A model generated the notes under the pieces. That model made no database searches. It was not told the origin of the DNA and worked only from the letters and a program-made list of their open reading frames with translations. DNA of 64,000 bases from Bacteroidota bacterium. GTDB lineage: Bacteria > Bacteroidota > Bacteroidia > B-17B0 > Aurantibacillaceae. A program made the position numbers and the translations under genes. Where the stretch lies: NCBI GenBank assembly GCA_018267825.1, contig JAFDXR010000013.1, positions 140,275 to 204,274 on the forward strand, given 5' to 3'. Shown piece by piece: positions 1 to 64,000 of this stretch; the stretch's first letter is position 1; each line of letters opens with the position of its first letter.

Positions 1-1
1 C

Positions 2-763
2 GATGTAGCACGCAAATACGTAGAACTTATCCACGCCAAAGGCAATAACAATAAAATACTGACGGAACATAAAGTAACCGGCTTTGAGAAGAAAGGCAAC
101 ACTACTGACATCATAACCGGGAAAGGTACTTTCAATGCGCGCTATGTGATTACATGCGCCGGTTTACAGGCTGACCGTATTGCGAAGAAAGAAGGCAAAA
201 AATCGGATTCTGCCATTGTAGGCTTCCGGGGCGACTATTATGATCTGACAGAAAAAGGCCGTAGTAAAGTAAAGAACCTGATATATCCGGTGCCGAATCC
301 GAAATTCCCATTCCTGGGTGTGCATTTTACCCGCATGATCAAAGGTGGTGTGGAATGCGGGCCAAATGCGGTGTTTGTATTTGACCGCGAAGGATACAGC
401 CGTACAGCTTTCAGCATGAAAGATACTGCAGAAGCATTCGGATTTAAGGGAACCTGGAAATTTTTCGGAAAACACTGGCGTTTCGGTCTCGATGAATATC
501 GTGGGGCATTCAGCAAAACATATTTCCTGAAACGCTTAAGGAAACTGATTCCGGATCTTCAGATGGATGATATTGTATCGGCTCGTTGCGGGATCAGAGC
601 AATGGCGCTGGGACCTGAAGGAGAGATGCTCGACGATTTTAAAATAGAATATCACGACAATGCGATGCACGTGATCAATTCACCGTCGCCAGCTGCTACT
701 GCGTCACTGGCGTACGGGAATGAGATTGCGCTGATGGCAAAGGAATACTTTAAACTGGCTTAA
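2..763 (+). CDS. lhgO: L-2-hydroxyglutarate oxidase, 3' part (partial at window edge)
   Basis: The last 253 codons of an FAD-dependent oxidoreductase of the DAO superfamily; the N-terminal FAD-binding half lies before the window. The frame is open from base 2, so the Met at 146 is internal and is not the start. The C-terminal block with GIRAMALGPEG, then a DDF/IEY stretch and SPSPAATASLA, is characteristic of LhgO, which oxidises L-2-hydroxyglutarate to 2-oxoglutarate and passes electrons to the membrane quinone pool. The family identity is well supported by this tail. Electron acceptor and physiology are inferred from the family. The stop codon overlaps a small minus-strand ORF by four bases (760-763). 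Confidence 0.85.
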   Translation, partial: DVARKYVELIHAKGNNNKILTEHKVTGFEKKGNTTDIITGKGTFNARYVITCAGLQADRIAKKEGKKSDSAIVGFRGDYYDLTEKGRSKVKNLIYPVPNPKFPFLGVHFTRMIKGGVECGPNAVFVFDREGYSRTAFSMKDTAEAFGFKGTWKFFGKHWRFGLDEYRGAFSKTYFLKRLRKLIPDLQMDDIVSARCGIRAMALGPEGEMLDDFKIEYHDNAMHVINSPSPAATASLAYGNEIALMAKEYFKLA

Positions 764-903
764 TCTATCTCAATAGCTGCCGGGTAGCGGGCTTTCCATG
801 ATTTTAAAGAATTTTCATTGGTTACCGTAATAACGGTGCGATGATCGATTCTGAGTTTCACTTTAAAATCGGAACTTTTTTCTTTTTTCTTTTCCGTTTT
901 CAT
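760..903 (-). CDS. Small hypothetical protein, 47 aa
   Basis: A short ORF with an ATG at 903-901 and a TAA at 762-760. It encodes a 47-residue basic protein that begins MKTEKKKEKSSDFKVKLRID and ends in PAAIEID. The N-terminus is Lys/Glu-rich, followed by a stretch that could form beta strands (VKLRIDHRTVITV). It runs convergently with lhgO and the stop codons overlap. There is no signal peptide or membrane segment. I do not recognise a family. It is listed because its composition looks coding and because lhgO leaves an otherwise empty gap here. No purine-rich ribosome binding site is visible, which is common in this phylum. Confidence 0.4.
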   Translation of the reverse strand: MKTEKKKEKSSDFKVKLRIDHRTVITVTNENSLKSWKARYPAAIEID

Positions 904-1293
904 ATCTGTAGTTTTTTGTTTTTACCAAAACCCATGTTATGTAAAGTTTATTTTATAACCGGGTCATACTTTGTGTTATGCTGTTAACATATAACGCTCA
1001 AAGGTCCTAATTGTTACGGGAGAAAACCCGAAATTAACGTAGTTTAACTTACCCATGTAAGATGTGATGTGAGAATGTATTCAGCCCTGCCATCCGTCAA
1101 AATCGCCTTGTGGCGAGGGATACAGGCGATCGGGTTATTTCACACCTTTGAGTTGTTTTCCGGAAAAAGCTTTCGGGGGTTTATATTAAGCCAATCGTCG
1201 ATGGCATATCATAATCCATCGACAAAGCATCGCTTACTTTGCCATCCGAAAGGCGGGGTGCTAAAAGTTTAGGCTTCGAAATTCAAAAAAAAA
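904..1293. other. Gene-poor intergenic region (390 bp)
   Basis: No convincing gene was found in this stretch. A 67-codon plus-strand frame at 1069-1272 has unusual composition and no recognisable features, so it was rejected. The only clear structure is a perfect 8-bp inverted repeat at 1197-1223, listed separately. The region lies at the 3' end of the minus-strand glycosyltransferase operon and upstream of the 47-aa ORF, so it may hold a terminator for the former and a promoter for the latter. Neither is obvious. Confidence 0.5.
1197..1223. repeat. Perfect 8-bp inverted repeat, 11-nt loop
   Basis: The arms GTCGATGG (1197-1204) and CCATCGAC (1216-1223) are perfectly complementary across an 11-nt AT-rich spacer. 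It lies about 70 bp beyond the 3' end of the glycosyltransferase gene. There is no adjoining T-run on either strand, so it is not a standard intrinsic terminator. A protein-binding palindrome or an mRNA 3'-end hairpin is possible. Confidence 0.45.
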
Positions 1294-2736
1294 CTATCTC
1301 GGGTTGGAATATAAACTCACTTTAACCCCTTTGTATGAGTCATTGGAAACTTTTGCAAAAAAATGCTCATTAAGAAATGTGTCTATACTCTTATCAGTAT
1401 ACACATCGAATGAACTGACGTGCAATATTTTTTTAAATTTCATATCAGGAGGCAAATCAGAAGCCACAGATGCAAAAAAAACATTCTCTTTCTGAAGTGA
1501 TTCACTGTACTTTCTGGAGTTGAAAGCATCCCTGGAATAATAATATGTGAACAGAGGAGCAATATCTTTTGTCGAAACAATGATTGCCATATCGTCGTTT
1601 TTAAGGTCCTTTATAAGTGGCATTGCCCCTGAATAATCCATAGATTTTAATGTAGTATAATCAATCTTTATCATGGAGAAAGCGACACCAATACCAAGCA
1701 AACCCGCCGGTATAAAGGAAAGCTTTATATTACTCAGGAAAAAAGAGGGGATCAAAAGCATAAAGGGAACAGCAAACAGGATATAACGATCCAGAAAAAT
1801 TGGTGTCAGCGTTCCGGCAAAAAATAAAATAAAAACAGAGCCAATGCCACTAACCATTATAAATGATAAAACAGCGGCAGGCAATTTCTTTCTGTTCATA
1901 AAGATCCAGACACATGACACAATGTATAAGGCAAACATAATAAGCGCTAACACCTGGGTGTTACCCAAAAACTCGCCCATCACCTCTTTCAGATAACCTG
2001 CATTTGATTTCTGCAGCCAAAAGTTGGCTGAATCACCATGGTATCCAAGGATCAGAGCAAATTGTTTTTTTGTGAAGCGTAAAAAAACAAGAAGTGCCGT
2101 CAATGCGAGGCCTATAGCCATAAACTTCAGCAATTTCCGGTCGGCCAACAGCATATAAACTACCTGATATAAAAGAAGCAGACCGGTCACATAATGCGTG
2201 TATATGAGCAAAAAATCCAAAAGCCCTAATAATATAAACAGGGACACTTTCTTTTTTTCGAGAGCAATAAAAAAAACATGGGTAGCCAAAACCGCTAAAA
2301 AAACCGTCAATGAATATGCCCTTGCTTCATGCGCATAAAAAAATAAAATATTACTGGATATAAATAATGCGGAACTATAAACAGCCGTTTTAGCATTGAA
2401 ATGCTTATTAGCAAAGAGAAATAAAACCCCTGCCGCCAATGAGCTAAAAAGAACACTCAATAAGCGCACGGCTACAACGCTATTGCCAAAGAGTTTAATC
2501 CATACAAACAAACAATAGTAATAAAAAGGAGGATTTTTATCCCATTCCGAAACGTGCTTAATATGTCCGAAATCTTCCTGAGCAGATTTAACACTGATGA
2601 TTTCATCATACCAAAAGGAAGAGTATCCAACCTGAAAAAGTTTAAGACAAAAATTAGCTGCTACAACAAGCAGGAAGCATATAAAAATACCTTTGGTGAT
2701 TCGTTTTTGCTCGTATGTAAATAATGAATTCAGAAT
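1294..2736 (-). CDS. GT39/ArnT-like polytopic glycosyltransferase, start codon unclear
   Basis: A polytopic GT-C glycosyltransferase of about 480 aa with roughly 10-12 hydrophobic segments and a soluble C-terminal domain of about 100 residues. The family is shown by the first extracytoplasmic loop: SSFWYDEIISV followed by EWDKNPPFYYY, matching the W.DE and D..PP.YY motifs of PMT/ArnT enzymes that use lipid-linked sugars. An ORF starting at the TTG at 2511 would lose the first membrane segment and both motifs. The open frame in fact runs back to a TAG at 2737-2739, yet it contains no ATG, GTG or TTG. The best available starts are ATT (2736) or CTG (2733). The frame is the same as that of the upstream T9SS gene, separated only by TAA-TAG. 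It is the last gene of a four-gene operon. Acceptor and sugar are unknown; the neighbouring secreted protein is a candidate substrate. Confidence 0.75.
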   Translation of the reverse strand: MLNSLFTYEQKRITKGIFICFLLVVAANFCLKLFQVGYSSFWYDEIISVKSAQEDFGHIKHVSEWDKNPPFYYYCLFVWIKLFGNSVVAVRLLSVLFSSLAAGVLFLFANKHFNAKTAVYSSALFISSNILFFYAHEARAYSLTVFLAVLATHVFFIALEKKKVSLFILLGLLDFLLIYTHYVTGLLLLYQVVYMLLADRKLLKFMAIGLALTALLVFLRFTKKQFALILGYHGDSANFWLQKSNAGYLKEVMGEFLGNTQVLALIMFALYIVSCVWIFMNRKKLPAAVLSFIMVSGIGSVFILFFAGTLTPIFLDRYILFAVPFMLLIPSFFLSNIKLSFIPAGLLGIGVAFSMIKIDYTTLKSMDYSGAMPLIKDLKNDDMAIIVSTKDIAPLFTYYYSRDAFNSRKYSESLQKENVFFASVASDLPPDMKFKKILHVSSFDVYTDKSIDTFLNEHFFAKVSNDSYKGVKVSLYSNPR

Positions 2737-2739
2737 CTA

Positions 2740-4194
2740 TTAATTTGATAAACAGATTTTCGATGATTTTATAACGTGTCCTGATTCAAGAATCTGTACG
2801 ATATAAAATCCGTTTGCTAATGCCGATAAATCAATGTGATGTTCAGGTTCTAACAGATCGCAGCTAAAAACCCTGTTCCCTGCAACATCTGTAATTAGCA
2901 TACTTGATTTTGGCCTGACGGTTTTTTCAATAGTCAAAATGTCTTTGCATGGGTTCGGATAAAGGCTGACATTCACGTTTTCTGTCATAGCCAATTCATT
3001 AGTGCTGGTAATATTTGTTCCTGTGGCTCCGGTACTATCTATCTTGACAATGAATATATCTTCTAAAAGTGACGCATGGCCGGAGCAATTACCAATAGCC
3101 ACAAAGCCCTTATCGGATGTTTTATCAATCGCTATAAGTTCTTCATGGTCATCGACACCGAAAGGAAACCAATTCTGATACATAAATGACGGCGTGTACA
3201 TATGAATGATTCCATCAGACATATCGCCCACGTAATTATTATAACCTACAATAACAACTGTTCCATTGAGGCCCACAACACTGGCATTATAGCGTTCATT
3301 GTGTGTTACAGCAATGTATACGCTGAACACCATATTATTTGATGCATCAATACTGTATCTCCAATCTTCAGAATTCTGACCACTTGTCTGGCTTTTATCA
3401 GAACCAACAAAAAGTAAATTACCACTTGGTAATTGAATAACATTATAAAACAAGTCCTCGTAACTTCCGCCAACTGACTGAGAAAAAACAGAATCCCCCA
3501 CCGCATTCAGCTTAAACACCCAGGCATCACCATTCGTGGGATCGGCATAACTCTTTGTGTAGCCGGTTAGAGCATAACCTCCGTCGCTGGTTTGGATCAC
3601 ACATTTAAACTCATCGTCTTTGGCACCTCCATAGGTTTTGGTCCACTGTACCACACCGGCAGCATCGGTCTTAATCACGTAGCCATCTGCCTGCCCTCGG
3701 CCATAGCTGTATGTTGTCCCACACAGAATAAAACCACCATCGCTGGTAGGTTTCATGCTATAACCAAAGTCCCAGTCGCTCCCTCCATAGGTTTTTTCCC
3801 ACAACTGATTCCCGTTTTTATCGGCAGCGACCATATAAAAATCATATCCTCCAAAACCCGTAGAGTTTGTATAGCCGGCTATAACGTAGCTGGAATCTGC
3901 CAGCTGTGTGACACTTCTGGCTGTTTCATTATTAAAGCTTCCAAAGGCACTTTGCCATTTCCGGGTGCCCATGCTATCGAGCTTTACAAGGTAAGCATCT
4001 GTATTCCCCTGCCCCATACTGCTTGTGGAGCCGGTTATAATATAACCTCTGTCGAGGGTCTGTTTTACATCATAGCCATAGTCATATCCACCACCACCAA
4101 AGCGCGTATAGAATTTGGATGGGGGCTGTGAAAACATCCGTGACATACAGCATAAGAGCATCAGAGAAAGTAAAATATTTCTGTTACACTTCAT
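2740..4194 (-). CDS. Secreted T9SS type A protein with propeller-like repeats
   Basis: A 484-aa secreted protein. It has a signal peptide (residues 1 to about 22, ending before QPPSKF) and about six repeats of 45-55 residues of the form GG..YD.GYDV..T.D.GYIITG...GD.YLVK.D..G...W, resembling the beta-propeller-like repeats common in Bacteroidota surface proteins. The C-terminal type A sorting domain of about 75 aa is recognised by NVSLYPNPCKDILTI, a LITDVAGNRVF strand, and DLSALANGFYIVQI with a Lys/Ser tail. Type A domains direct export through the type IX system and surface attachment. The gene starts 5 bp after the barrel gene and ends 3 bp before the glycosyltransferase frame. Its function beyond being surface-exposed is unknown. 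Confidence 0.8.
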   Translation of the reverse strand: MKCNRNILLSLMLLCCMSRMFSQPPSKFYTRFGGGGYDYGYDVKQTLDRGYIITGSTSSMGQGNTDAYLVKLDSMGTRKWQSAFGSFNNETARSVTQLADSSYVIAGYTNSTGFGGYDFYMVAADKNGNQLWEKTYGGSDWDFGYSMKPTSDGGFILCGTTYSYGRGQADGYVIKTDAAGVVQWTKTYGGAKDDEFKCVIQTSDGGYALTGYTKSYADPTNGDAWVFKLNAVGDSVFSQSVGGSYEDLFYNVIQLPSGNLLFVGSDKSQTSGQNSEDWRYSIDASNNMVFSVYIAVTHNERYNASVVGLNGTVVIVGYNNYVGDMSDGIIHMYTPSFMYQNWFPFGVDDHEELIAIDKTSDKGFVAIGNCSGHASLLEDIFIVKIDSTGATGTNITSTNELAMTENVNVSLYPNPCKDILTIEKTVRPKSSMLITDVAGNRVFSCDLLEPEHHIDLSALANGFYIVQILESGHVIKSSKICLSN

Positions 4195-4199
4195 ATCTC

Positions 4200-5447
4200 T
4201 TACATTTTGAATTTACGTGCCACACTAATGAATGCCCCCTGTCCGAAAGTATTGGCCGGCGACACATAACCCTGCAGGCTATTGCTACCGATTTTGAAGA
4301 ACCAGTTCCCGGAACTATAGACAAAAGCCAGCCCCAAATTGAGCCTGGAATAACCGCCATAACCCACATGCAGAGCCATAGAAACCTTTGGGGTGAAATC
4401 GTATTCGTTTTCAATAAAAATATAGGGCTTGTAGTTGGCATGGAAAATATGCCTGAATCCAAAAGAAAATGAATATTTATCGGTGAAAATAATTTTATTG
4501 ATGATCAAAAGGTTGGTGGGGATATTTGTATTAAACGACTGATGGCGGGCATTGGTTGCGTTTTTAACAATCGTATCCTTGCTTATGTTTTTCAGTGTAG
4601 AATCGCTCAGGTCTTTCAGGTTGTTGATATGATAACCATCGTAGCGGAATGTGGAGTCGCTGCTGTACTGAATACTATTATCGAACCAGTGCAGAAATCC
4701 GATATTATTGGCATTTACGGTAAGCACACTGCTTTTCCCGAGACGGCTTTTATACGGTGTTTCAAAGAAAATATCGGCACTGGCACCTACACCACTGAAG
4801 GCCAGGGGACCGCGCTTGCTTGTATCGCCCATGGCCATACTGAAATTGGAATGGAATACAAGTTCTGTTCCGTCGGCATTGGTATAAAGCGAGGAATTGT
4901 CGTTGGCCTTGATATAGAACAATTCCTGCCCGCGCAGAAACGAAAGAGAAACGCCGATCTTAGCAGTTGTGTCGATCTTATGCCAGATAAAGCCCATTTT
5001 CACTTCCTGGAAGCGGAGGGAGTTTACATTTGTTCCGGCCAGTGATTTGGTTTCACCGAGGTATGGTTTGTTGCCGTAAAATGCCAATTGAAAAACATCG
5101 CGTGTGTAGGATGCATTAATAATACGCTGATCCTTAAACCCGATGAGATAAGAATATTTTGGGTGCTTACCAAAAAAAGCACTGACGTCGTAATTCATAT
5201 TAGCCCCGGCCACATTATTGTTCCGCATTTTCTTATACGCCGCATCTTTCAAATTATTATCGATATAACCGCCATAAATGAAGCGGTTGATGAATTTATT
5301 CTGCAAGCCTGTTGATCCCAGTTCATATTCTGCATTTACAGAAACACTGCGACCTGTTTTATCAAAGTTCAGGAACTCCGAATTATATTGCGCGCGCAGC
5401 GGGAAAGAAAGGCCCAGTATAACAGCCAGAAAAATTATTACACGCAT
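4200..5447 (-). CDS. Outer-membrane beta-barrel protein (DUF5723-like)
   Basis: A 415-aa protein with a signal peptide (MRVIIFLAVILGL to RAQYNSEF) and alternating hydrophobic/aromatic strands throughout. It ends ISVARKFKM, an aromatic/basic C-terminus typical of outer-membrane barrels. The C-terminal half (a stretch with NIPTNLLIINKIIF, then GYGGYSRLNLGLAF) resembles the DUF5723 family of Bacteroidota, but that assignment is tentative. The ATG at 5447 overlaps the upstream lipoprotein stop as TGATG, so translational coupling is likely; a GTG one codon earlier (5450) is the alternative start. Together with the lipoprotein it looks like an envelope complex that could serve the secreted propeller protein downstream. 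That role is inferred. Confidence 0.65.
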   Translation of the reverse strand: MRVIIFLAVILGLSFPLRAQYNSEFLNFDKTGRSVSVNAEYELGSTGLQNKFINRFIYGGYIDNNLKDAAYKKMRNNNVAGANMNYDVSAFFGKHPKYSYLIGFKDQRIINASYTRDVFQLAFYGNKPYLGETKSLAGTNVNSLRFQEVKMGFIWHKIDTTAKIGVSLSFLRGQELFYIKANDNSSLYTNADGTELVFHSNFSMAMGDTSKRGPLAFSGVGASADIFFETPYKSRLGKSSVLTVNANNIGFLHWFDNSIQYSSDSTFRYDGYHINNLKDLSDSTLKNISKDTIVKNATNARHQSFNTNIPTNLLIINKIIFTDKYSFSFGFRHIFHANYKPYIFIENEYDFTPKVSMALHVGYGGYSRLNLGLAFVYSSGNWFFKIGSNSLQGYVSPANTFGQGAFISVARKFKM

Positions 5448-7054
5448 CACAATTTCGTTTTCGCTTTATAGTTAACATTCACACTCAAAACCAGGTCGAG
5501 GAAATTCACATCATTGATTTTAATAGGTGTAGGCTGGTTTGGCAGATAGAAATAGCTGACGAATTTAATTTTTTTACAAAGTTTGAGGCGCTGAACGCCC
5601 TCATTGTCGAGACGTCCGGTGAGTTTGGAATAGGTGGATTGCAGTACATTGTTGGAAGCATCGGTCACTGCGCCCTGCAATATATTTTCGCCGGGCATAA
5701 ATAACGAATCCAGAACATTGCCGCTCTCATCGATCATATACCCCTGTATTGTGGCACTGAACGGATAATTATTTGTAGCCTGCAAAATAAGTTCTCCGGA
5801 GTTGACATTATCTATTTGTTTTACCTTGGTAAGATCGACATTGGAATAACTTACCAGTTTGAAATAATCAGCCGATAACGTAAGCGGTACGTCAATATCT
5901 GCAACGACTCTGAGACCATGGCCATAATACGCAAAATCATTGGAGGCCGATACATTTCCCAAAGGGTTGAGTTTTGCCTGTACAGAATAACCCAGGTAAT
6001 CGGGAAGATTCTCAATAAAAGGCAGCAGATTGGAATTGGTTGAAGTGAGGTTAATCTGTTTGTAATACGGAAATACAGGATTGGATGGCAAATTGGTTTT
6101 GCCGGCACGATTCACATTGATGGCATTCAGCAGATTGCCTGAATTAAGTGCAACAGTGGTATTATTTACATCATTGATAGACTTGACAGACTGAATATCG
6201 CTATTGAATTCAACACCAAATTCATTGATGATGTTGAACTGGATGCTGGCTTGCTGCAAGGCCAGGTTGCTTACCTGGAGGTTTTTAAGAATGCCGAGGT
6301 AGGTAGAATCCGGGCCGAATGTAAGGTTCTGCTGACCAAAATATCCCTGGACATATTCAGGCACAATATCGTTATAAGACACCTGGGCTACAAGACCCTC
6401 GCCTCCATAAAGCGTTGCCGATTGTGCACTGGGGGCTATCTTAATGGTATACGACTGAGGAATTGTATTGATTTCATTGCCATTGGCACCTGTCATTTTG
6501 ATCTCGTAACCGTCAATGGCATAATACTTCGTAATCTTTGTAGGATGCGACGGCGACCCGGCGGCTACGGTTTCATCAATGGTAAACGGTACACTCCACA
6601 GGTTGGACGAAAGAATTTCGTAATGAAAATTGATAGGTTGTGTCGCCGTGTTGGTAAAGTCGGCCCTGATGGTTCCCTTGCGTATAATTGCTTTAACGAG
6701 TTCAACGCCATTGGTGATGTCCAGACTCGTTTCCTGTGTGCTCGAGAACAACACATCACCCGGATTAACCCCCAGAGAGGCCACAGATGGCAAAGTATAA
6801 CCGAAATTAAGCGTGGTATCCGGGAGTTTTACCAGACTATCCATGGTATAGTTAATAATGGCTTTGCTGTAATTTAAATGGAGCAAACCATTGGCATCGG
6901 CCTTGAAAATAGTATCGGCAAAGAAATTATTCAGATCGAGGTGGCTGCGGGCAATGGGAACAGAAACATCCACATCCCAGCTGGTCTCTTTTTTACATGA
7001 TCCAAGGATTAATCCAAAGAACATGCTTATGATGGCTATACGAATAAGAGGCAT
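5447..7054 (-). CDS. Hypothetical lipoprotein, 535 aa
   Basis: The N-terminus has a hydrophobic signal ending in the lipobox LILGSC followed by KKE, so the mature protein is expected to be lipidated; the +2 Lys-rich region is typical of Bacteroidota surface lipoproteins. The rest is about 500 residues of beta-rich sequence with many Asn/Thr and no cysteines of note. I do not recognise a family. The ATG at 7054 is preferred over the GTG at 7060 because the GTG lies inside a TATATTTG promoter element (7060-7067). That leaves a nearly leaderless transcript. It is the first gene of the operon lipoprotein, barrel, T9SS protein, glycosyltransferase. Confidence 0.7.
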   Translation of the reverse strand: MPLIRIAIISMFFGLILGSCKKETSWDVDVSVPIARSHLDLNNFFADTIFKADANGLLHLNYSKAIINYTMDSLVKLPDTTLNFGYTLPSVASLGVNPGDVLFSSTQETSLDITNGVELVKAIIRKGTIRADFTNTATQPINFHYEILSSNLWSVPFTIDETVAAGSPSHPTKITKYYAIDGYEIKMTGANGNEINTIPQSYTIKIAPSAQSATLYGGEGLVAQVSYNDIVPEYVQGYFGQQNLTFGPDSTYLGILKNLQVSNLALQQASIQFNIINEFGVEFNSDIQSVKSINDVNNTTVALNSGNLLNAINVNRAGKTNLPSNPVFPYYKQINLTSTNSNLLPFIENLPDYLGYSVQAKLNPLGNVSASNDFAYYGHGLRVVADIDVPLTLSADYFKLVSYSNVDLTKVKQIDNVNSGELILQATNNYPFSATIQGYMIDESGNVLDSLFMPGENILQGAVTDASNNVLQSTYSKLTGRLDNEGVQRLKLCKKIKFVSYFYLPNQPTPIKINDVNFLDLVLSVNVNYKAKTKL

Positions 7055-7059
7055 TAACA

Positions 7060-7067
7060 CAAATATA
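7060..7067 (-). promoter_or_regulatory. Bacteroidota -7 element (TATATTTG)
   Basis: TATATTTG on the minus strand matches TAnnTTTG. Transcription should start about 4-6 bp downstream, at or just before the ATG at 7054, giving a leaderless or almost leaderless mRNA for the lipoprotein operon. No TTTG sits at the ideal 19-bp distance upstream, so the call rests on the -7 element and position alone. Confidence 0.5.
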
Positions 7068-7139
7068 ATTGTTTTAAGCTACAAAATATACCCTGAAATC
7101 CGGCATAACCGGTTTCCCTGTTTTTTTTAACACTGTCTT

Positions 7140-8624
7140 TTACAAGGCATTTATACTGAGCTCTGCACGTCCTTCGTCGCTCCGGCAGGATATGTAAGTT
7201 CCGGAATTGAGCAGCATAATGTCTGAAGATTTGCCGGACCTGAAAAGTACTTTATCTTCAAGCCCCTTTTTACCCATACTTACCGCTTGATAGGTGCGCT
7301 CACCTGAATTAAGATCGTGTTTTACCAGGATATAAACGGTATTACCGGCTGCGTTTATAAATGTAGATGCAACAACGGGAAGCAATGTTTTTTTATATAA
7401 GAACCTGTCGTATTGTTTCCCATCGCCCAGCCATACCTTCCCATACATATCGCCTTTGGCAGATCCGATAAATCCCGGAATAACGGATGTGGAAACATAA
7501 AATGCAGATGGAATCAACGCGCCATTGATGTCCGACTCGTCGCGTGTGGCATACCACGAGCTGAAATATTTCATGACTTTATCCTGACCCATTTCATACA
7601 CATCGAACCATGTATCCATTTTTTTCAGGGTCGGAAAATACTGCAGCTCCCGGATCTTAAGGTGGTAAGTCAACTGGGCATTCAGTTTATTCGGCACCAG
7701 GGGCATTGCCAGTGTTTTCACAAATGTTTCAGCTACCTGCCCCATACTATCGATACGCGTCATAAAAACCGTTGTTGTTTTGGGCCAGGCTGCTACCTGA
7801 AGGGTGCCTTTCCTGAAATCGAGCACCGCCTCATCAATCACAAAACCTTCGCAGGTAAACTCTTTTGTTTTTGAATTATAAACGGAGGCCGAGTACAGAT
7901 AATTCTTCGCTTCATTTTTTTTATTCAGCCGGATTCCCTTTAAAAGCTCACCACTGCGGGCATCGATTTTCAACAGCCATTGCCCTTTTTTACTGCTGTC
8001 GCTCACATTCACATAAACCATCACCAGGTCATTATTGGCATATACAACCGAAGCACGATGTATGTAATTCCGTTCGAAGGCAAATTGCCAGTCCTGCTTA
8101 TATTCGAAGGGTTTTCCGGTAGACAGCACTGAAAATTTCGAGAGAAAAAACTGCCTGTTCTGCTCATTTCCATTCGTTTTAACGAGGTATACCGATGGTC
8201 CTGCAGCATATTTCTCATCCTCAAATGCCGTGAGTGTATTGATTCTCCTGGCGTCAACGTTTTCCACATAGGCTAGCTGGTGTAATGCGGGATCCAGTCT
8301 CCACAAGGTGGCTGTATTTTTCTGATCGGCTTTCTGAAAATAAAAACTCAGCACATCATGCAGTGTATCGGTTGTTATATCCAGAAAATCGGCAGGCAGG
8401 TGTTTTCCGAGGCTGACAGAAGCGCTGTCGGTAATCGTTAAGGCAGGCGATACTTTATAACACTGAAACACCAGATCTGTTTTCTGCTGTTTATACCCGT
8501 AAACATACAGTTGGCTGTTGTAACGGAGGAAATGCGAATTTATCAGAGGTAATGAGAGGCTCTGTGCGCCGCTATATCCGGCACACAAAAGCATGAAGCA
8601 TATATACAGGCTGAGCTTTTTCAT
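7140..8624 (-). CDS. Hypothetical secreted protein, 494 aa
   Basis: Signal peptide MKKLSLYICFMLLCAGYSGA followed by QSLSLPL, then about 470 residues rich in beta-strand patterns with several modules containing ..VYLVKTNG.., ..LLKIDARSG.. and ..RIDSMG... These resemble the degenerate blades of a beta-propeller. There is no T9SS C-terminal domain and no lipobox, so a periplasmic location is likely. The ATG directly abuts the stop of the upstream MFS gene with no spacer, implying co-transcription and coupled translation. I do not recognise a family. A link to the transporter is suggested only by the tight spacing. Confidence 0.65.
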   Translation of the reverse strand: MKKLSLYICFMLLCAGYSGAQSLSLPLINSHFLRYNSQLYVYGYKQQKTDLVFQCYKVSPALTITDSASVSLGKHLPADFLDITTDTLHDVLSFYFQKADQKNTATLWRLDPALHQLAYVENVDARRINTLTAFEDEKYAAGPSVYLVKTNGNEQNRQFFLSKFSVLSTGKPFEYKQDWQFAFERNYIHRASVVYANNDLVMVYVNVSDSSKKGQWLLKIDARSGELLKGIRLNKKNEAKNYLYSASVYNSKTKEFTCEGFVIDEAVLDFRKGTLQVAAWPKTTTVFMTRIDSMGQVAETFVKTLAMPLVPNKLNAQLTYHLKIRELQYFPTLKKMDTWFDVYEMGQDKVMKYFSSWYATRDESDINGALIPSAFYVSTSVIPGFIGSAKGDMYGKVWLGDGKQYDRFLYKKTLLPVVASTFINAAGNTVYILVKHDLNSGERTYQAVSMGKKGLEDKVLFRSGKSSDIMLLNSGTYISCRSDEGRAELSINAL

Positions 8625-9869
8625 TTATTCGATCAAACCCTGTTTTTCGCGTTTGTTGTAATCCAGGATGAGCAGGTAATACAGAACGACACCGAATGCA
8701 TATAATAAAGCTGTGATTAAAAAGATGTTTACGAAATCGAATTTCTTTCCGAACATAAAGCTAACCATCAAACCGCTGAAAAACCAGCTTCCGCTCCAGA
8801 TAGCCGACACGAGCGCAGAGGTCATTTCCTGATTTTTGCGACCAACGTATTTCATCAGTAGTTCCGTGGTCATAGGTCCTGCCATATTCATAAGCGGCTG
8901 TCGCAGCAGATAGCATATAATGGCAATATAAAGTGCGATCGCGTATTGGCTATACAGTTCAGTGGTAGCCAGCGCAATCAGCGATACAACCGCCAGCGAC
9001 TGAGTAGCCGGTATGGCTATTTTATAACCTATATTCACCTTGATCCGTGGCACCATCAGGGCTCCCCACACCACCAATACAGCTGCAATAGAACTGATAA
9101 CAGAGAAGCCTCCTTTTTGTATACCATGAACATCTGAAAAGAAGAGGCTGATAAAGGGAATGGTAAGACCCGCTCCTGTTGCAATAATAAGTGTTGGAAT
9201 AAGTCCGCGAATAATAAGAGGCCAGTCCAGAGGCTCGCTGCGTTGCTTCATTCGCACTGAGCGATCTTCTGTCTTTTCCTGGATTTTGACACGGCTCATA
9301 AACCACAGGCCTCCAAAACCCAATACCGAAAAAATAACCAGGATGGTTCTTTCATTGAACAACTGCGGATTTATAAAATCGAGCAACGCAATTAAAACAC
9401 CACTTGCAATCCCTGCGAAACTCCAGGTACTATAACTCAGTGCGATGCCTGCAGTATGGTTTTCTTTCGGGGCATTGCGGAGTATGTAAGGCGAAATAGG
9501 AATCTGCATAAAGGTGAAGGATGCACCCCAGCAGATCAGCGAAGCATAGATCCAGGGCGTCAGGTGAAGCCAGGTAGCAATAACAATGCACAGGGCGAAT
9601 GTGGGAACAAGCACAGCAGAGAGGTAGAAAAAAGGTTTCATTTTTTTGCCACGCAGATAATTACCCAATGGAATAGCCAAAGCAAACACACCGATGAAAC
9701 GGAAAGTGATAAACATAGCGATTTGCTCCTTGGCATAGCCCTCGGCTTTCATATAGAGCGGCAGAATATTCATGAATGTGGCATTTACCATCTGAATAAA
9801 AAACTCAGCGGTAATGACATTCAGTAAAGAACGTTCCAGCTTTCGATAATCATTGAGGAATGTGAACAT
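8625..9869 (-). CDS. MFS transporter
   Basis: A 414-aa integral membrane protein with about 12 hydrophobic segments in two halves joined by a charged cytoplasmic loop near residues 190-215 (VKIQEKTEDRSVRMKQRSE). The loop after TM2 contains GNYLRGKKMK, a loose version of the MFS motif A, and internal Gly/Pro-rich helices fit the major facilitator fold. The substrate cannot be inferred. The gene lies 1 bp after miaA and directly abuts the following secreted-protein gene, so all three are probably on one transcript. An arabinose-efflux or multidrug subfamily label would be a guess. Confidence 0.8.
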   Translation of the reverse strand: MFTFLNDYRKLERSLLNVITAEFFIQMVNATFMNILPLYMKAEGYAKEQIAMFITFRFIGVFALAIPLGNYLRGKKMKPFFYLSAVLVPTFALCIVIATWLHLTPWIYASLICWGASFTFMQIPISPYILRNAPKENHTAGIALSYSTWSFAGIASGVLIALLDFINPQLFNERTILVIFSVLGFGGLWFMSRVKIQEKTEDRSVRMKQRSEPLDWPLIIRGLIPTLIIATGAGLTIPFISLFFSDVHGIQKGGFSVISSIAAVLVVWGALMVPRIKVNIGYKIAIPATQSLAVVSLIALATTELYSQYAIALYIAIICYLLRQPLMNMAGPMTTELLMKYVGRKNQEMTSALVSAIWSGSWFFSGLMVSFMFGKKFDFVNIFLITALLYAFGVVLYYLLILDYNKREKQGLIE

Positions 9870-9870
9870 A

Positions 9871-10779
9871 CTACTGATTCTGTATAATGATATCGATATA
9901 TGCTTTTATTTTGTCGGTATCGCCGGGACCAAAAGTTTCATAATCGCCCTGGTTATTGAACCAGGTGAGTTGGCGTTTTGCATAGCGGCGGGTATTCTGC
10001 TTGATCATGGCAACGGCATCGGTTAAGCTACAGGCCCCATCGAAATATGCAAACAGTTCTTTATAGCCAACCGTATTGAGTGCATTTAGACTACGGTATG
10101 GATAAAGGCTTTCAGCCTCTTTCAGGAGGCCCGCTTCCATCATCAGGTCCACACGCCGGTCGATGCGTTTGTATAAATCCTGACGATCCATATTGACCAG
10201 GATCGGGATAATCTCAAAAGGCCGTTCTTTTTTATGCTGTGTGCGAAATGATGAATAAGGCTTACCGGTATGCAGGCATACTTCCAGGGCTCGCTTAAGG
10301 CGTTGCGGGTTCTGAGTATCGGCATGGGCATAATACACAGGGTCCAGCTGACTGACCTGTTCCTGCAGGTAAATCAATCCCCGGTTTTTGTATTGCTCCT
10401 CGATCATCGTGCGGATGTCAGCAGGGATTTCTTCGAACTCATCCACACCATGACAAACCGCATTGATGTAGAGTCCCGAACCACCAGCCATGAAAACAAC
10501 CTGATGTTCGCGAAACAGATCATCCAATGCATGCACTGCATCTTTTTCAAACTGACCTACGTTGTAAGTATCATGAATACTGAGATGTCCGAGGAAGTCA
10601 TGAGGCACGCCTTCGAGTTCAGCTTCATCAGGGCGGGCTGTGCCAATCTGCATTTCCTTGTAGAACTGTCGTGCATCGGCCGAAATAACACCGGTGCCGT
10701 AGTGTTTTGCCAGTTGTACAGCCAGTGCTGTTTTCCCTACAGCTGTAGGCCCAGCGATTATTACCAGGAAATGTTTCAA
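9871..10779 (-). CDS. miaA: tRNA dimethylallyltransferase MiaA (TTG start)
   Basis: A 302-aa MiaA, which transfers a dimethylallyl group from DMAPP to N6 of A37 in tRNAs that read codons starting with U. Key motifs are visible: P-loop GPTAVGKTAL (residues about 10-19), DARQFYKEMQIGTARP (substrate and catalytic Asp region), GGSGLYI and the C-terminal NTRRYAKRQLTWF. The start is TTG at 10779; the frame upstream has no ATG before a stop at about 10801, and the TTG gives exactly the usual distance to the P-loop. It sits downstream of the PRiA4_ORF3-like gene and 1 bp before the MFS gene, in a mixed operon. Confidence 0.95.
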   Translation of the reverse strand: MKHFLVIIAGPTAVGKTALAVQLAKHYGTGVISADARQFYKEMQIGTARPDEAELEGVPHDFLGHLSIHDTYNVGQFEKDAVHALDDLFREHQVVFMAGGSGLYINAVCHGVDEFEEIPADIRTMIEEQYKNRGLIYLQEQVSQLDPVYYAHADTQNPQRLKRALEVCLHTGKPYSSFRTQHKKERPFEIIPILVNMDRQDLYKRIDRRVDLMMEAGLLKEAESLYPYRSLNALNTVGYKELFAYFDGACSLTDAVAMIKQNTRRYAKRQLTWFNNQGDYETFGPGDTDKIKAYIDIIIQNQ

Positions 10780-10824
10780 AAAAAGTAAAATTGACCGGCA
10801 TTACACCGGGTTAAGCTATTGCAG

Positions 10825-11517
10825 TTAATCTTCATCGCGACCCTCTTCGAAGTCGTCGAAACCCATGTCGTCACTTCCTTCTTCACCGTCTTCTCCCTGC
10901 CCCTCTTCTTCTGATTCTTCGTCTCCCTCTTCTCCTTCGAGGGTTTCCAAATCACCGTCATCAATGCCGTGTTCCTCGGTTTTGATGGTTTTATAAATTT
11001 CTTCGTCTTCTGCTTCGAGGTCGTTAACCATGGCAGCCATAGCCTGATCAGGCGACAGTTCACCTTTGGCAATCTGCGACTGTTTGTATTGTTTCGGCGG
11101 ATTTCCGATAGATCGGACACAAGCCGGGTAAGCGATTTTAGGATCCTCGCCTAATATTTTCATCAGTTCAAGGCAAAAAGTCCATTGTACCTGCGGATCG
11201 AATACATATACAAAACGCTGGCGCGGGTTATCGATGTATTTGGCAATTTTCACGGATGCCATTAATTTTTTAGGCTCACGTTTCTTCCGGATATCTTCTT
11301 CATCGGCAGCAAGATCCTCTTCGCGCAGTGTAATTTCCTGGCCTTTGCGCCAGTAGTCGTCGCTCACAAAAAAAGAAGCAGCGTGTTTTTTATCGAATTT
11401 ATAAGCCTCCTGTATGGCGTTATGAAGCATTTCAAATGTTTGCGAGGATAATATTTCTATTTCCCTGTATATATCCTCATTGTCTTCGAGGTATGTCTTA
11501 AGCCTGTAAACAGCCAT
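10825..11517 (-). CDS. Plasmid pRiA4b ORF-3-like protein with long acidic tail
   Basis: A 230-aa soluble protein. Residues 1 to about 150 match the PRiA4_ORF3/IS1096-TnpR-like fold: an N-terminal MAVYRLKTYLED strand, a helix with QTFEMLHNAIQEAY, then FFVSDDYWR, and a domain with FVYVFDPQVQW and YPACVRSIGNPP. The family name comes from a plasmid, but members are widespread chromosomal genes of unknown biochemical function. From about residue 170 the protein becomes almost purely Glu/Asp/Gly, a disordered acidic tail of about 60 residues. It is separated by 12 bp from the preceding small gene and 45 bp from miaA. Nothing here suggests a mobile element. Confidence 0.75.
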   Translation of the reverse strand: MAVYRLKTYLEDNEDIYREIEILSSQTFEMLHNAIQEAYKFDKKHAASFFVSDDYWRKGQEITLREEDLAADEEDIRKKREPKKLMASVKIAKYIDNPRQRFVYVFDPQVQWTFCLELMKILGEDPKIAYPACVRSIGNPPKQYKQSQIAKGELSPDQAMAAMVNDLEAEDEEIYKTIKTEEHGIDDGDLETLEGEEGDEESEEEGQGEDGEEGSDDMGFDDFEEGRDED

Positions 11518-11529
11518 TCCTATTCAAAT

Positions 11530-11955
11530 TTATGATTTAGTTACAATTGCGTTATTTCCTACAAAGTTAAAATTCCAGCCACTCTCAAAGATACGCGGAA
11601 GGTAACGTTTGTATAATTTGAGGCGGGCATTTCCCTTGATGCTGTTTTTTTCCTCATCGCGATCCACCGCATGAAACTCATAGGTATTCACTTTCGGATG
11701 CTCAGCCATAAAATTTTTGACGATCACCACAATCGTATTCATCACACGGTATACCTCGCCTCTGTTGGTTGTTACATATTCTTCTCCCTCGAACTCATCG
11801 TTTACAACACCAAAAACAATGGTAGAGTGTAAAATATTATCCTGTCGGCGGCCAAAACGAACCTCATACCTCAATCCCGAATAGGTATTGAAGTAATAGA
11901 CACCTGCACTTTTAATCGCGGGATATTCGATTTTAAAAATACCAGCTTCCGACAT
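11530..11955 (-). CDS. Hypothetical cytoplasmic protein, 141 aa
   Basis: A soluble alpha/beta protein without signal or membrane segments. Features: an N-terminal strand YYFNTYSGLRYEVRFGRR, a central helix with RVMNTIVVIVKNFMAEHP and a basic segment ARLKLYKRYLPRIF. The layout (strand pair, VFG...TTN, helix ending in HP, then a Lys/Arg-Leu-Tyr motif) resembles the DUF6934 group, but I hold that weakly. It lies 11 bp downstream of hbd and 12 bp upstream of the PRiA4_ORF3-like gene, so it is probably co-transcribed with both. Function unknown. Confidence 0.6.
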   Translation of the reverse strand: MSEAGIFKIEYPAIKSAGVYYFNTYSGLRYEVRFGRRQDNILHSTIVFGVVNDEFEGEEYVTTNRGEVYRVMNTIVVIVKNFMAEHPKVNTYEFHAVDRDEEKNSIKGNARLKLYKRYLPRIFESGWNFNFVGNNAIVTKS

Positions 11956-11966
11956 ATTGAAATTTA

Positions 11967-12878
11967 TCAGGCTAAAACCGGACTATTGTTTTTTTTAAAA
12001 CGATCGGCCGGTACGAGCTCTTTTGAACCTGTACTGTAATCGTAAAATCCTTTTCCGGATTTAACGCCCAGGTGACCTGCTGTTACCATATTCACCAATA
12101 AAGGACATGGTGCATATTTAGGGTTTCCGAAACCATCCTGTAGTACACGCATGATGTTGAGGCAAACGTCGAGTCCGATAAAATCGGCCAGCTGCAGTGG
12201 TCCCATAGGATGCGCCATACCAAGCTTCATAACGGTATCTATTTCCTCAACGCCGGCCACACCTTCATAAAGTGTAATGATGGCTTCGTTGATCATTGGC
12301 ATCAGAATTTTATTGGCCACAAAGCCCGGGTAATCATTCACTTCTACCGGAACTTTTTTCAGTTTTTTAGATGTCTCCATAATGAGGTTACATACCTCAT
12401 TGCTGGTAGAATAGCCACGAATCACTTCGATAAGCTTCATCACAGGAACCGGGTTCATGAAATGCATCCCGATCACTTTATCAGGGCGCCTGGTTACCGC
12501 GGCAATCTGGGTAATAGAGATAGACGATGTATTTGTTGCCAGAATTGTATTGGCCGGACAAATCTCATCCAGTTGTTTGAAAATGCCGAGTTTCACATTT
12601 ACGTTTTCGCTGGCAGCTTCCACAACGAGGTCTGCATGTTTAGCACCATCAGACAGTTGTGTATACGTAGTAATATTTTTAAGGGTCGCTTCTTTTTCTG
12701 CTTCCGTGAGTGCGCCTTTGGCAATCTGCCTGTCGAGATTTTTCCCGATGGTGGCCATTGCCTTTTCCAGGGCTTTGTCGTTGATGTCGACAAGACTCAC
12801 ATTATATCCAAACTGAGCAAATACGTGTGCAATTCCATTGCCCATAGTACCGCTCCCGATAACCGTAATATTCTTCAT
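11967..12878 (-). CDS. hbd: 3-hydroxybutyryl-CoA / 3-hydroxyacyl-CoA dehydrogenase
   Basis: A 303-aa enzyme that interconverts (S)-3-hydroxyacyl-CoA and 3-oxoacyl-CoA with NAD(H) or NADP(H), in the cytoplasm. The N-terminal Rossmann motif is ITVIGSGTMGNGIAHVFAQ, with an acidic residue at the end of strand 2 (SLVDIN) that favours NAD. The catalytic region contains MHFMNPVPVMKLIEV, the signature with the active-site His, and the C-terminal helical domain carries NEAIITLYEGV and GMAHPMGPLQLADFIGLD. The length is normal for the short single-domain form. It leads the minus-strand group running through miaA to the MFS gene. Role in butyrate-type metabolism versus fatty-acid or amino-acid breakdown cannot be decided here. 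Confidence 0.9.
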   Translation of the reverse strand: MKNITVIGSGTMGNGIAHVFAQFGYNVSLVDINDKALEKAMATIGKNLDRQIAKGALTEAEKEATLKNITTYTQLSDGAKHADLVVEAASENVNVKLGIFKQLDEICPANTILATNTSSISITQIAAVTRRPDKVIGMHFMNPVPVMKLIEVIRGYSTSNEVCNLIMETSKKLKKVPVEVNDYPGFVANKILMPMINEAIITLYEGVAGVEEIDTVMKLGMAHPMGPLQLADFIGLDVCLNIMRVLQDGFGNPKYAPCPLLVNMVTAGHLGVKSGKGFYDYSTGSKELVPADRFKKNNSPVLA

Positions 12879-12884
12879 GATTTA

Positions 12885-12892
12885 CAAAATTA
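12885..12892 (-). promoter_or_regulatory. Bacteroidota -7 element (TAATTTTG) for hbd
   Basis: TAATTTTG on the minus strand fits TAnnTTTG and ends 7 bp before the hbd ATG, predicting a start of transcription within a few bases of the ATG. There is no good TTTG -33 box. Moderate support from position in a divergent intergenic region. Confidence 0.4.
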
Positions 12893-13065
12893 ATAACGTG
12901 TAAAGCTAACTTCTGGGCCTTTAATACGCAAGTATTCAGGCTAAATGTTCATATTTTTTGGCAGTTTTATAACGCTGTATTTCACTTCAATTCTCACGGA
13001 TAACCGTAATCCTATTTTTTTTACCATTTAATCCACAGAGCGGCCTATATTTATGATGTTATGAG

Positions 13066-13073
13066 TAATTTTG
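13066..13073 (+). promoter_or_regulatory. Bacteroidota -7 element (TAATTTTG) for trxB
   Basis: TAATTTTG matches TAnnTTTG and lies 21 bp before the trxB ATG, giving a short leader of roughly 17 nt. Together with the hbd element on the other strand it makes the 216-bp gap a divergent promoter region. The element also argues against the upstream TTG at 13071, which falls inside it, as the start of trxB. Confidence 0.55.
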
Positions 13074-13094
13074 TGTTTCATTTTTAAAAGCCTT

Positions 13095-14042
13095 ATGTCA
13101 TCAAACACACATATCAAATGCCTGATCATTGGTTCAGGTCCTGCCGGATACACGGCTGCTATTTATGCTTCGCGTGCGGATCTTAAACCTGTTGTATATA
13201 CAGGATTAACGCCGGGCGGGCAGCTTACCGAAACAACCGAAGTAGATAATTTTCCGGGATACCCGAAAGGAATCACCGGCCCTGAATTAATGGAAGATCT
13301 GAAGGCACAGGCCGAACGCTTTGGTACCGAAGTACGTTTTGGTATGGCAACAAAAGCCGATCTGAAATCGAATCCGAAACGCATCTGGATCGATGATACA
13401 ACGGAAATTACGGCCGATACAGTGATCGTGTCGACTGGTGCATCTGCCAAATGGCTGGGGCTGGAAAATGAAAACAGGCTTCGCATGAATGCCGGTGGTG
13501 TTTCTGCCTGCGCAGTGTGCGACGGTTTCTTTTTCCGCGGACAGGATGTAGCTATTGTTGGTGCCGGTGATACGGCTGCCGAAGAAGCCACCTATTTATC
13601 GAAACTCTGCAAAAAAGTATACATGATTGTTCGCAAAGGCGAAATGCGCGCGAGCAAAGCCATGCAGTACCGTGTACAAAACACGGCAAACATTGAAATA
13701 TTATGGCACTCCGAAACACAGGATATTCTTGGAAAAGATGGTGTAGAAGGTGTTGTGGTAAAAAACAGCCAAACCGGCGAACTGCGTACTCTGGATGTAA
13801 CCGGGTTCTTTGTAGCTATTGGTCATAAACCGAATACCGATATTTTCAAAGGTCAGCTGGATATGGATGACCAGGGGTATCTATTGGTAACACCGGGCTC
13901 AACCAAAACCAATATCGAAGGGGTATTTGCAGTAGGCGATTGTGCCGATAAAACATACCGCCAGGCTGTAACTGCTGCAGGGAGTGGCTGTATGGGCGCT
14001 CTGGATGCAGAACGCTATCTCGCTGCCAATGGAATTCATTGA
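13095..14042 (+). CDS. trxB: Thioredoxin-disulfide reductase
   Basis: A 315-aa low-molecular-weight thioredoxin reductase that passes electrons from NADPH through FAD and a redox-active Cys pair to thioredoxin. Motifs in order: FAD-binding GSGPAGYTAAIYASRA, GGQLTETTEVDNFPG, the active-site CAVCDG, the NADPH-binding GAGDTAAEEA, and the C-terminal FAD loop GVFAVGDCAD. The ATG at 13095 is used rather than the TTG at 13071, because it gives a conventional N-terminus (MSSNTHIKCLIIGSGPAG) and lies just after the promoter element. It is a single-gene unit. Family identity is clear. Confidence 0.95.
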   Translation: MSSNTHIKCLIIGSGPAGYTAAIYASRADLKPVVYTGLTPGGQLTETTEVDNFPGYPKGITGPELMEDLKAQAERFGTEVRFGMATKADLKSNPKRIWIDDTTEITADTVIVSTGASAKWLGLENENRLRMNAGGVSACAVCDGFFFRGQDVAIVGAGDTAAEEATYLSKLCKKVYMIVRKGEMRASKAMQYRVQNTANIEILWHSETQDILGKDGVEGVVVKNSQTGELRTLDVTGFFVAIGHKPNTDIFKGQLDMDDQGYLLVTPGSTKTNIEGVFAVGDCADKTYRQAVTAAGSGCMGALDAERYLAANGIH

Positions 14043-14107
14043 TGAAGTGTGCATTAAATTTGAGTAAAAGTTTTAGGGATTTAGGAAAGTTTTGTTATTT
14101 AGTAGTT

Positions 14108-14115
14108 TAATTTTG
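14108..14115 (+). promoter_or_regulatory. Bacteroidota -7 element (TAATTTTG)
   Basis: TAATTTTG matches TAnnTTTG and is 19 bp upstream of the ATG at 14134. It supports that ATG as the start of the MORN-variant protein and rules out the upstream in-frame start at 14092, which would precede the promoter element. Confidence 0.5.
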
Positions 14116-14133
14116 AATGATATACGTTTTTGC

Positions 14134-14865
14134 ATGAGGAGCATTGTACTGATAACCACTTTCCTGATTTTAAATATAAGCCTTGCCTGGGCTCAGAAAT
14201 TTTCGGACCAGGTGCCGCAGATCAAACGCTATACTCCTGCCGAAATTATCGATCCTGATTATGGCATTACACGCTACAATAAATTAACGCCCAGTATAGG
14301 CGGCGACTCTGTACGCTATACCAAGGATGGTTACAATGCGCAGGGCTGGCAGGAAGATTTTTATGTAAGCGGAAAATTGCTGCACAAAGGATTTTACCAG
14401 GATGGCCAGATCAAAATCTTCAAAAATTTTTATGAAAACGGCCAGGTTGAACGCAACTTTACCAGCACCGATCTGCGCCACTGCAAACTCGAAATTTATT
14501 ACGATGACGGTAAAGTACGCTCTACCATTATGTATTACGACGGCAGCCCGCAAAACGAATACGATTACTTCCGCAATGGAAATCCGGAATATGTAGAAGA
14601 AAACGATAAAGGCATGGAGTTTCTTTATAAGCGTAATTCCTATTTTGAAAACGGACTACCGGAATCAACCTTTGAGCTTCTTGACAAGAAAACCAAGCGC
14701 TACGCAAAAAAAGAATATTACGAAAACGGACGCGTGAAAGAAGAAGGCGATATGTATTTCAAGAAGGATTTACAGGATTATCAGAAAGAAGGTACCTGGA
14801 CATATTACGACGAAAAAGGAAATGTGATCAAAACCGAAAAGTATCACAACGGTCAGGTAGAGTAA
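14134..14865 (+). CDS. Secreted MORN-variant repeat protein (YwqK-like)
   Basis: A 243-aa protein with a signal peptide (MRSIVLITTFLILNISLAWA before QKF). The mature part carries at least five MORN-variant repeats of the form YYENG.....G, for example GFYQDGQIKIFKNFYENGQV, YYDDGKVRSTI, NSYFENGLPE, EYYENGRVKEEGDMY and TYYDEKGNVIKTEKYHNGQV. Database entries often label this family YwqK toxin-antitoxin antitoxin, but the exported form seen here is common in Bacteroidota and there is no partner toxin gene. The repeats probably form an extended beta sheet on a periplasmic or surface protein; the function is unknown. The 3' end overlaps the convergent aminotransferase gene by 13 bp. Confidence 0.75.
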   Translation: MRSIVLITTFLILNISLAWAQKFSDQVPQIKRYTPAEIIDPDYGITRYNKLTPSIGGDSVRYTKDGYNAQGWQEDFYVSGKLLHKGFYQDGQIKIFKNFYENGQVERNFTSTDLRHCKLEIYYDDGKVRSTIMYYDGSPQNEYDYFRNGNPEYVEENDKGMEFLYKRNSYFENGLPESTFELLDKKTKRYAKKEYYENGRVKEEGDMYFKKDLQDYQKEGTWTYYDEKGNVIKTEKYHNGQVE

Positions 14866-16052
14866 ACCTCATTTATTGCTTCCAGAATAATTTTACAGGA
14901 TTTTTCAATTTCTTCCATCGTAATGGTAAGAGGCGGTGTAACGCGCATTGACCATGCATTGAACAGAAACCAGTCTACGATAAGTCCGCGCCGGATACAG
15001 GCTTCAATCACCTTCATGTTTATCTCCATACTTTCGAAACCAACCGAAAGCATCAGGCCCCTGCCCTGGATTCCTTTTATTTTCGGATGCTGCAATAAAC
15101 CGCGAATGAGTTTCTCTTTGGCTACAACTGTATCCACTATATTTTCGTTGACCAATGTGTTTAAACAAGCCAGAGACGCTGCACAGGACACCGGATGGCC
15201 CCCGAAGGTATTGATATGTCCCAGCACCGGATCGTGCGTAAGGGTATTCAGCAGAGCCTGTGAGCCGATAAAACAACCGATCGGCATACCGCCTCCCATG
15301 CCTTTTGCCAGGCAAAGTATATCGGGCACCACGTGGTAATGTTCAAATGCAAATAAGGAACCGCTACGTCCAAAGCCACTCTGAATCTCATCCAGGATCA
15401 TCAATGTGCCGTGCTTGTGACATGCATAGCGTATGGCCATCATAAACTCCATACCGGCAGGCTCATAGCCTTTTTCGCTGGCAATGGGTTCTACAATCAC
15501 GGCCGCCGTCTTATCTGAAATGGCAGCCTTTACAGCCTCCACCGAATTGTATTCGAGAATGGTTATTCCCGGCAATAAAGGTCTGAATGCCTGTTTAAAT
15601 TCCTCGTTCCCCATCACGCTGAGGGCTCCATGCGTGGAACCATGATAGGCATCTCTGAAACAAATGATCTCTGTACGCCCCGTAGCGCGTTTTGCCAGCT
15701 TCAATGCACCTTCAACAGCCTCTGCTCCTGAATTTACATAATACACTGTATCGAGTGCTTCGGGTAAATGATCGCTTAAAGCCTTTGCCAGCTGCACCTG
15801 CGGACTTTGTATATACTCACCATACACCATCAGGAACATGTACGTGGCGGCCTGCTCCTGCACTGCTTTTACAACAGCTGGATGGCAATGACCGATATTG
15901 CTCACCGAGTTACCGGAAATAAAATCGATGTATGCCCTGCCATCTGCATCATACAGGTGAATACCCTCTGCCCGTGTAATTTCGAGCCCGATGGGGGCCG
16001 GCGAGGTTTGCGCCACATGCTTCAGAAACAATTGCCGGTTGGAGAGATGCAT
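14853..16052 (-). CDS. Class-III PLP-dependent aminotransferase
   Basis: A 399-aa fold-type I aminotransferase of the ornithine/acetylornithine/4-aminobutyrate group. Visible signatures: substrate loop DFISGNSVSNIGHCHPAV, YYVNSGAEAVEGALKLA (phosphate binding), DAYHGSTHGALS, the cofactor-stacking region LMILDEIQSGFGRSG, and the PLP lysine in LCLAKGMGGGMP. The substrate is not certain. Its place as the last gene after nrnA, a DUF6913-like gene and dapA, with gaps of 2, 9 and 14 bp, could point to amino-acid or lysine/diaminopimelate metabolism, but Bacteroidota usually use a class-I/II enzyme (DapL) for that step. It overlaps the convergent MORN-variant gene at its 3' end. Confidence 0.85.
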   Translation of the reverse strand: MHLSNRQLFLKHVAQTSPAPIGLEITRAEGIHLYDADGRAYIDFISGNSVSNIGHCHPAVVKAVQEQAATYMFLMVYGEYIQSPQVQLAKALSDHLPEALDTVYYVNSGAEAVEGALKLAKRATGRTEIICFRDAYHGSTHGALSVMGNEEFKQAFRPLLPGITILEYNSVEAVKAAISDKTAAVIVEPIASEKGYEPAGMEFMMAIRYACHKHGTLMILDEIQSGFGRSGSLFAFEHYHVVPDILCLAKGMGGGMPIGCFIGSQALLNTLTHDPVLGHINTFGGHPVSCAASLACLNTLVNENIVDTVVAKEKLIRGLLQHPKIKGIQGRGLMLSVGFESMEINMKVIEACIRRGLIVDWFLFNAWSMRVTPPLTITMEEIEKSCKIILEAINEVYST

Positions 16053-16066
16053 GGTATAAAGAATTA

Positions 16067-16954
16067 TTATTTAAATGCTTTCACCAGGTCTTTCAGTTTT
16101 GCCTGTACCTTATCGTTTGGTTCTACCAAAGGCAGGCGCACTGTAGGTCCTGTTATTTTGAGCAGGCTCAGCGCATGCTTTACTCCACCCGGGTTTCCAT
16201 CGGCAAACAGCTGGTCTGTAATATCAATGAGGCTGTAGTGGAGTTTTTGCGCCGTTGGCATATCGTATTTCAGGGCCGCTCTTACCATGTTGCTGAATGG
16301 CTTCGGGAAAGCATTGGCTACTACCGAAATCACACCATGCCCGCCGCAGGCAATGATCGGCAATGTAAGATTATCATCACCGCTGATGACCATAAACTCT
16401 TTTGGTTTATACTTGATAATTTTCATGCACTGCTCCAGGTTGCCGCTGGCTTCCTTAACAGCTATGATATTTTTGAAATCTTTAGCCAGACGCACGGTTG
16501 TTTCCCAGCTCATGTTTGATGCTGTGCGGCCCGGTACGTTGTAGAGAATAACCGGTAACGGGCTTGCTTTGGCAACCTCTTTGTAATGCTGGTAGATACC
16601 TTCCTGCGAAGGTTTGTTGTAATACGGCGAAACAGACAATACAGCCGAAAAGGCTTTCAAATCGGTATGCTTGAGGCTATGTACAACTTCGGCAGTATTG
16701 TTTCCGCCAATGCCCAGCACAAGCGGTAAACGGCCTTTATTCACCTTTACCACGTGGTTGATAACGGCCTGCTTTTCGTCTTTGCTCAGGGTTGCACTTT
16801 CGCCGGTAGTTCCAAGAACTACCAGGTATTCTACCCCACCCTTCACGAGGTGCTCTACCAGGTTGGTGAGTGCATCAAAATCGACATGTCCTTTTTTGGT
16901 AAACGGTGTTACAATTGCTACACCGGTACCCATCAGATTTGCAGTTTTAGCCAT
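16067..16954 (-). CDS. dapA: 4-hydroxy-tetrahydrodipicolinate synthase
   Basis: A 295-aa class-I aldolase-type enzyme that condenses pyruvate with aspartate semialdehyde at the first committed step of diaminopimelate/lysine synthesis. Seen in the sequence: GTGVAIVTPF near the N-terminus, the GTTGESATL loop (Thr of the catalytic triad), catalytic Tyr in PVILYNVPGRT, the Schiff-base Lys in IIAVKEASG, and SGDDNLTLP. The length is typical. It sits 9 bp after the DUF6913-like gene and 14 bp before the aminotransferase. The identification as DapA rather than a related lyase (NanA, for example) rests on the GTTGES and YNVPGRT motifs. Confidence 0.95.
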   Translation of the reverse strand: MAKTANLMGTGVAIVTPFTKKGHVDFDALTNLVEHLVKGGVEYLVVLGTTGESATLSKDEKQAVINHVVKVNKGRLPLVLGIGGNNTAEVVHSLKHTDLKAFSAVLSVSPYYNKPSQEGIYQHYKEVAKASPLPVILYNVPGRTASNMSWETTVRLAKDFKNIIAVKEASGNLEQCMKIIKYKPKEFMVISGDDNLTLPIIACGGHGVISVVANAFPKPFSNMVRAALKYDMPTAQKLHYSLIDITDQLFADGNPGGVKHALSLLKITGPTVRLPLVEPNDKVQAKLKDLVKAFK

Positions 16955-16963
16955 AATATTCAG

Positions 16964-17467
16964 TTATTTTGTTTTAATCATGTTTAAATAAACCAGTACC
17001 TGTTTCAGAAATGCTTCAACGCCAGTCTCTGCAATGCTCAGGTCAAAAACAGGATGTTCAAACGATCCTACTTTAAACGGGGCATCGATCCATTTGCTGA
17101 GAGCGAGCAGGGTTATCTCGTCGGGCTTACCCAGGTTAATAAGCACATCGGGCTTGCGCGAATTGAGTGTTGATAAAACTTCGTTCTGCGGCAAGCCAAG
17201 GAACGTTAGTTGCTTTTTACTTACAACTACATGTTCCAGATCAAATGCAGGTTCCTGACCGGGTTTTCCCTTATATACAAAGGCTGTCATGGTTTGCTTG
17301 CCGTCGGCAACTGCCTGTTTTAAAAAGTGCCTGGTTTCAGGGAGGTGAGCAGGTTCGGCCAGCAACAATATGGTCTTTACTTCGGTCCAGTTCATAAACT
17401 GCCGGCTGTTTTGCCGGGCGGGCTTTGCATTAAGCTGCCAGAGGGCTATATTAGACAGGAAACCCAT
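16964..17467 (-). CDS. DUF6913-like small cytoplasmic protein
   Basis: A 167-aa protein without signal peptide or membrane segments. It has an alpha/beta pattern: KTILLLAEPAHLPETRHFLKQ, then TAFVYKGK, then KPDVLINLGKPDEITLLALSKW and a final helix. It matches my memory of the DUF6913 family, found next to dapA in many Bacteroidota; that conserved neighbourhood is the main clue to its role, which is unknown. The start ATG lies 2 bp after the nrnA stop and the stop is 9 bp before dapA, so the three genes are surely co-transcribed. Confidence 0.65.
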   Translation of the reverse strand: MGFLSNIALWQLNAKPARQNSRQFMNWTEVKTILLLAEPAHLPETRHFLKQAVADGKQTMTAFVYKGKPGQEPAFDLEHVVVSKKQLTFLGLPQNEVLSTLNSRKPDVLINLGKPDEITLLALSKWIDAPFKVGSFEHPVFDLSIAETGVEAFLKQVLVYLNMIKTK

Positions 17468-17469
17468 GT

Positions 17470-18483
17470 TTAGTTTGCCAGTTCTTTTTTATATTCTGTA
17501 AGCAGTGCTACAAATCTGAGGATCGTTGCATCCATGTTCTCATCGCTCTTTCCACCGGCAGCATTGATATGTCCGCCACCTGAAAAATGTTTCCGGGCAA
17601 ACTGGTTCACATCAAATTTACCTTTGCTCCGGAATGATGCTTTAATCTTGTCTTCAGCCTCGCTGAAGAACGCGCAGAACTTAATACCTTTGATCGCAAA
17701 TGGGTAATTGACTACGCCTTCCGTATCACCTTTCTGGTATTGGAAACGGGCCAGTTCAGAAGCATTGAGGGTGATGTAAGCCGCAGAAAACTCCGGCAGA
17801 ACAACCATTTTTTCAGTGAGGCAATAGCCCAGGAGGCGCATGCGATGCTCACTATAGGTATCATAAATGGCAGAGTGTATATCACTGATCCGGATCCCTG
17901 TTTCGAGCAAATCCGCAATGATGCGATGGGTCTGAGGTGTTACACTATCGTATTTAAATGAGCCCGTATCGGTCATCAATCCTGTATAAAGACAGGATGC
18001 AATATGCTTATCGATCAATTTCTTACCGCCGAGCCCCACAATAAACTCATGCACCAGTTCGCAGGTTGAGCTGGCTTTCACATCGTGGTAATACAGGGTA
18101 GCATAGGCGTCCGGCTGCTGATGATGATCGATCATGACCTTTGCGGCCGGCGATTGTGATAATACATCGCCCAGTTTTTCGAGGCGTTTAAAATTATTAA
18201 AATCGAGTGTGAAAATAAGATCTGCCTTACGGATGAGACCCATGGCTTTTTTTTCCTGTTTCAGAAAATCGACCACCTGTTTATTTCCCGGAAGCCAGTT
18301 CAGAAATTCGGGGTAATCGTTCGGTGTAATCACGCTGACCTTTTTACCTGTTTTCTTCAGGTAATTATAAAGCGCCAGCGACGATCCCATGGCATCCCCG
18401 TCGGGGCTCCAGTGAGTAACGATAACGATAGAATGGCTGCGCCTGAGTAGGGCTTTAAACTTACTGAAACTGTCTTTTTGCAT
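17470..18483 (-). CDS. nrnA: DHH-family phosphoesterase (nanoRNase/pAp phosphatase NrnA-like)
   Basis: A 337-aa DHH/DHHA1 phosphoesterase. Motif I is HWSPDGDAMGSS, motif II lies around FTLDFNN, motif III is MIDHHQQPDA (the DHH of the family), motif IV is GLMTDTGSF, and the C-terminal DHHA1 domain has HFSGGGHINAAGG. Enzymes of this type degrade short oligoribonucleotides from the 5' end and/or dephosphorylate 3'-phosphoadenosine 5'-phosphate, using manganese. It is the first gene of the operon with the DUF6913-like gene, dapA and the aminotransferase. A -7 element (18489-18496) lies just upstream, divergent from ndk. NrnA versus a c-di-AMP/pGpG-specific phosphodiesterase cannot be told from sequence alone. 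Confidence 0.85.
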   Translation of the reverse strand: MQKDSFSKFKALLRRSHSIVIVTHWSPDGDAMGSSLALYNYLKKTGKKVSVITPNDYPEFLNWLPGNKQVVDFLKQEKKAMGLIRKADLIFTLDFNNFKRLEKLGDVLSQSPAAKVMIDHHQQPDAYATLYYHDVKASSTCELVHEFIVGLGGKKLIDKHIASCLYTGLMTDTGSFKYDSVTPQTHRIIADLLETGIRISDIHSAIYDTYSEHRMRLLGYCLTEKMVVLPEFSAAYITLNASELARFQYQKGDTEGVVNYPFAIKGIKFCAFFSEAEDKIKASFRSKGKFDVNQFARKHFSGGGHINAAGGKSDENMDATILRFVALLTEYKKELAN

Positions 18484-18488
18484 CCTTA

Positions 18489-18496
18489 CAAAGGTA
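18489..18496 (-). promoter_or_regulatory. Bacteroidota -7 element (TACCTTTG) for nrnA operon
   Basis: TACCTTTG on the minus strand matches TAnnTTTG and is 6 bp from the nrnA ATG (18483), again implying a leaderless or nearly leaderless transcript. It has no clear TTTG -33 box. Confidence 0.45.
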
Positions 18497-18535
18497 TGAT
18501 TTAAGCGCGATTATAGGACGAAAGCAGGATTATAA

Positions 18536-18564
18536 TTTGTTTTGGAAAAAAATAGCTAAATTTG
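18536..18564 (+). promoter_or_regulatory. Promoter of ndk (TTTG, 17 bp, TAAATTTG)
   Basis: TTTG at 18536-18539 and TAAATTTG at 18557-18564 match the Bacteroidota -33/-7 consensus with a 17-bp spacer. The ndk ATG follows 22 bp later, for a leader of roughly 17 nt. Confidence 0.65.
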
Positions 18565-18585
18565 CGGCCTAATAAATTTAAACAA

Positions 18586-19005
18586 ATGGCAGGAAACATC
18601 ACATTTACCATGATTAAACCGGATGCTGTTGAAGCAAACAACATCGGTCCTATTTTAGCTAAAATTAACGAAGGTGGCTTTAGAATTGTATCTATGAAAT
18701 ACCTGAAGCTTACCAAAGAACAGGCTGGTCAGTTCTATGCTGTTCATAAAGAGCGTCCGTTTTACGGGGAGCTGGTTGATTATATGAGTGCCGGTCCGAT
18801 CGTGGCTGCTGTTTTAACCAAAGACAATGCTGTGGCTGATTTCCGCAAGCTGATTGGTGCTACAGATCCTTCTAAAGCTGAAGAAGGTACTATTCGTCGT
18901 TTATTTGCCAAATCGATTGCTGCTAACGCGATCCATGGTTCTGACAGCGATGAAAACGCAAACATTGAAGCATCTTTCTTTTTCTCCAACCTGGAGCGTT
19001 TCTAA
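18586..19005 (+). CDS. ndk: Nucleoside-diphosphate kinase
   Basis: A 139-aa enzyme that balances nucleoside triphosphate pools by phosphate transfer through a phospho-histidine. The sequence shows [10 protein letters not shown] at the N-terminus, the Kpn-loop region, and the active-site signature NAIHGSDS with the catalytic His. The start at 18586 ([15 protein letters not shown]) is chosen over the longer frame at 18562, because that longer form would begin within the promoter element and adds eight non-conserved residues. It is a monocistronic unit ended by the strong hairpin at 19031-19052. Confidence 0.95.
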
Positions 19006-19030
19006 TTCAAGAATTGTTATATTATAAAAA

Positions 19031-19052
19031 GCCCCCTGAGTTTTCAGGGGGC
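19031..19052. terminator. Bidirectional rho-independent terminator (ndk / msrA)
   Basis: GCCCCCTGA (19031-19039) pairs perfectly with TCAGGGGGC (19044-19052) across a 4-nt loop. A-run before and T-run after, so it can terminate ndk on the plus strand and msrA, whose stop codon is 5 bp away, on the minus strand. Confidence 0.9.
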
Positions 19053-19056
19053 TTTT

Positions 19057-19734
19057 TTATTTCTTCAACTTATCTTCAAATACCTTTCTGAACTTCTCTA
19101 CTTTGGGCCGGATCACATACTGACAATAGGGTTGCTCGCCATTCAGGTTAAAATAATTCTGGTGATAATCTTCGGCTGGGTAAAAATTGGTAAAGGCCGT
19201 GATCTCTGTGATAATGGGATTATCGAAAGCACCGCTTTTATTGAGTTCGGCTTTGTATTGTTCAGCGATTTCTTTTTGCTCGGGTGTATGGTAAAAAATA
19301 GCGGAGCGATACTGGGTTCCGACATCATTGCCCTGTCTGTTCAGGGTAGTTGGGTCATGGGTTTGCCAGAATACCTGCAGAATTTCAGGCACTGTGAGTA
19401 TGGCAGGATCGTATACGATCTGACACACCTCGGCATGCCCGGTTGTGCCATTACAAACCTCGCGGTAGGCCGGGTTTTTAACATGGCCGCCGCTGTAGCC
19501 TGATGTTACTTTTTCGACTCCTTTTAAATTCTGAAATACGGCTTCTACGCACCAGAAACAGCCTGCGCCAAGTGTAATAGTGTCCATGTTATGATTTGCT
19601 GAGGGATTAAGGGTTTCTTTTGGATTGGTTTTATCTGCTGTGGAAGTAGCCTGTTTGACAGATTCCTGGGCACATGCATTAAAAAAAATAGCTGTAACAC
19701 ATGCTACAGCTATTTTGTATCTGACTTTAAACAT
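19057..19734 (-). CDS. msrA: Exported peptide-methionine (S)-S-oxide reductase
   Basis: A 225-aa MsrA, which reduces the S-epimer of methionine sulfoxide in proteins. The catalytic GCFWC motif is in TITLGAGCFWCVEAVFQ, followed by VTSGYSGG and, near the C-terminus, the FY.AE.YHQ.YF block. Before the enzyme domain there are about 50 residues with a hydrophobic segment ending FFNACAQ, which reads as a lipoprotein or Sec signal; the enzyme is therefore probably exported to the periplasm and possibly lipid-anchored, unlike the usual cytoplasmic form. No MsrB domain is fused. It is transcribed away from ndk and shares its terminator. Confidence 0.9.
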   Translation of the reverse strand: MFKVRYKIAVACVTAIFFNACAQESVKQATSTADKTNPKETLNPSANHNMDTITLGAGCFWCVEAVFQNLKGVEKVTSGYSGGHVKNPAYREVCNGTTGHAEVCQIVYDPAILTVPEILQVFWQTHDPTTLNRQGNDVGTQYRSAIFYHTPEQKEIAEQYKAELNKSGAFDNPIITEITAFTNFYPAEDYHQNYFNLNGEQPYCQYVIRPKVEKFRKVFEDKLKK

Positions 19735-19780
19735 CGTTTATATATTTATGAAATACATACGCGTTAAAGTTCCGGGCAGA

Positions 19781-20239
19781 TTATTTTTTCTTTGGTTTTT
19801 CCTTGCCGGTGAAATCGTACTGTTTCTTGAGTTTATCGTGTTTGGTAATTTTGATATTCCCTTCGATATCGTAGTTTTCAACTTTGAAGGTCATCATCAG
19901 TGTCTGATCATCGCTATTGGTTGTAGAGGCTTCACCTTCTATCCATTGTACATCGGCAGCATCTTCGTCGGTAAAGGATGAGTCTTTTTTAATTTCATAC
20001 TTGATCCATTTATATTCCAGCTTATCGAAAAGAAAATTACTGAATACTTTTCCGCCTTTAAATTCGAGTTCATCTTCCACACCTTTTTTCGGAGGCTGGT
20101 TTTCTTTCACTTCCACCATTGTCGTTTTGAAAATACGCTTATCCAAAGCATCTTTTTCTTTACCTTTGTATGTCGCAAATACACTAATGCAGCCAACTGC
20201 AACAACAGAGGTTACTATAATAGCACGTTTTAAGTTCAT
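19781..20239 (-). CDS. Hypothetical exported protein, 152 aa
   Basis: The N-terminus has a hydrophobic signal (AIIVTSVVAVGCISVFATY) that could be a Sec signal or a single membrane anchor. The rest is very hydrophilic, rich in Lys and Glu, with a beta-like pattern: KVFSNFLFDKLEYKWIKYEIKKD, then IEGEASTTNSDD and IKITKHDKLKKQYDFTG. The protein ends in a basic KEKPKKK tail. I do not recognise a family. It lies 46 bp upstream of msrA on the same strand and may share its transcript, although there is room for a separate promoter. Confidence 0.55.
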   Translation of the reverse strand: MNLKRAIIVTSVVAVGCISVFATYKGKEKDALDKRIFKTTMVEVKENQPPKKGVEDELEFKGGKVFSNFLFDKLEYKWIKYEIKKDSSFTDEDAADVQWIEGEASTTNSDDQTLMMTFKVENYDIEGNIKITKHDKLKKQYDFTGKEKPKKK

Positions 20240-20357
20240 GGTTGTTTTAGTTTAATGTTGATAAATGTAGTAATTTAGTTTTAGAAGTGATTTAAAACAC
20301 CTTTAAAACTTCCATCATTTTTTACAAGTTTCAGATTACAAAATCGGTACCAAATCT

Positions 20358-21638
20358 ATGCAACCACTTCCTGAACGAATCAGACCAAGAACCCTGGACG
20401 ATTATATTGGTCAGGAACATATTGTTGGCAAAACTGCAGCGTTAAGGCGGGGGCTTGAACAGGGCCTTTTGCCTTCTCTTATTTTCTGGGGACCACCAGG
20501 CGTTGGAAAGACTACACTGGCCCAGATTATTGCAGGCTACCTGAAACGCCCGTTTTATGCGCTGAGCGCCATTAACAGCGGGGTAAAAGATATACGCGAG
20601 GTGATTGATAAAGCGCAGAGCCAGGGGGGTGGTCTTTTTGCACAGGAAAAACCGGTACTTTTTATCGACGAGATACACCGCTTCAGCAAGTCGCAACAGG
20701 ATTCGCTGCTGAATGCTGTCGAAAAAGGGATTGTGACACTGATCGGTGCTACCACCGAAAACCCTTCGTTTGAAGTTATTCCGGCCTTGCTGTCGCGCTG
20801 CCAGGTATATATTCTGAAACACCTCACCCGCGAGAACCTCATGGAGCTTCTGCATGTAGCGATTACAAAAGATGAGGTATTGAAACATAAACACATCATA
20901 ATCCTTGAAAGTGAAGCCCTGCTGCGGATTTCGGGAGGCGACGGGCGTAAGCTGCTGAATGCTCTTGAGATCGTGGTGAATTCGGCCAGCGGGCAGGATA
21001 TTGAGATCACCAATGATCTTGTACTGCAGAATATTCAGCAGAACCTGGCGCTTTATGATAAGTCGGGAGAACAGCATTACGATATTATTTCGGCTTTTAT
21101 TAAATCCATTCGTGGCTCTGATCCCAATGCAGCGGTATACTGGCTTGCGCGCATGATTGAGGGGGGCGAAGATCCGTTGTTTATTGCCAGGCGACTCATT
21201 ATCCTGGCATCTGAAGATATAGGGCACGCAAACCCAACAGCCCTCGTGATCGCCAATAACTGTTTCCAGGCCGTAAATGTGATCGGTATGCCTGAAGGAC
21301 GTATTATTTTGTCGCAGGCTACAACCTACCTGGCCTGTTCAGCCAAAAGCAACAGTGCCTATATGGCCATTAACGAGGCTATAGCAGAGGTTCGCAAAAC
21401 AGGCGACCTTCCGGTGCCTTTACACCTCCGCAACGCTCCTACGAAGCTTATGAAAGAGCTGGGCTATGGCAACGACTATATGTATGCCCACCAGTACGAA
21501 AATAATTTTGTGGTGCAGGATTTTTTACCGGAAGCTATCAAACAGACCCAATTCTATGAACCAGGGAATAATGCCAGGGAACGGGAGATCAAAGAGTTTC
21601 TGAAACAGCGCTGGAAAGAATACTACAAATACGAATAA
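20358..21638 (+). CDS. rarA: Replication-associated recombination protein A (AAA+ ATPase)
   Basis: A 426-aa AAA+ protein of the RarA/MgsA/WRNIP1 family, acting at stalled or damaged replication forks. The N-terminus carries MQPLPERIRPRTLDDYIGQEH, then Walker A GPPGVGKTTL, Walker B LFIDEIHRF, the sensor/TTENPSFEV loop and the arginine-finger region ALLSRCQV. The C-terminal half is the helical tetramerisation domain (Q.Y..LP, EDIGHANPTAL and YGNDYMYAHQYE). All conserved residues look intact and the length is normal. It is a single plus-strand gene between two minus-strand units, with no clear promoter motif upstream. Family identity is clear. Confidence 0.95.
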   Translation: MQPLPERIRPRTLDDYIGQEHIVGKTAALRRGLEQGLLPSLIFWGPPGVGKTTLAQIIAGYLKRPFYALSAINSGVKDIREVIDKAQSQGGGLFAQEKPVLFIDEIHRFSKSQQDSLLNAVEKGIVTLIGATTENPSFEVIPALLSRCQVYILKHLTRENLMELLHVAITKDEVLKHKHIIILESEALLRISGGDGRKLLNALEIVVNSASGQDIEITNDLVLQNIQQNLALYDKSGEQHYDIISAFIKSIRGSDPNAAVYWLARMIEGGEDPLFIARRLIILASEDIGHANPTALVIANNCFQAVNVIGMPEGRIILSQATTYLACSAKSNSAYMAINEAIAEVRKTGDLPVPLHLRNAPTKLMKELGYGNDYMYAHQYENNFVVQDFLPEAIKQTQFYEPGNNAREREIKEFLKQRWKEYYKYE

Positions 21639-21681
21639 AAGAGGTTATTGCCGTTTTGAACCAGGATCAGCGGTTCAGGGC

Positions 21682-22122
21682 TTAATCGCTGTGAGCACCA
21701 CCGAATTCGGGGTTCGGTTCAAATATAAGAATGTGGCCCAATGCCACAATAATGCCGCCGATACACTGTTCAACAACCTGCCAGCCGCAATCAGCCACCA
21801 TGTAGGTAAACGTGACATTTTTAGTGAAGGATATACCCAAAACGGTAATCACTGAGAAAAGAATAAACCCGAGTGCAGCGCCAACCAGAACACCACGCAG
21901 GAACTGATTATATATTTTCTTTGCCAGGCGCGAATTAAAGGCTCTGTAAATCACGAATGAGATCACCAGGTACACGAGGGCAGCCAGGGCCATAAAAACC
22001 GCCTTAGAGAAGCTAATACGACTCAAATCGTTCAGGAATAAACCATGCCATACATAAAAAGCTACATACATCAGCACAGCGGCTAATATCCAGCTAATAA
22101 AGAAGCGTACAGAATAATGCAT
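21682..22122 (-). CDS. Four-helix membrane protein, 146 aa, hypothetical
   Basis: A 146-aa integral membrane protein with four hydrophobic segments at roughly residues 10-32, 43-63, 78-103 and 118-135, and a hydrophilic C-terminus (FEPNPEFGGAHSD). Small charged loops and no recognised motif. It is transcribed from a consensus promoter at 22136-22167 and ends close to the convergent rarA gene, so it is a monocistronic unit. It has no clear relation to the ribosomal cluster upstream. Family unknown. Confidence 0.65.
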   Translation of the reverse strand: MHYSVRFFISWILAAVLMYVAFYVWHGLFLNDLSRISFSKAVFMALAALVYLVISFVIYRAFNSRLAKKIYNQFLRGVLVGAALGFILFSVITVLGISFTKNVTFTYMVADCGWQVVEQCIGGIIVALGHILIFEPNPEFGGAHSD

Positions 22123-22135
22123 GATTTAACAGGGG

Positions 22136-22167
22136 CAAAATTACAAATTCCCTTCTTCGGAAGCAAA
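22136..22167 (-). promoter_or_regulatory. Promoter for the 146-aa membrane gene (TTTG, 20 bp, TAATTTTG)
   Basis: On the minus strand TTTG (22164-22167) and TAATTTTG (22136-22143) are separated by 20 bp, matching the Bacteroidota consensus. The ATG at 22122 follows 14 bp later. It lies downstream of the ribosomal operon terminator, so the membrane gene is a separate unit. Confidence 0.65.
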
Positions 22168-22269
22168 AAGTTTGCCAAAACCGGCCCTGATTGCCGTATG
22201 AGCTTTGTCATTTACCGGCAAATTAGCCTAAGTGGCCTATTTCTTATTAAAGCTTTGTAAAAACAAAAA

Positions 22270-22289
22270 GCCCCTGCTATTGCAGGGGC
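22270..22289. terminator. Terminator at the end of the ribosomal protein cluster
   Basis: GCCCCTGC (22270-22277) and GCAGGGGC (22282-22289) form a perfect 8-bp stem with a 4-nt loop, with T-runs on both sides. It lies 26 bp after the rplQ stop and ends the 17.5-kb minus-strand cluster. Confidence 0.9.
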
Positions 22290-22314
22290 TTTTTCAATAT
22301 AGAATGGGAAGCTA

Positions 22315-22806
22315 TTAAGCGTCTTCGCCTTTTGTTTCAGCAGCATCAGTGCCTTCGGCTTTGGTAGTTGCTTTTTTAGCAGTACCGCGGCTACGACGGG
22401 TTGTTTTTGCTTTTTTGGTAGCAGCTGTTTTGCTGTTGCTGTAAAGTTCGTTGAAATCAACTAACTCGATCAGCGCCATTTCAGCGGCATCACCCTGACG
22501 GTTACCGGTTTTGATGATACGGGTGTAACCACCGTTACGCTCAGCTACTTTTACAGCTACATCTTTAAATAAAGCAGAAACAGCTGTTTTGCTTCTTAAA
22601 TATGAAAATGCTGTACGGCGGCTGTGGGTTGTATCTTCTTTACTTTTGGTAATGATAGGCTCTACATATACGCGTAAAGCTTTTGCTTTGGCAAGCGTTG
22701 TGAAAATACGCTTGTTTTCAATCAAAGCACAGGCCAGGTTGCTTAATAAAGCCTGACGGTGAGCGCTTTTCCTGCCTAAATTATTTATTTTATCTCCGTG
22801 TCTCAT
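22315..22806 (-). CDS. rplQ: 50S ribosomal protein L17
   Basis: A 163-aa L17, which lines the peptide exit tunnel on the 50S surface. The first about 120 residues are the conserved fold ([20 protein letters not shown], then [18 protein letters not shown] and [22 protein letters not shown]). The last about 40 residues are a low-complexity Lys/Ala/Thr tail not present in the E. coli protein but usual in Bacteroidota. It is the last gene of the cluster, after rpoA. Confidence 0.97.
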
Positions 22807-22879
22807 GTTAATTTTTTGATTGCAGATTTAAGATTTGAGATTTTACTTCTTAAAACCAGAAATCCTACTTCTAAAATGA

Positions 22880-23872
22880 TTAATCTTTATCTAATTTATA
22901 TTTCACAACGTTCATACCGAATTGAAGGCCTTTTGCTGATACGAGGTCTTCGAGCTCAGTTAATGACTTCTTACCGAAGTTGCGGAATTTCAAGAGGTCG
23001 TTTTTATTGAAGGCTACGAGTTCACCCAGTGTTTCAACATCGGCTGCTTTGAGGCAGTTGAGGGCACGTACGGAAAGATCCATGTCAACCAGTTTGGTTT
23101 TCAGGAGCTGACGCATATGCAATGATGTTTCATCAAATTCCTCTTCTGATTTTTTCTCTTCTGAATCCAGGGTGATTTTCTCATCAGAGAATAACATGAA
23201 GTGGAAGATTAAGATTTTAGCTGCTTCTTTCAGCGCATCTTTAGGATGGATAGACCCATCAGAAACGATATCCAGAATCAGTTTTTCATAATCCGTTTTT
23301 TGCTCTACACGGTAGTTTTCAATGGTGTATTTTACATTCTTGATTGGCGTGTAAATAGAGTCGATGAAAATAGTTCCCTGAGGTGCTGAGTTTGTTTTAT
23401 TTTCTTCAGCAGGAACATAACCACGACCTCTTTCAATAGACATCTCGATTTTCAGTTTTACATTGCTTTCGCAGTTGAAAATAACGAGCTCAGGGTTTAA
23501 TACCTGGAATCCATTGGCAAATTTTCCGATTTCAGCAGCAGTGAATTTATCGCCACCGGCAAAGTGAATAACGATTTTTTCGTTATCGTGGTTATCGAGT
23601 TGTTTTTTGAAACGAACTTGTTTGAGGTTCAGGATGATTTCTGTAACGTCTTCTACAACACCTTTGATAGTTGAGAATTCGTGGTCTACACCTTCAATTC
23701 TAACACTAGTAATGGCATACCCTTCTAATGAAGATAATAAAATACGACGCAATGAGTTACCAATTGTAATACCGAAACCAGGCTCCAAAGGGCGAAATTC
23801 AAATTGTCCTTCTGTCTCGGTTGAGCTAATCATAATAACCTTGTCAGGTTTTACGAAATTTAAAATTGCCAT
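22880..23872 (-). CDS. rpoA: DNA-directed RNA polymerase alpha subunit
   Basis: A 330-aa alpha subunit. Residues 1 to about 230 form the assembly domain ([20 protein letters not shown], the hallmark of the dimer interface). After a flexible acidic linker ([16 protein letters not shown]), residues about 250-330 form the C-terminal domain that contacts upstream DNA and activators ([34 protein letters not shown]). Placed between rpsD and rplQ as in most bacteria. Confidence 0.97.
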
Positions 23873-23907
23873 ATCTTGATGTATTATGTTATAAACTAAT
23901 TGATTGA

Positions 23908-24513
23908 TTACTTCGAGTACAATTCGACGATAAGCTGTTCTTTAATGTTCTCAGGAATCTGAGTACGCTCAGGCATATTGATGAATTTACCTGATAAAGA
24001 AGCGTTGTCGAAGTCCAACCAAGGGTATTTGTTCACTGAACCTGCCACTGAGTTGGAAATTGTCTCTAAAGATTTTGATTTTTCGCGAACCGCTACTACA
24101 TCACCTGGTTTCAGGGTATATGAAGAAATGTTCACTACTTCACCGTTCACGGTAATGTGCGAGTGCGACACCAGCTGGCGTGCAGCACGACGTGAAGGAG
24201 CGATGCCCATACGATAAACCACGTTGTCTAAACGTGACTCGATGAGTTGTAATAAGATCTCACCGGTAATACCGTGCATACGGGATGCTCTGTCGAATAT
24301 TTTAGCAAACTGGCGTTCCAATATACCGTAAGTATATTTCGCTTTTTGCTTTTCCATTAACTGTACTGCGTACTCTGATTGTTTAGCACGTTTTTTAGAA
24401 AGACCATGTTGTCCCGGAGGGTAGTTTTTCTTTTCTAAGGCTTTATCCGGGCCGAAGATTGGCTCCTTGAATTTCCTTGCAATTTTTGATTTAGGACCTG
24501 TGTACCTTGCCAT
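23908..24513 (-). CDS. rpsD: 30S ribosomal protein S4
   Basis: A 201-aa primary 16S rRNA-binding protein that nucleates 30S assembly. It has the N-terminal [14 protein letters not shown] block, no zinc-binding CxxC motif, and an S4 RNA-binding domain ([20 protein letters not shown], then [11 protein letters not shown]). The 115-bp gap upstream holds two hairpins; because S4 autoregulates its own operon in other bacteria, this gap is a candidate control site. Confidence 0.97.
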
Positions 24514-24548
24514 TTTAAATAATTATTTGGTTTTATGTTTATTATTTA

Positions 24549-24601
24549 AGTTGAAACCCTCTAGATTTCAACTCCAAACCCTGAAGTGTTCCACTCCAGG
24601 G
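24549..24601 (-). promoter_or_regulatory. Two-hairpin spacer upstream of rpsD, possible leader
   Basis: The rpsK-rpsD gap (24514-24628) contains an 8-bp perfect inverted repeat (24549-24556 with 24566-24573) immediately followed by a 10-bp stem with one mismatch and a 3-nt loop (24579-24588 with 24592-24601). No T-run follows, so a simple terminator is unlikely. The position directly before rpsD suggests an S4-binding or processing element; that is an inference. Confidence 0.5.
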
Positions 24602-24628
24602 CCGGCTTATTTGTTTTTAAGAAATAAA

Positions 24629-25039
24629 TTAAACGCGACGACGTTTTGGAGGACGGCATCCGTTGTGTGGGATTGGAGTGATATCAACGATCTCAGTCAC
24701 TTCAATACCATTGGTAGTTAATGTTCTGATAGCTGATTCACGTCCGGCACCCGGACCTTTTACGAATACTTTTACTTTACGTAAACCCAGATCATGAGCT
24801 ACTTTAGAGCAATCCTGAGATGCCATCTGAGCAGCGTATGGGGTATTCTTTTTAGAACCTCTGAAACCCATTTTACCGGCACTTGACCAGGAAATAACCT
24901 GACCGGCATTGTTGGTTAAAGAGATGATAATGTTATTGAAGGTGGCGTTGATATGCGCCTGACCTGTCGCCTCAACTTTCACCACTCTCTTTTTTGCAGA
25001 AGCCTTAGCAGCCGAAACCTGCGATTGTTGTTTAGCCAT
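24629..25039 (-). CDS. rpsK: 30S ribosomal protein S11
   Basis: A 136-aa platform protein that contacts the Shine-Dalgarno helix region. The conserved core [19 protein letters not shown] is followed by [20 protein letters not shown] and the C-terminal [15 protein letters not shown]. The N-terminus has a 10-15 residue Lys/Ala/Ser-rich extension compared with E. coli. 19 bp after rpsM, in the alpha operon order. Confidence 0.97.
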
Positions 25040-25058
25040 TTTAAAAAATGCTTATTTA

Positions 25059-25433
25059 TTATTTAGTAACTTTTTTCTTGTTTGCAATCGTTTTACGACG
25101 ACCTTTGCGGGTACGGGCATTGGTTTTGCTACGCTGACCACGAACCGGCAAACCATTACGGTGACGGATACCACGGTAGCAACCGATATCAGTTAAACGT
25201 TTGATATTTAACTGCACCTCTGAACGAAGAGCACCTTCTACTTTAATTTCGTTAATGATCTTACGGATAGCGTTTTGCTCGTCATCATTCCACTCGGAAA
25301 CCTTTTTGTTAAGGTCAATACCGGCTTCTGTTAAAATACGCTGAGCTCTGCTACGGCCAATCCCGAAGATATAGGTCAATCCTATTTCTCCTCTTTTATT
25401 CTTTGGTAAATCTATACCTGCAATACGTGCCAT
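25059..25433 (-). CDS. rpsM: 30S ribosomal protein S13
   Basis: A 124-aa head protein that touches the P-site tRNA and the 50S subunit. It starts [20 protein letters not shown] and has the helix-two-turn-helix region ([15 protein letters not shown]) and the basic tail [18 protein letters not shown] ending in KKVTK. It follows rpmJ with a 50-bp gap. Confidence 0.97.
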
Positions 25434-25483
25434 TCTTTATATTTGATTTTTAAAAGTTTGCGAAATTACAAAAATTTTCCGAC

Positions 25484-25600
25484 TTATTTTTGTCTTTGTT
25501 TAAACTTAGGGTTTTTTTTGTTGATGATGTACAACTTGCCTTTTCTGCGTACGATTTTGCAATCTACGCTTCTTTTCTTGATGGATGCTCTAACTTTCAT
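25484..25600 (-). CDS. rpmJ: 50S ribosomal protein L36 (zinc-free type)
   Basis: A 38-codon gene: the protein begins [20 protein letters not shown] and ends NPKFKQRQK. Only one of the usual zinc ligands (the Cys of DCKIV) remains; the other two Cys and the His are replaced, so this is the C-minus form that does not bind zinc. It lies between infA and rpsM, its standard place. Confidence 0.95.
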
Positions 25601-25629
25601 TTTTTGTTGTTTTTAAAACAATGTTTTTG

Positions 25630-25848
25630 TTATTTATAGCGATATGATATTCTTGCCTTACTCAGGTCATAAGGGCTCATTTCCAGCCTCACTTTGTCAC
25701 CCACCAGAATTTTGATGTAGTGCATCCTCATCTTACCTGATATATGTGCCGTAACAACATGCCCGTTTTCCAACTCCACACGGAACATGGCATTACTGAG
25801 CGATTCAATGATGGTACCGTCTAACTCTATATTTGATTGTTTAGCCAT
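25630..25848 (-). CDS. infA: Translation initiation factor IF-1
   Basis: A 72-aa OB-fold factor that binds the 30S A site during initiation. [20 protein letters not shown] is followed by [20 protein letters not shown] and [20 protein letters not shown], with the usual basic-aromatic end RISYRYK. The gene starts 2 bp after secY; the map gene often found between them in other bacteria is absent. Confidence 0.97.
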
Positions 25849-25850
25849 AG

Positions 25851-27185
25851 TTAAGCCTGTTGCTGCATCATCATTTGGTTAGACGTACGGCCCTTGATAC
25901 GACCGCTCTTCATTAAACCATCGTAATGACGGTTCAATAAATAAGTTTCTATTTGCTGCAGGGTATCCAATACAACCCCCACAAGGATCAATAATGATGT
26001 ACCACCGAAGAAGTCTGCAAATGCACTGCTGATTCCCAGTTTAATTGCAATAGAAGGTAAAATCGCTACCAGGGCCAGAAAAATAGAACCCGGTAAAGTA
26101 ATGCGTGACATGACCTGATCAATGAATTCAGCTGTTTTCTTACCTGGTTTCACTCCCGGTACAAAACCTCCGTTACGTTTCATATCATCAGCCAGTTGAT
26201 TCGGATTAATCATGATGGCTGTGTAGAAATAGGTAAAGAGGATAATCAGAGTTGCGAAAATAAGATTATACCATACACCGTAACGTTGTGAAAAGACACC
26301 ACCATTACCTCCGGAGAATCCGGAGATAGCTGCCGGAATAAACATGATAGCCTGGGCGAAGATGATAGGCATTACACCTGCAGCATTTACTTTTAATGGT
26401 AAGTACTGTCTCACACCGCCATATTGTTTATTTCCAACGATTTTCTTGGCAAACTGAACCGGAATACGGCGTGTACCCTGAACGAGCATGATACAGCCAA
26501 CGATTACGAACAGCAGGAACACGATTTCGAGGAGGAACATGATCAGACCGCCACCCGAGTTTAAGCGTGAACCGAATTCAGATGTAATTGCAAATGGTAA
26601 GCGGGAAATGATACCGATCATGATGATCAGGGAAATACCGTTTCCGATACCTTTATCGGTAATACGTTCACCAAGCCACATGATAAACATAGTACCTGCC
26701 ACGAGAATAAGTGTAGACTGAATACCGAACCATGTATGGTCGATGGCTACAACACCGGCTTTGGTGTACACCTGGGAAGCCAGGTAGCCGGGAGCCTGCA
26801 CAGCAGTAACCAATACGGTTAAAATACGTGTATACTGATTGATTTTCTTACGACCGCTTTCTCCTTCTTTCTGCAGTTTCTGGAAGTAAGGCACAGCCAT
26901 CCCCAATAACTGGATAATAATGGATGAGGTAATGTACGGCATGATACCCAAGCCAAAGATAGAGGCGCGTGAAAATGCACCACCCGCAAAGGCGTTGATC
27001 AAGCCGATAATGCCGCTGTCGCTTGCGTTTTTATTCGCATCAGACAGAGCTTCCACGTTGATACCCGGAAGCACGACATAAGAACCGAGCCTGTAGATGA
27101 GGATAAGACCCAGCGTCGTTAAGATCCGCTGTTTCAGCTCCTCTATCTTCCAGATGTTCTGAAGTGTTTCAAAAAAGCGCTTCAT
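25851..27185 (-). CDS. secY: Sec translocon subunit SecY
   Basis: A 444-aa polytopic membrane protein with ten hydrophobic helices, the core of the SecYEG channel. Recognised by [20 protein letters not shown] at TM1, the plug region [20 protein letters not shown], and the cytoplasmic C5 loop [18 protein letters not shown], which contacts the ribosome and SecA. It lies between rplO and infA as the end of the spc-type segment. All secreted proteins in this window, including the T9SS substrates, first cross the inner membrane here. Confidence 0.97.
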
Positions 27186-27188
27186 AAA

Positions 27189-27635
27189 TTACAGTTGTGT
27201 AGCTACACCACCTTTAGCTTCTACGGCTTGTTTAGCAGTAGCGGTAAATGCGTGAGCTTTGATATCAATTTTAGATTTTAATTCGCCACGGCCTAAGATT
27301 TTGATCAGGTCGTTTTTAGAGGCAATACCGTTTTTAATCAATACTTCCGGTGTGATCTCGGTAACTTTAGCAGTTTCGATCAGCAGCTGGATAGCATCGA
27401 GGTTAACACCACGGTATTCAACACGGTTAATGTTTTTGAAACCGAATTTCGGTGTACGGCGCTGTAAAGGCATCTGACCACCTTCGAAACCACGTTTACG
27501 TGAGTATCCTGAACGTGACTGGGCACCTTTATGACCACGTGTAGCTGTTCCACCACCGCCGGAGCCTTGTCCGCGACCTCTTCTGTAATTCGATTTTACT
27601 GAACCTTTTGCAGGTTTTAATGTATTTAATTTCAT
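27189..27635 (-). CDS. rplO: 50S ribosomal protein L15
   Basis: A 148-aa late-assembly protein of the 50S subunit. Basic Gly-rich N-terminus (MKLNTLKPAKGSVKSNYRRG, then GSGGGGTATRGHKGAQSRSG), then RTPKFGFKNINRVEYRGVNL and the alpha/beta C-terminal domain. 3 bp before secY and 13 bp after rpmD. Confidence 0.97.
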   Translation of the reverse strand: MKLNTLKPAKGSVKSNYRRGRGQGSGGGGTATRGHKGAQSRSGYSRKRGFEGGQMPLQRRTPKFGFKNINRVEYRGVNLDAIQLLIETAKVTEITPEVLIKNGIASKNDLIKILGRGELKSKIDIKAHAFTATAKQAVEAKGGVATQL

Positions 27636-27648
27636 CTTGTGTTCTTAA

Positions 27649-27828
27649 TTAAATAGATTCAACTTTCACTAAGTGAGCTACCGCGTTGATCATTCCCTGA
27701 ATTTGCGGAGTTACTTCTTTTTCGATGCTTGTGTTTGTTCTTTTGAACCCAAGTGCTTCAACAGTTAAACGTTGTTTTGCTGTTCTCTTAGACACACTTT
27801 TTACAAGCGTAATTTTAACCTTTGCCAT
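27649..27828 (-). CDS. rpmD: 50S ribosomal protein L30
   Basis: A 59-codon gene beginning MAKVKITLVKSVSKRTAKQR, with the conserved LGFKRTNTSIE loop and a final helix QGMINAVAHLVKVE. It is in its canonical place between rpsE and rplO, with gaps of 12 and 13 bp. Confidence 0.95.
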   Translation of the reverse strand: MAKVKITLVKSVSKRTAKQRLTVEALGFKRTNTSIEKEVTPQIQGMINAVAHLVKVESI

Positions 27829-27840
27829 ATCTGTTCAATA

Positions 27841-28359
27841 TTATCCGTTAAACACTCTATCTAAAGAAATTCCACGTTGCTGAGCCACAGAAATAGGGTC
27901 GCGCATTTTAGATAAAGCATCGATTGTTGCTTTTACTACGTTGTGTGGGTTCGAAGATCCTTTTGATTTTGCTAATACATCGGTTACTCCTACACTTTCA
28001 AGTACGGCACGCATCGCACCACCGGCAATTACACCGGTACCGTGAGCAGCTGGTTTCAGGAATACACGTGATCCACCGAATTTTCCGTTTTCTTCATGTG
28101 GAACAGTACCTTTCAGGATCGATACTTTCACTAAGTTTTTCTTAGCATCATCGATTCCTTTGGTAATAGCATCTGTTACCTCGTTGGCTTTACCAAGACC
28201 GTAACCAACAACACCTTTTTCATCGCCTACTACCACGATAGCAGCGAAACTGAAATGGCGTCCACCTTTTGTAACTTTGGTTACACGTTGGATAGCAACC
28301 AGCTTATCTTTTAATTCGATGTCGCTTGACTTTACTTTTTTTACAACTTCTTTTGACAT
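27841..28359 (-). CDS. rpsE: 30S ribosomal protein S5
   Basis: A 172-aa protein of the 30S body that affects accuracy and has a dsRBD-like N-terminal domain: [20 protein letters not shown], then [17 protein letters not shown], and the C-terminal domain with [20 protein letters not shown]. Between rplR and rpmD. Confidence 0.97.
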
Positions 28360-28390
28360 TGTCTGTATGTATATCTTCTGTTTATACTAA

Positions 28391-28744
28391 TTAGAATTTT
28401 AATCCGCCTTCGCGAGCACCTTCAGCCAGGGATTTAACACGGCCGTGATATAAGTAACCATTACGATCGAAAGCAATAGCAGAGATACCGGCAGCCTGAG
28501 CTTTTTCAGCGATGGTTTTCCCAACCAGTTTCGCTTGTTCCGATTTGTTCACTTTTGCAGCTTTAATCGTTTTATCATTTGATCCGGCAGCCAGGATTGT
28601 TTTACCTGATTTGTCATCGATCAATTGTGCGTAGATATCAGTGTTGCTGCGAAACACGGTTAAACGTGGAGTTGTTGCAGTACCATTGATGGTCTTACGG
28701 ATTTTATATTTGATTTTTTGTCTTCTTGACGCTTTTGTTGCCAT
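28391..28744 (-). CDS. rplR: 50S ribosomal protein L18
   Basis: A 117-aa 5S rRNA-binding protein. [20 protein letters not shown] and the C-terminal [20 protein letters not shown] identify it. 31 bp upstream of rpsE and 45 bp downstream of rplF. Confidence 0.97.
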
Positions 28745-28789
28745 CTTTCCAGTTTTTTAAAGATGATTTGTACTAATTGAATTAACCTA

Positions 28790-29341
28790 TTATTTACCCG
28801 CTGCTTTACCTGCTTTACGGCGCAATACTTCGCCCACGAATTTGATACCTTTACCTTTGTACGGCTCTGGTTTACGTAATGAGCGGATTTTTGCGGCAAC
28901 CATCCCTACCAGTTGTTTGTCAGCACTCTCTAAAGTGATTTTAGGGTTCTGACCTTTTTCTGAAGCGGTGGTCAATTTAATTTCTTTTGGAAGTTCGATG
29001 AGAACGTTGTGAGAGTAACCAAGTGCTAACTCCAGTAATTGACCTTTGTTAGAAGCACGGTAACCTACACCTACTAACTCCTGCTCGATTTTATATCCTT
29101 CAGACACACCTTTTACCATGTTGGCGATCAGGGCACGGTATAAGCCGTGTAATGCACGGTGACGTTTCTGATCGGTAGGACGGGTAACATTTACTTTTCC
29201 GTCTTCTACTTTTACGGTGATATCTGCATCAATGGTTTGGCTTAATTCGCCTAATTTACCTTTTACAGTAACAGTGTTTCCTGCTACTTTAACCTCTACT
29301 CCGGCAGGTAATGCGATTGGTAATTTTCCTATACGTGACAT
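28790..29341 (-). CDS. rplF: 50S ribosomal protein L6
   Basis: A 183-aa protein at the base of the factor-binding stalk, made of two similar domains. MSRIGKLPIALPAGV at the N-terminus and the signature KPEPYKGKGIKFVGEVLRRK near the C-terminus are clear. Follows rpsH with a 24-bp gap. Confidence 0.97.
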   Translation of the reverse strand: MSRIGKLPIALPAGVEVKVAGNTVTVKGKLGELSQTIDADITVKVEDGKVNVTRPTDQKRHRALHGLYRALIANMVKGVSEGYKIEQELVGVGYRASNKGQLLELALGYSHNVLIELPKEIKLTTASEKGQNPKITLESADKQLVGMVAAKIRSLRKPEPYKGKGIKFVGEVLRRKAGKAAGK

Positions 29342-29365
29342 ACTGTTTTTCCTCCTTCGCTTAAA

Positions 29366-29764
29366 TTATGATACAAAACATAATACTTCACCGCCAACAT
29401 TTTGTTTGCGGGCTTCTTTGTCGGTCATCACGCCTTTGGAGGTAGAAATGATCGCTACACCTAAGCCGTTTAATACTTTTGGCATGGTTTCAACGCCGCT
29501 GTATTTACGAAGACCTGGTTTGGAAATACGGTCCAGTGTACGGATAGCTGATTGTTTTGTTACCGGGTGGTACTTGAGGGCGATTTTGATAACACCTTGT
29601 TTGTTATCGGTTGCCTCGAATTTGTAGTTAAGGATGTAACCTTTTTCGAAAAGGATTTTAGTAATCTCTTTTTTCAGGTTTGAAGCCGGAACTTCTACTA
29701 CTCTGTGGTTTGCTTTGATAGCGTTCCTGACACGTGTCAGGTAATCTGATATTGTATCTGTCAT
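29366..29764 (-). CDS. rpsH: 30S ribosomal protein S8
   Basis: A 132-aa 16S rRNA-binding protein and, in E. coli, the translational regulator of the spc operon. [20 protein letters not shown] is at the N-terminus and the core [20 protein letters not shown] at the C-terminus. The unusually long 134-bp gap before it contains a promoter element and hairpins, consistent with control of the downstream genes starting here. Confidence 0.97.
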
Positions 29765-29782
29765 TTTTATTGGTTTTATATG

Positions 29783-29846
29783 TTATCCCGCACGCAGGAT
29801 AATTATATTTAACTTCCCTTATGTCTGCCCGAAAAAGCCTTTGGCT
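29783..29846 (-). promoter_or_regulatory. Structured leader region of rpsH
   Basis: Between the -7 element at 29860-29867 and the rpsH ATG lie a 6-bp stem (29783-29788 with 29797-29802, 8-nt loop) and a 4-bp stem with a 3-nt loop (29836-29846). The leader would be about 90 nt. In E. coli S8 represses its own operon through an mRNA site near rplE; a functional analogue here is plausible but unproven. Confidence 0.45.
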
Positions 29847-29859
29847 GTTTCAGGGCCTG

Positions 29860-29867
29860 CAAAGATA
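29860..29867 (-). promoter_or_regulatory. Bacteroidota -7 element (TATCTTTG) inside the cluster
   Basis: TATCTTTG on the minus strand is identical to the -7 box of the rpsL promoter. It lies in the rpsN-rpsH gap and suggests an internal promoter for rpsH onward. There is no clear TTTG at the expected -33 distance. Confidence 0.5.
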
Positions 29868-29898
29868 CGAAAATTTCCGTATCTCCCGCATTTTTTTA

Positions 29899-30168
29899 TT
29901 ACCAGCTCGATTTGGTAACACCCGGGATTAACCCGAACACTGCCATTTCGCGGAAAGTAACACGGCTGATGCCGAAATTACGCATATATCCGCGTGGACG
30001 ACCTGTTAATTTGCAGCGGTTACGCATACGCACTTTCGCTGAATTTTTAGGTAATTTCTGTAATTCAGAGTATTTACCCTCTTTTTTCAGTTGTTCGCGT
30101 CTTTCAGCGTATAACTCTACTAATTTTGCTCTTTTGGCCTCACGGGCCTTCATAGATTCTTTTGCCAT
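29899..30168 (-). CDS. rpsN: 30S ribosomal protein S14 (zinc-free type)
   Basis: An 89-aa S14 of the longer form without zinc ligands; only one Cys is present ([20 protein letters not shown]). It begins [20 protein letters not shown]. Located between rplE and rpsH. No zinc-ribbon paralogue is seen in the window. Confidence 0.97.
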
Positions 30169-30184
30169 TCTCTATTTTGATCTA

Positions 30185-30742
30185 TTATTTACGTTTAAAT
30201 GGAATTCCGAATTCAGCTAATAAAGCATGAGCTTCTTTGTCGGTAGGTGCAGATGTTACGAAAGTAATATCCATACCCTGAATTTTGCTCACTTTATCAA
30301 TATCGATTTCAGGGAAAATGATTTGCTCGGTGATACCCAGTGTATAGTTACCACGGCCATCAAATCCTTTATCGTTTACGCCTTTGAAATCACGAATACG
30401 TGGTAATGCAGAAGCGATCAAACGATCCAGGAATTCATACATTTTATCGCCACGGAGTGTTACGCGAACACCGATAGCTACACCTTTACGTAATTTAAAG
30501 TTCGAAATATCTTTGGTTGAGTATGTAGGAACTGCTTTCTGACCGGTAATGGTGGTCATTTCTTTTACTGCAGACTCAATCATTTTCTTATCGGATACGG
30601 CATCGCCTACACCCTGGTTGATACAGATCTTCTGTAATTTAGGAACCTGCATAACGCTTGAATAAGCAAATTGCTTTTTCAGGTTATCAACGATTTCTGC
30701 TTTGTATTTATCCTTTAATCTAGGAGAATAAGTTGTTGCCAT
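30185..30742 (-). CDS. rplE: 50S ribosomal protein L5
   Basis: A 185-aa 5S rRNA-binding protein that contacts the P-site t[20 protein letters not shown], then [14 protein letters not shown], FRLxxG-type strand [15 protein letters not shown] and the C-terminal [20 protein letters not shown]. Its ATG overlaps the rplX stop by one base (TAATG), so the two are translationally coupled. Confidence 0.97.
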
Positions 30743-31059
30743 TATTTAATCGCCTCCTTGCTTTTTTTAGAGTAACGTTCTATTTTATTTGTTTTTTCGC
30801 TCACGCGACGGCCTACACGTACAGTTTTACCACCTTCAACAAACATGAGGTTTGAAATGTGGATAGAACCTTCCTGTTTCACAATACCACCATTGGTATT
30901 TTTAGCACTTGGTTTAGAGTGCTTGCTGATCATGTTAACACCTTCAACAACCGCTCTGTTTTTTTTCAGGTCGATCGAGGTGATTTTTCCTTCCTGGCCT
31001 CTTGATTCGCCAGAAATGACTCTAACTGTATCGCCTTTTTTTAATTTTAACTTTGACAT
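30742..31059 (-). CDS. rplX: 50S ribosomal protein L24
   Basis: A 105-aa assembly-initiating protein with a KOW motif: [20 protein letters not shown] and [20 protein letters not shown]. The ATG at 31059 is preferred over the TTG at 31068, which adds only three residues upstream of the normal N-terminus. Confidence 0.96.
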
Positions 31060-31079
31060 TTTTTCCAAACGTTATAATA

Positions 31080-31448
31080 TTAAAGCACTTCCGGTGCCAA
31101 TGAGATAATTTTCATGAATTGTTTATCGCGCAATTCTCTCGCTACCGGGCCGAAAATACGTGTACCACGGATCTCATCAGCCTGGTTGAGTAATACAACT
31201 GCATTGTCATCGAAACGGATATAAGAACCATCCTGACGACGGATTTCTTTTTTCGTTCTAACGATAACTGCTTTGCTTACAGTCCCTTTTTTAACGTTAC
31301 CAGAAGGTAAAGCATGTTTTACAGTAACAACTATTTTATCGCCTACAGAAGCGTAACGTTTTCTTGTACCGCCTAATACACGGATAACCAATACTTCTTT
31401 GGCACCGCTATTGTCCGCTACTGTTAATCTTGATTCGTTTTGTACCAT
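31080..31448 (-). CDS. rplN: 50S ribosomal protein L14
   Basis: A 122-aa protein near the factor-binding site that forms an intersubunit bridge. [20 protein letters not shown] and the final [20 protein letters not shown] stretch are diagnostic. 20-bp gap to rpsQ and 20-bp gap to rplX. Confidence 0.97.
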
Positions 31449-31469
31449 TTCTTCAACTCTTTAAAAAGA

Positions 31470-31727
31470 TTATTTAACTTTCTCCAATACTTCTACTAAA
31501 CGCCAGTTTTTGGTTTTACTCAAAGGGCGTGTTTCGGCGATTTTTACTGTGTCACCAATGCTGCATTCGTTTTTCTCATCGTGAGCAACGAATTTAGAGG
31601 TTTTATTTACGAATTTACCGTATTTCGGGTGTTTTACTTTACGCATCACTGCTACAACAATCGATTTTGACATCTTGTTGCTGGTTACCACTCCGATTTT
31701 CTCTTTTCTTAAATTTCTTTCTTCCAT
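31470..31727 (-). CDS. rpsQ: 30S ribosomal protein S17
   Basis: An 85-aa OB-fold protein of the 30S body: [40 protein letters not shown] and the [18 protein letters not shown] end. Directly after rpmC (8-bp gap). Confidence 0.97.
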
Positions 31728-31735
31728 GGCCTCGA

Positions 31736-31930
31736 TTATTTAGCTTGGTTACGTTTAGTTAATTCAGTTTTTAAGCGAGCCACGGTTCTGCGGGCCGAGC
31801 GAATTTTGATAGGGTTTTCTATCGGAGAAATAGCATGATTGAGGCTTAATTTGCCAAGTGCTGCCTGCTCTTCTCTTACTTTGTCCTGTAACTCTGCAGT
31901 TGACAGGGTTACGATATCTTTATTTTTCAT
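31736..31930 (-). CDS. rpmC: 50S ribosomal protein L29
   Basis: A 64-aa helical hairpin at the exit tunnel mouth, recognised by the [20 protein letters not shown] and [20 protein letters not shown] helices. The gap separating it from rplP upstream is 106 bp, far longer than usual, and carries a large hairpin. Confidence 0.96.
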
Positions 31931-31955
31931 TGGTCTTTATTTATTTGTTTTATAT

Positions 31956-32018
31956 CCGGCGAAAACCCCTGCATGTGTTTCTTTCAAGTTCCGACGTTGA
32001 ACTAAAGACATGCCCCGG
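31956..32018 (-). promoter_or_regulatory. Large hairpin in the rplP-rpmC gap
   Basis: A long interrupted stem centred on a 7-nt loop: 31971-31976 with 32008-32013 (6 bp), 31981-31984 with 32004-32007 (4 bp) and 31987-31991 with 31999-32003 (5 bp), with two small bulges on one side only. Matching CCGG boxes sit outside it (31956-31959 and 32015-32018). No T-run follows. It may be a ribosomal-protein-binding leader or a processing site for the transcript segment starting at rpmC. Confidence 0.5.
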
Positions 32019-32036
32019 CCTCACCAAATTTTTTTA

Positions 32037-32465
32037 TTACGCCTGATCAGCTACGTAATCTCTGCGAACCACAAATTTTGTTACGATCGGCAATTTCTGT
32101 GCGGCTAAACGTAAAGCCTCTTTTGCAGTTTCGAGTGGAACACCTTCCGCTTCAAAAATCATACGGCCACGTTTTACAGGAGCAACCCAATATTCAGGAG
32201 CACCTTTACCTTTACCCATACGAACCTCTGCTGGTTTTTTAGTCACAGGTTTGTCTGGGAAAATACGGATCCAAACTTGTCCTTCACGTTTCATGTAACG
32301 TGTAATCGCAATACGAGCAGCTTCGATCTGACGGGCAGTTACCCAAGATTCGTCTAACGCTTTAATACCAAATGAACCGAAGGCTAATTGATCGCCACGT
32401 TTGGCGTTGCCTTTCATTTTCATTTTCTGCGTTTTTCTAAACTTCGTTCTTTTTGGCTGTAACAT
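32037..32465 (-). CDS. rplP: 50S ribosomal protein L16
   Basis: A 142-aa protein at the A-site entrance: [20 protein letters not shown], then [20 protein letters not shown], the [20 protein letters not shown] signature and the C-terminal helix. Arg in the VPLET/RMGKGKG loop region is normal. Confidence 0.97.
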
Positions 32466-32501
32466 TGTACTAATTCTTTATATAATTCAAAAAATCTCTA
32501 A

Positions 32502-33254
32502 TTATTTATCGTCTTTTTTCGGACCTCTTTTACCGCGGCCACCGAATTTAGGACCTGGTGTATTCGGACGTGCATTGTCACCACCTTTTTTCTCTTTGGC
32601 AAGACCAAAGTTAGGCGATAAATCGCGTTTACCGAAAACCTCACCTTTGCAGATCCACACTTTTACACCGATACGGCCATAAGTTGTGTGAGCTTCTGCT
32701 ACTGCGTAGTCGATATCAGCACGCAGTGTATGCAATGGTGTACGTCCTTCTTTGTAACCTTCGGTACGTGCCATCTCAGCACCACCTAAACGGCCGGATA
32801 CTTTGATTTTGATACCTTCAGCTCCCATACGCATGGTAGAAGCGATAGACATTTTTGCCGCACGACGGAAAGAGATACGTCCTTCGATCTGACGGGCAAT
32901 ACTGTCGGCAACCAAACGGGCATCCACTTCCGGACGTTTGATCTCAAATATGTTGATTTGGATTTCTTTGGTTGTTAATTTTTTCAACTCTTCTTTCAGT
33001 TTATCAACTTCTTTACCGCCTTTACCGATAATGATACCCGGACGTGCAGTATTGATGGTAACTGTAATTAATTTCAGAGTTCTTTCGATAACAATTTTAG
33101 AAATACTTCCTTTAGGTAAACGTGCTTTTAAGTACGTTCTGATTTTTTCGTCTTCCACTAATTTGTCGGAATAGTCTCTTCCACCATACCAGTTAGAATC
33201 CCAACCTTTGATGATACCTAAACGTAAACCTATCGGATTTGCTTTTTGTCCCAT
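32502..33254 (-). CDS. rpsC: 30S ribosomal protein S3
   Basis: A 250-aa KH-domain protein at the mRNA entry site: [20 protein letters not shown], the KH motif [16 protein letters not shown] and the C-terminal domain with [20 protein letters not shown]. The last about 35 residues are a Gly/Lys/Pro-rich basic tail ([17 protein letters not shown]) typical of the phylum. Confidence 0.97.
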
Positions 33255-33266
33255 TTCTTTTATTTA

Positions 33267-33659
33267 TTAATTTTTTGTGTCTAAAACTAAAGTTACGTGA
33301 TTTGAACGCTTTCTGATTCTGTAGCCGCGGCCTTGTGGGGCTGTACGCAGGCGTTTCATCATCAGGGCACTGTCAACCGTGATCTCTTTTACGAACAATG
33401 TGTTCTCATCAGGGCGAGAGCCAGTTTTAGCTTCGTAATTAGCAATAGCTGATTTTAATAATTTTTCCAAACGAGTGGAAGCTTCGCGCGTATTGAATTT
33501 TAACACGTTTAATGCTTTATATGCTTCCATACCTCTTACTAAATCCGCAACCTGGCGCATTTTACGAGGCGATGTAGGGCAGCTGTTCAGCTTAGCAAAA
33601 TATTTGCTTTTGTTAGCTTCTTTACGTGCCTCTGCTACTAATCTTTTTCTTTTTCCCAT
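33267..33659 (-). CDS. rplV: 50S ribosomal protein L22
   Basis: A 130-aa exit-tunnel protein: [20 protein letters not shown] at the N-terminus and the long hairpin with [20 protein letters not shown] near the C-terminus. 12 bp before rpsC. Confidence 0.97.
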
Positions 33660-33681
33660 TACTGAAATTCTTTATAGCTAA

Positions 33682-33951
33682 TTACTTTTTGTTATTACCT
33701 GAGTGTCCTTTGAAGGTACGGGTTAATGAAAACTCACCTAATTTATGACCTACCATGTTCTCTGTAACATAAACCGGTACAAATTTGTTACCGTTATGCA
33801 CAGCAAATGTATGACCCACCATTTCAGGGAAAATCATAGAACGACGTGCCCAAGTTTTCAGTACGGTTTTTTTGTTACTCTCATTCATCTGAGTAACTTT
33901 TTTCTCCAGGTTGTGGTCGATAAAAGGACCTTTTTTTAATGATCTTGCCAT
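33682..33951 (-). CDS. rpsS: 30S ribosomal protein S19
   Basis: An 89-aa head protein: [20 protein letters not shown], the [20 protein letters not shown] block and [19 protein letters not shown] perfect hairpin lies in the 68-bp gap between its ATG and the rplB stop. Confidence 0.97.
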
Positions 33952-33978
33952 TTTCTGTTTTTGTGTTGTGAATCCTCA

Positions 33979-33997
33979 CTCCGGGCAGAACCCGGAG
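33979..33997. other. Perfect 7-bp GC-rich hairpin between rplB and rpsS
   Basis: CTCCGGG (33979-33985) and CCCGGAG (33991-33997) pair perfectly around a 5-nt loop. No T-run follows on the transcribed strand, so it is not a clear terminator. It may adjust relative levels of rpsS onward by pausing or RNA processing. Confidence 0.55.
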
Positions 33998-34019
33998 CGG
34001 GACCATTAAACGTGATTAA

Positions 34020-34844
34020 TTATTTTTTACGTCTTTCGATGATATGTTTGTTAGACGATTTTTTAGTGTAGCGGGTTTTGTAACCTTTAGCTGGTAAACC
34101 TTTGCGTGAGCGCGGGTGACCACCTGAAGCACGACCTTCACCACCACCCATTGGGTGATCAACAGGGTTCATTGCTACGGCACGTGTACGAGGACGACGA
34201 CCTAACCAGCGTTTGCGACCTGCTTTACCAGATCTTTCGAGGCTGTGATCAGGATTTGATGTAGCACCGATTGTAGCTTTGCAGGTAATCAGGATCATAC
34301 GAACCTCACCTGAAGGCATACGTAATACAGCGTATTTACCTTCGCGGGCAGTAAGCTGAGCGTAAGAGCCGGCACTGCGGGCTAATGCTCCACCCTGACC
34401 CGGGCGTAATTCGATGTTCGAAATGATAGTACCCAGAGGAATATCTGATAATAACATGCAGTTACCTACTTCTGGTGTGGCTTTAGGGCCTGACATTACT
34501 TTATTACCCACTTTTAAACCCTGTGGAGCAATGATGTAACGTTTCTCACCGTCTTTGTATGTAATCAGAGCGATACGAGCTGTACGGTTCGGATCGTACT
34601 CAATGGTTGTAACGGTTCCTTCGATCCCGTCTTTATCGCGTTTGAAATCAATAACACGATATAATTTTTTGTGCCCACCGCCAATATAGCGCATGGTCAT
34701 TTTACCTGTGTTATCACGACCACCGCTGTTGCGAACTGGTTCCAATAAGCTCTTTTCTGGTTTATTGGTTGTGATGTCAGAATTATCTGCCGCTATCTTA
34801 AAACGGAGAGCCGGTGTAAGCGGTCTGAATTTTTTTAATGCCAT
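34020..34844 (-). CDS. rplB: 50S ribosomal protein L2
   Basis: A 274-aa protein needed for peptidyl transfer and subunit association: [40 protein letters not shown], and the C-terminal [20 protein letters not shown] containing the conserved His. Located after rplW, 14 bp gap. Confidence 0.97.
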
Positions 34845-34858
34845 TGTAATCGGAAATT

Positions 34859-35149
34859 TTAAATGTTAGCGTAAAAATCTATTGTTTCACCTTGTTTTAA
34901 CGTTACAAAAGCACGTTTTGAACGGTTTACACGGCCAATCGCTAAGCCACGTGTGGTATTACGGGATTTAACCTTACCCACGTATTGTTGAGTATTTACA
35001 GAATCCACTTTCACTCCGTAAGCTGCTTCCACAGCTTTCTTGATCTGGATTTTGTTGGCGCTCTTATCTACTATAAAACCATAGCGATTCAACTTCTCAG
35101 CCAAAGAAGTCATCTTTTCGGTTATTATAGGTTTAATTAAAATTTCCAT
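34859..35149 (-). CDS. rplW: 50S ribosomal protein L23
   Basis: A 96-aa exit-tunnel protein and docking site for trigger factor and [23 protein letters not shown] type N-terminus, [20 protein letters not shown] and the [18 protein letters not shown] end. The start lies 1 bp from the rplD stop. Confidence 0.97.
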
Positions 35150-35150
35150 T

Positions 35151-35780
35151 TTATTTGTTTAATATAGATTCAATTACTTTTACTGAACTCTCTGCTAATA
35201 TAACGTTTTGCGCGTTTACAATGTCGTAAGTATTTAACTCAGAAGCCGTTACAACTTTTGAGCGTTCCAAATTACGGGACGACAAATATACATTTTTATT
35301 TGTATCACCCAACACCACCAGCGTTTTTTTGTCTGAAAAATTAAGGTTTTTCAATAAATCAACGAAGTTTTTGGTTTTTGGAGCTTCAAAATTGAAGTCT
35401 TCCAGTACGGTAATCGCGTTTTCTTTTGCTTTGTATGTTAAAGCTGAGATACGGGCCAGGCGTTTTACTTTTTTGTTCAGTTTGAACGAGTAATCGCGTG
35501 GTTTAGGACCGAAAGCTCTACCGCCACCAACAAACACAGGTGATTTCATAGAACCCGCACGGGCTCCACCTGTACCTTTTTGACGTTTTAATTTTTTGGT
35601 TGTTCTTGCGATTTCAGCGCGCTCTTTTGCTTTGTGAGTACCCTGACGTTGAGCTGCAAGGAAATGTTTAACATCCAAGTAAATGCTGTGATCATTTGGT
35701 TCAGCCGCATAAATTGCGTCTACCAGATCCACTTTCTTGGCGGTTTTTTTACCGCTGATATTTAATACTTCTGCTTGCAT
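35151..35780 (-). CDS. rplD: 50S ribosomal protein L4
   Basis: A 209-aa exit-tunnel constriction protein and, in E. coli, the autoregulator of the S10 operon. The extended loop has [20 protein letters not shown] and [20 protein letters not shown]. The C-terminal alpha/beta domain includes [20 protein letters not shown]. Confidence 0.97.
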
Positions 35781-35782
35781 GA

Positions 35783-36403
35783 TTATTTCTCAATTATAAC
35801 GTAAGACCCTTTGGCACCAGGAACCGAACCTTTGATCAGGATCACGTTCTTTTCAGCCATAATTTTAACTACTTCGAGGTTCTGGATTTTTTTACGGTTA
35901 CCACCAGTTCTTCCGGCCATACGCATACCTTTCATAACGCGTGACGGATCTGATGATGCACCTAATGAACCAGGAGCTCTCTGACGATCGTGCTGACCGT
36001 GAGTCTGGCCTCCTACCCCACCAAAACCATGGCGTTTTACAACACCCTGGAAACCTTTACCTTTTGATGTTCCTACAACATCTACGAAATCACCTTCAGC
36101 AAATACTTGCTCTACTGTAAGGGTATCGCCTAAATTTTTCTCCTCTTCGAAATGACGGAACTCAACCACTTTGCGTTTTGGCGTTGTTTTAGCCAGTTCA
36201 AAGTGACCTTTCATGGCCGACGAAGTATGTTTTTCTTTTTTCTCGTCGAAAGCCAACTGTAAGGCAGTGTAGCCGTCTTTTTCATTGGTTTTTACTTGCG
36301 TAACCACGCAAGGACCCGCCTCAATAACTGTGCATGGCACATATTTGCCATTGGCATCGAAGAAGCTGGTCATTCCTATTTTTTTACCAATAATTCCAGA
36401 CAT
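35783..36403 (-). CDS. rplC: 50S ribosomal protein L3
   Basis: A 206-aa assembly-initiating protein: [20 protein letters not shown], the [20 protein letters not shown] loop and the [20 protein letters not shown] block reaching towards the peptidyl transferase centre. The 89-bp gap before it (towards rpsJ) shows only short weak inverted repeats. Confidence 0.97.
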
Positions 36404-36492
36404 TTTGTTTTATTATTTACGTTAATTAATTTTTTGTTTCTTACTCTCGTTATCTCACCTGTACTGCAAGGGCAGCCCATGATGAGGGCCTG

Positions 36493-36798
36493 TTACACTT
36501 TGATCTCTACCTCTACTCCGCTAGGTAATTCAAGTTTCATCAAAGCATCAACTGTTTTAGATGAAGAACTGTAAATATCCAGTAAGCGTTTGTATGAGCA
36601 TAACTGATACTGATCACGTGCTTTTTTGTTAACGTGAGGGGATTTTAACACAGTGAAAATACGTTTATTAGTAGGCAGTGGAATTGGACCATTTACTACT
36701 GCACCGGTCATTTTCACGGTTTTTACGATTTTCTCTGCAGATTTATCTACCAGGTTGTAATCGTAAGATTTCAATTTAATTCTGATTCGTTGACTCAT
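36493..36798 (-). CDS. rpsJ: 30S ribosomal protein S10
   Basis: A 101-aa head protein and, with NusB, an antitermination factor. [40 protein letters not shown] and [20 protein letters not shown] are clear. It follows fusA by 23 bp with no tuf gene between, so the str and S10 segments are continuous. Confidence 0.97.
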
Positions 36799-36821
36799 TT
36801 TATATTGATCAAAAACGTTAA

Positions 36822-38930
36822 TTATACTTTTTCTGTTTTACCTTTTGACTTAGCAATCACATCAGCAGCAACGTTTGCAGGAGCTTCAGCATAATGACTG
36901 AATTCCATGGTTGATGTTGCACGGCCTGAAGTTAAAGTACGTAACTGAGTTACATAACCAAACATTTCAGAAAGTGGAACTTTTGCTTTGATTACCTGTG
37001 CAGTACCTCTTGAATCCATACCTTCAATCTGACCACGACGACGGTTCAAGTCACCTACTACATCACCCATGTTTTGTTCAGGGGTCAGAACCTCAATTTT
37101 CATGATAGGTTCTAATAAGATAGGTTTACATTTACCTAATGCCTCGCGGTAAGCTGAACGGGCACAAATTTCGAAAGATAAAGAGTCAGAGTCAACCGCG
37201 TGGTAAGAACCATCGATCAATCTTACTTTTAATTTCTGTAATGGATATCCGGCTAATACACCGTTTGCCATAGAGGCTTTAAAGCCTTTTTCAACAGAAG
37301 GGATAAATTCGCGTGGAATGTTACCACCTGTAATTTCATTTAAGAACTGCAGATCGCCACCTTCAAAATTATCGTCGGTTGGGCCGATTACAACTTTGAT
37401 ATCGGCAAATTTACCACGACCACCGGTTTGTTTTTTGTAAACCTCACGGTGTTCAACAGTAGCAGTGATAGCTTCTTTATAAGATACCTGAGGCGCGCCC
37501 TGGTTTACTTCTACTTTAAATTCGCGTTTCAGACGATCCACGATGATCTCCAGGTGGAGCTCACCCATACCACTGATTACAGTCTGACCTGAATCATCAT
37601 CGGTATGAACTTTGAAAGTTGGATCCTCTTCAGCCAATTTACCTAAACCTACACCCAGTTTATCGAGGTCGCCCTGAGTTTTAGGCTCAATGGCAATACC
37701 GATAACCGGCTCAGGGAATTTCATCGCTTCGAGTACGATAGGGAATTTCTCGGCACACAGTGTATCACCGGTACGGATATCTTTAAATCCAACGGCTGCA
37801 CCAATATCACCGGCTTCGATAAACTCAACCGGGTTTTGTTTGTTGGCGTGCATCTGGAAGATACGGGAAATACGTTCTTTGTTTCCACTACGTGTATTTA
37901 ACACGTAAGAACCTGCATCCAAACGACCGGCATAAGCACGGAAGAAGCACAGACGACCTACGAAAGGATCTGTAGCAATTTTAAATGCAAGGGCAGTGAA
38001 AGGTTCAGCAGCATCCGGTTTACGGGTTACTTCTTCACCGGTATCAGGGTTTGTTCCTTTTGTATCAGGTTTATCCAATGGAGAAGGCATCAACTCCATT
38101 ACTAAATCCAGCATAGTTTGAACACCTTTGTTTTTGAAAGATGAACCACAAACCATCGGAACGATTTTATTGGCTAAGCAGGCTTTACGTAAAGCTGCAA
38201 GAACTTCTTCTTCTGTAATTGTATCAGGAGCATCGAAGAATTTTTCCATGATCTGATCATCGAATTCAGAAACAGCCTCGAGCATTTTCTCACGCCACTC
38301 CGCTACTTCATCTTTCATATCATCAGGAATAGGAACTACTTTGTAAGTCATCCCTTTATCATCTTCGTTCCAAACCATTCCACGGTTGTTGATCAGGTCA
38401 ACTACACCTTTGAAATCGTCTTCAGCACCGATAGGTAACTGCAGAGGAACCGCATTACCACCTAATACTTCGCGAACTTGTTTTACAACGTTTAAGAAAT
38501 CGGCACCCTGGCGGTCCATTTTATTTACGAAACCAATACGGGTTACGTTGTATTGATCTGCTAAACGCCAGTTGGTTTCTGATTGAGGTTCTACACCATC
38601 TACCGCCGAAAACAGGAATACCAGACCATCCAGGATACGTAATGAACGGTTTACCTCAACGGTAAAGTCCACGTGGCCCGGAGTATCAATAATATTCAGT
38701 TTGTATTTATTGTTGCGGTAGTTCCAGAAACAGGTTGTAGCAGCAGAGGTAATGGTAATACCACGCTCCTGCTCCTGTGCCATCCAGTCCATTGTTGCAG
38801 CACCTTCGTGTACCTCACCGATTTTGTGATTTACACCGGTATAATAAAGAATACGCTCAGTAGTCGTTGTTTTACCGGCGTCGATGTGGGCTGCAATCCC
38901 AATATTTCGGGTATATTTTAAGTCGCTCAT
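36822..38930 (-). CDS. fusA: Elongation factor G
   Basis: A 702-aa translocation GTPase. G1 is [20 protein letters not shown]2 lies in the [10 protein letters not shown] region, G3 is DTPGHVDFT and G4 is NKMDRQGAD. Domains II-V follow at normal length, with the [18 protein letters not shown] motif in domain III/IV and a domain IV containing [16 protein letters not shown]. The length and intact tip loop fit a canonical translational EF-G and not the ribosome-release or Tet-type paralogues. Placed between rpsG and rpsJ. Confidence 0.97.
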
Positions 38931-38936
38931 TATAAA

Positions 38937-39404
38937 TTAGAATCTAAAGTGTGAAAACGCTTTGTTAGCTTCTGCCATTTTATGTACATCTTCTTTCTTT
39001 TTGAAAGCTGCACCCTCTTCTTTTGACGCTGAAACGATTTCACCGGCTAATTTCTGAGCCATTGATTTTTCGTTACGTTTACGGGCGTAGGTAATCATCC
39101 ATTTGATCGCCAGAGCGGTTTTACGCTCAGGACGGATTTCAGAAGGAATCTGGAAAGTAGCACCACCTACACGACGTGAACGAACCTCAACCTGAGGTGT
39201 TACATTGGCAAGGGCTTTTTTCCAAACTTCCAGTCCGTCTTCATTGGTACGTTTTGCAACGATCTCAATGCACTCATGGAACAATTTAGATGCGGTATTC
39301 TTTTTACCGTCATACATCAGGCTATTCAAAAAACGAGTAACCAATACATCGTTATAAATAGGATCTGGTAATAATATTCTTTTTTTGGCGGTTGACTTTC
39401 TCAT
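38937..39404 (-). CDS. rpsG: 30S ribosomal protein S7
   Basis: A 155-aa protein that organises the 30S head and, in E. coli, represses the str operon. [20 protein letters not shown], then [39 protein letters not shown] and the C-terminal helices. 6 bp before fusA. Confidence 0.97.
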
Positions 39405-39431
39405 GTCTTAATCTCTATCTATTCTGATTAA

Positions 39432-39836
39432 TTACTTTTTCTTAGCCGGAGCTGCTGCAGCACCTGCTTTAGGGCGTTTTGCACCGTATTTTGAACGCTG
39501 TTGTTTACGACCGTCAACACCCGCAGTATCCAATGAACCGCGAACGATGTGGTAACGTACACCCGGTAAGTCTTTTACACGACCACCGCGCACCAGCACG
39601 ATAGAGTGCTCCTGCAGGTTGTGACCCTCACCCGGAATATAGGCGATGATCTCCTGCTTATTGGTTAAACGTACCTTAGCGACCTTACGCATGGCCGAGT
39701 TTGGTTTCTTAGGCGTAGTCGTGTAAACACGTGTACATACACCACGGCGTTGTGGACAGCTGTCCAAAGCGGCCGATTTGCTCTTGTTAGGCGCTTTAAA
39801 GCGACCTTTTCTTACTAATTGCTGTATAGTTGGCAT
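39432..39836 (-). CDS. rpsL: 30S ribosomal protein S12
   Basis: A 134-aa decoding-centre protein: [20 protein letters not shown], the [20 protein letters not shown] loop with Lys at the streptomycin-associated position 43 equivalent, and [17 protein letters not shown] with the second such Lys. Both positions read as wild type. The C-terminus has an Ala/Lys-rich extension ([12 protein letters not shown]). It is the first gene of the 32-gene cluster. Confidence 0.97.
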
Positions 39837-39899
39837 TGTTAACCCTTTGTATTACTTGATTTTACTGTAATTTAAGCAACCCCGCATTTTAGGGGACGG

Positions 39900-39930
39900 C
39901 AAAGATAGCAATTAAATTTATTTAAACAAT
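39900..39930 (-). promoter_or_regulatory. Main promoter of the str-S10-spc-alpha cluster (ATTG, 19 bp, TATCTTTG)
   Basis: TATCTTTG (39900-39907) and ATTG (39927-39930) on the minus strand match the Bacteroidota -7/-33 consensus with the ideal 19-bp spacer. The leader to the rpsL ATG at 39836 is about 59 nt and contains a short CCCC/GGGG hairpin. It lies just downstream of the giant-gene terminator (39961-39984), so the cluster has an independent start. Confidence 0.75.
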
Positions 39931-39960
39931 GAAATTGTTGAAAAATTATTCAATAAAAAA

Positions 39961-39984
39961 CGCCCTTCCGTATTTGGAAGGGCG
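39961..39984. terminator. Terminator after the 2112-aa giant gene
   Basis: CGCCCTTCC (39961-39969) and GGAAGGGCG (39976-39984) form a perfect 9-bp stem with a 6-nt loop; A-run before and T-run after. It lies 27 bp after the stop of the giant gene and before the rpsL promoter. Confidence 0.9.
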
Positions 39985-40011
39985 TTTTTATGTATTTTAT
40001 TCCCCTGAACC

Positions 40012-43000
40012 TTAGCGGTAGAGGTTAACCGTGCCATGTTTTTCGACCTTGTTTCCGTCATATCCGGTCGCTTTTACGAAGAAGAAATAAGTTCCGTCAG
40101 GCACCTTTGCCCCCTGGCCTGTTTTACCATCCCAGGCTGCATTTGCTCCCGTAAATTCATATAATTTCTCACCCCAACGGTTAAAGATATCCAGACTGAT
40201 TTCCTTCACCCCGGTCGACTTGATGGTAAACAAATCGTTGACCCCATCACCATTCGGTGTAAATACGTTCGGAATTTCGATGCTTAAACCATCTTCTATA
40301 ACAATGGTTGCATAAGCCGTATCCGCACATGGTCCGGCCGAAGCAATGAGCATCACTGTAAATGTACCGTGGCTGTTATATGTATTCGACGGGTTTGTAG
40401 CCGTAGAGTTGCCTCCATCGCCAAAAGTCCATGAATAAGCCGTAGCACCGGCACTCTGGTTTGTGAAATTCACATCCAGAGGGGCAACACCACTATTCGG
40501 ATTGGCCGTGAAGGCCGCCGTAACACTGCTTTGAGACACATTCACTGTTGCCGTAGAAGTACAGTTAGTGACATTATCCGTCACCGTTACCACGTAAGCG
40601 CCGGCATCGACAATGGTCGGAGTCGCTGTATTGGCACCGGATGTAATGCTTCCTGCATTAGGCCCTGTCCAGCTATAGCTCACATTGGTATTGGTACTGC
40701 TAGCACTGATGGTAGCAGAAGTAGCCCCGCAGGCAATACTTGCATTGGCCGCAGCAGAAACCTGAGGCGGAGTGGTGCTGCCGGTTACCGTATATTGGGC
40801 GGCAACTGTACAACCATTCGTTGCATCCATTACCACTACATTCACCACACCGGCATTTGTTACTGATATATTTTGTGTATTGGCGCCACCTGGTGTCCAG
40901 GTATATGTAACACCCGTTGATGGCGTAGATGCCACTGTTAATGCAAGAGAAGGACTTGAACAACTGATTGCCGTAGCGCTGGTAACAGCCGAGATTGTAG
41001 CTGTAGGACTTACCGTATTTCCGGTAATACTTCCTGTAGCTGTATTGGTACAACCATTCACCGCATCTGTCACTAAAACATCGTAGTTTCCGGCCTGGTT
41101 AACATTAACCGAAGAACCGGTTGAAGATCCTGTAATACCCGCGCCGGTCCAGCTATATGTTACGTTCGAAGGATTTACCGTGGTACTGATAACAGCACCC
41201 GGCGTTGCGCAGGTCAGACTCTGTGTCGGTGTAACCGTGATTGTTGGAATTGTTGTATTGGTTACTACTGTTACGTTAGCCGTTGTTGCGCATCCATTGG
41301 ATGTATTCGAAAGAGTCAGTGTATAAACGCCCGGTGTATCAAATACAGGGGTATCTGTTGTGCCGCCGCTGAGAGGTGCAGGCGACCATGTGTATGATAT
41401 CGGTGTGTTGGTAGAACTGGCAACCACGCTTACCGTAGATGAAACACATGTCAGAGATACTGTGTTGGCCGATAATGTTAAGGTTGGGATGGCTGCATCA
41501 GGCACTACAGTGGCAGTTGCCGAAGCATTGATCGCGGATGAACAACCTGTAACGCTATTGGTTACCACAACAGTAAACACACCTGTACCACTGGCAACCG
41601 GATTTTGAATCGTTGGATTGCTTACAGAGCCCGTAGACGGAGGCGTCCAGCTGTATGTAACTGCAGGATCCGAAGAGTTCACTGTTAACTGAACCGTAGG
41701 CGATGCACAGGAGATCGTGTATGACGTAGGGCTTACTGTAGTTGTTGGTATTGTCGTATTATCAACTATGGTGCTTGTAGCCGAAACTGTACAACCGTTT
41801 GATGGATTCGTTACCAGAACATCATAGTTACCCGCCTGGTTAACACTCACTGAAGAAGTAGTAGCACCAGTAACCGTGCCTCCTGTCCAGCTGTAATTGA
41901 TGCCCGACGCAGGATTCACAGTCGTGCTGATAACGGCTGTAGGTGTATTACAAGTCAGCGACTGCGTTGGTGTAACGGTAAGACCCGGAACGGTGTTATC
42001 CATGGCTACAGTTACGTTTCCATTGGTATAACAGCCGTTGGATGTATTTGTAACTACCACTGAATAGTTGCCGGCAGCTGTAAAGGTCGGAGATGCTGTA
42101 TTGGCACCACTTGCCGGGCTTGGCGACCATGAATATGATAATGGCGAATCGGTTGATGTTACCACTGCCGACGGCGAAGGTTGAGAACATGTAACCGATA
42201 AGGAAGTTGCTGATAATGATATTGTCGGGATAGCCGCATTAGCCACAATTGTAGCAGTTGCTGCCGATGAAAGTGCCGACGAACAACCTGATACAGTACT
42301 TGTAACTACAACCGTGAAAACACCTACACCGCTTCCGATCGGATTCTGAATCGTACTGTTATTAAGTGAACCGGTACCAGGTGCTGTCCAGCTGTAGGTT
42401 ACAGCAGGATCAGAAGACGTTACCGATAACTGCACAGTAGGCGAAGCACAGGAGATTGTATAAGCACCCGGGCTCACAGATACTGTAGGAATTGTTGTAT
42501 TGGAAGGCACTGTTACGTTGGCATTGCCCGTACAGCCATTCACTGTATTGGTAATTACCACTGAATAGTTGCCACCCTGGGTTACAGTAGGCGTTGCCAC
42601 TGCTGTTCCGGTAAGTCCGGCAGCCGGTGTCCAGCTATACGTATACGAACCGCTTGCAGGGCTTGCATTCAGTGTCAGTGAAGTTGTTGTACAGGTAATA
42701 CTCGATGTTGGAGCAATGCTCGCGGTTACTGCCGTGGTATTGATCGGAACACTTGTAGTTACCGTAGATGAACAACCGGTGAGTGTATTTGTAACAACAC
42801 AGGTATAATTGCCTGCTGTAGTCACCGTAGCCGTAGACTGAGTAGCCCCGGTAATGCTGCCCGGACCAGTCCATGAGTAAGATACAGGGCTCGATGTGGT
42901 TGTAGCAACAACCTGTGCACTTGTATTTGTACATGTAATGGATCCGCTGTTGGAAGATGATACGGTTGGTAATCCACTGCTGGATACAACCGATACAGTA

Positions 43001-46000
43001 CCGGATTTTGTACAACCGTTAGCAGGGTCAGTTACTGTGAGGGTGTAGGTCGAAGGTGAGCAGGCTGAAGCTGTATACGATGTTGAACCGGCACATACGC
43101 CTCCTGTCCAAACCGGCGTACAGGTAGATGGTGTAGCCGAACCCGCCAGGCTCACTGTAGGCGAAGCACAGGTAATGGTTTGTGTAAGCGGCATCGTTAC
43201 CGAAGGTGTTATGGTATTCTGAGTTACTGTTGTGTTAACTGTTGCCGTACATCCGCTTACAGAATTGGTCACTGTTAATCCGTAAGAACCAGGCTGGTTC
43301 ACAGATGGCGAAGCTGTATTTCCGCCGGAAACAATTCCGGGACCTGTCCAGGTATAAGTGACCCCAGACGCAGGAGTACCGCTCAGTGTAATTGTAGGCG
43401 AAGTACAGGTCAATGTAGATGGTATTGTAATAGAAGGTAAAGGTGTTGTGGTGTTTTGCGAAACAGTTGTCATCGCCGTTGCCGTACAACCACTCACAGC
43501 ATCCGTTACTTTTAATGTATAGGTTCCGGCTGCATTTGCCACAGCATTCTGCGAAGTTGTACCACCGCTGAATCCAGGACCACTCCATTGATAAGTCACA
43601 CCGGCAGCAGGACCGCCATTAAGCGCCACTGTAGTTGTGGTACAGGTCAGTGTAGCCGAGTTTGTTGCAGTAGGCGAAGGTGTTGTGGTATTCTGTGCTA
43701 CAGTGGTTACAGCCGCTGCCGTACAGCTGTTAGCCGTACCGGTTACTTTCAGGGTATAGGTGCCGGCTGCGGTTGCTACAGCGTTCTGTGATGTTGTACC
43801 ACCGCTGAATCCCGGACCACTCCATTGATAGGTTACACCGGCTGCAGGGCCGCCATTAAGCGCCACTGTAGTTGTCGTGCAACTTAAGGTCGCTGCGTTA
43901 GTCGCAGTTGGTGAAGGCGCTGTTGTATTTTGAGAAACCGTTGTTACTGCTGTAGCTGTACAGCCGTTCACAGCATCCGTTACTTTGAGTGTATAGGTTC
44001 CTGCGGCAGTAGCCACAGCATTTTGTGATGTTGTACCACCGCTGAATCCGGGACCACTCCATTGGTATGTTACGCCGGCTGCAGGGCCGCCATTCAACTG
44101 CACTGTGCTGGTTGTACAGGTTAATGTAGCCGCATTGGTAGCTGTTGGCGATGGTGTAGTTGTATTCTGTACGACGGTTGTATTGGCTGTAGCTGTACAT
44201 CCGCTCACCGAATTTGTGACTTTAAGTGTATAGGTTCCGGCCGCCGTAGCAATAGCATTTTGCGAGGTTGTACCACCGCTGAATCCCGGACCACTCCATT
44301 GGTATGTAACACCAGCTGCAGGCCCACCATTCAATTGAACTGTACTGGTGGTACAGCTCAGCGTCGCAGCATTGGTAGCTGTCGGAGCCGGGGTTGTTGT
44401 ATTCTGCGAAACTGTTGTTACTGCTGTAGCTGTACAGCCGTTTACAGCATCCGTTACTTTAAGTGTATATGTACCGGCTGCCGTGGCAACTGCATTTTGT
44501 GATGTTGTACCTCCGCTGAAACCAGGTCCGCTCCATTGATAGGTTACACCACTTGCCGGTCCTCCGCTGAGGGCCACCGTTGTAGTTGTACAGGTAAGTG
44601 TAGCCGAGTTACTGGCTGTTGGTGATGGCGGTGTATTGTTCTGCGCAACCGAAGCTGAAGCCGTATTGGTACAGCCCGCTGCAGATGTTACCGTAACATT
44701 GTATGTTCCGCCGAGGTTTACCGTTGGGGTTGCCGTGGAGCCACCGCCCGTTATACCGGGGCCACTCCAGTTATAAGTTCCCCCACCCGATCCGGTTATG
44801 ACCACATTGGGCGTAGTACAGGTAACTGTCTGCGTGACACTAGTACTGACCGTTGGTTTGGGATTAATGACAACAGCTAATGTCTGTGTTGCACTTGTAC
44901 ATGCACTTTGGGTTGCTACGGCCGAGATGATGCCTGTTTGTGTAGATGCCACAACAGGTGCTGTATAACCCGCAATATTTGAGCTACCACTGGCAGCTAT
45001 CCCTACACTGGTGTTATTATTTGTCCAGGCTACCGAGGCCCCGGAAGGCGTTGTCGTAAAGTTAATCGCTGCAACAGGGCTTCCCGAACATACAGTCTGG
45101 CTGCTTATTGCGGTAATGGTAGGATTCGGTGCGATTGTCAATGTATAATGTCCTGTGATCGGATTACATACACCGTTATTGAACACATAGTTTACTGTGT
45201 ATGTAGTACCTGCAGGCATGAGGGATGTTGTAATAACTGCAGGTCCCCAGTTTGAGTCATAAAGTCCCGGTGAACCTGAAGATGGAACAATGTTATACGT
45301 AGCGGTACCAATGGCTGTATTGGCAGGTATATTGATCGTGTAGCAGGATGCTGCGCCTGAGCCGGTCCACACGTAAGGTCCTCCAACGACGGTATTATCC
45401 CAGCAATTTTCGACAGTAACCGTTGTTGTACCAATGGCTCCGGAACCTTTACAGAGTACTACCTGGTGAGACAAAGAAGGATCAGCCCCGGTCAGATACC
45501 AGTTAAATCCGTTTCCTGCAGTAGCCGAAGTCCCGCCAATGGTACCACCGCAACCGCTCGGACAAGCCTGCCAGTATGGTCCGGCGTTGCCTTCATAAAC
45601 GTACATTCCTCCGTTTGTATTCAGATTCGCTACAAACGGGTTAAAATTCACTTTAATACAAGGTGTATTGATATCGGTGTATGGGTTTGTAAATGTGGCC
45701 ACGTTAGGTGGAGACAACGTAATACTCTGATTACAGGTTACCGTACTGGCATTCGGCAGGGCTACCGATGTTGTACCGCTTGGAATAGATCCGTTCAGTG
45801 TAAAGTTATCGGTTGGACAGGTAATGGAACAATCGGAACCCGGCCCACCGGTTTGTGTAAATGTAATATAACCTGCTCCACCGTTATAGTTGGTGATCAT
45901 AATAATGTAATACTGACCTGCGCCTGTGGAGTTAATCGTCATGGTTTCGGTAGCAGCAGCACTATAGCTACATCCCACGGTGTTGGCAGCAGTGAGGTTC

Positions 46001-46350
46001 GAACAAGCTGTGGTAGAAAACTGTGCAGCTGTAAATGGACCCCAGCAGATATAATCGACGTCGAGGTTTGGTGCACCTCCGGGAGTTGTTGATTGCGTTA
46101 AGCTATAAGTCATAGCTCCGGCTGCAGAAGTTTTCACGTAAAACCAGGATGGGCGTGGCTCTGAACCAAGACAGCCGTAGTTAGGACCCGTTTGTCCGAC
46201 ACTGCTTCCGGTTACGTTCTGATATGTAAAAGGATCGCCTACGGCCGTACAAAATGGTGTAGCCTGGGAACAGGTATTACCTTGTGCCAGAACGTTATTG
46301 CTGTAAATTGATAAAATGAGAATCGAAATGAATAAATATATTTTCTTCAT
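40012..46350 (-). CDS. Giant T9SS type B surface protein, 2112 aa (SprB-like adhesin)
   Basis: A signal peptide (about residues 1-22, ending VLAQ) is followed by an N-terminal region of about 370 residues. It has the CSQATPFC...GCLGSEPRPSWFY pattern seen at the start of other gliding-associated surface proteins. About 20 Ig/PKD-like repeats of around 80 aa follow, most with a YxWSGPG or YSWT core and two Cys; five nearly identical 79-aa copies lie at about residues 573-967. A PKD domain (AFTANPNSGVAPLDV, then YSWTFGDG) and a type B sorting domain of about 90 aa (EIPNVFTPNGDGVNDLFTIK, FNRWGEKLYEF, GTVNLYR) close the protein. It should pass Sec and then the type IX system, and be displayed as a long stalk. 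It lies 30 bp after the 135-aa secreted-protein gene and ends at a strong terminator. Ser/Thr content is very high. Adhesion or gliding is inferred. Confidence 0.85.
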   Translation of the reverse strand: MKKIYLFISILILSIYSNNVLAQGNTCSQATPFCTAVGDPFTYQNVTGSSVGQTGPNYGCLGSEPRPSWFYVKTSAAGAMTYSLTQSTTPGGAPNLDVDYICWGPFTAAQFSTTACSNLTAANTVGCSYSAAATETMTINSTGAGQYYIIMITNYNGGAGYITFTQTGGPGSDCSITCPTDNFTLNGSIPSGTTSVALPNASTVTCNQSITLSPPNVATFTNPYTDINTPCIKVNFNPFVANLNTNGGMYVYEGNAGPYWQACPSGCGGTIGGTSATAGNGFNWYLTGADPSLSHQVVLCKGSGAIGTTTVTVENCWDNTVVGGPYVWTGSGAASCYTINIPANTAIGTATYNIVPSSGSPGLYDSNWGPAVITTSLMPAGTTYTVNYVFNNGVCNPITGHYTLTIAPNPTITAISSQTVCSGSPVAAINFTTTPSGASVAWTNNNTSVGIAASGSSNIAGYTAPVVASTQTGIISAVATQSACTSATQTLAVVINPKPTVSTSVTQTVTCTTPNVVITGSGGGTYNWSGPGITGGGSTATPTVNLGGTYNVTVTSAAGCTNTASASVAQNNTPPSPTASNSATLTCTTTTVALSGGPASGVTYQWSGPGFSGGTTSQNAVATAAGTYTLKVTDAVNGCTATAVTTVSQNTTTPAPTATNAATLSCTTSTVQLNGGPAAGVTYQWSGPGFSGGTTSQNAIATAAGTYTLKVTNSVSGCTATANTTVVQNTTTPSPTATNAATLTCTTSTVQLNGGPAAGVTYQWSGPGFSGGTTSQNAVATAAGTYTLKVTDAVNGCTATAVTTVSQNTTAPSPTATNAATLSCTTTTVALNGGPAAGVTYQWSGPGFSGGTTSQNAVATAAGTYTLKVTGTANSCTAAAVTTVAQNTTTPSPTATNSATLTCTTTTVALNGGPAAGVTYQWSGPGFSGGTTSQNAVANAAGTYTLKVTDAVSGCTATAMTTVSQNTTTPLPSITIPSTLTCTSPTITLSGTPASGVTYTWTGPGIVSGGNTASPSVNQPGSYGLTVTNSVSGCTATVNTTVTQNTITPSVTMPLTQTITCASPTVSLAGSATPSTCTPVWTGGVCAGSTSYTASACSPSTYTLTVTDPANGCTKSGTVSVVSSSGLPTVSSSNSGSITCTNTSAQVVATTTSSPVSYSWTGPGSITGATQSTATVTTAGNYTCVVTNTLTGCSSTVTTSVPINTTAVTASIAPTSSITCTTTSLTLNASPASGSYTYSWTPAAGLTGTAVATPTVTQGGNYSVVITNTVNGCTGNANVTVPSNTTIPTVSVSPGAYTISCASPTVQLSVTSSDPAVTYSWTAPGTGSLNNSTIQNPIGSGVGVFTVVVTSTVSGCSSALSSAATATIVANAAIPTISLSATSLSVTCSQPSPSAVVTSTDSPLSYSWSPSPASGANTASPTFTAAGNYSVVVTNTSNGCYTNGNVTVAMDNTVPGLTVTPTQSLTCNTPTAVISTTVNPASGINYSWTGGTVTGATTSSVSVNQAGNYDVLVTNPSNGCTVSATSTIVDNTTIPTTTVSPTSYTISCASPTVQLTVNSSDPAVTYSWTPPSTGSVSNPTIQNPVASGTGVFTVVVTNSVTGCSSAINASATATVVPDAAIPTLTLSANTVSLTCVSSTVSVVASSTNTPISYTWSPAPLSGGTTDTPVFDTPGVYTLTLSNTSNGCATTANVTVVTNTTIPTITVTPTQSLTCATPGAVISTTVNPSNVTYSWTGAGITGSSTGSSVNVNQAGNYDVLVTDAVNGCTNTATGSITGNTVSPTATISAVTSATAISCSSPSLALTVASTPSTGVTYTWTPGGANTQNISVTNAGVVNVVVMDATNGCTVAAQYTVTGSTTPPQVSAAANASIACGATSATISASSTNTNVSYSWTGPNAGSITSGANTATPTIVDAGAYVVTVTDNVTNCTSTATVNVSQSSVTAAFTANPNSGVAPLDVNFTNQSAGATAYSWTFGDGGNSTATNPSNTYNSHGTFTVMLIASAGPCADTAYATIVIEDGLSIEIPNVFTPNGDGVNDLFTIKSTGVKEISLDIFNRWGEKLYEFTGANAAWDGKTGQGAKVPDGTYFFFVKATGYDGNKVEKHGTVNLYR
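40990..42490 (-). repeat. Duplicated three-domain block within the 2112-aa giant
   Basis: Three consecutive Ig-like domains with marker segments TISCASPTVQL, SLxVTC/SLTC and TPTQSLTC appear at about 42490-41745 and again, in the same order and with diverged sequence, at about 41745-40990. The related giants at 46988-52522 and 54597-58316 have the block only once, so the duplication happened in this gene. Confidence 0.65.
43449..44633 (-). repeat. Five tandem 237-bp repeats (79 aa) in the 2112-aa giant
   Basis: Five head-to-tail copies encode the unit PTATNxATLxC, then GGPAAGVTYQWSGPGFSGG, TTSQNA and GTYTLKVTxxVxGCTA. The period is exactly 237 bp. Protein copies differ at only a few positions. 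Such arrays are prone to unequal crossover, so copy number may vary between strains. Confidence 0.85.
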
Positions 46351-46380
46351 AATTAGGGGGTGTTTACTTCGCCGGGAAAA

Positions 46381-46788
46381 TTATTTTTGCTGACCTTGCT
46401 GGCTCATGGAAGCCATTTTGCGACGTACAGATTCAACGAGGATATCCTGGTGTGTCATATAAAACTGATCTACCAGGGTATTATATCCACCAACGCCGTA
46501 GCTTTTATCGTATTTAGGGAAATCAGCCGGAAGTTCTTTTACCGTAAGATTGCTTAAGAACTCTTCTTTGCGGCCCTGATAGGGATCGTTCTCATCTAAT
46601 TGAAAAGACTTGCCGTTTGTTTCAACCTGTGTGATCTGTTTGGTTTCTGTAGCCTGGCCAAACTGACGACGACCGACTTCTTTCGTATTCGACGGCTGTT
46701 CTTTGGCTTTTACGCCACCTGTTTGTGCGTTCATCGGGGAAAACGACACAATGCAACCTACGAATAGGGCTGGAAAAATAAATCTCAT
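46381..46788 (-). CDS. Small secreted protein next to a giant adhesin, 135 aa
   Basis: A 135-aa protein with a signal peptide (MRFIFPALFVGCIVSFSPMNA before QTGG). The mature part of about 114 residues is hydrophilic and probably largely helical or disordered, rich in Gln, Lys and Glu, with KELPADFPKYDKSYGVGGY and a C-terminal helix VESVRRKMASMSQQGQQK. No cysteines in the mature part and no T9SS tail. It is transcribed from its own promoter (46814-46821) and its stop lies 30 bp before the 2112-aa giant, so the two are probably one operon. I do not recognise a family. An accessory or chaperone role for the giant is possible on context only. Confidence 0.65.
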   Translation of the reverse strand: MRFIFPALFVGCIVSFSPMNAQTGGVKAKEQPSNTKEVGRRQFGQATETKQITQVETNGKSFQLDENDPYQGRKEEFLSNLTVKELPADFPKYDKSYGVGGYNTLVDQFYMTHQDILVESVRRKMASMSQQGQQK

Positions 46789-46813
46789 GAAGTTTAGGAT
46801 TATAATAATTAAT

Positions 46814-46821
46814 CAAATTTA
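46814..46821 (-). promoter_or_regulatory. Bacteroidota -7 element (TAAATTTG)
   Basis: TAAATTTG on the minus strand fits TAnnTTTG and is about 25 bp upstream of the 135-aa gene ATG. A TTG lies 23 bp further upstream, slightly longer than the usual spacing. It would drive the small gene plus the 2112-aa giant. Confidence 0.55.
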
Positions 46822-46929
46822 GAAAACTGGCACTCTTTCTAAAACAATTTTTAAGCCTAAGTGATTATTTTTTCCAACATATTTCCGGTACTGTGGGAAG
46901 GCTATGAACATTTAAACGTTTTAGCAAGT

Positions 46930-46964
46930 AAAAGGCCCGTTTTGCTGAGCAAAACGGACCTTTT
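46930..46964. terminator. Terminator after the 1844-aa giant gene
   Basis: A 16-bp stem with a single mismatch (46930-46945 with 46949-46964) and a 3-nt loop, AAAAGG...CCTTTT at its base. It lies about 24 bp after the stop of the giant gene and isolates it from the next unit. Confidence 0.9.
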
Positions 46965-46987
46965 AAGTTCAGATTCTGAAGCGGCTT

Positions 46988-49900
46988 TTACCTGTATAAA
47001 TTCACTGTTCCATTTCTTTCAATGGTATGCCCATCGTAGCCATCTGCTTTTACAAAGTAGAAATAGGTACCATCAGGTACGAGAGCACCTTGTCCTGTTT
47101 TCCCATCCCATCCGGCTTTCGGGCCACTGAATTCATAGAGTTTTTCACCCCAGCGATTAAATATCTCAAGTGTAATTTCTTTTACACCTGTTGATTTTAT
47201 AGTAAACACATCATTCACACTATCATTATTAGGTGTAAACACGTTTGGAATTTCGAGGCTGAGTCCGTCTTCCACAACGATTGTTGCATAGGCTGTATCC
47301 GAGCAGGGGCCGGCTGTTGCTATCAAAACAACCGTATAGGTACCCTGGCTGTTATATACTGTATTTGGGTCGGTTGCCGTACTCGACGAGCCATTTCCGA
47401 AAGTCCAGCTATACCCCATAGCACCGGAACTCTGGTTTGTAAAATTAACGGTCAAAGGTGCTATTCCTGAAGTCTGATCAGCTGTAAATGCTGCAGACAC
47501 GGAGTTCTGACTTACACTAACGGTTGCCGTACTGGTACATCCGTTTGCATTATCTGTAGCGGTAACTACGTATGATCCCGCATCGGCAATTGTTGGAGTC
47601 GCTGTATTTGATCCGGAAATTATACTGTTTGCATTCGGGCCGCTCCATGAATATGTAACATCTGTGTTTGTACTACTTGCGTTCAGGGTTGTAGAATTGG
47701 CAGCACATGGAATACTTCCTGAAGGGGCAGTAAACGAAGGAGGTGTTGTATTACCGGTTACCGTATATTGTGCAGCCACTGTACAACCACTGGCCGTATT
47801 CATTACGATGACATCCACAATCCCTGCCGATGTTACATCTATATTCTGAGTATTTGCTCCACCCGGATTCCATGTATATGTAACACCGCTTGATGGTGTC
47901 GTAACTGCCGATACCGTTACCGTTGGGCTTAAACAGCTGATGATACTGTTCGTTGAAACAGCGTTAATGGATGCTGTTGGTGCAACTGTATTTCCGACAA
48001 CACTGCCGGTTGCTGTATTTGTACAACCGTTTACGGCATCAGTTACTATCACATCATAATTTCCAACCTGGTTTGCATTGATTCCGGAGCCGTTAGATGC
48101 TCCCGTAATTCCGGGACCGGTCCAGCTGTAATTTACAGTACCGGTTGCGCTTACCGTAGTTGAAATAGCCACTGTTGTTACATTACACGATAGTGTTTGT
48201 GTAGGACTTATTGTTAACGTCGGTATTGTTGTGTTTGTGACAACCGTTACATTGGCCGTCGTGGAACAACTGTTCGCTGTATTGGTGAGGGTAAGTGTAT
48301 AAACACCAGGTGTATCAAAAACCGGGGCAGACGATGTTCCTCCGCTCAGTGGTGACGGAGACCATGCATAACTAACCGGGGTATTGGTTGTTGTTGCTGT
48401 TGCGCTTACGGTGGATGCAACGCATGTAAGAGACAAAGTACCGGCTGATAAACTGACTGTAGGAACTGATGCATCAGCATAAACTGTTGCTGTGGATACA
48501 GAAGATACGCAACCGTTCACAGTATTTGTAACAACTACCGAGAATTCACCGATGCCACTTGCTACCGGCGAGGATACAGATGCATTATCCAGGGAACCTG
48601 TTCCCGGTGAAGTCCAAGAATACGTAACAGAAGCTGTTGATGTATTGGCTGTGAGCTGCACTGTTGGTGAAGCACATGTTGTGGTAAAAGTTGAAGGGTT
48701 CACCGTTACAGTTGGTATTGTAAGATCCGATGGTACTGTAATGTTAGCATTACCGGTACATCCATTCACCTGATCAGTAATGACTACGCTGTAATTTCCT
48801 CCCTGTGTAACCGTTGGCGTGGCTACCGCGGTTCCGGTAATACCGGCTGTCGGAGTCCACGAATAATCATAGGCTCCTGAAGGACTTGCATTCAATGTTA
48901 AACTATTCACCACACAGGTAATCGTTCCGGTAGGAGAAATGGCCGCCGTAACGGCAGTAGTATTTGTTGGAACAAAGGTTGTAATAGTTGATGCGCAACC
49001 TGTCAGGGTATTCGTAACAACACATTGATACGTTCCTCCGGTTGTAACGGTGCCGCTCGGAGATGATGAGCCGGTTACAGATCCAGGCCCGCTCCAGTTA
49101 TAGGATACAGGTGTCATCGTTGTTGTAGCAGTAATCTGAACGGAGGTGTTTGCACATGTGATAGACCCTGAAACGGAAGCTGCAACAGAAGGTGTACCGA
49201 TACTTGGCACCACATCTACAGTTCCTGAACTGGTACAGGCATTCGCCGGATCGGTTATTGTTAATGTATACGTTGCCGGCGAACATGCTGATGCCGTAAA
49301 AGAAGCTGCGCCTGAACAAACACCACCTGTCCACACAGCCGTACATGTAGAAGGATTAGCAGCCCCCGCCAGGCTTACTGTTGGCGATGCACAGGTTATT
49401 GTCTGAGTTGCAGGCATTGCCACAGATGGCGTTGCTGTATTTTGTGTTACGCTGCTTGTTGCAGTTCCCACACACCCGTTGGCAGTATTTGTAACGGATA
49501 ACGTATAAACACCTGGTTGATTCACAGATGGTGTGGCTGTGTTGGCTCCGCCTGTGATTCCACCACCGGTCCATGTGTACGTAACACCGGCACCCGGAGT
49601 ACCAGTAAGGTTAATTGTAGTTGCTGTACAGTTCAGTACAGCTGGCAATGCTATGGATGGTGTGGTAACTGTTGTATTTTGCGTCACCGCAGCTGTGCCG
49701 GTAGTTTTGCAACCATTGGTGGTATTGGTAACTGTATAAGCATAAGAACCACCGGCGTTTACAACCACTGTTGAAGTCGCTCCACCGGAAACAATTCCCG
49801 GTCCTGTCCATGTGTATGCAACAGGTGTCGCCGTTGTTGAAATAACAGCCTGAGCGGTTGTTGTTGTACACGACAGCGAGTTCGAAACTGCTGATGTAGC

Positions 49901-52522
49901 AACCGGTGTAGCTGTATTCTGGCTTACTGTTGTTACAGCTGTTGCGGTACAATTATTAACAGCATCGGTTACCTTCAATGTATACGTGCCCGGAGCTGTA
50001 GCAATAGCATTCTGAGAGTTAGTACCTCCACTGAACCCCGGTCCGCTCCACTGATACGTGACACCAGCTGCAGGACCTCCGCTTAACTGCACGGTTGATG
50101 TTGTGCAGCTTAACGTGGCCGAATTGCTGGCGGTTGGTGATGGCGTGGTTGTATTTTGAGCTACAGTGGTTACTGCAGTATTGGTACATCCGTTTACAGT
50201 GTTTGTAACCAACAAAGTATATGTGCCGGGCGCCGTGGCAACAGCATTCTGAGAGGTTGTACCTCCGCTGAATCCCGGACCACTCCACTGATACGTTACC
50301 CCTGCTGCCGGGCCACCGCTTAATTGCACGGTTGATGTTGTACAGCTCAGTGTAGCCGAATTACTGGCGGTTGGTGATGGTGTGGTGGTATTTTGTGCTA
50401 CAGTGGTTACTGCAGTATTGGTACATCCGTTCACTGTATTTGTAACCAATAAAGTATATGTACCGGGTGCCGTGGCAACTGCATTCTGAGAGGTTGTACC
50501 TCCGCTGAATCCTGGACCACTCCACTGATAGGTGACTCCGGTTGCCGGACCACCGCTTAATTGCACTGTTGATGTTGTACAGCTTAATGTAGCCGAGTTA
50601 CTGGCGGTTGGTGATGGCGTGGTGGTGTTTTGAGTTACGGTGGTTACAGCAGTTGCCGTGCAACCGTTTATTGCATCTGTTACTTTTAAAGTATATGTAC
50701 CGGGTGCAGTTGCAACAGCATTTTGAGAGGTGGTGCCTCCACTGAGGCCAGGTCCGCTCCATTGATAGGTAACCCCCGATGCCGGCCCTCCATTTAACTG
50801 AAGTGTGGATGTGGTACAGCTCAGGGTGCCCGTATTCGATGCTGTCGGTGAAGGCGAAGTTATATTCTGAACAACCGTAGTTACCGCAGATGCCGTACAG
50901 CTATTTACCGCATCGGTTACTTTTAAGGTATATGTACCGGGTGCAGTTGCAACAGCATTTTGAGAGGTTGTGCCTCCGCTAAAACCAGGGCCACTCCATT
51001 GGTATGTAACTCCCGATGCGGGTGTGCCGCTCAATTGAAGGGTTGATGTAGTACAGCTTAAGGTACCCGTATTTGATGCCGTGGGCGATGGTGTTGTTGT
51101 ATTCTGAACGACGTTTGTTACAGCTGTATTGGTGCAACCATTCACGGTGCTGGTTACTTTTAATGTATAGGTTCCAGGTGCCGTGGCGACAGCATTCTGA
51201 GAAGTTGTACCACCACTGAATCCCGGGCCACTCCATTGATAGGTAACACCTGCCGCAGGACCACCGCTTAATGCAACTGTATTTGTGGCGCAGGTGAGTG
51301 TAGCGCTATTGCTGGCTGTTGGAGAAGGCGTGGTTGTATTCTGAGTTACACTTACGGTTTTTGTATTGGTACATCCTGAGTTTGTTACCGTTAATGTATA
51401 GACCCCACCCTGGTTTACAACAGGAGTTGCCGAAGTTCCGCCGGAGACAATTCCCGGACCTGACCAGCTATATGTACCGCCGCCCGATCCGCTCAGGGAT
51501 ATATTAGGGCTTGAACATGTAATTGTAGAAGGTGCTGTAATAGATGCCGTTGCGCTGTTGACTGTTACGGTAACTACCTTTGAATCCTGTATACAGGTAC
51601 CTACATTACTTCCGCCCACCGTGTAGCTTGTGGTTACCGTTGGCGAAACAACAATAGAACTTGCTGTTGAACCGGTCGACCAACTATAGGTGGTTGTTCC
51701 GCTGGCTGTAAGGGTTGCCGACTGCCCCGTACATATTGTTGCATTTGCTGCATTAACTGTGGGAGATGTACACGATATCCCTGCCTGCTGCAGAAATACC
51801 CCGGAATCATAATACGGGTCGCCACCATCAACGATAGCAAGTCTCAGGTGATACGATGCACAAGGGGTTACATTGGCACTTGCGGTTAATACGGTTGTCA
51901 TCCCATCGTATACGATTGTTGAGCCGCTGTTTGAAATATAGTATGCGCTGTGTGCAGAACTGTTAATGTTATCGATATTAACCGGCAGCGATGTTCCGGG
52001 TACAACAGCCATGTTATACAGGTTATAATTACCCCCTGAAGGGTTCGGTCCGGAAATGAAGAATCCAAACGCGTCATTATACCCTGCTCCGACATATTCA
52101 GGATATTCTTCTGAGGCAAACTTATAATTGATTTTCAAATTATTACACTTTGGTTCAATATCAAATTCGAGCATGCATAAATCATAGGAAGAACTTGAAC
52201 CCGTTAATGGCGCCCAAGCTGAACCTGAAGTTATTCCGTTATTTACGCTGGAATTTGTCCCGTTGCCATTTGCTATATTGGCCGCTGTTCCGGTAGTCAG
52301 TACAATACCATTACCAAGACCGAGATTTGTTGTACCTCCATTTGAAAAAAGTCCGTTAGCATTTGTCGGACAGGTCAGAACCGGATTAGTAATGACTACC
52401 CCTCCCCCTAAAAGAGAGTTGGCAAGGTTTGCTGCAGTTTGATTTGGGGTTACGACTAACTGTGCTTTTGCACACATAAATGTTGTAAAAATTCCAATGA
52501 ACAGCGTGTAAAATTTTCTCAT
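46988..52522 (-). CDS. Giant T9SS type B surface protein, 1844 aa, with choice-of-anchor-L-like head
   Basis: The signal peptide (MRKFYTLFIGIFTTFMCAKA) is followed by a head of about 230 residues resembling the 'choice-of-anchor L' domain (TPNQTAANLANSLLGGGVV, then GIVLTTGTAANIANGNG, LEFDIEP, FASEEYPEY and NDAFGFFISGP). Around 17 Ig-like repeats follow, including six 79-aa near copies at about residues 398-871. A PKD domain and the type B sorting domain (EIPNVFTPNNDSVNDVFTIK ... GTVNLYR) close the protein. The stalk domains match those of the 2112-aa and 1239-aa giants in the same order. Exported by Sec and then the type IX system. It follows the TMTC-like gene at 52608 by 85 bp with no terminator between, and ends at a hairpin terminator. 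Confidence 0.85.
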   Translation of the reverse strand: MRKFYTLFIGIFTTFMCAKAQLVVTPNQTAANLANSLLGGGVVITNPVLTCPTNANGLFSNGGTTNLGLGNGIVLTTGTAANIANGNGTNSSVNNGITSGSAWAPLTGSSSSYDLCMLEFDIEPKCNNLKINYKFASEEYPEYVGAGYNDAFGFFISGPNPSGGNYNLYNMAVVPGTSLPVNIDNINSSAHSAYYISNSGSTIVYDGMTTVLTASANVTPCASYHLRLAIVDGGDPYYDSGVFLQQAGISCTSPTVNAANATICTGQSATLTASGTTTYSWSTGSTASSIVVSPTVTTSYTVGGSNVGTCIQDSKVVTVTVNSATASITAPSTITCSSPNISLSGSGGGTYSWSGPGIVSGGTSATPVVNQGGVYTLTVTNSGCTNTKTVSVTQNTTTPSPTASNSATLTCATNTVALSGGPAAGVTYQWSGPGFSGGTTSQNAVATAPGTYTLKVTSTVNGCTNTAVTNVVQNTTTPSPTASNTGTLSCTTSTLQLSGTPASGVTYQWSGPGFSGGTTSQNAVATAPGTYTLKVTDAVNSCTASAVTTVVQNITSPSPTASNTGTLSCTTSTLQLNGGPASGVTYQWSGPGLSGGTTSQNAVATAPGTYTLKVTDAINGCTATAVTTVTQNTTTPSPTASNSATLSCTTSTVQLSGGPATGVTYQWSGPGFSGGTTSQNAVATAPGTYTLLVTNTVNGCTNTAVTTVAQNTTTPSPTASNSATLSCTTSTVQLSGGPAAGVTYQWSGPGFSGGTTSQNAVATAPGTYTLLVTNTVNGCTNTAVTTVAQNTTTPSPTASNSATLSCTTSTVQLSGGPAAGVTYQWSGPGFSGGTNSQNAIATAPGTYTLKVTDAVNNCTATAVTTVSQNTATPVATSAVSNSLSCTTTTAQAVISTTATPVAYTWTGPGIVSGGATSTVVVNAGGSYAYTVTNTTNGCKTTGTAAVTQNTTVTTPSIALPAVLNCTATTINLTGTPGAGVTYTWTGGGITGGANTATPSVNQPGVYTLSVTNTANGCVGTATSSVTQNTATPSVAMPATQTITCASPTVSLAGAANPSTCTAVWTGGVCSGAASFTASACSPATYTLTITDPANACTSSGTVDVVPSIGTPSVAASVSGSITCANTSVQITATTTMTPVSYNWSGPGSVTGSSSPSGTVTTGGTYQCVVTNTLTGCASTITTFVPTNTTAVTAAISPTGTITCVVNSLTLNASPSGAYDYSWTPTAGITGTAVATPTVTQGGNYSVVITDQVNGCTGNANITVPSDLTIPTVTVNPSTFTTTCASPTVQLTANTSTASVTYSWTSPGTGSLDNASVSSPVASGIGEFSVVVTNTVNGCVSSVSTATVYADASVPTVSLSAGTLSLTCVASTVSATATTTNTPVSYAWSPSPLSGGTSSAPVFDTPGVYTLTLTNTANSCSTTANVTVVTNTTIPTLTISPTQTLSCNVTTVAISTTVSATGTVNYSWTGPGITGASNGSGINANQVGNYDVIVTDAVNGCTNTATGSVVGNTVAPTASINAVSTNSIISCLSPTVTVSAVTTPSSGVTYTWNPGGANTQNIDVTSAGIVDVIVMNTASGCTVAAQYTVTGNTTPPSFTAPSGSIPCAANSTTLNASSTNTDVTYSWSGPNANSIISGSNTATPTIADAGSYVVTATDNANGCTSTATVSVSQNSVSAAFTADQTSGIAPLTVNFTNQSSGAMGYSWTFGNGSSSTATDPNTVYNSQGTYTVVLIATAGPCSDTAYATIVVEDGLSLEIPNVFTPNNDSVNDVFTIKSTGVKEITLEIFNRWGEKLYEFSGPKAGWDGKTGQGALVPDGTYFYFVKADGYDGHTIERNGTVNLYR
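49909..51330 (-). repeat. Six tandem 237-bp repeats in the 1844-aa giant
   Basis: Six head-to-tail copies of the same 79-aa unit as in the 2112-aa giant (GGPAxGVTYQWSGPGFSGG core). In copies 4 and 5 the protein differs at one residue across the unit. A 165-nt stretch I compared by eye (about 50120-50530) has about 11 nucleotide differences, all silent. Exact period 237 bp. Confidence 0.85.
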
Positions 52523-52607
52523 AGATTGTTTCAGATATGTTACTAAAAATATAACATTTTTTTAAATCAAAAAAAACGTTTATTATAGTATTGCTATCCG
52601 AACAAGG

Positions 52608-54488
52608 TCATTCGCTCAGCAAATCAACTATTCTACTCAATTGACGGTTATTCGGGTCCTCTTTCAAGGCCTCTTTGTAATAATTTTTCGCCGCAAGCGT
52701 ATCTTTTTCAGCCATATAGAAATTGGCAATCATGATATTGAAACGGTTATTTTTATCACCAGAATTTAATCTATTCTTAAAAAACTGAATTCCATCTTCA
52801 GTTTTACCAGCGTCAACTAAGATCTGAGATATCAAATCCAGGGTTACATTACTTTCAGGATCGTTTCTGAATGCTTTGAATACATATTTTTCGGCCAGCT
52901 CATATTGTTTCGTTTTGTAATATGAAAAAGCCAGGTTATAAATAACTTCAAATTTCGTAGTATCGTAATAGTATGCCTTCTTCAAATAAGGAATTGATCC
53001 GGCGTAATCCTTGTGACCATTGAGCCTGATAAAGGCAAGGTTATTATATGCATTTACATTTGTCGAGTCTGCGGCAACCGCACTAAGCAAAGCCTTTTCT
53101 GATTTTTCGATGTAGTAAGCTGCTTTACTTTTGTCGAGTGTTCCTTTTTTATTGGCAAGATCCGCCAGAACCTCACTCGCATAAAGTGTATTCAACTTTA
53201 CGGATCCCGGATACTTCTCCATGTCGGTTTCAAACAAGGTGATTTTATCTTTCCAGTCCTTGTTTCGCTGTATAACCACCCCTCCACAGATACACGCTAC
53301 CATACACAATACCAAAGCTGTATTGCGGTTCAACTCTAACAACTGAGAAGGCCATTTACGATTTATATAGGTGAGTATGAAGTAAACAACAGCAATACAA
53401 AATCCAATAGATGCGAAAAATAAAAACCGTTCGGCAACAATACCTGAAACAAGTTTGACAATATTCAGGTACATGGATATGCTTATACCCAAAAAAACAA
53501 CGCCTGCCCATAACGGATGAAACGGCGGCTTCATATACTTTATAAAAACCCAGACCCCAAAAGCAAAAACCAGAATGCCGAGAAGGGCATAAAAAGAAAA
53601 CATATTTGAAACAGGGATGGTATCGTAGCCATAGTAGCACGACATATCCGAAGGAAAGATGAGCATTTTGGCATAAAACCCAAGCGAATTTATTCCGGCA
53701 ATTAACCGTGATGCAAACGAATGATCGGATACGAGAGGGTTTTCGAAAAATTCAAAAACCCGGTGTACTTCACTTTTTTCGAGCATCATTCTTTTCAAAA
53801 GACGAGCCAGTAACAAACCAATAAAAAAAACCAGCGATATGCCCATTAACAGCTTCGGTTTTAATCCGTATCTTTTGTAGAATAAAAGCGGAAATAAAGC
53901 CAGGTAAGGCAAAGCATCCAACTTGCTGAGAAAAGCAAGTGATGTAAGGAAAAGTCCTGCACAGAGGAATTTAAGATTTTGTGTGTTAAAATATTCATCG
54001 AACATCAGAAAAGCCCACCACGAAAAAATAAAACACAGCATCACATCTCTGTTCTTCAGACTTGCCACAACTTCCGAATGAACCGGTAATACAGCAAACA
54101 ACAAGGCCACCAATAGACTATATGTTATGGGGAGTTCCGAAAATAGCCGCTTCAATGCTTTAAACAATATCCAGATACAAACAGCGTAAAGAAGAATATT
54201 AAAAAAGTGGCTCACTTCCGGACGGACTCCAAAAAACTGGTGTTCAATGGCGAAACTGACTTTTACAACAGGCCTGTATTCATATACATTCCCCCCGTCA
54301 TTGTTAACGTAATAGGATGTAAATATCTTCTTAATAGATTTTAATCCTTTGGTGCTGACATCATGAATAGTAACAAAATTATCGTCAAGGCTATAGCCAT
54401 TACGCAATGTATTGCCATACAAAATAAAAGCTATAATAAAAAACAGAAGGAAATGTCCGTTCAGTAATTTGGTTTTAAAACCACTCAT
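52608..54488 (-). CDS. TMTC-like GT-C membrane glycosyltransferase with TPR tail, 626 aa
   Basis: About ten transmembrane helices in residues 1 to about 420, followed by a soluble C-terminal TPR region (NAYNNLAFIRLNGHKDYAGS, IYNLAFSYYKTKQYELAEKY). The first loop has YSLDDNFVT (the acidic DD pair of PMT/TMTC enzymes), YEYRPVVKVSFAIE, and the VLPVHSEVVASLKNRD block (the HP.H.E signature of TMTC). A middle segment, ENPLVSDHSFASRLIAGINS, then LIFPSDMSCYYGYDT, recalls the DUF1736 part of TMTC. Human TMTC proteins transfer O-mannose to cadherin beta-sandwich domains. The enzyme should act on exported proteins at the periplasmic face of the inner membrane. It lies 85 bp upstream of the 1844-aa giant with no terminator between, which suggests that giant as acceptor. 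Activity and sugar are inferred. Confidence 0.8.
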   Translation of the reverse strand: MSGFKTKLLNGHFLLFFIIAFILYGNTLRNGYSLDDNFVTIHDVSTKGLKSIKKIFTSYYVNNDGGNVYEYRPVVKVSFAIEHQFFGVRPEVSHFFNILLYAVCIWILFKALKRLFSELPITYSLLVALLFAVLPVHSEVVASLKNRDVMLCFIFSWWAFLMFDEYFNTQNLKFLCAGLFLTSLAFLSKLDALPYLALFPLLFYKRYGLKPKLLMGISLVFFIGLLLARLLKRMMLEKSEVHRVFEFFENPLVSDHSFASRLIAGINSLGFYAKMLIFPSDMSCYYGYDTIPVSNMFSFYALLGILVFAFGVWVFIKYMKPPFHPLWAGVVFLGISISMYLNIVKLVSGIVAERFLFFASIGFCIAVVYFILTYINRKWPSQLLELNRNTALVLCMVACICGGVVIQRNKDWKDKITLFETDMEKYPGSVKLNTLYASEVLADLANKKGTLDKSKAAYYIEKSEKALLSAVAADSTNVNAYNNLAFIRLNGHKDYAGSIPYLKKAYYYDTTKFEVIYNLAFSYYKTKQYELAEKYVFKAFRNDPESNVTLDLISQILVDAGKTEDGIQFFKNRLNSGDKNNRFNIMIANFYMAEKDTLAAKNYYKEALKEDPNNRQLSRIVDLLSE

Positions 54489-54550
54489 ATATTCTTTGGT
54501 CTTTCGTTTGGTTCTGCCGGATAAATTTAAGATTTAAACAGTAATAAAAA

Positions 54551-54570
54551 AGCACCCTGACCAGGGTGCT
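54551..54570. terminator. Terminator after the 1239-aa giant gene
   Basis: AGCACCCTG (54551-54559) and CAGGGTGCT (54562-54570) form a perfect 9-bp stem with a 2-nt loop, plus an A-run before and T-run after. It lies 27 bp after the stop of the 1239-aa giant and before the 626-aa TMTC-like gene. Confidence 0.9.
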
Positions 54571-54596
54571 TTTCATATTTATGTATGTTTATGTCC

Positions 54597-57500
54597 TTAT
54601 CTGTATAGATTGACAGTTCCATCCTTATCGATGACCTTGCCATCAAAGCCCGTAGCTTTTACAAAATAGAAATAGGTGCCGTCCGGAACTGTAGATCCCT
54701 GGCCGGTTTTACCATCCCATCCGGCTTTTGGCCCTGTGAATTCAAACAGCTTCTCACCCCAGCGATTAAATATCTGCAGACTGATTTCTTTCACGCCGGT
54801 TGATTTAATCGTAAAGATATCATTGATACTATCGTTATTCGGGGTGAACACGTTTGGAATTTCGAGTGTGAGCCCATCGCTTACCACAATTGTCATGTAA
54901 GCTGTATCAGCACAAGGGCTGGCGCTGGCAATGAGCATTACCACATAGGTTCCACCCGTAGTGAAAGTATTGCTTGGATCGGTTGCCGTACTATTCGGAC
55001 TACCATCCCCAAATACCCATGTGAATGACGTTGCTCCGACACTCTGATTTGTGAAGTTTACAACAAGCGGCGCAATACCTGATACCGGGTTTGCAGTAAA
55101 GGCAGCCTGCACATTGGTCTGCACAACAGATACTGTCGATGTTGTAAAGCATCCTGAGATAGTATCCGTAGAGGTAACCGTGTAGGTTCCTGCATCTGCA
55201 ATAACCGGATTAGCCGAATTTCCGCCCGAAATAATGCTACCTGCATTCGGGCCTGTCCAGCTATATACGACATTTGTATTTGTACTGCTTGCCGAAAGTG
55301 TTGAACTGGTGGCGCCACAGGCAATAGAGCCATTCGGTGTTGAAACAACAGGCGCTGTTGTACTGCCGCTTACGGAGAATGGAACCGTTACCGAGCAACC
55401 ATTGGCAGTGTTCAGGACTGTAACTCCTCCTGCTCCGGCATTACTAACCACGATGGTTTGTGCCGTAGAACCACCCGGAGTCCAGTTATACGTAAGGCCT
55501 GAAGCCGGTGTCGTATTTACTGTGAGAGAAACGCTTGGCGCACTACATGAGATAACCGAGTTTGTAGATACTGTTGTAACCGTGGCCGTTGGCGCTACCG
55601 TATTGGTTGACACAGAACTTGTATCTGTATTGACGCAACCATTTGACGTATTTGTTACACTGATTGTATATGTTCCAGCTTGATTCACCGTTACACCCGC
55701 ATTGTTCGGAGAACCGGTAATGCCAGGCCCTGACCAGACGCATACTGTAGGACCGGAGGCGGCTATTGTTGCATTTATTACGGATGTCAGATTAGCACAA
55801 TCAATTACATTACCCGGTGCAATAGCTATTGTCGGACGTACCGTATCCATAACCACCGCTACATTTCCGTTGGTAGAGCAGCCATTAACAGTGTTTGTTG
55901 CAACTACAGAATATGTTCCCGGTGTATCAAATACAGGATTGGAGGTGCTGCCACCACTCAGTGGATTTGGAGACCAACTATAACTTAATGGCGTTGGAGT
56001 GGATGTAACCGCAACACTAACTGTAGTTGTTACGCATGTGATGGACAGTGTAGAGGCCGACATGGATATCGATGGCACGTTGGCATCAGGAACAACCGTA
56101 GCTGTTCCGGGGCTTGCCGCTGATGAACAGCCTGTTGCAGTGCTTGTAACCACAACAGTAAATACACCACTTCCACTGGCTATTGGATTAGCAATGCCTG
56201 AATTATTTAACGATCCTGTTCCCGGTGAAGTCCAGCTGTAAGTTACACCAGGATCCGATGAGTTTGCTGTTAGCTGTACTGTAGGGGATGCGCAGGATGT
56301 GGTATACGACGATGGGCTTACTGAAACTGTTGGCGATGTTGTATTGGTAGGCACTGTAATATTGGCATTACCAGTACAACCGTTAATGGTATTTGTAATC
56401 ACTACAGAATAATTACCTCCCTGATTCACAACCGGTGTGGCTGTAGTTCCTCCGCTCACAATTCCTGTGCCGGTCCAGTTATAATTATAGTTAGCGCCAG
56501 TAGGACTTGCACTCAGTGCGAGCGTTGTGGTTGTACAGGTTATTGAGCCGGTTGGTGCAATAGAAGCCGCAACCGGTGTTGTATTTGAAGGCACATTGGT
56601 CGTCACTGTCGTAGAACACCCTGTGAGTGTATTCGTAATAACGCATTGATATGTTCCTGCAACGGAAACAGTTCCTGTTGATGTAGCGGCTCCTGAAACA
56701 GCACCAGGACCAGACCATGTATAGGATACGGGTGTAGATGTTGTCGTTGCCACAACCTGGGCCGTGGTTGTGGTGCAGGTAATAGAACCGGAGTTTGACG
56801 CTGTAGCAGCAGGAATATTATTGCTTGACACAACGGATTCTACAGCAGATGACGTACAACCGTTTGCCGGATTAGTAACCGTAAGGGTGTAGTTCCCCGC
56901 TGAACATGCTGTGGCGTTATAAGAGGTTGATCCTGCACATACGCCACCTGTCCATACCGGTGTACATGTTGATGGTGTAGCTGAACCGGAAAGCGATGCA
57001 GACGTTGAAGCACAGGTAATGGTTTGTGTACCCGAAACTGTAACGGTTGGGGCTGTTGTATTTTGCGTCACTGTAACTACAGAAGGCACCGAGTTACAAC
57101 CGGCAGATGTTACTGTAAGACTATAAGAGCCCGGTTGATTGATAACAGGATTTGCTGTGGAGCCACCGCTCACAATACCGGGTCCGGTCCAGCTATAAGT
57201 TCCTCCGCCTGAACCCGCGAGCGTTGTGCTTGTATTGGCGCAGGTAAGCACGGCCGGTGAACCGGCATTAGCTGTTGGTATTGGATTAACAGTGAATGTT
57301 ACCGATGCGCAGGTTGTTGTATTACAGGTTCCCACTGCTCTTACATAATACGTTGTGGTTGATGATGCTGACACTATAATGCTGCTACCGGATCCCACAG
57401 ATGTTCCACCGCAGCTACCCGAATACCATTGCCAGGTGGCACCGGTACCAAGACTACCTCCTGCAAGCGTAAGTGTAGTTGTACCTGATCCGCAGACCGA

Positions 57501-58316
57501 TGTTGGATTGGCTGAAGCCGAAGTCGGCGCTGAAGATGGTGTATTGGGCACGACAGTTAAACAAGTCTGAGGACTTGTACCACAGAGGTTTGTTGCTTTC
57601 ACACAGATGCTACCACCGGAACTACCCGGTGTTACGTTTATGGATGTAGTTCCCTGTCCGGAGTTAATGGTCCAGCCGGCAGGAACTGTCCATGTGTAAG
57701 ATGCCGCATTTGCAACAGCCGGTATGGAGTAGGTTTGCGCCATACCTGCACAAAACACTGTAGACCCTGAAATAGCTCCGGGCTGTGTGGCAGGTGTAGC
57801 CTGGTTTGCCGGAGCATAGGTTAATGTAAGGGTCAGCTTATTAATACATACATTGGCTCCGGTACAGAGCTGGAGTGAATTTGACCCCCCGTTGTTGTAA
57901 CCTGGCAAACCGCAAGGGAAATTACTACTTGACGAAGCGCTGATCCCGCAGGGGTTATTGGAACAGGCACATCCTGTATTTCCTTCATTTACGGTGGGTA
58001 CTGCGTTGCCATTAATAGTAGCTGAGAGTGAACCTCCGGAACAATCGGCACTATAATATCCGACTAACACTGAGGTTACGATATTACCGGCTGGCACAGG
58101 GTCAATAAATGTTTTGGTCCCACAGGGAGCTGTATTTCCGCAATAGCTGCTCAGTGTATTGAAACAGTAGTAATCAGCGCCACACACCGTACATCCACCA
58201 CAACCCTGAAAACCTGAAAAGGTGATTGTGGTTGTCGCCACAGATTGCGCTATTGTCTGTTTTGACAAAGTCAGTGCAACCAAAATAATAATGCAGGAAA
58301 GTAAACGTTTTGCCAT
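54597..58316 (-). CDS. Giant T9SS type B surface protein, 1239 aa, with Cys-rich head
   Basis: The signal peptide (MAKRLLSCIIILVALTLSKQ to TIAQ) precedes an unusual Cys-rich head of about 140 residues (GFQGCGGCTVCGADYYCF, CGNTAPCG, NTGCACSNNPCG and FPCGLPGYNNGGS). Two PKD/Ig-like modules follow (AGMAQTYSIPAVANAASYTW, ATWQWYSGSCGG), then the shared stalk of Ig-like domains found in the two larger giants (TITCASTSASLSGSATPSTC, SYTTSCASPTVQL), the PKD domain and the type B sorting domain (EIPNVFTPNNDSINDIFTIK, FNRWGEKLFEF, GTVNLYR). It lacks the long 79-aa arrays. It lies 47 bp after the 149-aa secreted-protein gene. The Cys-rich head has no family I recognise. Confidence 0.85.
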   Translation of the reverse strand: MAKRLLSCIIILVALTLSKQTIAQSVATTTITFSGFQGCGGCTVCGADYYCFNTLSSYCGNTAPCGTKTFIDPVPAGNIVTSVLVGYYSADCSGGSLSATINGNAVPTVNEGNTGCACSNNPCGISASSSSNFPCGLPGYNNGGSNSLQLCTGANVCINKLTLTLTYAPANQATPATQPGAISGSTVFCAGMAQTYSIPAVANAASYTWTVPAGWTINSGQGTTSINVTPGSSGGSICVKATNLCGTSPQTCLTVVPNTPSSAPTSASANPTSVCGSGTTTLTLAGGSLGTGATWQWYSGSCGGTSVGSGSSIIVSASSTTTYYVRAVGTCNTTTCASVTFTVNPIPTANAGSPAVLTCANTSTTLAGSGGGTYSWTGPGIVSGGSTANPVINQPGSYSLTVTSAGCNSVPSVVTVTQNTTAPTVTVSGTQTITCASTSASLSGSATPSTCTPVWTGGVCAGSTSYNATACSAGNYTLTVTNPANGCTSSAVESVVSSNNIPAATASNSGSITCTTTTAQVVATTTSTPVSYTWSGPGAVSGAATSTGTVSVAGTYQCVITNTLTGCSTTVTTNVPSNTTPVAASIAPTGSITCTTTTLALSASPTGANYNYNWTGTGIVSGGTTATPVVNQGGNYSVVITNTINGCTGNANITVPTNTTSPTVSVSPSSYTTSCASPTVQLTANSSDPGVTYSWTSPGTGSLNNSGIANPIASGSGVFTVVVTSTATGCSSAASPGTATVVPDANVPSISMSASTLSITCVTTTVSVAVTSTPTPLSYSWSPNPLSGGSTSNPVFDTPGTYSVVATNTVNGCSTNGNVAVVMDTVRPTIAIAPGNVIDCANLTSVINATIAASGPTVCVWSGPGITGSPNNAGVTVNQAGTYTISVTNTSNGCVNTDTSSVSTNTVAPTATVTTVSTNSVISCSAPSVSLTVNTTPASGLTYNWTPGGSTAQTIVVSNAGAGGVTVLNTANGCSVTVPFSVSGSTTAPVVSTPNGSIACGATSSTLSASSTNTNVVYSWTGPNAGSIISGGNSANPVIADAGTYTVTSTDTISGCFTTSTVSVVQTNVQAAFTANPVSGIAPLVVNFTNQSVGATSFTWVFGDGSPNSTATDPSNTFTTGGTYVVMLIASASPCADTAYMTIVVSDGLTLEIPNVFTPNNDSINDIFTIKSTGVKEISLQIFNRWGEKLFEFTGPKAGWDGKTGQGSTVPDGTYFYFVKATGFDGKVIDKDGTVNLYR

Positions 58317-58363
58317 GATACTTTTTTTAAATTAAACAATTCAGAAAAACTACCTATATGGTT

Positions 58364-58813
58364 TTATTGAGCGCGGGTAACAAAAATGTGAGATTGTATA
58401 AACTCCGCATTTTTTTTCTTGTCGGCATCCGTCTGATTCGGATTCACTTTCAAGACAAGCTTTACCAGATTTGGATCAGTAGTACTGCATGAGCCCTCAA
58501 CGGATGATGCTGCAGGAATCGTAACAATTTCAACAGGGCTTTCCGCACTGAGTTGAAAACTTACTTTTACGGCGTAATCATTCTGATTAATTAATTTTAA
58601 AAGTTTCACCTTCTCTGATCCGCAATCTTCGTTATGTTTATAGAACAACACGCCATTACGCAGGTTATTACCATCAGCATCCAGCTTAACAGAATTCCAT
58701 AATTCTGCAGGATGTGATAATGTAGCTTCTTTATAAACAGGATTCTGTGACCGAAGACCAGAAAATGAACACAGAACAAGAAATAATGAAATTGTGATAT
58801 TCGTTGGTTTCAT
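58364..58813 (-). CDS. Small secreted Cys-containing protein next to a giant adhesin, 149 aa
   Basis: Signal peptide MKPTNITISLFLVLCSFSGL to RSQNPVY; the mature part of about 125 residues looks beta-rich: LWNSVKLDADGNNLRNGVLF, EKVKLLKLINQNDYAVKVSF, ESPVEIVTIPAASSVEGSC and VKLVLKVNPNQTDADKKK. Two mature Cys (EDCGSE and EGSCST) could form a disulfide. No lipobox and no T9SS tail, so probably periplasmic or released. It has a consensus promoter of its own at 58843-58873 and precedes the 1239-aa giant by 47 bp. Sandwiched between the second TMTC-like gene and the giant, it may be a dedicated accessory protein. I do not recognise a family. Confidence 0.65.
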   Translation of the reverse strand: MKPTNITISLFLVLCSFSGLRSQNPVYKEATLSHPAELWNSVKLDADGNNLRNGVLFYKHNEDCGSEKVKLLKLINQNDYAVKVSFQLSAESPVEIVTIPAASSVEGSCSTTDPNLVKLVLKVNPNQTDADKKKNAEFIQSHIFVTRAQ

Positions 58814-58842
58814 AGGGGTTTGTGTTAACGGTTACTACTAAC

Positions 58843-58873
58843 AAATATACAATAGTTTAGCAATAATCCAAAT
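58843..58873 (-). promoter_or_regulatory. Consensus promoter (TTTG, 19 bp, TATATTTG)
   Basis: TTTG (58870-58873) and TATATTTG (58843-58850) on the minus strand match both Bacteroidota boxes with exactly 19 bp between them, the best promoter seen in the island. It lies in the 93-bp gap between the 649-aa TMTC-like gene and the 149-aa gene and would drive the small gene and the 1239-aa giant independently of the enzyme. Confidence 0.75.
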
Positions 58874-58906
58874 ATATTTTTCTGCAGAATGCGCGAAACA
58901 AACCGA

Positions 58907-60856
58907 TTATTGAGTATCCAGTTTCCGGGCTTCAGAATTGCGTCCGATCGACTTAAGGAAAGAAATAACCTGATTCCGAAGAGCCGTATTTTCCGTATTA
59001 AGCTGAACCGCCTTCTCAAATTCAGAAATACCATTTACTGTATCGTTACAGAGCATGTAACTATTCCCAAGATTAATATGAAGTCCGGGATCTGAGGGGC
59101 TTTTACCAAGGGCTTTTAAATCGCTGACTACAGCTTTACTGTATAACTTTTTCGCGATATAAAGTTCTCTTAACCTGATATAAACCGGCAAATAATCCGT
59201 CCCGTTTTTAACGTACTGTTCGTAATACAGCATGGCCGAATCGGGAAAATTCAATCGTTCGAAACAATAAGCATAATTGTATTGTGTGATCTTATTATCT
59301 GCATCTGTTTTAAGTGCCTGTTTAAAGAAAGGGGCAGCCGCAGCAGGATCATTGAGCACATCGACATAAATAGTTCCGAGGTTGTTCAGGGTTGTATGAT
59401 CTGCCGGGTAATTTTTAACCCCTTCGGCCATGAGCTGAGCAGCCTTTTTGTAATGACCTCTCGCCTCTTCCAGAAGCCTGCCCTTCGCTGCATTATCCGT
59501 TGTACGCGTTATATCGTTGTATAAATGGTTGGCCAGGATATAGTGCAGATTGCAAGAAGCGTCGAAATGTTTTATATCATTACGGAACAGGGTAAGTTCG
59601 TCTTTCCAGTCGGAATTGCGCGACATGGTTATTCCTGAGAAAACCAAGATGAGGCTTATACAACCCAGCCAGAATGAAGTGCTTATATTTCTGAAACCGG
59701 GCTTTTGAGTTTTCGGATCAATTTTAAACAGTTTCAATATTAAAAAAGCCCCTGCAATGCACTCCCCCCAGGAAGCAAAATAAACAAAGCGGTCGGCAAC
59801 AATGCCCGGCATAAGCCTTACCATGTTTGAAAATGCCGCGAGACCGATCAAAAAAAGGATGAGTCCAAAAGATAAGGGTGTTTTTTGCAGGAATTGACGG
59901 AAAGCATAAAATACAATTAAAAGAAAAATAATAACTGCTAAAATAACGCCAGGTGTGATTTCATGGGTTCCAGGTACAGTATTATAACCATAATAGCACG
60001 ACAATGGGTATGGAAAAATCATAAGCCTGAGATAATATGTCAATGTCCCCAGAACAAAAAGTAGCCGGATTCCAACCCCCTTTTCATAGAAGAGCGGGTT
60101 TTCAAAAAAAGCAAATTCCCTCATTGTAGAATCTGCGTTTACCAGCCCGAATTTCATCAACCGCTGACAGAGTAACGCCATACACATGAAAAGAAATATG
60201 AACAGGATTCGCTTCCATTTCAACGAAGTAAAAAAGTACAATATCAGCGGCAAGACTATCAGAAACAATCCTCCGGTTGCTTTGCTAAGCAAGGCGAGAA
60301 AAAGAAAAAGCGCAGCCAGTGTCATATACAACCATGTTTTCTTTTCGAGTGAACGCAGAACACACCCCAATGAACTCACTCCAAATAAAAAAGATAATAT
60401 CTCGTCGCGGTTTTTGATACTGGCTACAACTTCTGAATGGATCGGATGCACCACAAACAAGAGTGTTGCCAGAAATGGAAATAAAATATGGTACGTTGCA
60501 AATAAGCGGTACAATAATCTGAAAAGTAACATGCAGGTCAAGGCATAAAGCAATACGTTTATGAAGTGACTGATGTGAGGATTACTCCCGAAAAACTCAT
60601 ACTCCAGGGCAAAGCTTACCAATACCAGGGGCCTGTAATCGAAACGCTGCTGGTCCATTTCGACGTAATGAGTTTTTAAAATCCTCGGAATCCCCTGTAT
60701 CCCCTTACTTACGCGCGATTGCCTGATAGCATCAGGCGAAGTAACCGTAACATAATTATCATCGAGAGCATATTCATGTCGGATCGTATTTCCATAGATC
60801 AGAAATACCAAAACCAAAATAAGGAGAGTCAGTTTGTTTTCAAGATGCCATTTCAT
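58907..60856 (-). CDS. TMTC-like GT-C membrane glycosyltransferase with TPR tail, 649 aa
   Basis: A paralogue of the 626-aa protein. N-terminal hydrophobic helix LLILVLVFLIYGNTI, then EYALDDNYVTVTS (acidic pair), DYRPLVLVSFALEYEFFG, the VVHPIHSEVVASIKNRDE signature, a middle segment with FFENPLFYEKGVGIRLLF and MIFPYPLSCYYGYNTVPG, and a C-terminal TPR region (LNNLGTIYVDVLNDPAAAAP, YNYAYCFERLNFPDSAMLYY, LHINLGNSYMLCNDTVNGIS). About ten membrane spans. Predicted periplasm-facing transferase using a lipid-linked sugar, like PMT and TMTC. The TPR part may bind the acceptor. It sits between two giants: 18 bp beyond its 5' side is empty before the 60915-60942 terminator, and its 3' side leads into the 149-aa/giant unit without a terminator. 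Sugar and acceptor unproven. Confidence 0.8.
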   Translation of the reverse strand: MKWHLENKLTLLILVLVFLIYGNTIRHEYALDDNYVTVTSPDAIRQSRVSKGIQGIPRILKTHYVEMDQQRFDYRPLVLVSFALEYEFFGSNPHISHFINVLLYALTCMLLFRLLYRLFATYHILFPFLATLLFVVHPIHSEVVASIKNRDEILSFLFGVSSLGCVLRSLEKKTWLYMTLAALFLFLALLSKATGGLFLIVLPLILYFFTSLKWKRILFIFLFMCMALLCQRLMKFGLVNADSTMREFAFFENPLFYEKGVGIRLLFVLGTLTYYLRLMIFPYPLSCYYGYNTVPGTHEITPGVILAVIIFLLIVFYAFRQFLQKTPLSFGLILFLIGLAAFSNMVRLMPGIVADRFVYFASWGECIAGAFLILKLFKIDPKTQKPGFRNISTSFWLGCISLILVFSGITMSRNSDWKDELTLFRNDIKHFDASCNLHYILANHLYNDITRTTDNAAKGRLLEEARGHYKKAAQLMAEGVKNYPADHTTLNNLGTIYVDVLNDPAAAAPFFKQALKTDADNKITQYNYAYCFERLNFPDSAMLYYEQYVKNGTDYLPVYIRLRELYIAKKLYSKAVVSDLKALGKSPSDPGLHINLGNSYMLCNDTVNGISEFEKAVQLNTENTALRNQVISFLKSIGRNSEARKLDTQ

Positions 60857-60914
60857 ATATCCGGTTTTATCTGCCTGCTATTAAATATAATCAAAGTCTG
60901 TTAAGTATAATAAA

Positions 60915-60942
60915 AAAAGCCTTCGGTTTTCCGAAGGCTTTT
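60915..60942. terminator. Terminator after the fourth giant gene
   Basis: AAAAGCCTTCGG (60915-60926) and CCGAAGGCTTTT (60931-60942) pair perfectly over 12 bp with a 4-nt loop. It lies 18 bp after the giant's stop and separates it from the 649-aa TMTC-like gene. Confidence 0.92.
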
Positions 60943-60960
60943 TTCTCAATTGATTCTTTA

Positions 60961-63900
60961 TTAGCGATACAGGTTTACTGTACCATTCTTCTCAATAACT
61001 TTATCATCAAAGCCTTTGGCTTTTACAAAGTAGAAGTATGTTCCGTCAGGCACTTTGGCGCCATGTCCTTCACGACCATCCCATCCGGCTTTTGGTCCGG
61101 TGAAAGAGTACAGTACCTGACCCCAGCGGTTAAAGATTTCCAGGCTGATTTCTTTCACACCGGTTGATGTAATGGTGAATACATCGTTGATACTGTCGCC
61201 ATTCGGAGTAAACACGTTTGGAATTTCGAGCGATAAACCTGCTTCCACATAAATTGTAGCCACAGCGGTATCGGAACAAGGTCCGGCTGTTGCAATCAAT
61301 ACAACTGTATATGTAACATTTGAACTTCCGGTATAAGTGTGCGAAGGATTCGTAGCATTTGAGTTTGCACTGCCGTCACCAAAAATCCAGGTGTAACCGG
61401 TTGCACCGGCACTCTGATTGGTAAATGCAACGTCCAGCGGCGAAATACCGCTTGTCGGGTTTGCCGTAAATGCGGCTGTTACCGAACTCTGACTAACCGT
61501 TGCCACAGCGGTTGCAGTACATCCGTTCACGGCATCAGTTACAAGCACTGTGTAAGAACCTGAATCTGCCACTGTAGGATTATTGGTAGTACCTCCACTG
61601 AGAATACTTCCTGCATTCGGGCCGGTCCAGCTGAACGAAACATTTGGCGTGGTACTGTTTGCCAGAATTGTTGTAGACGGCGATCCACAGGCAATTACCG
61701 TATTTGTTACTGTAACATTCGGTGGTGTTGAGCTTCCTGTTACCGAAATAGTATCTGTTGCTTTACAGCCTGTGAGTGTATTTGTAACAGCAATCACATA
61801 GGTCCCGGATACACTGGTTGTAGCAATACTGCTGTTAGCGCCGGAAGCAATACTTCCGCTAATCGATGTCCAGCTGTATGTAATATCCGGTCCTGTAGTA
61901 GATCCGCTGGCATCCAGGGTAGCTGTAGTTGCCGCGCAGCTCAGACTTGTTGTAGGTGCAATGGTTGCTGTAGGCGGCGTATTATTCACGCTCACCGTTA
62001 CACTCTGCATGGCTGTACAACCGGTAAGCAGATCCGTGATGGATAATGTATAGGTACCTGCAGCATCTACAGAAACAACAGAATTTGTTGTTGATGTCAG
62101 AATATTTCCACCGGTTGTTGTCCAGTTATATGAGTAATTAGGTCCTGAGTCAGAATTTGATCCGTCGAGTGTAATCGTTGGACTGCTGCAGGTAATATTT
62201 GCCGGCGGCACGATTGTATCTTTAGGATATGGTGCTACAATAATCGGGAACAGGAACTGTTTGGTGCAACCGCCACTTGTAATGTATACGTTGTATGAGG
62301 AAGATGCACCCACTGTATCGACAATTGTACTGGATGTTGATGTAACCGGGGTCCAGGAATATGTATAGGTTCCTGTTCCACCTCCAGGTGTAATAGCAAT
62401 AGTAAATGAAGAGTTCACACACACCGTATCATTTGGTATGAATGTCGGTGAAGCGGTAATCGGGTTAGCCGATACACTTCCGGACACTGCACTCAATGCG
62501 CTTGGTGTACAACCCGGGATAACAGACTGAACATATACTGTATAAGCACCTCCAGCTGTTCCTATATACTGGCTGTAGTTTAATGAGTTGCTCGATTGAA
62601 CCAGGGTTGTTCCACCCGGATCCGAATACCAGTTGTATGTAGTGGCACCGGCAACAGGATTTGCCCCCACCTGAACCTGGCCAATATCGCAGGCAGAACC
62701 CGGAATAACTGTTGGTGCAGGCACTACTGTAGGACTCACAACAACCGGTGTAAGTGTACTTGTACAGCCACCTGAATTTGTACTGCTTACATAAACGGTA
62801 TAGTTAGATGACACAGGGCTCAGAGAGTAAGTACTTCCTGTTGCTAGCAATGTTCCGGAAGCCGGAGCATTATACCACTCGAAGGTTACGCCGGCCGGTG
62901 CTGTTGCACTGAATGTTGTAACACCTCCAACACATGCCGCGGTAGCCGAAGCTGTCGGCGAAGCCGGAATCGGATTCACTGTAATGGTTGTTGTAACCGG
63001 CAATAATGCACCGCAACAGTTTGAATTCAGGTTCAGCGTTACAGTATATGTAATAGGTGTTGAGCCTGTGTTGTCGAATGTAATAGATGTAGAACCCGAC
63101 GTTGCAGCAGCTACAGTTGCAGTAGCCGGTGAAACTGACCAGCTGTATAATAAACCTGATGTTCCGATTGCAGTACTTGCAAAGTTCGCCGTTCCGGGAC
63201 AGATAACTGCAGCCGAGGCAACGATAGATCCCGTACTTGGAGGGTTTACAATGATATTATTGAAATCCGTGTAGTTATTGGCATTCATCACAATGGTTTT
63301 ACGACCCAGTGTTGAATAAATGGTTGTTGCTGGCGAACCGGAACCGGATGCAGGTGCTGCACCTGTACCAAAGGACGTCCAGCTTGGACTGGCCGCAGCT
63401 GTATTGTGATCGATCGATACGTTTGTACAGGCCTTGTTATCGACTGTGATAACAGGTTGTGCCAACATGTTCAATGTTGAGTTTGTAACGAGCGCACTAC
63501 CACCAACCAGTTTAACCTGGTTAGCAATACCGGCTCCTCCGGCTCCTCCGGCTGCACCGTTACCACCGTTACCCCCATTTCCACCTTTACCTCCATTACC
63601 TACGTTTGCAGATGCATTACAGGCATTACCGCAACCACCATAAGTTGCATTGGATGCGCTTGCACCACCAGCTCCTCCGGCTCCTCCGGCTCCACCGGTT
63701 CCTCCGGCTCCACCGGCACCAGCTAAACCATTGACAATCTGGCAATCAACAACATATCCATTAGCACCATTGTTATAAATAAAAATTCCGTAGGTTGCTC
63801 CGCCACCGGCTCCGCCGATACCACCGGCTCCACCCTGGCCACCACCACCACCACCGGCTCCGCCGGCACTGGTACCATAAGAAGGGCTACAGCTGGATGT

Positions 63901-64000
63901 ATTACCACTTGGGTTGATACCAGCTCCGCCGCCGCCGCCACCACCACCACCGGCACCACCGAAACCATCAGAACCATTACCACCATTACCTGGCAGCCAG
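60961..64000 (-). CDS. Giant T9SS type B surface protein with Gly-rich head (partial, more than 1012 aa)
   Basis: The frame stays open from the stop at 60961 to the window edge, so the TTG at 63474 is internal and the 5' end is missing. From the edge inward, about 170 residues are Gly-rich: GGAGG and GNGGNGG runs broken by GYVVDCQIVNG and YGIFIYNN, a pattern that could form a beta-helix or polyglycine sheet. Then come Ig/PKD-like domains with many Thr/Ser and paired Cys (NSNCCGALLP, FEWYNAPASG, TITLDGSNSD). A PKD domain follows (AAFTANPTSGISPLDVAFTN, WIFGDGS), and then the type B sorting domain (EIPNVFTPNGDSINDVFTIT, FNRWGQVLYSF, GTVNLYR). Its repeats are more divergent than those of the other three giants, so it is a more distant paralogue. 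It should be exported by the type IX system. Confidence 0.85.
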   Translation of the reverse strand, partial: WLPGNGGNGSDGFGGAGGGGGGGGGAGINPSGNTSSCSPSYGTSAGGAGGGGGGQGGAGGIGGAGGGATYGIFIYNNGANGYVVDCQIVNGLAGAGGAGGTGGAGGAGGAGGASASNATYGGCGNACNASANVGNGGKGGNGGNGGNGAAGGAGGAGIANQVKLVGGSALVTNSTLNMLAQPVITVDNKACTNVSIDHNTAAASPSWTSFGTGAAPASGSGSPATTIYSTLGRKTIVMNANNYTDFNNIIVNPPSTGSIVASAAVICPGTANFASTAIGTSGLLYSWSVSPATATVAAATSGSTSITFDNTGSTPITYTVTLNLNSNCCGALLPVTTTITVNPIPASPTASATAACVGGVTTFSATAPAGVTFEWYNAPASGTLLATGSTYSLSPVSSNYTVYVSSTNSGGCTSTLTPVVVSPTVVPAPTVIPGSACDIGQVQVGANPVAGATTYNWYSDPGGTTLVQSSNSLNYSQYIGTAGGAYTVYVQSVIPGCTPSALSAVSGSVSANPITASPTFIPNDTVCVNSSFTIAITPGGGTGTYTYSWTPVTSTSSTIVDTVGASSSYNVYITSGGCTKQFLFPIIVAPYPKDTIVPPANITCSSPTITLDGSNSDSGPNYSYNWTTTGGNILTSTTNSVVSVDAAGTYTLSITDLLTGCTAMQSVTVSVNNTPPTATIAPTTSLSCAATTATLDASGSTTGPDITYSWTSISGSIASGANSSIATTSVSGTYVIAVTNTLTGCKATDTISVTGSSTPPNVTVTNTVIACGSPSTTILANSTTPNVSFSWTGPNAGSILSGGTTNNPTVADSGSYTVLVTDAVNGCTATAVATVSQSSVTAAFTANPTSGISPLDVAFTNQSAGATGYTWIFGDGSANSNATNPSHTYTGSSNVTYTVVLIATAGPCSDTAVATIYVEAGLSLEIPNVFTPNGDSINDVFTITSTGVKEISLEIFNRWGQVLYSFTGPKAGWDGREGHGAKVPDGTYFYFVKAKGFDDKVIEKNGTVNLYR

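Follow-up and report, generated by a model that had tools for sequence, protein, structure and literature searches.

What do membrane-bound glycosyltransferases modify when their genes alternate with those of giant secreted proteins? The question is raised by a 64,000-nucleotide stretch of Bacteroidota DNA (hereafter, the window), in and just beyond which three copies of a TMTC-like enzyme gene alternate with genes for giant T9SS type B proteins. The source is an uncultured bacterium. An earlier note on this DNA proposed that the enzymes glycosylate the Ig-like repeats of the giants, a parallel to the modification of cadherins by animal TMTC proteins, and the open reading frames of 626, 649, 1844 and 1239 aa on which it drew lie where it had placed them (Table 1). 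The array is larger than the window shows and consists of three TMTC-like/giant pairs in tandem: the third enzyme gene (654 aa, L009:6948-8912) lies just outside and precedes the 1866-aa giant gR, of which an 837-aa open reading frame is the tail, and a further member of the array is the 2112-aa giant gN, accompanied by a 135-aa secreted protein. The 626-aa gene reaches the gL gene with no terminator between them and each giant ends at its own hairpin, both as originally described; the 649-aa gene does precede gG in the expected order, but the direct run is interrupted by the gene for the small secreted protein p149. Pattern matches suggest that the giants may be transcribed from promoters other than those of the enzymes; counts of Sigma-70-type promoter matches were not above chance.

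Table 1. Features of the enzyme-giant array, in window coordinates.
Feature	Position	Strand	Evidence
TMTC-like GT-C + TPR protein A (TMTC-A), 626 aa	52608..54488	-	ORF, AlphaFold model, D35/D36
TMTC-like GT-C + TPR protein B (TMTC-B), 649 aa	58907..60856	-	ORF, sub-threshold DUF1736 and PMT_2
p149, 149-aa secreted protein, predicted small beta-sandwich	58364..58813	-	
Giant gG, 1239 aa, T9SS type B cargo	54597..58316	-	TIGR04131, CHU_C
Giant gL, 1844 aa, choice-of-anchor L N-terminus, T9SS type B	46988..52522	-	NF038133, TIGR04131
Giant gN, 2112 aa, T9SS type B	40012..46350	-	TIGR04131, CHU_C
135-aa secreted protein, precedes gN	46381..46788	-	
Giant gR, C-terminal part (1866 aa in full; runs past window to C4:206835)	60961..64000	-	TIGR04131
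Terminator hairpin after gR	60912..60945	-	15-pair stem, T tail
Terminator hairpin after gG	54547..54574	-	12-pair stem, T tail
Hairpin after gL	about 46930..46964	-	sequence read directly
Hairpin after gN	39956..39989	.	15-pair stem
Two Bacteroidota-type promoter matches (TTG-N-TAnnTTTG) upstream of p149	58842..58901	-	pattern scan only
Bacteroidota-type promoter match upstream of 135-aa gene	46814..46847	-	pattern scan only

Structural comparison places the enzymes among the GT-C glycosyltransferases. In the AlphaFold model of TMTC-A (pLDDT 92.7), residues 6-426 superimpose on Pmt4 with a Z score of 20.1 over 343 residues, and on AglB (19.6), OST (19.4) and ArnT (17.0), that is, a membrane fold of the PMT/OST/ArnT type, whereas residues 430-616 match TPR proteins; plain Foldseek with the whole enzyme ranked mostly TPR proteins, and it was a second aligner that revealed the GT-C half. 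Hydropathy indicates 10-12 transmembrane segments, the helices of the model fit 11, and several TPR families score above cut-off at the C-terminus. The acidic catalytic residues of the first extracytoplasmic loop (D35 and D36 in the 626-aa protein) correspond in position to the TMTC/ArnT active site (PMC7801869) and are invariant in 115/115 homologues, so that the N-terminal DD pair and TPR tails of the earlier note hold and the loss of the pair in most orthologues, which it had named as contrary evidence, is not seen. The HP.HSEVVAS signature it ascribed to both enzymes is narrower, with HP.H present in the 649-aa protein and replaced in the 626-aa one (LPVHSEVVAS). Formal family membership is another matter: TMTC_DUF1736 (PF08409) reaches 18.8 and 20.5 bits in the window proteins (20.5 in TMTC-B) against a Pfam cut-off of 27, no protein across the genome exceeds that cut-off, and the domain is sub-threshold or better in 33/52 relatives (best E 6.4e-8). 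As for the PMT family (GT39), PMT_2 appears in TMTC-B only, below cut-off at 20.0 bits, and the MIR domain is absent. On the strength of the model we confidently assign the enzymes to GT-C glycosyltransferases fused to TPRs, and very probably they act outside the cytoplasm on polyprenyl-phosphate-linked donors.

The giants are T9SS proteins, as had been claimed, all four (gG, gL, gN and gR) carrying CHU_C/type B sorting domains above curated cut-offs. TIGR04131 scores 54.0 bits in gG (cut-off 35), 53.1 in gL, 54.8 in gN and 54.2 in the full gR protein, and CHU_C scores 73.3 in gG and 77.5 in gN; gL additionally matches NF038133 (215 bits) and is built of Cys-paired Ig-like repeats of about 79 aa. 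Serine and threonine together make up 31.9% of gG and 32.6% of gL. The T9SS component searched for, SprA, is encoded in the genome (2411 bits), together with 61 CHU_C domains. Small secreted proteins accompany some of the giants. p149, modelled as a beta-sandwich and lacking a convincing match to any known family, occurs between a TMTC-B-clade gene and a gG giant in L021, L029, L035, L053 and L127; a phylum-wide sample of 394 other genomes lacks it, which leaves too few cases for a reciprocal count of p149 loci beside TMTC genes. In L055/L125 a gN-type giant is immediately preceded by a protein similar to the 135-aa one, and neither the 135-aa protein nor p128 matched a Pfam family.

The most consistent partner of the TMTC-like enzymes, however, is not the giants but a conserved divergent gene cluster beside the array, KASIII-ACP-KASIII-SDR-GT2-GNAT, alongside which lie genes for a PF05118 hydroxylase-like protein, a sulfotransferase and an MBOAT protein. 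Among 31 genomes, KAS2 is present in 17/20 with the TMTC clade and in 0/11 others (17/3/0/11; p 4e-6), and in 13/17 no more than 10 kb separates it from a TMTC gene. The cluster GT2 (L009:12660-13580) matches GtrB (1e-33) and ArnC (5e-30) over its full length and also NCBIfam ArnC and PgfS, which sets a polyprenyl-phosphate glycosyltransferase beside a GT-C enzyme as in three-component and Pgf-type systems. The ACP is recognised by profile match and the GNAT resembles PseH; no flippase for a lipid-linked sugar was recognised among the annotated genes. We consider it somewhat probable that the cluster supplies the sugar donor, which, from its gene content, would probably be an acylated amino sugar rather than mannose. 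O-mannosylation, the reaction of the animal enzymes, is set aside as unsupported; the cluster genes argue for another donor.

The giants are nonetheless associated with the enzymes well beyond this genome. A survey of the kind suggested in the earlier note found a giant within three genes downstream of 22/51 related TMTC genes, as opposed to 7/115 control genes (Fisher p 4e-8), or at 17/43 loci when counted per locus (p 1e-6), an enrichment well above two nulls, the control genes and a giant-density null; co-occurrence no better than chance, which that note had also named as contrary evidence, is thus not what is seen. Pairing is also specific: the TMTC-B clade exclusively precedes gG-type giants (5/5, SH-aLRT 96), which stand behind no other TMTC clade, gL giants follow the TMTC-A clade in 4/5, and the pairing persists across genomes at about 50% enzyme identity. 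The gG-type N-termini occur in 4/31 relatives, all enzyme-bearing, too few for a test; those of gN type are weak, widespread and uninformative. The loci are not fully independent (11 state changes on the tree), since part of the synteny goes back to a common ancestor, and an independent-pairs test of giants versus the KASIII cluster was not significant. Many genomes (for instance L056, L129 and L140) carry TMTC and cluster genes with no adjacent giant, and the giants may therefore be hitch-hikers of a surface locus. In sum, the enzyme type, the DD pair and the link to T9SS giants proposed earlier stand, with paralogue-specific pairing in addition; O-mannosylation is unsupported, and the cluster is a more consistent partner than the giants.

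It is these giant-free loci, together with the constancy of the cluster, that leave room for the enzymes and the KASIII/GT2 cluster to modify a periplasmic glycan or glycolipid (LPS O-antigen or capsule) like the Gtr/ArnT GT-C enzymes, the giants being only neighbours. The gene set does resemble the O-polysaccharide R-group genes wfpC-G of F. psychrophilum (PMC6519341), and three-component GT-C systems acting on O-antigens are common (PMC11127046). We nevertheless regard this as rather unlikely, since giants adjoin the enzyme far more often than chance predicts, the giant type is constant within each TMTC clade, TPR domains suggest protein partners, and one genome holds three enzyme paralogues and three giants. 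The view that enzymes and giants adjoin by chance, or through tandem duplication of a single old pair with no functional link, draws on the abundance of T9SS giants in this genome and on the possibility that the three pairs share one ancestral pair; the enrichment over empirical controls and the retention of giant-type pairing between diverged enzymes make it improbable.

The enzymes could also be the missing OTase or the initiating mannosyltransferase of general Bacteroidota O-glycosylation at D-S/T-hydrophobic sites, a pathway whose OTase is undiscovered, whose first sugar is mannose and which has been likened to eukaryotic O-mannosylation (PMC12871550). For the present clade, as distinct from TMTC-like classes E and F, we find this very improbable: the clade is strong in only about 20/31 relatives, its paralogues, several per genome, are tied to particular cargoes, and the neighbouring giants are motif-poor. 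D-S/T-hydrophobic sites number 13 in the locus giants against 20.3 expected, and 3 against 11.9 in gL and gN together, whereas ten other T9SS cargoes of the genome have 79 against 50. Giant by giant, these D-S/T-(A/I/L/V/M/T) sites, which mark substrates of the general pathway, show no enrichment (gL, 2 versus 5.9 expected; gN, 1 versus 6.0; gG and gR, close to expectation). General O-glycosylation is consequently no obvious modifier of these repeats.

We favour, at a probability of roughly 0.45, a dedicated surface-protein glycosylation system. KASIII, ACP and SDR would make a short hydroxyacyl group, which the GNAT would attach to an amino sugar; the GtrB/ArnC-like GT2 would transfer the acylated sugar to undecaprenyl phosphate, and the lipid-linked product would be flipped across the inner membrane. 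There the TMTC-like enzymes, with the DD pair at the catalytic site and the TPR domains in the periplasm, would glycosylate serines and threonines in the Ig-like repeats of the neighbouring giants, between their export by Sec and their passage over the outer membrane by T9SS. That the giants are the acceptors we put at about even odds. More tentatively, each paralogue may be matched to its own Ig-repeat T9SS giant, in some cases by way of a small secreted protein like p149, in a bacterial, cargo-specific counterpart of the TMTC-cadherin pathway that draws its acylated sugar from a dedicated pathway encoded nearby and is separate from general D-S/T O-glycosylation.

Known systems share parts of this arrangement. 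Animal TMTC1-4 (GT105, cadherin O-mannosyltransferases) have the same GT-C membrane domain, first-loop DD and TPR tail and, presumably, similar beta-sandwich acceptors, but the window proteins fall below the TMTC_DUF1736 cut-off, are bacterial with T9SS cargo, and have nearby donor genes suggestive of a non-mannose sugar. The Pgf machinery of Streptococcus mutans (PgfS-PgfM1-PgfE-PgfM2; PMC5856776) modifies surface adhesins (Cnm, WapA), the role proposed here, and likewise has an adhesin gene next to those for a PgfS/GtrB/ArnC-like GT2 and a membrane protein of PMT_2 type; it is Gram-positive, however, has neither TPR fusion nor acyl-sugar genes, and serves several adhesins with a single machinery. 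Three-component systems (GtrA/GtrB/Gtr; GT136) also pair a polyprenyl-phosphate sugar synthase with a GT-C enzyme, but their acceptors are O-antigens, while the enzyme at our locus bears TPRs and stands among annotated genes with no recognised flippase (PMC11127046). Set against the locus by description, F. psychrophilum wfpC-wfpG share two ketoacyl synthases, an ACP, a ketoacyl reductase and an acyltransferase (PMC6519341), but that acyltransferase is PglD-like and the product a Wzx/Wzy O-antigen, in contrast to the GNAT acyltransferase, GtrB-like GT2 and GT-C enzymes found here.

We found no publication describing such a locus in a literature search that was thin on subscription papers and preprints. 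Both the OTase and the flippase of Bacteroidota O-glycosylation are listed as undiscovered (PMC12871550). In this locus, candidates for the enzymes, for the pathway that makes the donor and for the acceptors come together, and it offers a bacterial setting for testing the TMTC architecture, whose function is known so far from animals only.

The ORFs named in the earlier note lie where it had placed them, in a host genome of 4.82 Mb (33 contigs; window at G000:C4:140275-204274), and the DD pair, YRP block and TPR tails are all present in both window enzymes, TMTC-A (626 aa) and TMTC-B (649 aa). A search of the same genome revealed a third close paralogue, TMTC-C, just beyond the window end, and more distant paralogues elsewhere (D, 589 aa; E, 624 aa; F, 898 aa). 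The 837-aa ORF at 60961 is the last part of a giant protein, gR. The minus-strand order is TMTC-C, gR (1866 aa), hairpin, TMTC-B, the secreted protein p149, giant gG (1239 aa), hairpin, TMTC-A, giant gL (1844 aa), hairpin, a 135-aa secreted protein, giant gN (2112 aa) and hairpin. The 591-bp gap between TMTC-B and gG, previously taken as empty, is thus occupied by the p149 gene; since a pattern scan placed two Bacteroidota-type promoter matches immediately 5' of it, TMTC-B and gG need not be co-transcribed. Conserved beside these enzymes or giants are three small secreted proteins (p128, the 135-aa protein and p149); none matched a Pfam family, and they may serve the giants as partners or chaperones. 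The array directly adjoins the str/S10 ribosomal protein operons, as it does in L021, L048 and L056. Elsewhere in the window, a PMT_2-family membrane protein (above cut-off) adjoins an arylsulfotransferase-like protein whose tail is of T9SS type A.

Coordinates of features in the window, the adjoining own-genome stretch (L009) and relatives
Feature	Size (aa)	Location	Strand
PMT_2-family protein	405	window 1294-2511	
Arylsulfotransferase-like protein		window 2740-4194	
str/S10 operons		window 22315-39404	
Secreted protein	135	window 46381-46788	
TMTC-A	626	window 52608-54488	-
p149	149	window 58364-58813	-
TMTC-B	649	window 58907-60856	-
TMTC-C	654	L009:6948-8912	-
p128	128	L009:8967-9353	
Transposase-like genes	136, 250	L021:8506-9770	
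TMTC-like stub	98	L035:5364-5660	
Tandem TMTC-like genes	591-614	L077:7710-15065	
Tandem TMTC-like genes	591-614	L075:8090-13596	

Fold and catalytic residues, computed directly, as were gene content and linkage statistics, identify both window enzymes as TMTC-like GT-C proteins. In the AlphaFold2 model of TMTC-A (input including 52 relatives; mean pLDDT 92.7), residues 6-426 match Pmt4 (Z 20.1 over 343 residues), AglB (19.6), yeast OST (19.4) and ArnT (17.0), and residues 430-616 match TPR proteins. Loss of the DD pair in most orthologues would have spoken against a dedicated adhesin-glycosylation locus; D35 and D36 are identical in 115/115 non-redundant homologues, at the position where PMC7801869 locates the active site in both TMTCs and ArnT. 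Pfam TMTC_DUF1736 falls on the expected loop and matches 33 of the 52 relatives with E-values of 0.01 or lower (6.4e-8 for the best), but because both window enzymes score below the cut-off (18.8 and 20.5 versus 27 bits), we call them TMTC-like rather than TMTCs.

Homologues were gathered by enzyme sequence alone. For close homologues that lie in other genomes and whose flanks could be seen, one of the next three genes downstream on that strand encodes a T9SS giant in 22/51 cases (17/43 loci). The CHU_C domain density of 11.5 per Mb over 31 genomes predicts about 2%, and a giant is near 7/115 control genes (at least 300 aa; 20 stretches elsewhere on the relatives' contigs). Co-occurrence thus exceeds chance (Fisher 4e-8 counted by gene, 1e-6 by locus), although these values overstate certainty, as giant presence changes 11 times on the tree versus a mean of 18 in shuffles, indicating a partly inherited arrangement and non-independent loci. 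Among long enzymes (at least 750 aa), 1/16 has such a giant. On the IQ-TREE tree, giants with a gG N-terminus come only after enzymes of a single clade (5/5, SH-aLRT 96), and gL giants come after the TMTC-A clade in 4/5. At the orthologous locus of L021, inserted transposase-like genes separate a gR-type giant from TMTC-B, the pairing being otherwise intact; the L035 stub adjoining p128 is apparently a decayed copy, and L077 and L075 (uncultured Bacteroidetes) carry three to four tandem TMTC-like genes without giants or the KASIII cluster.

In every giant, a type B sorting domain for T9SS scores above curated cut-offs, and SprA is present in the genome. Their Ser+Thr content is 25-33%, with Cys-paired repeats of about 79 aa in gL and gN. 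D-S/T-hydrophobic motifs, the sites of the general Bacteroidota O-glycosylation system, number 13 in the four giants versus 20.3 expected (gL and gN together, 3 versus 11.9), and 79 versus 50 in ten other T9SS cargoes of the genome, among which L144 and L145, the latter also Ser/Thr-rich, show no enrichment. Any glycosylation of the repeats would call for a different class of enzyme, for which the TMTC-like proteins are suggestive candidates.

The KASIII cluster is a stronger partner of the enzyme than the giants are. Divergent from TMTC-C are genes for KASIII, ACP, KASIII, SDR, GT2, GNAT, PF05118 hydroxylase-like proteins, MBOAT and a sulfotransferase. Of 31 genomes, the 20 with a strong clade enzyme (best E 1e-80 or better) include 17 that carry the second KASIII (also E 1e-80 or better), as against none of the 11 others (Fisher 4e-6); in 13 of those 17 it lies no more than 10 kb from the enzyme. 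TMTC-like proteins of 825-862 aa lie directly before or near the cluster in L039, L041 and L042, a second linkage with another architecture. Along its whole length, the GT2 aligns with polyprenyl-phosphate sugar synthases (GtrB 1e-33, ArnC 5e-30; NCBIfam ArnC and PgfS). Between the two KASIII genes lies a small ORF that matches acyl carrier proteins, and the GNAT is similar to the amino-sugar N-acetyltransferase PseH; no flippase was recognised among the annotated genes. For the O-polysaccharide of Flavobacterium psychrophilum, a set of two ketoacyl synthases, an ACP, a ketoacyl reductase and an acyltransferase is the predicted source of the dihydroxyhexanoyl group carried by Qui4N (PMC6519341). 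From these matches and this likeness, we infer that the cluster would build an amino sugar that is acylated and carried by undecaprenyl phosphate.

In the main rival explanation, the target of enzyme and cluster is LPS or a different glycan, the giants being neighbours only; the cluster recurs beside the enzyme in many genomes, giant-less ones included, and the likeness invoked for the donor is to an O-polysaccharide, while giants accompany the enzyme above chance. Under the protein-glycosylation reading, the donor, the direction of transfer and the giants as acceptor are putative. The initial observation is confirmed and extended, and its interpretation is partly supported: the proposed dedicated adhesin-glycosylation locus survives the checks of giant co-occurrence and DD retention, and O-mannosylation as the reaction is unsupported. 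The closest working parallels are Streptococcus mutans Pgf, in which the adhesin Cnm is modified by a PgfS-type GT2 and a PMT_2-type membrane protein encoded next to it (PMC5856776), and three-component systems, in which a GT-C enzyme is paired with a synthase of the lipid-linked sugar (PMC11127046).
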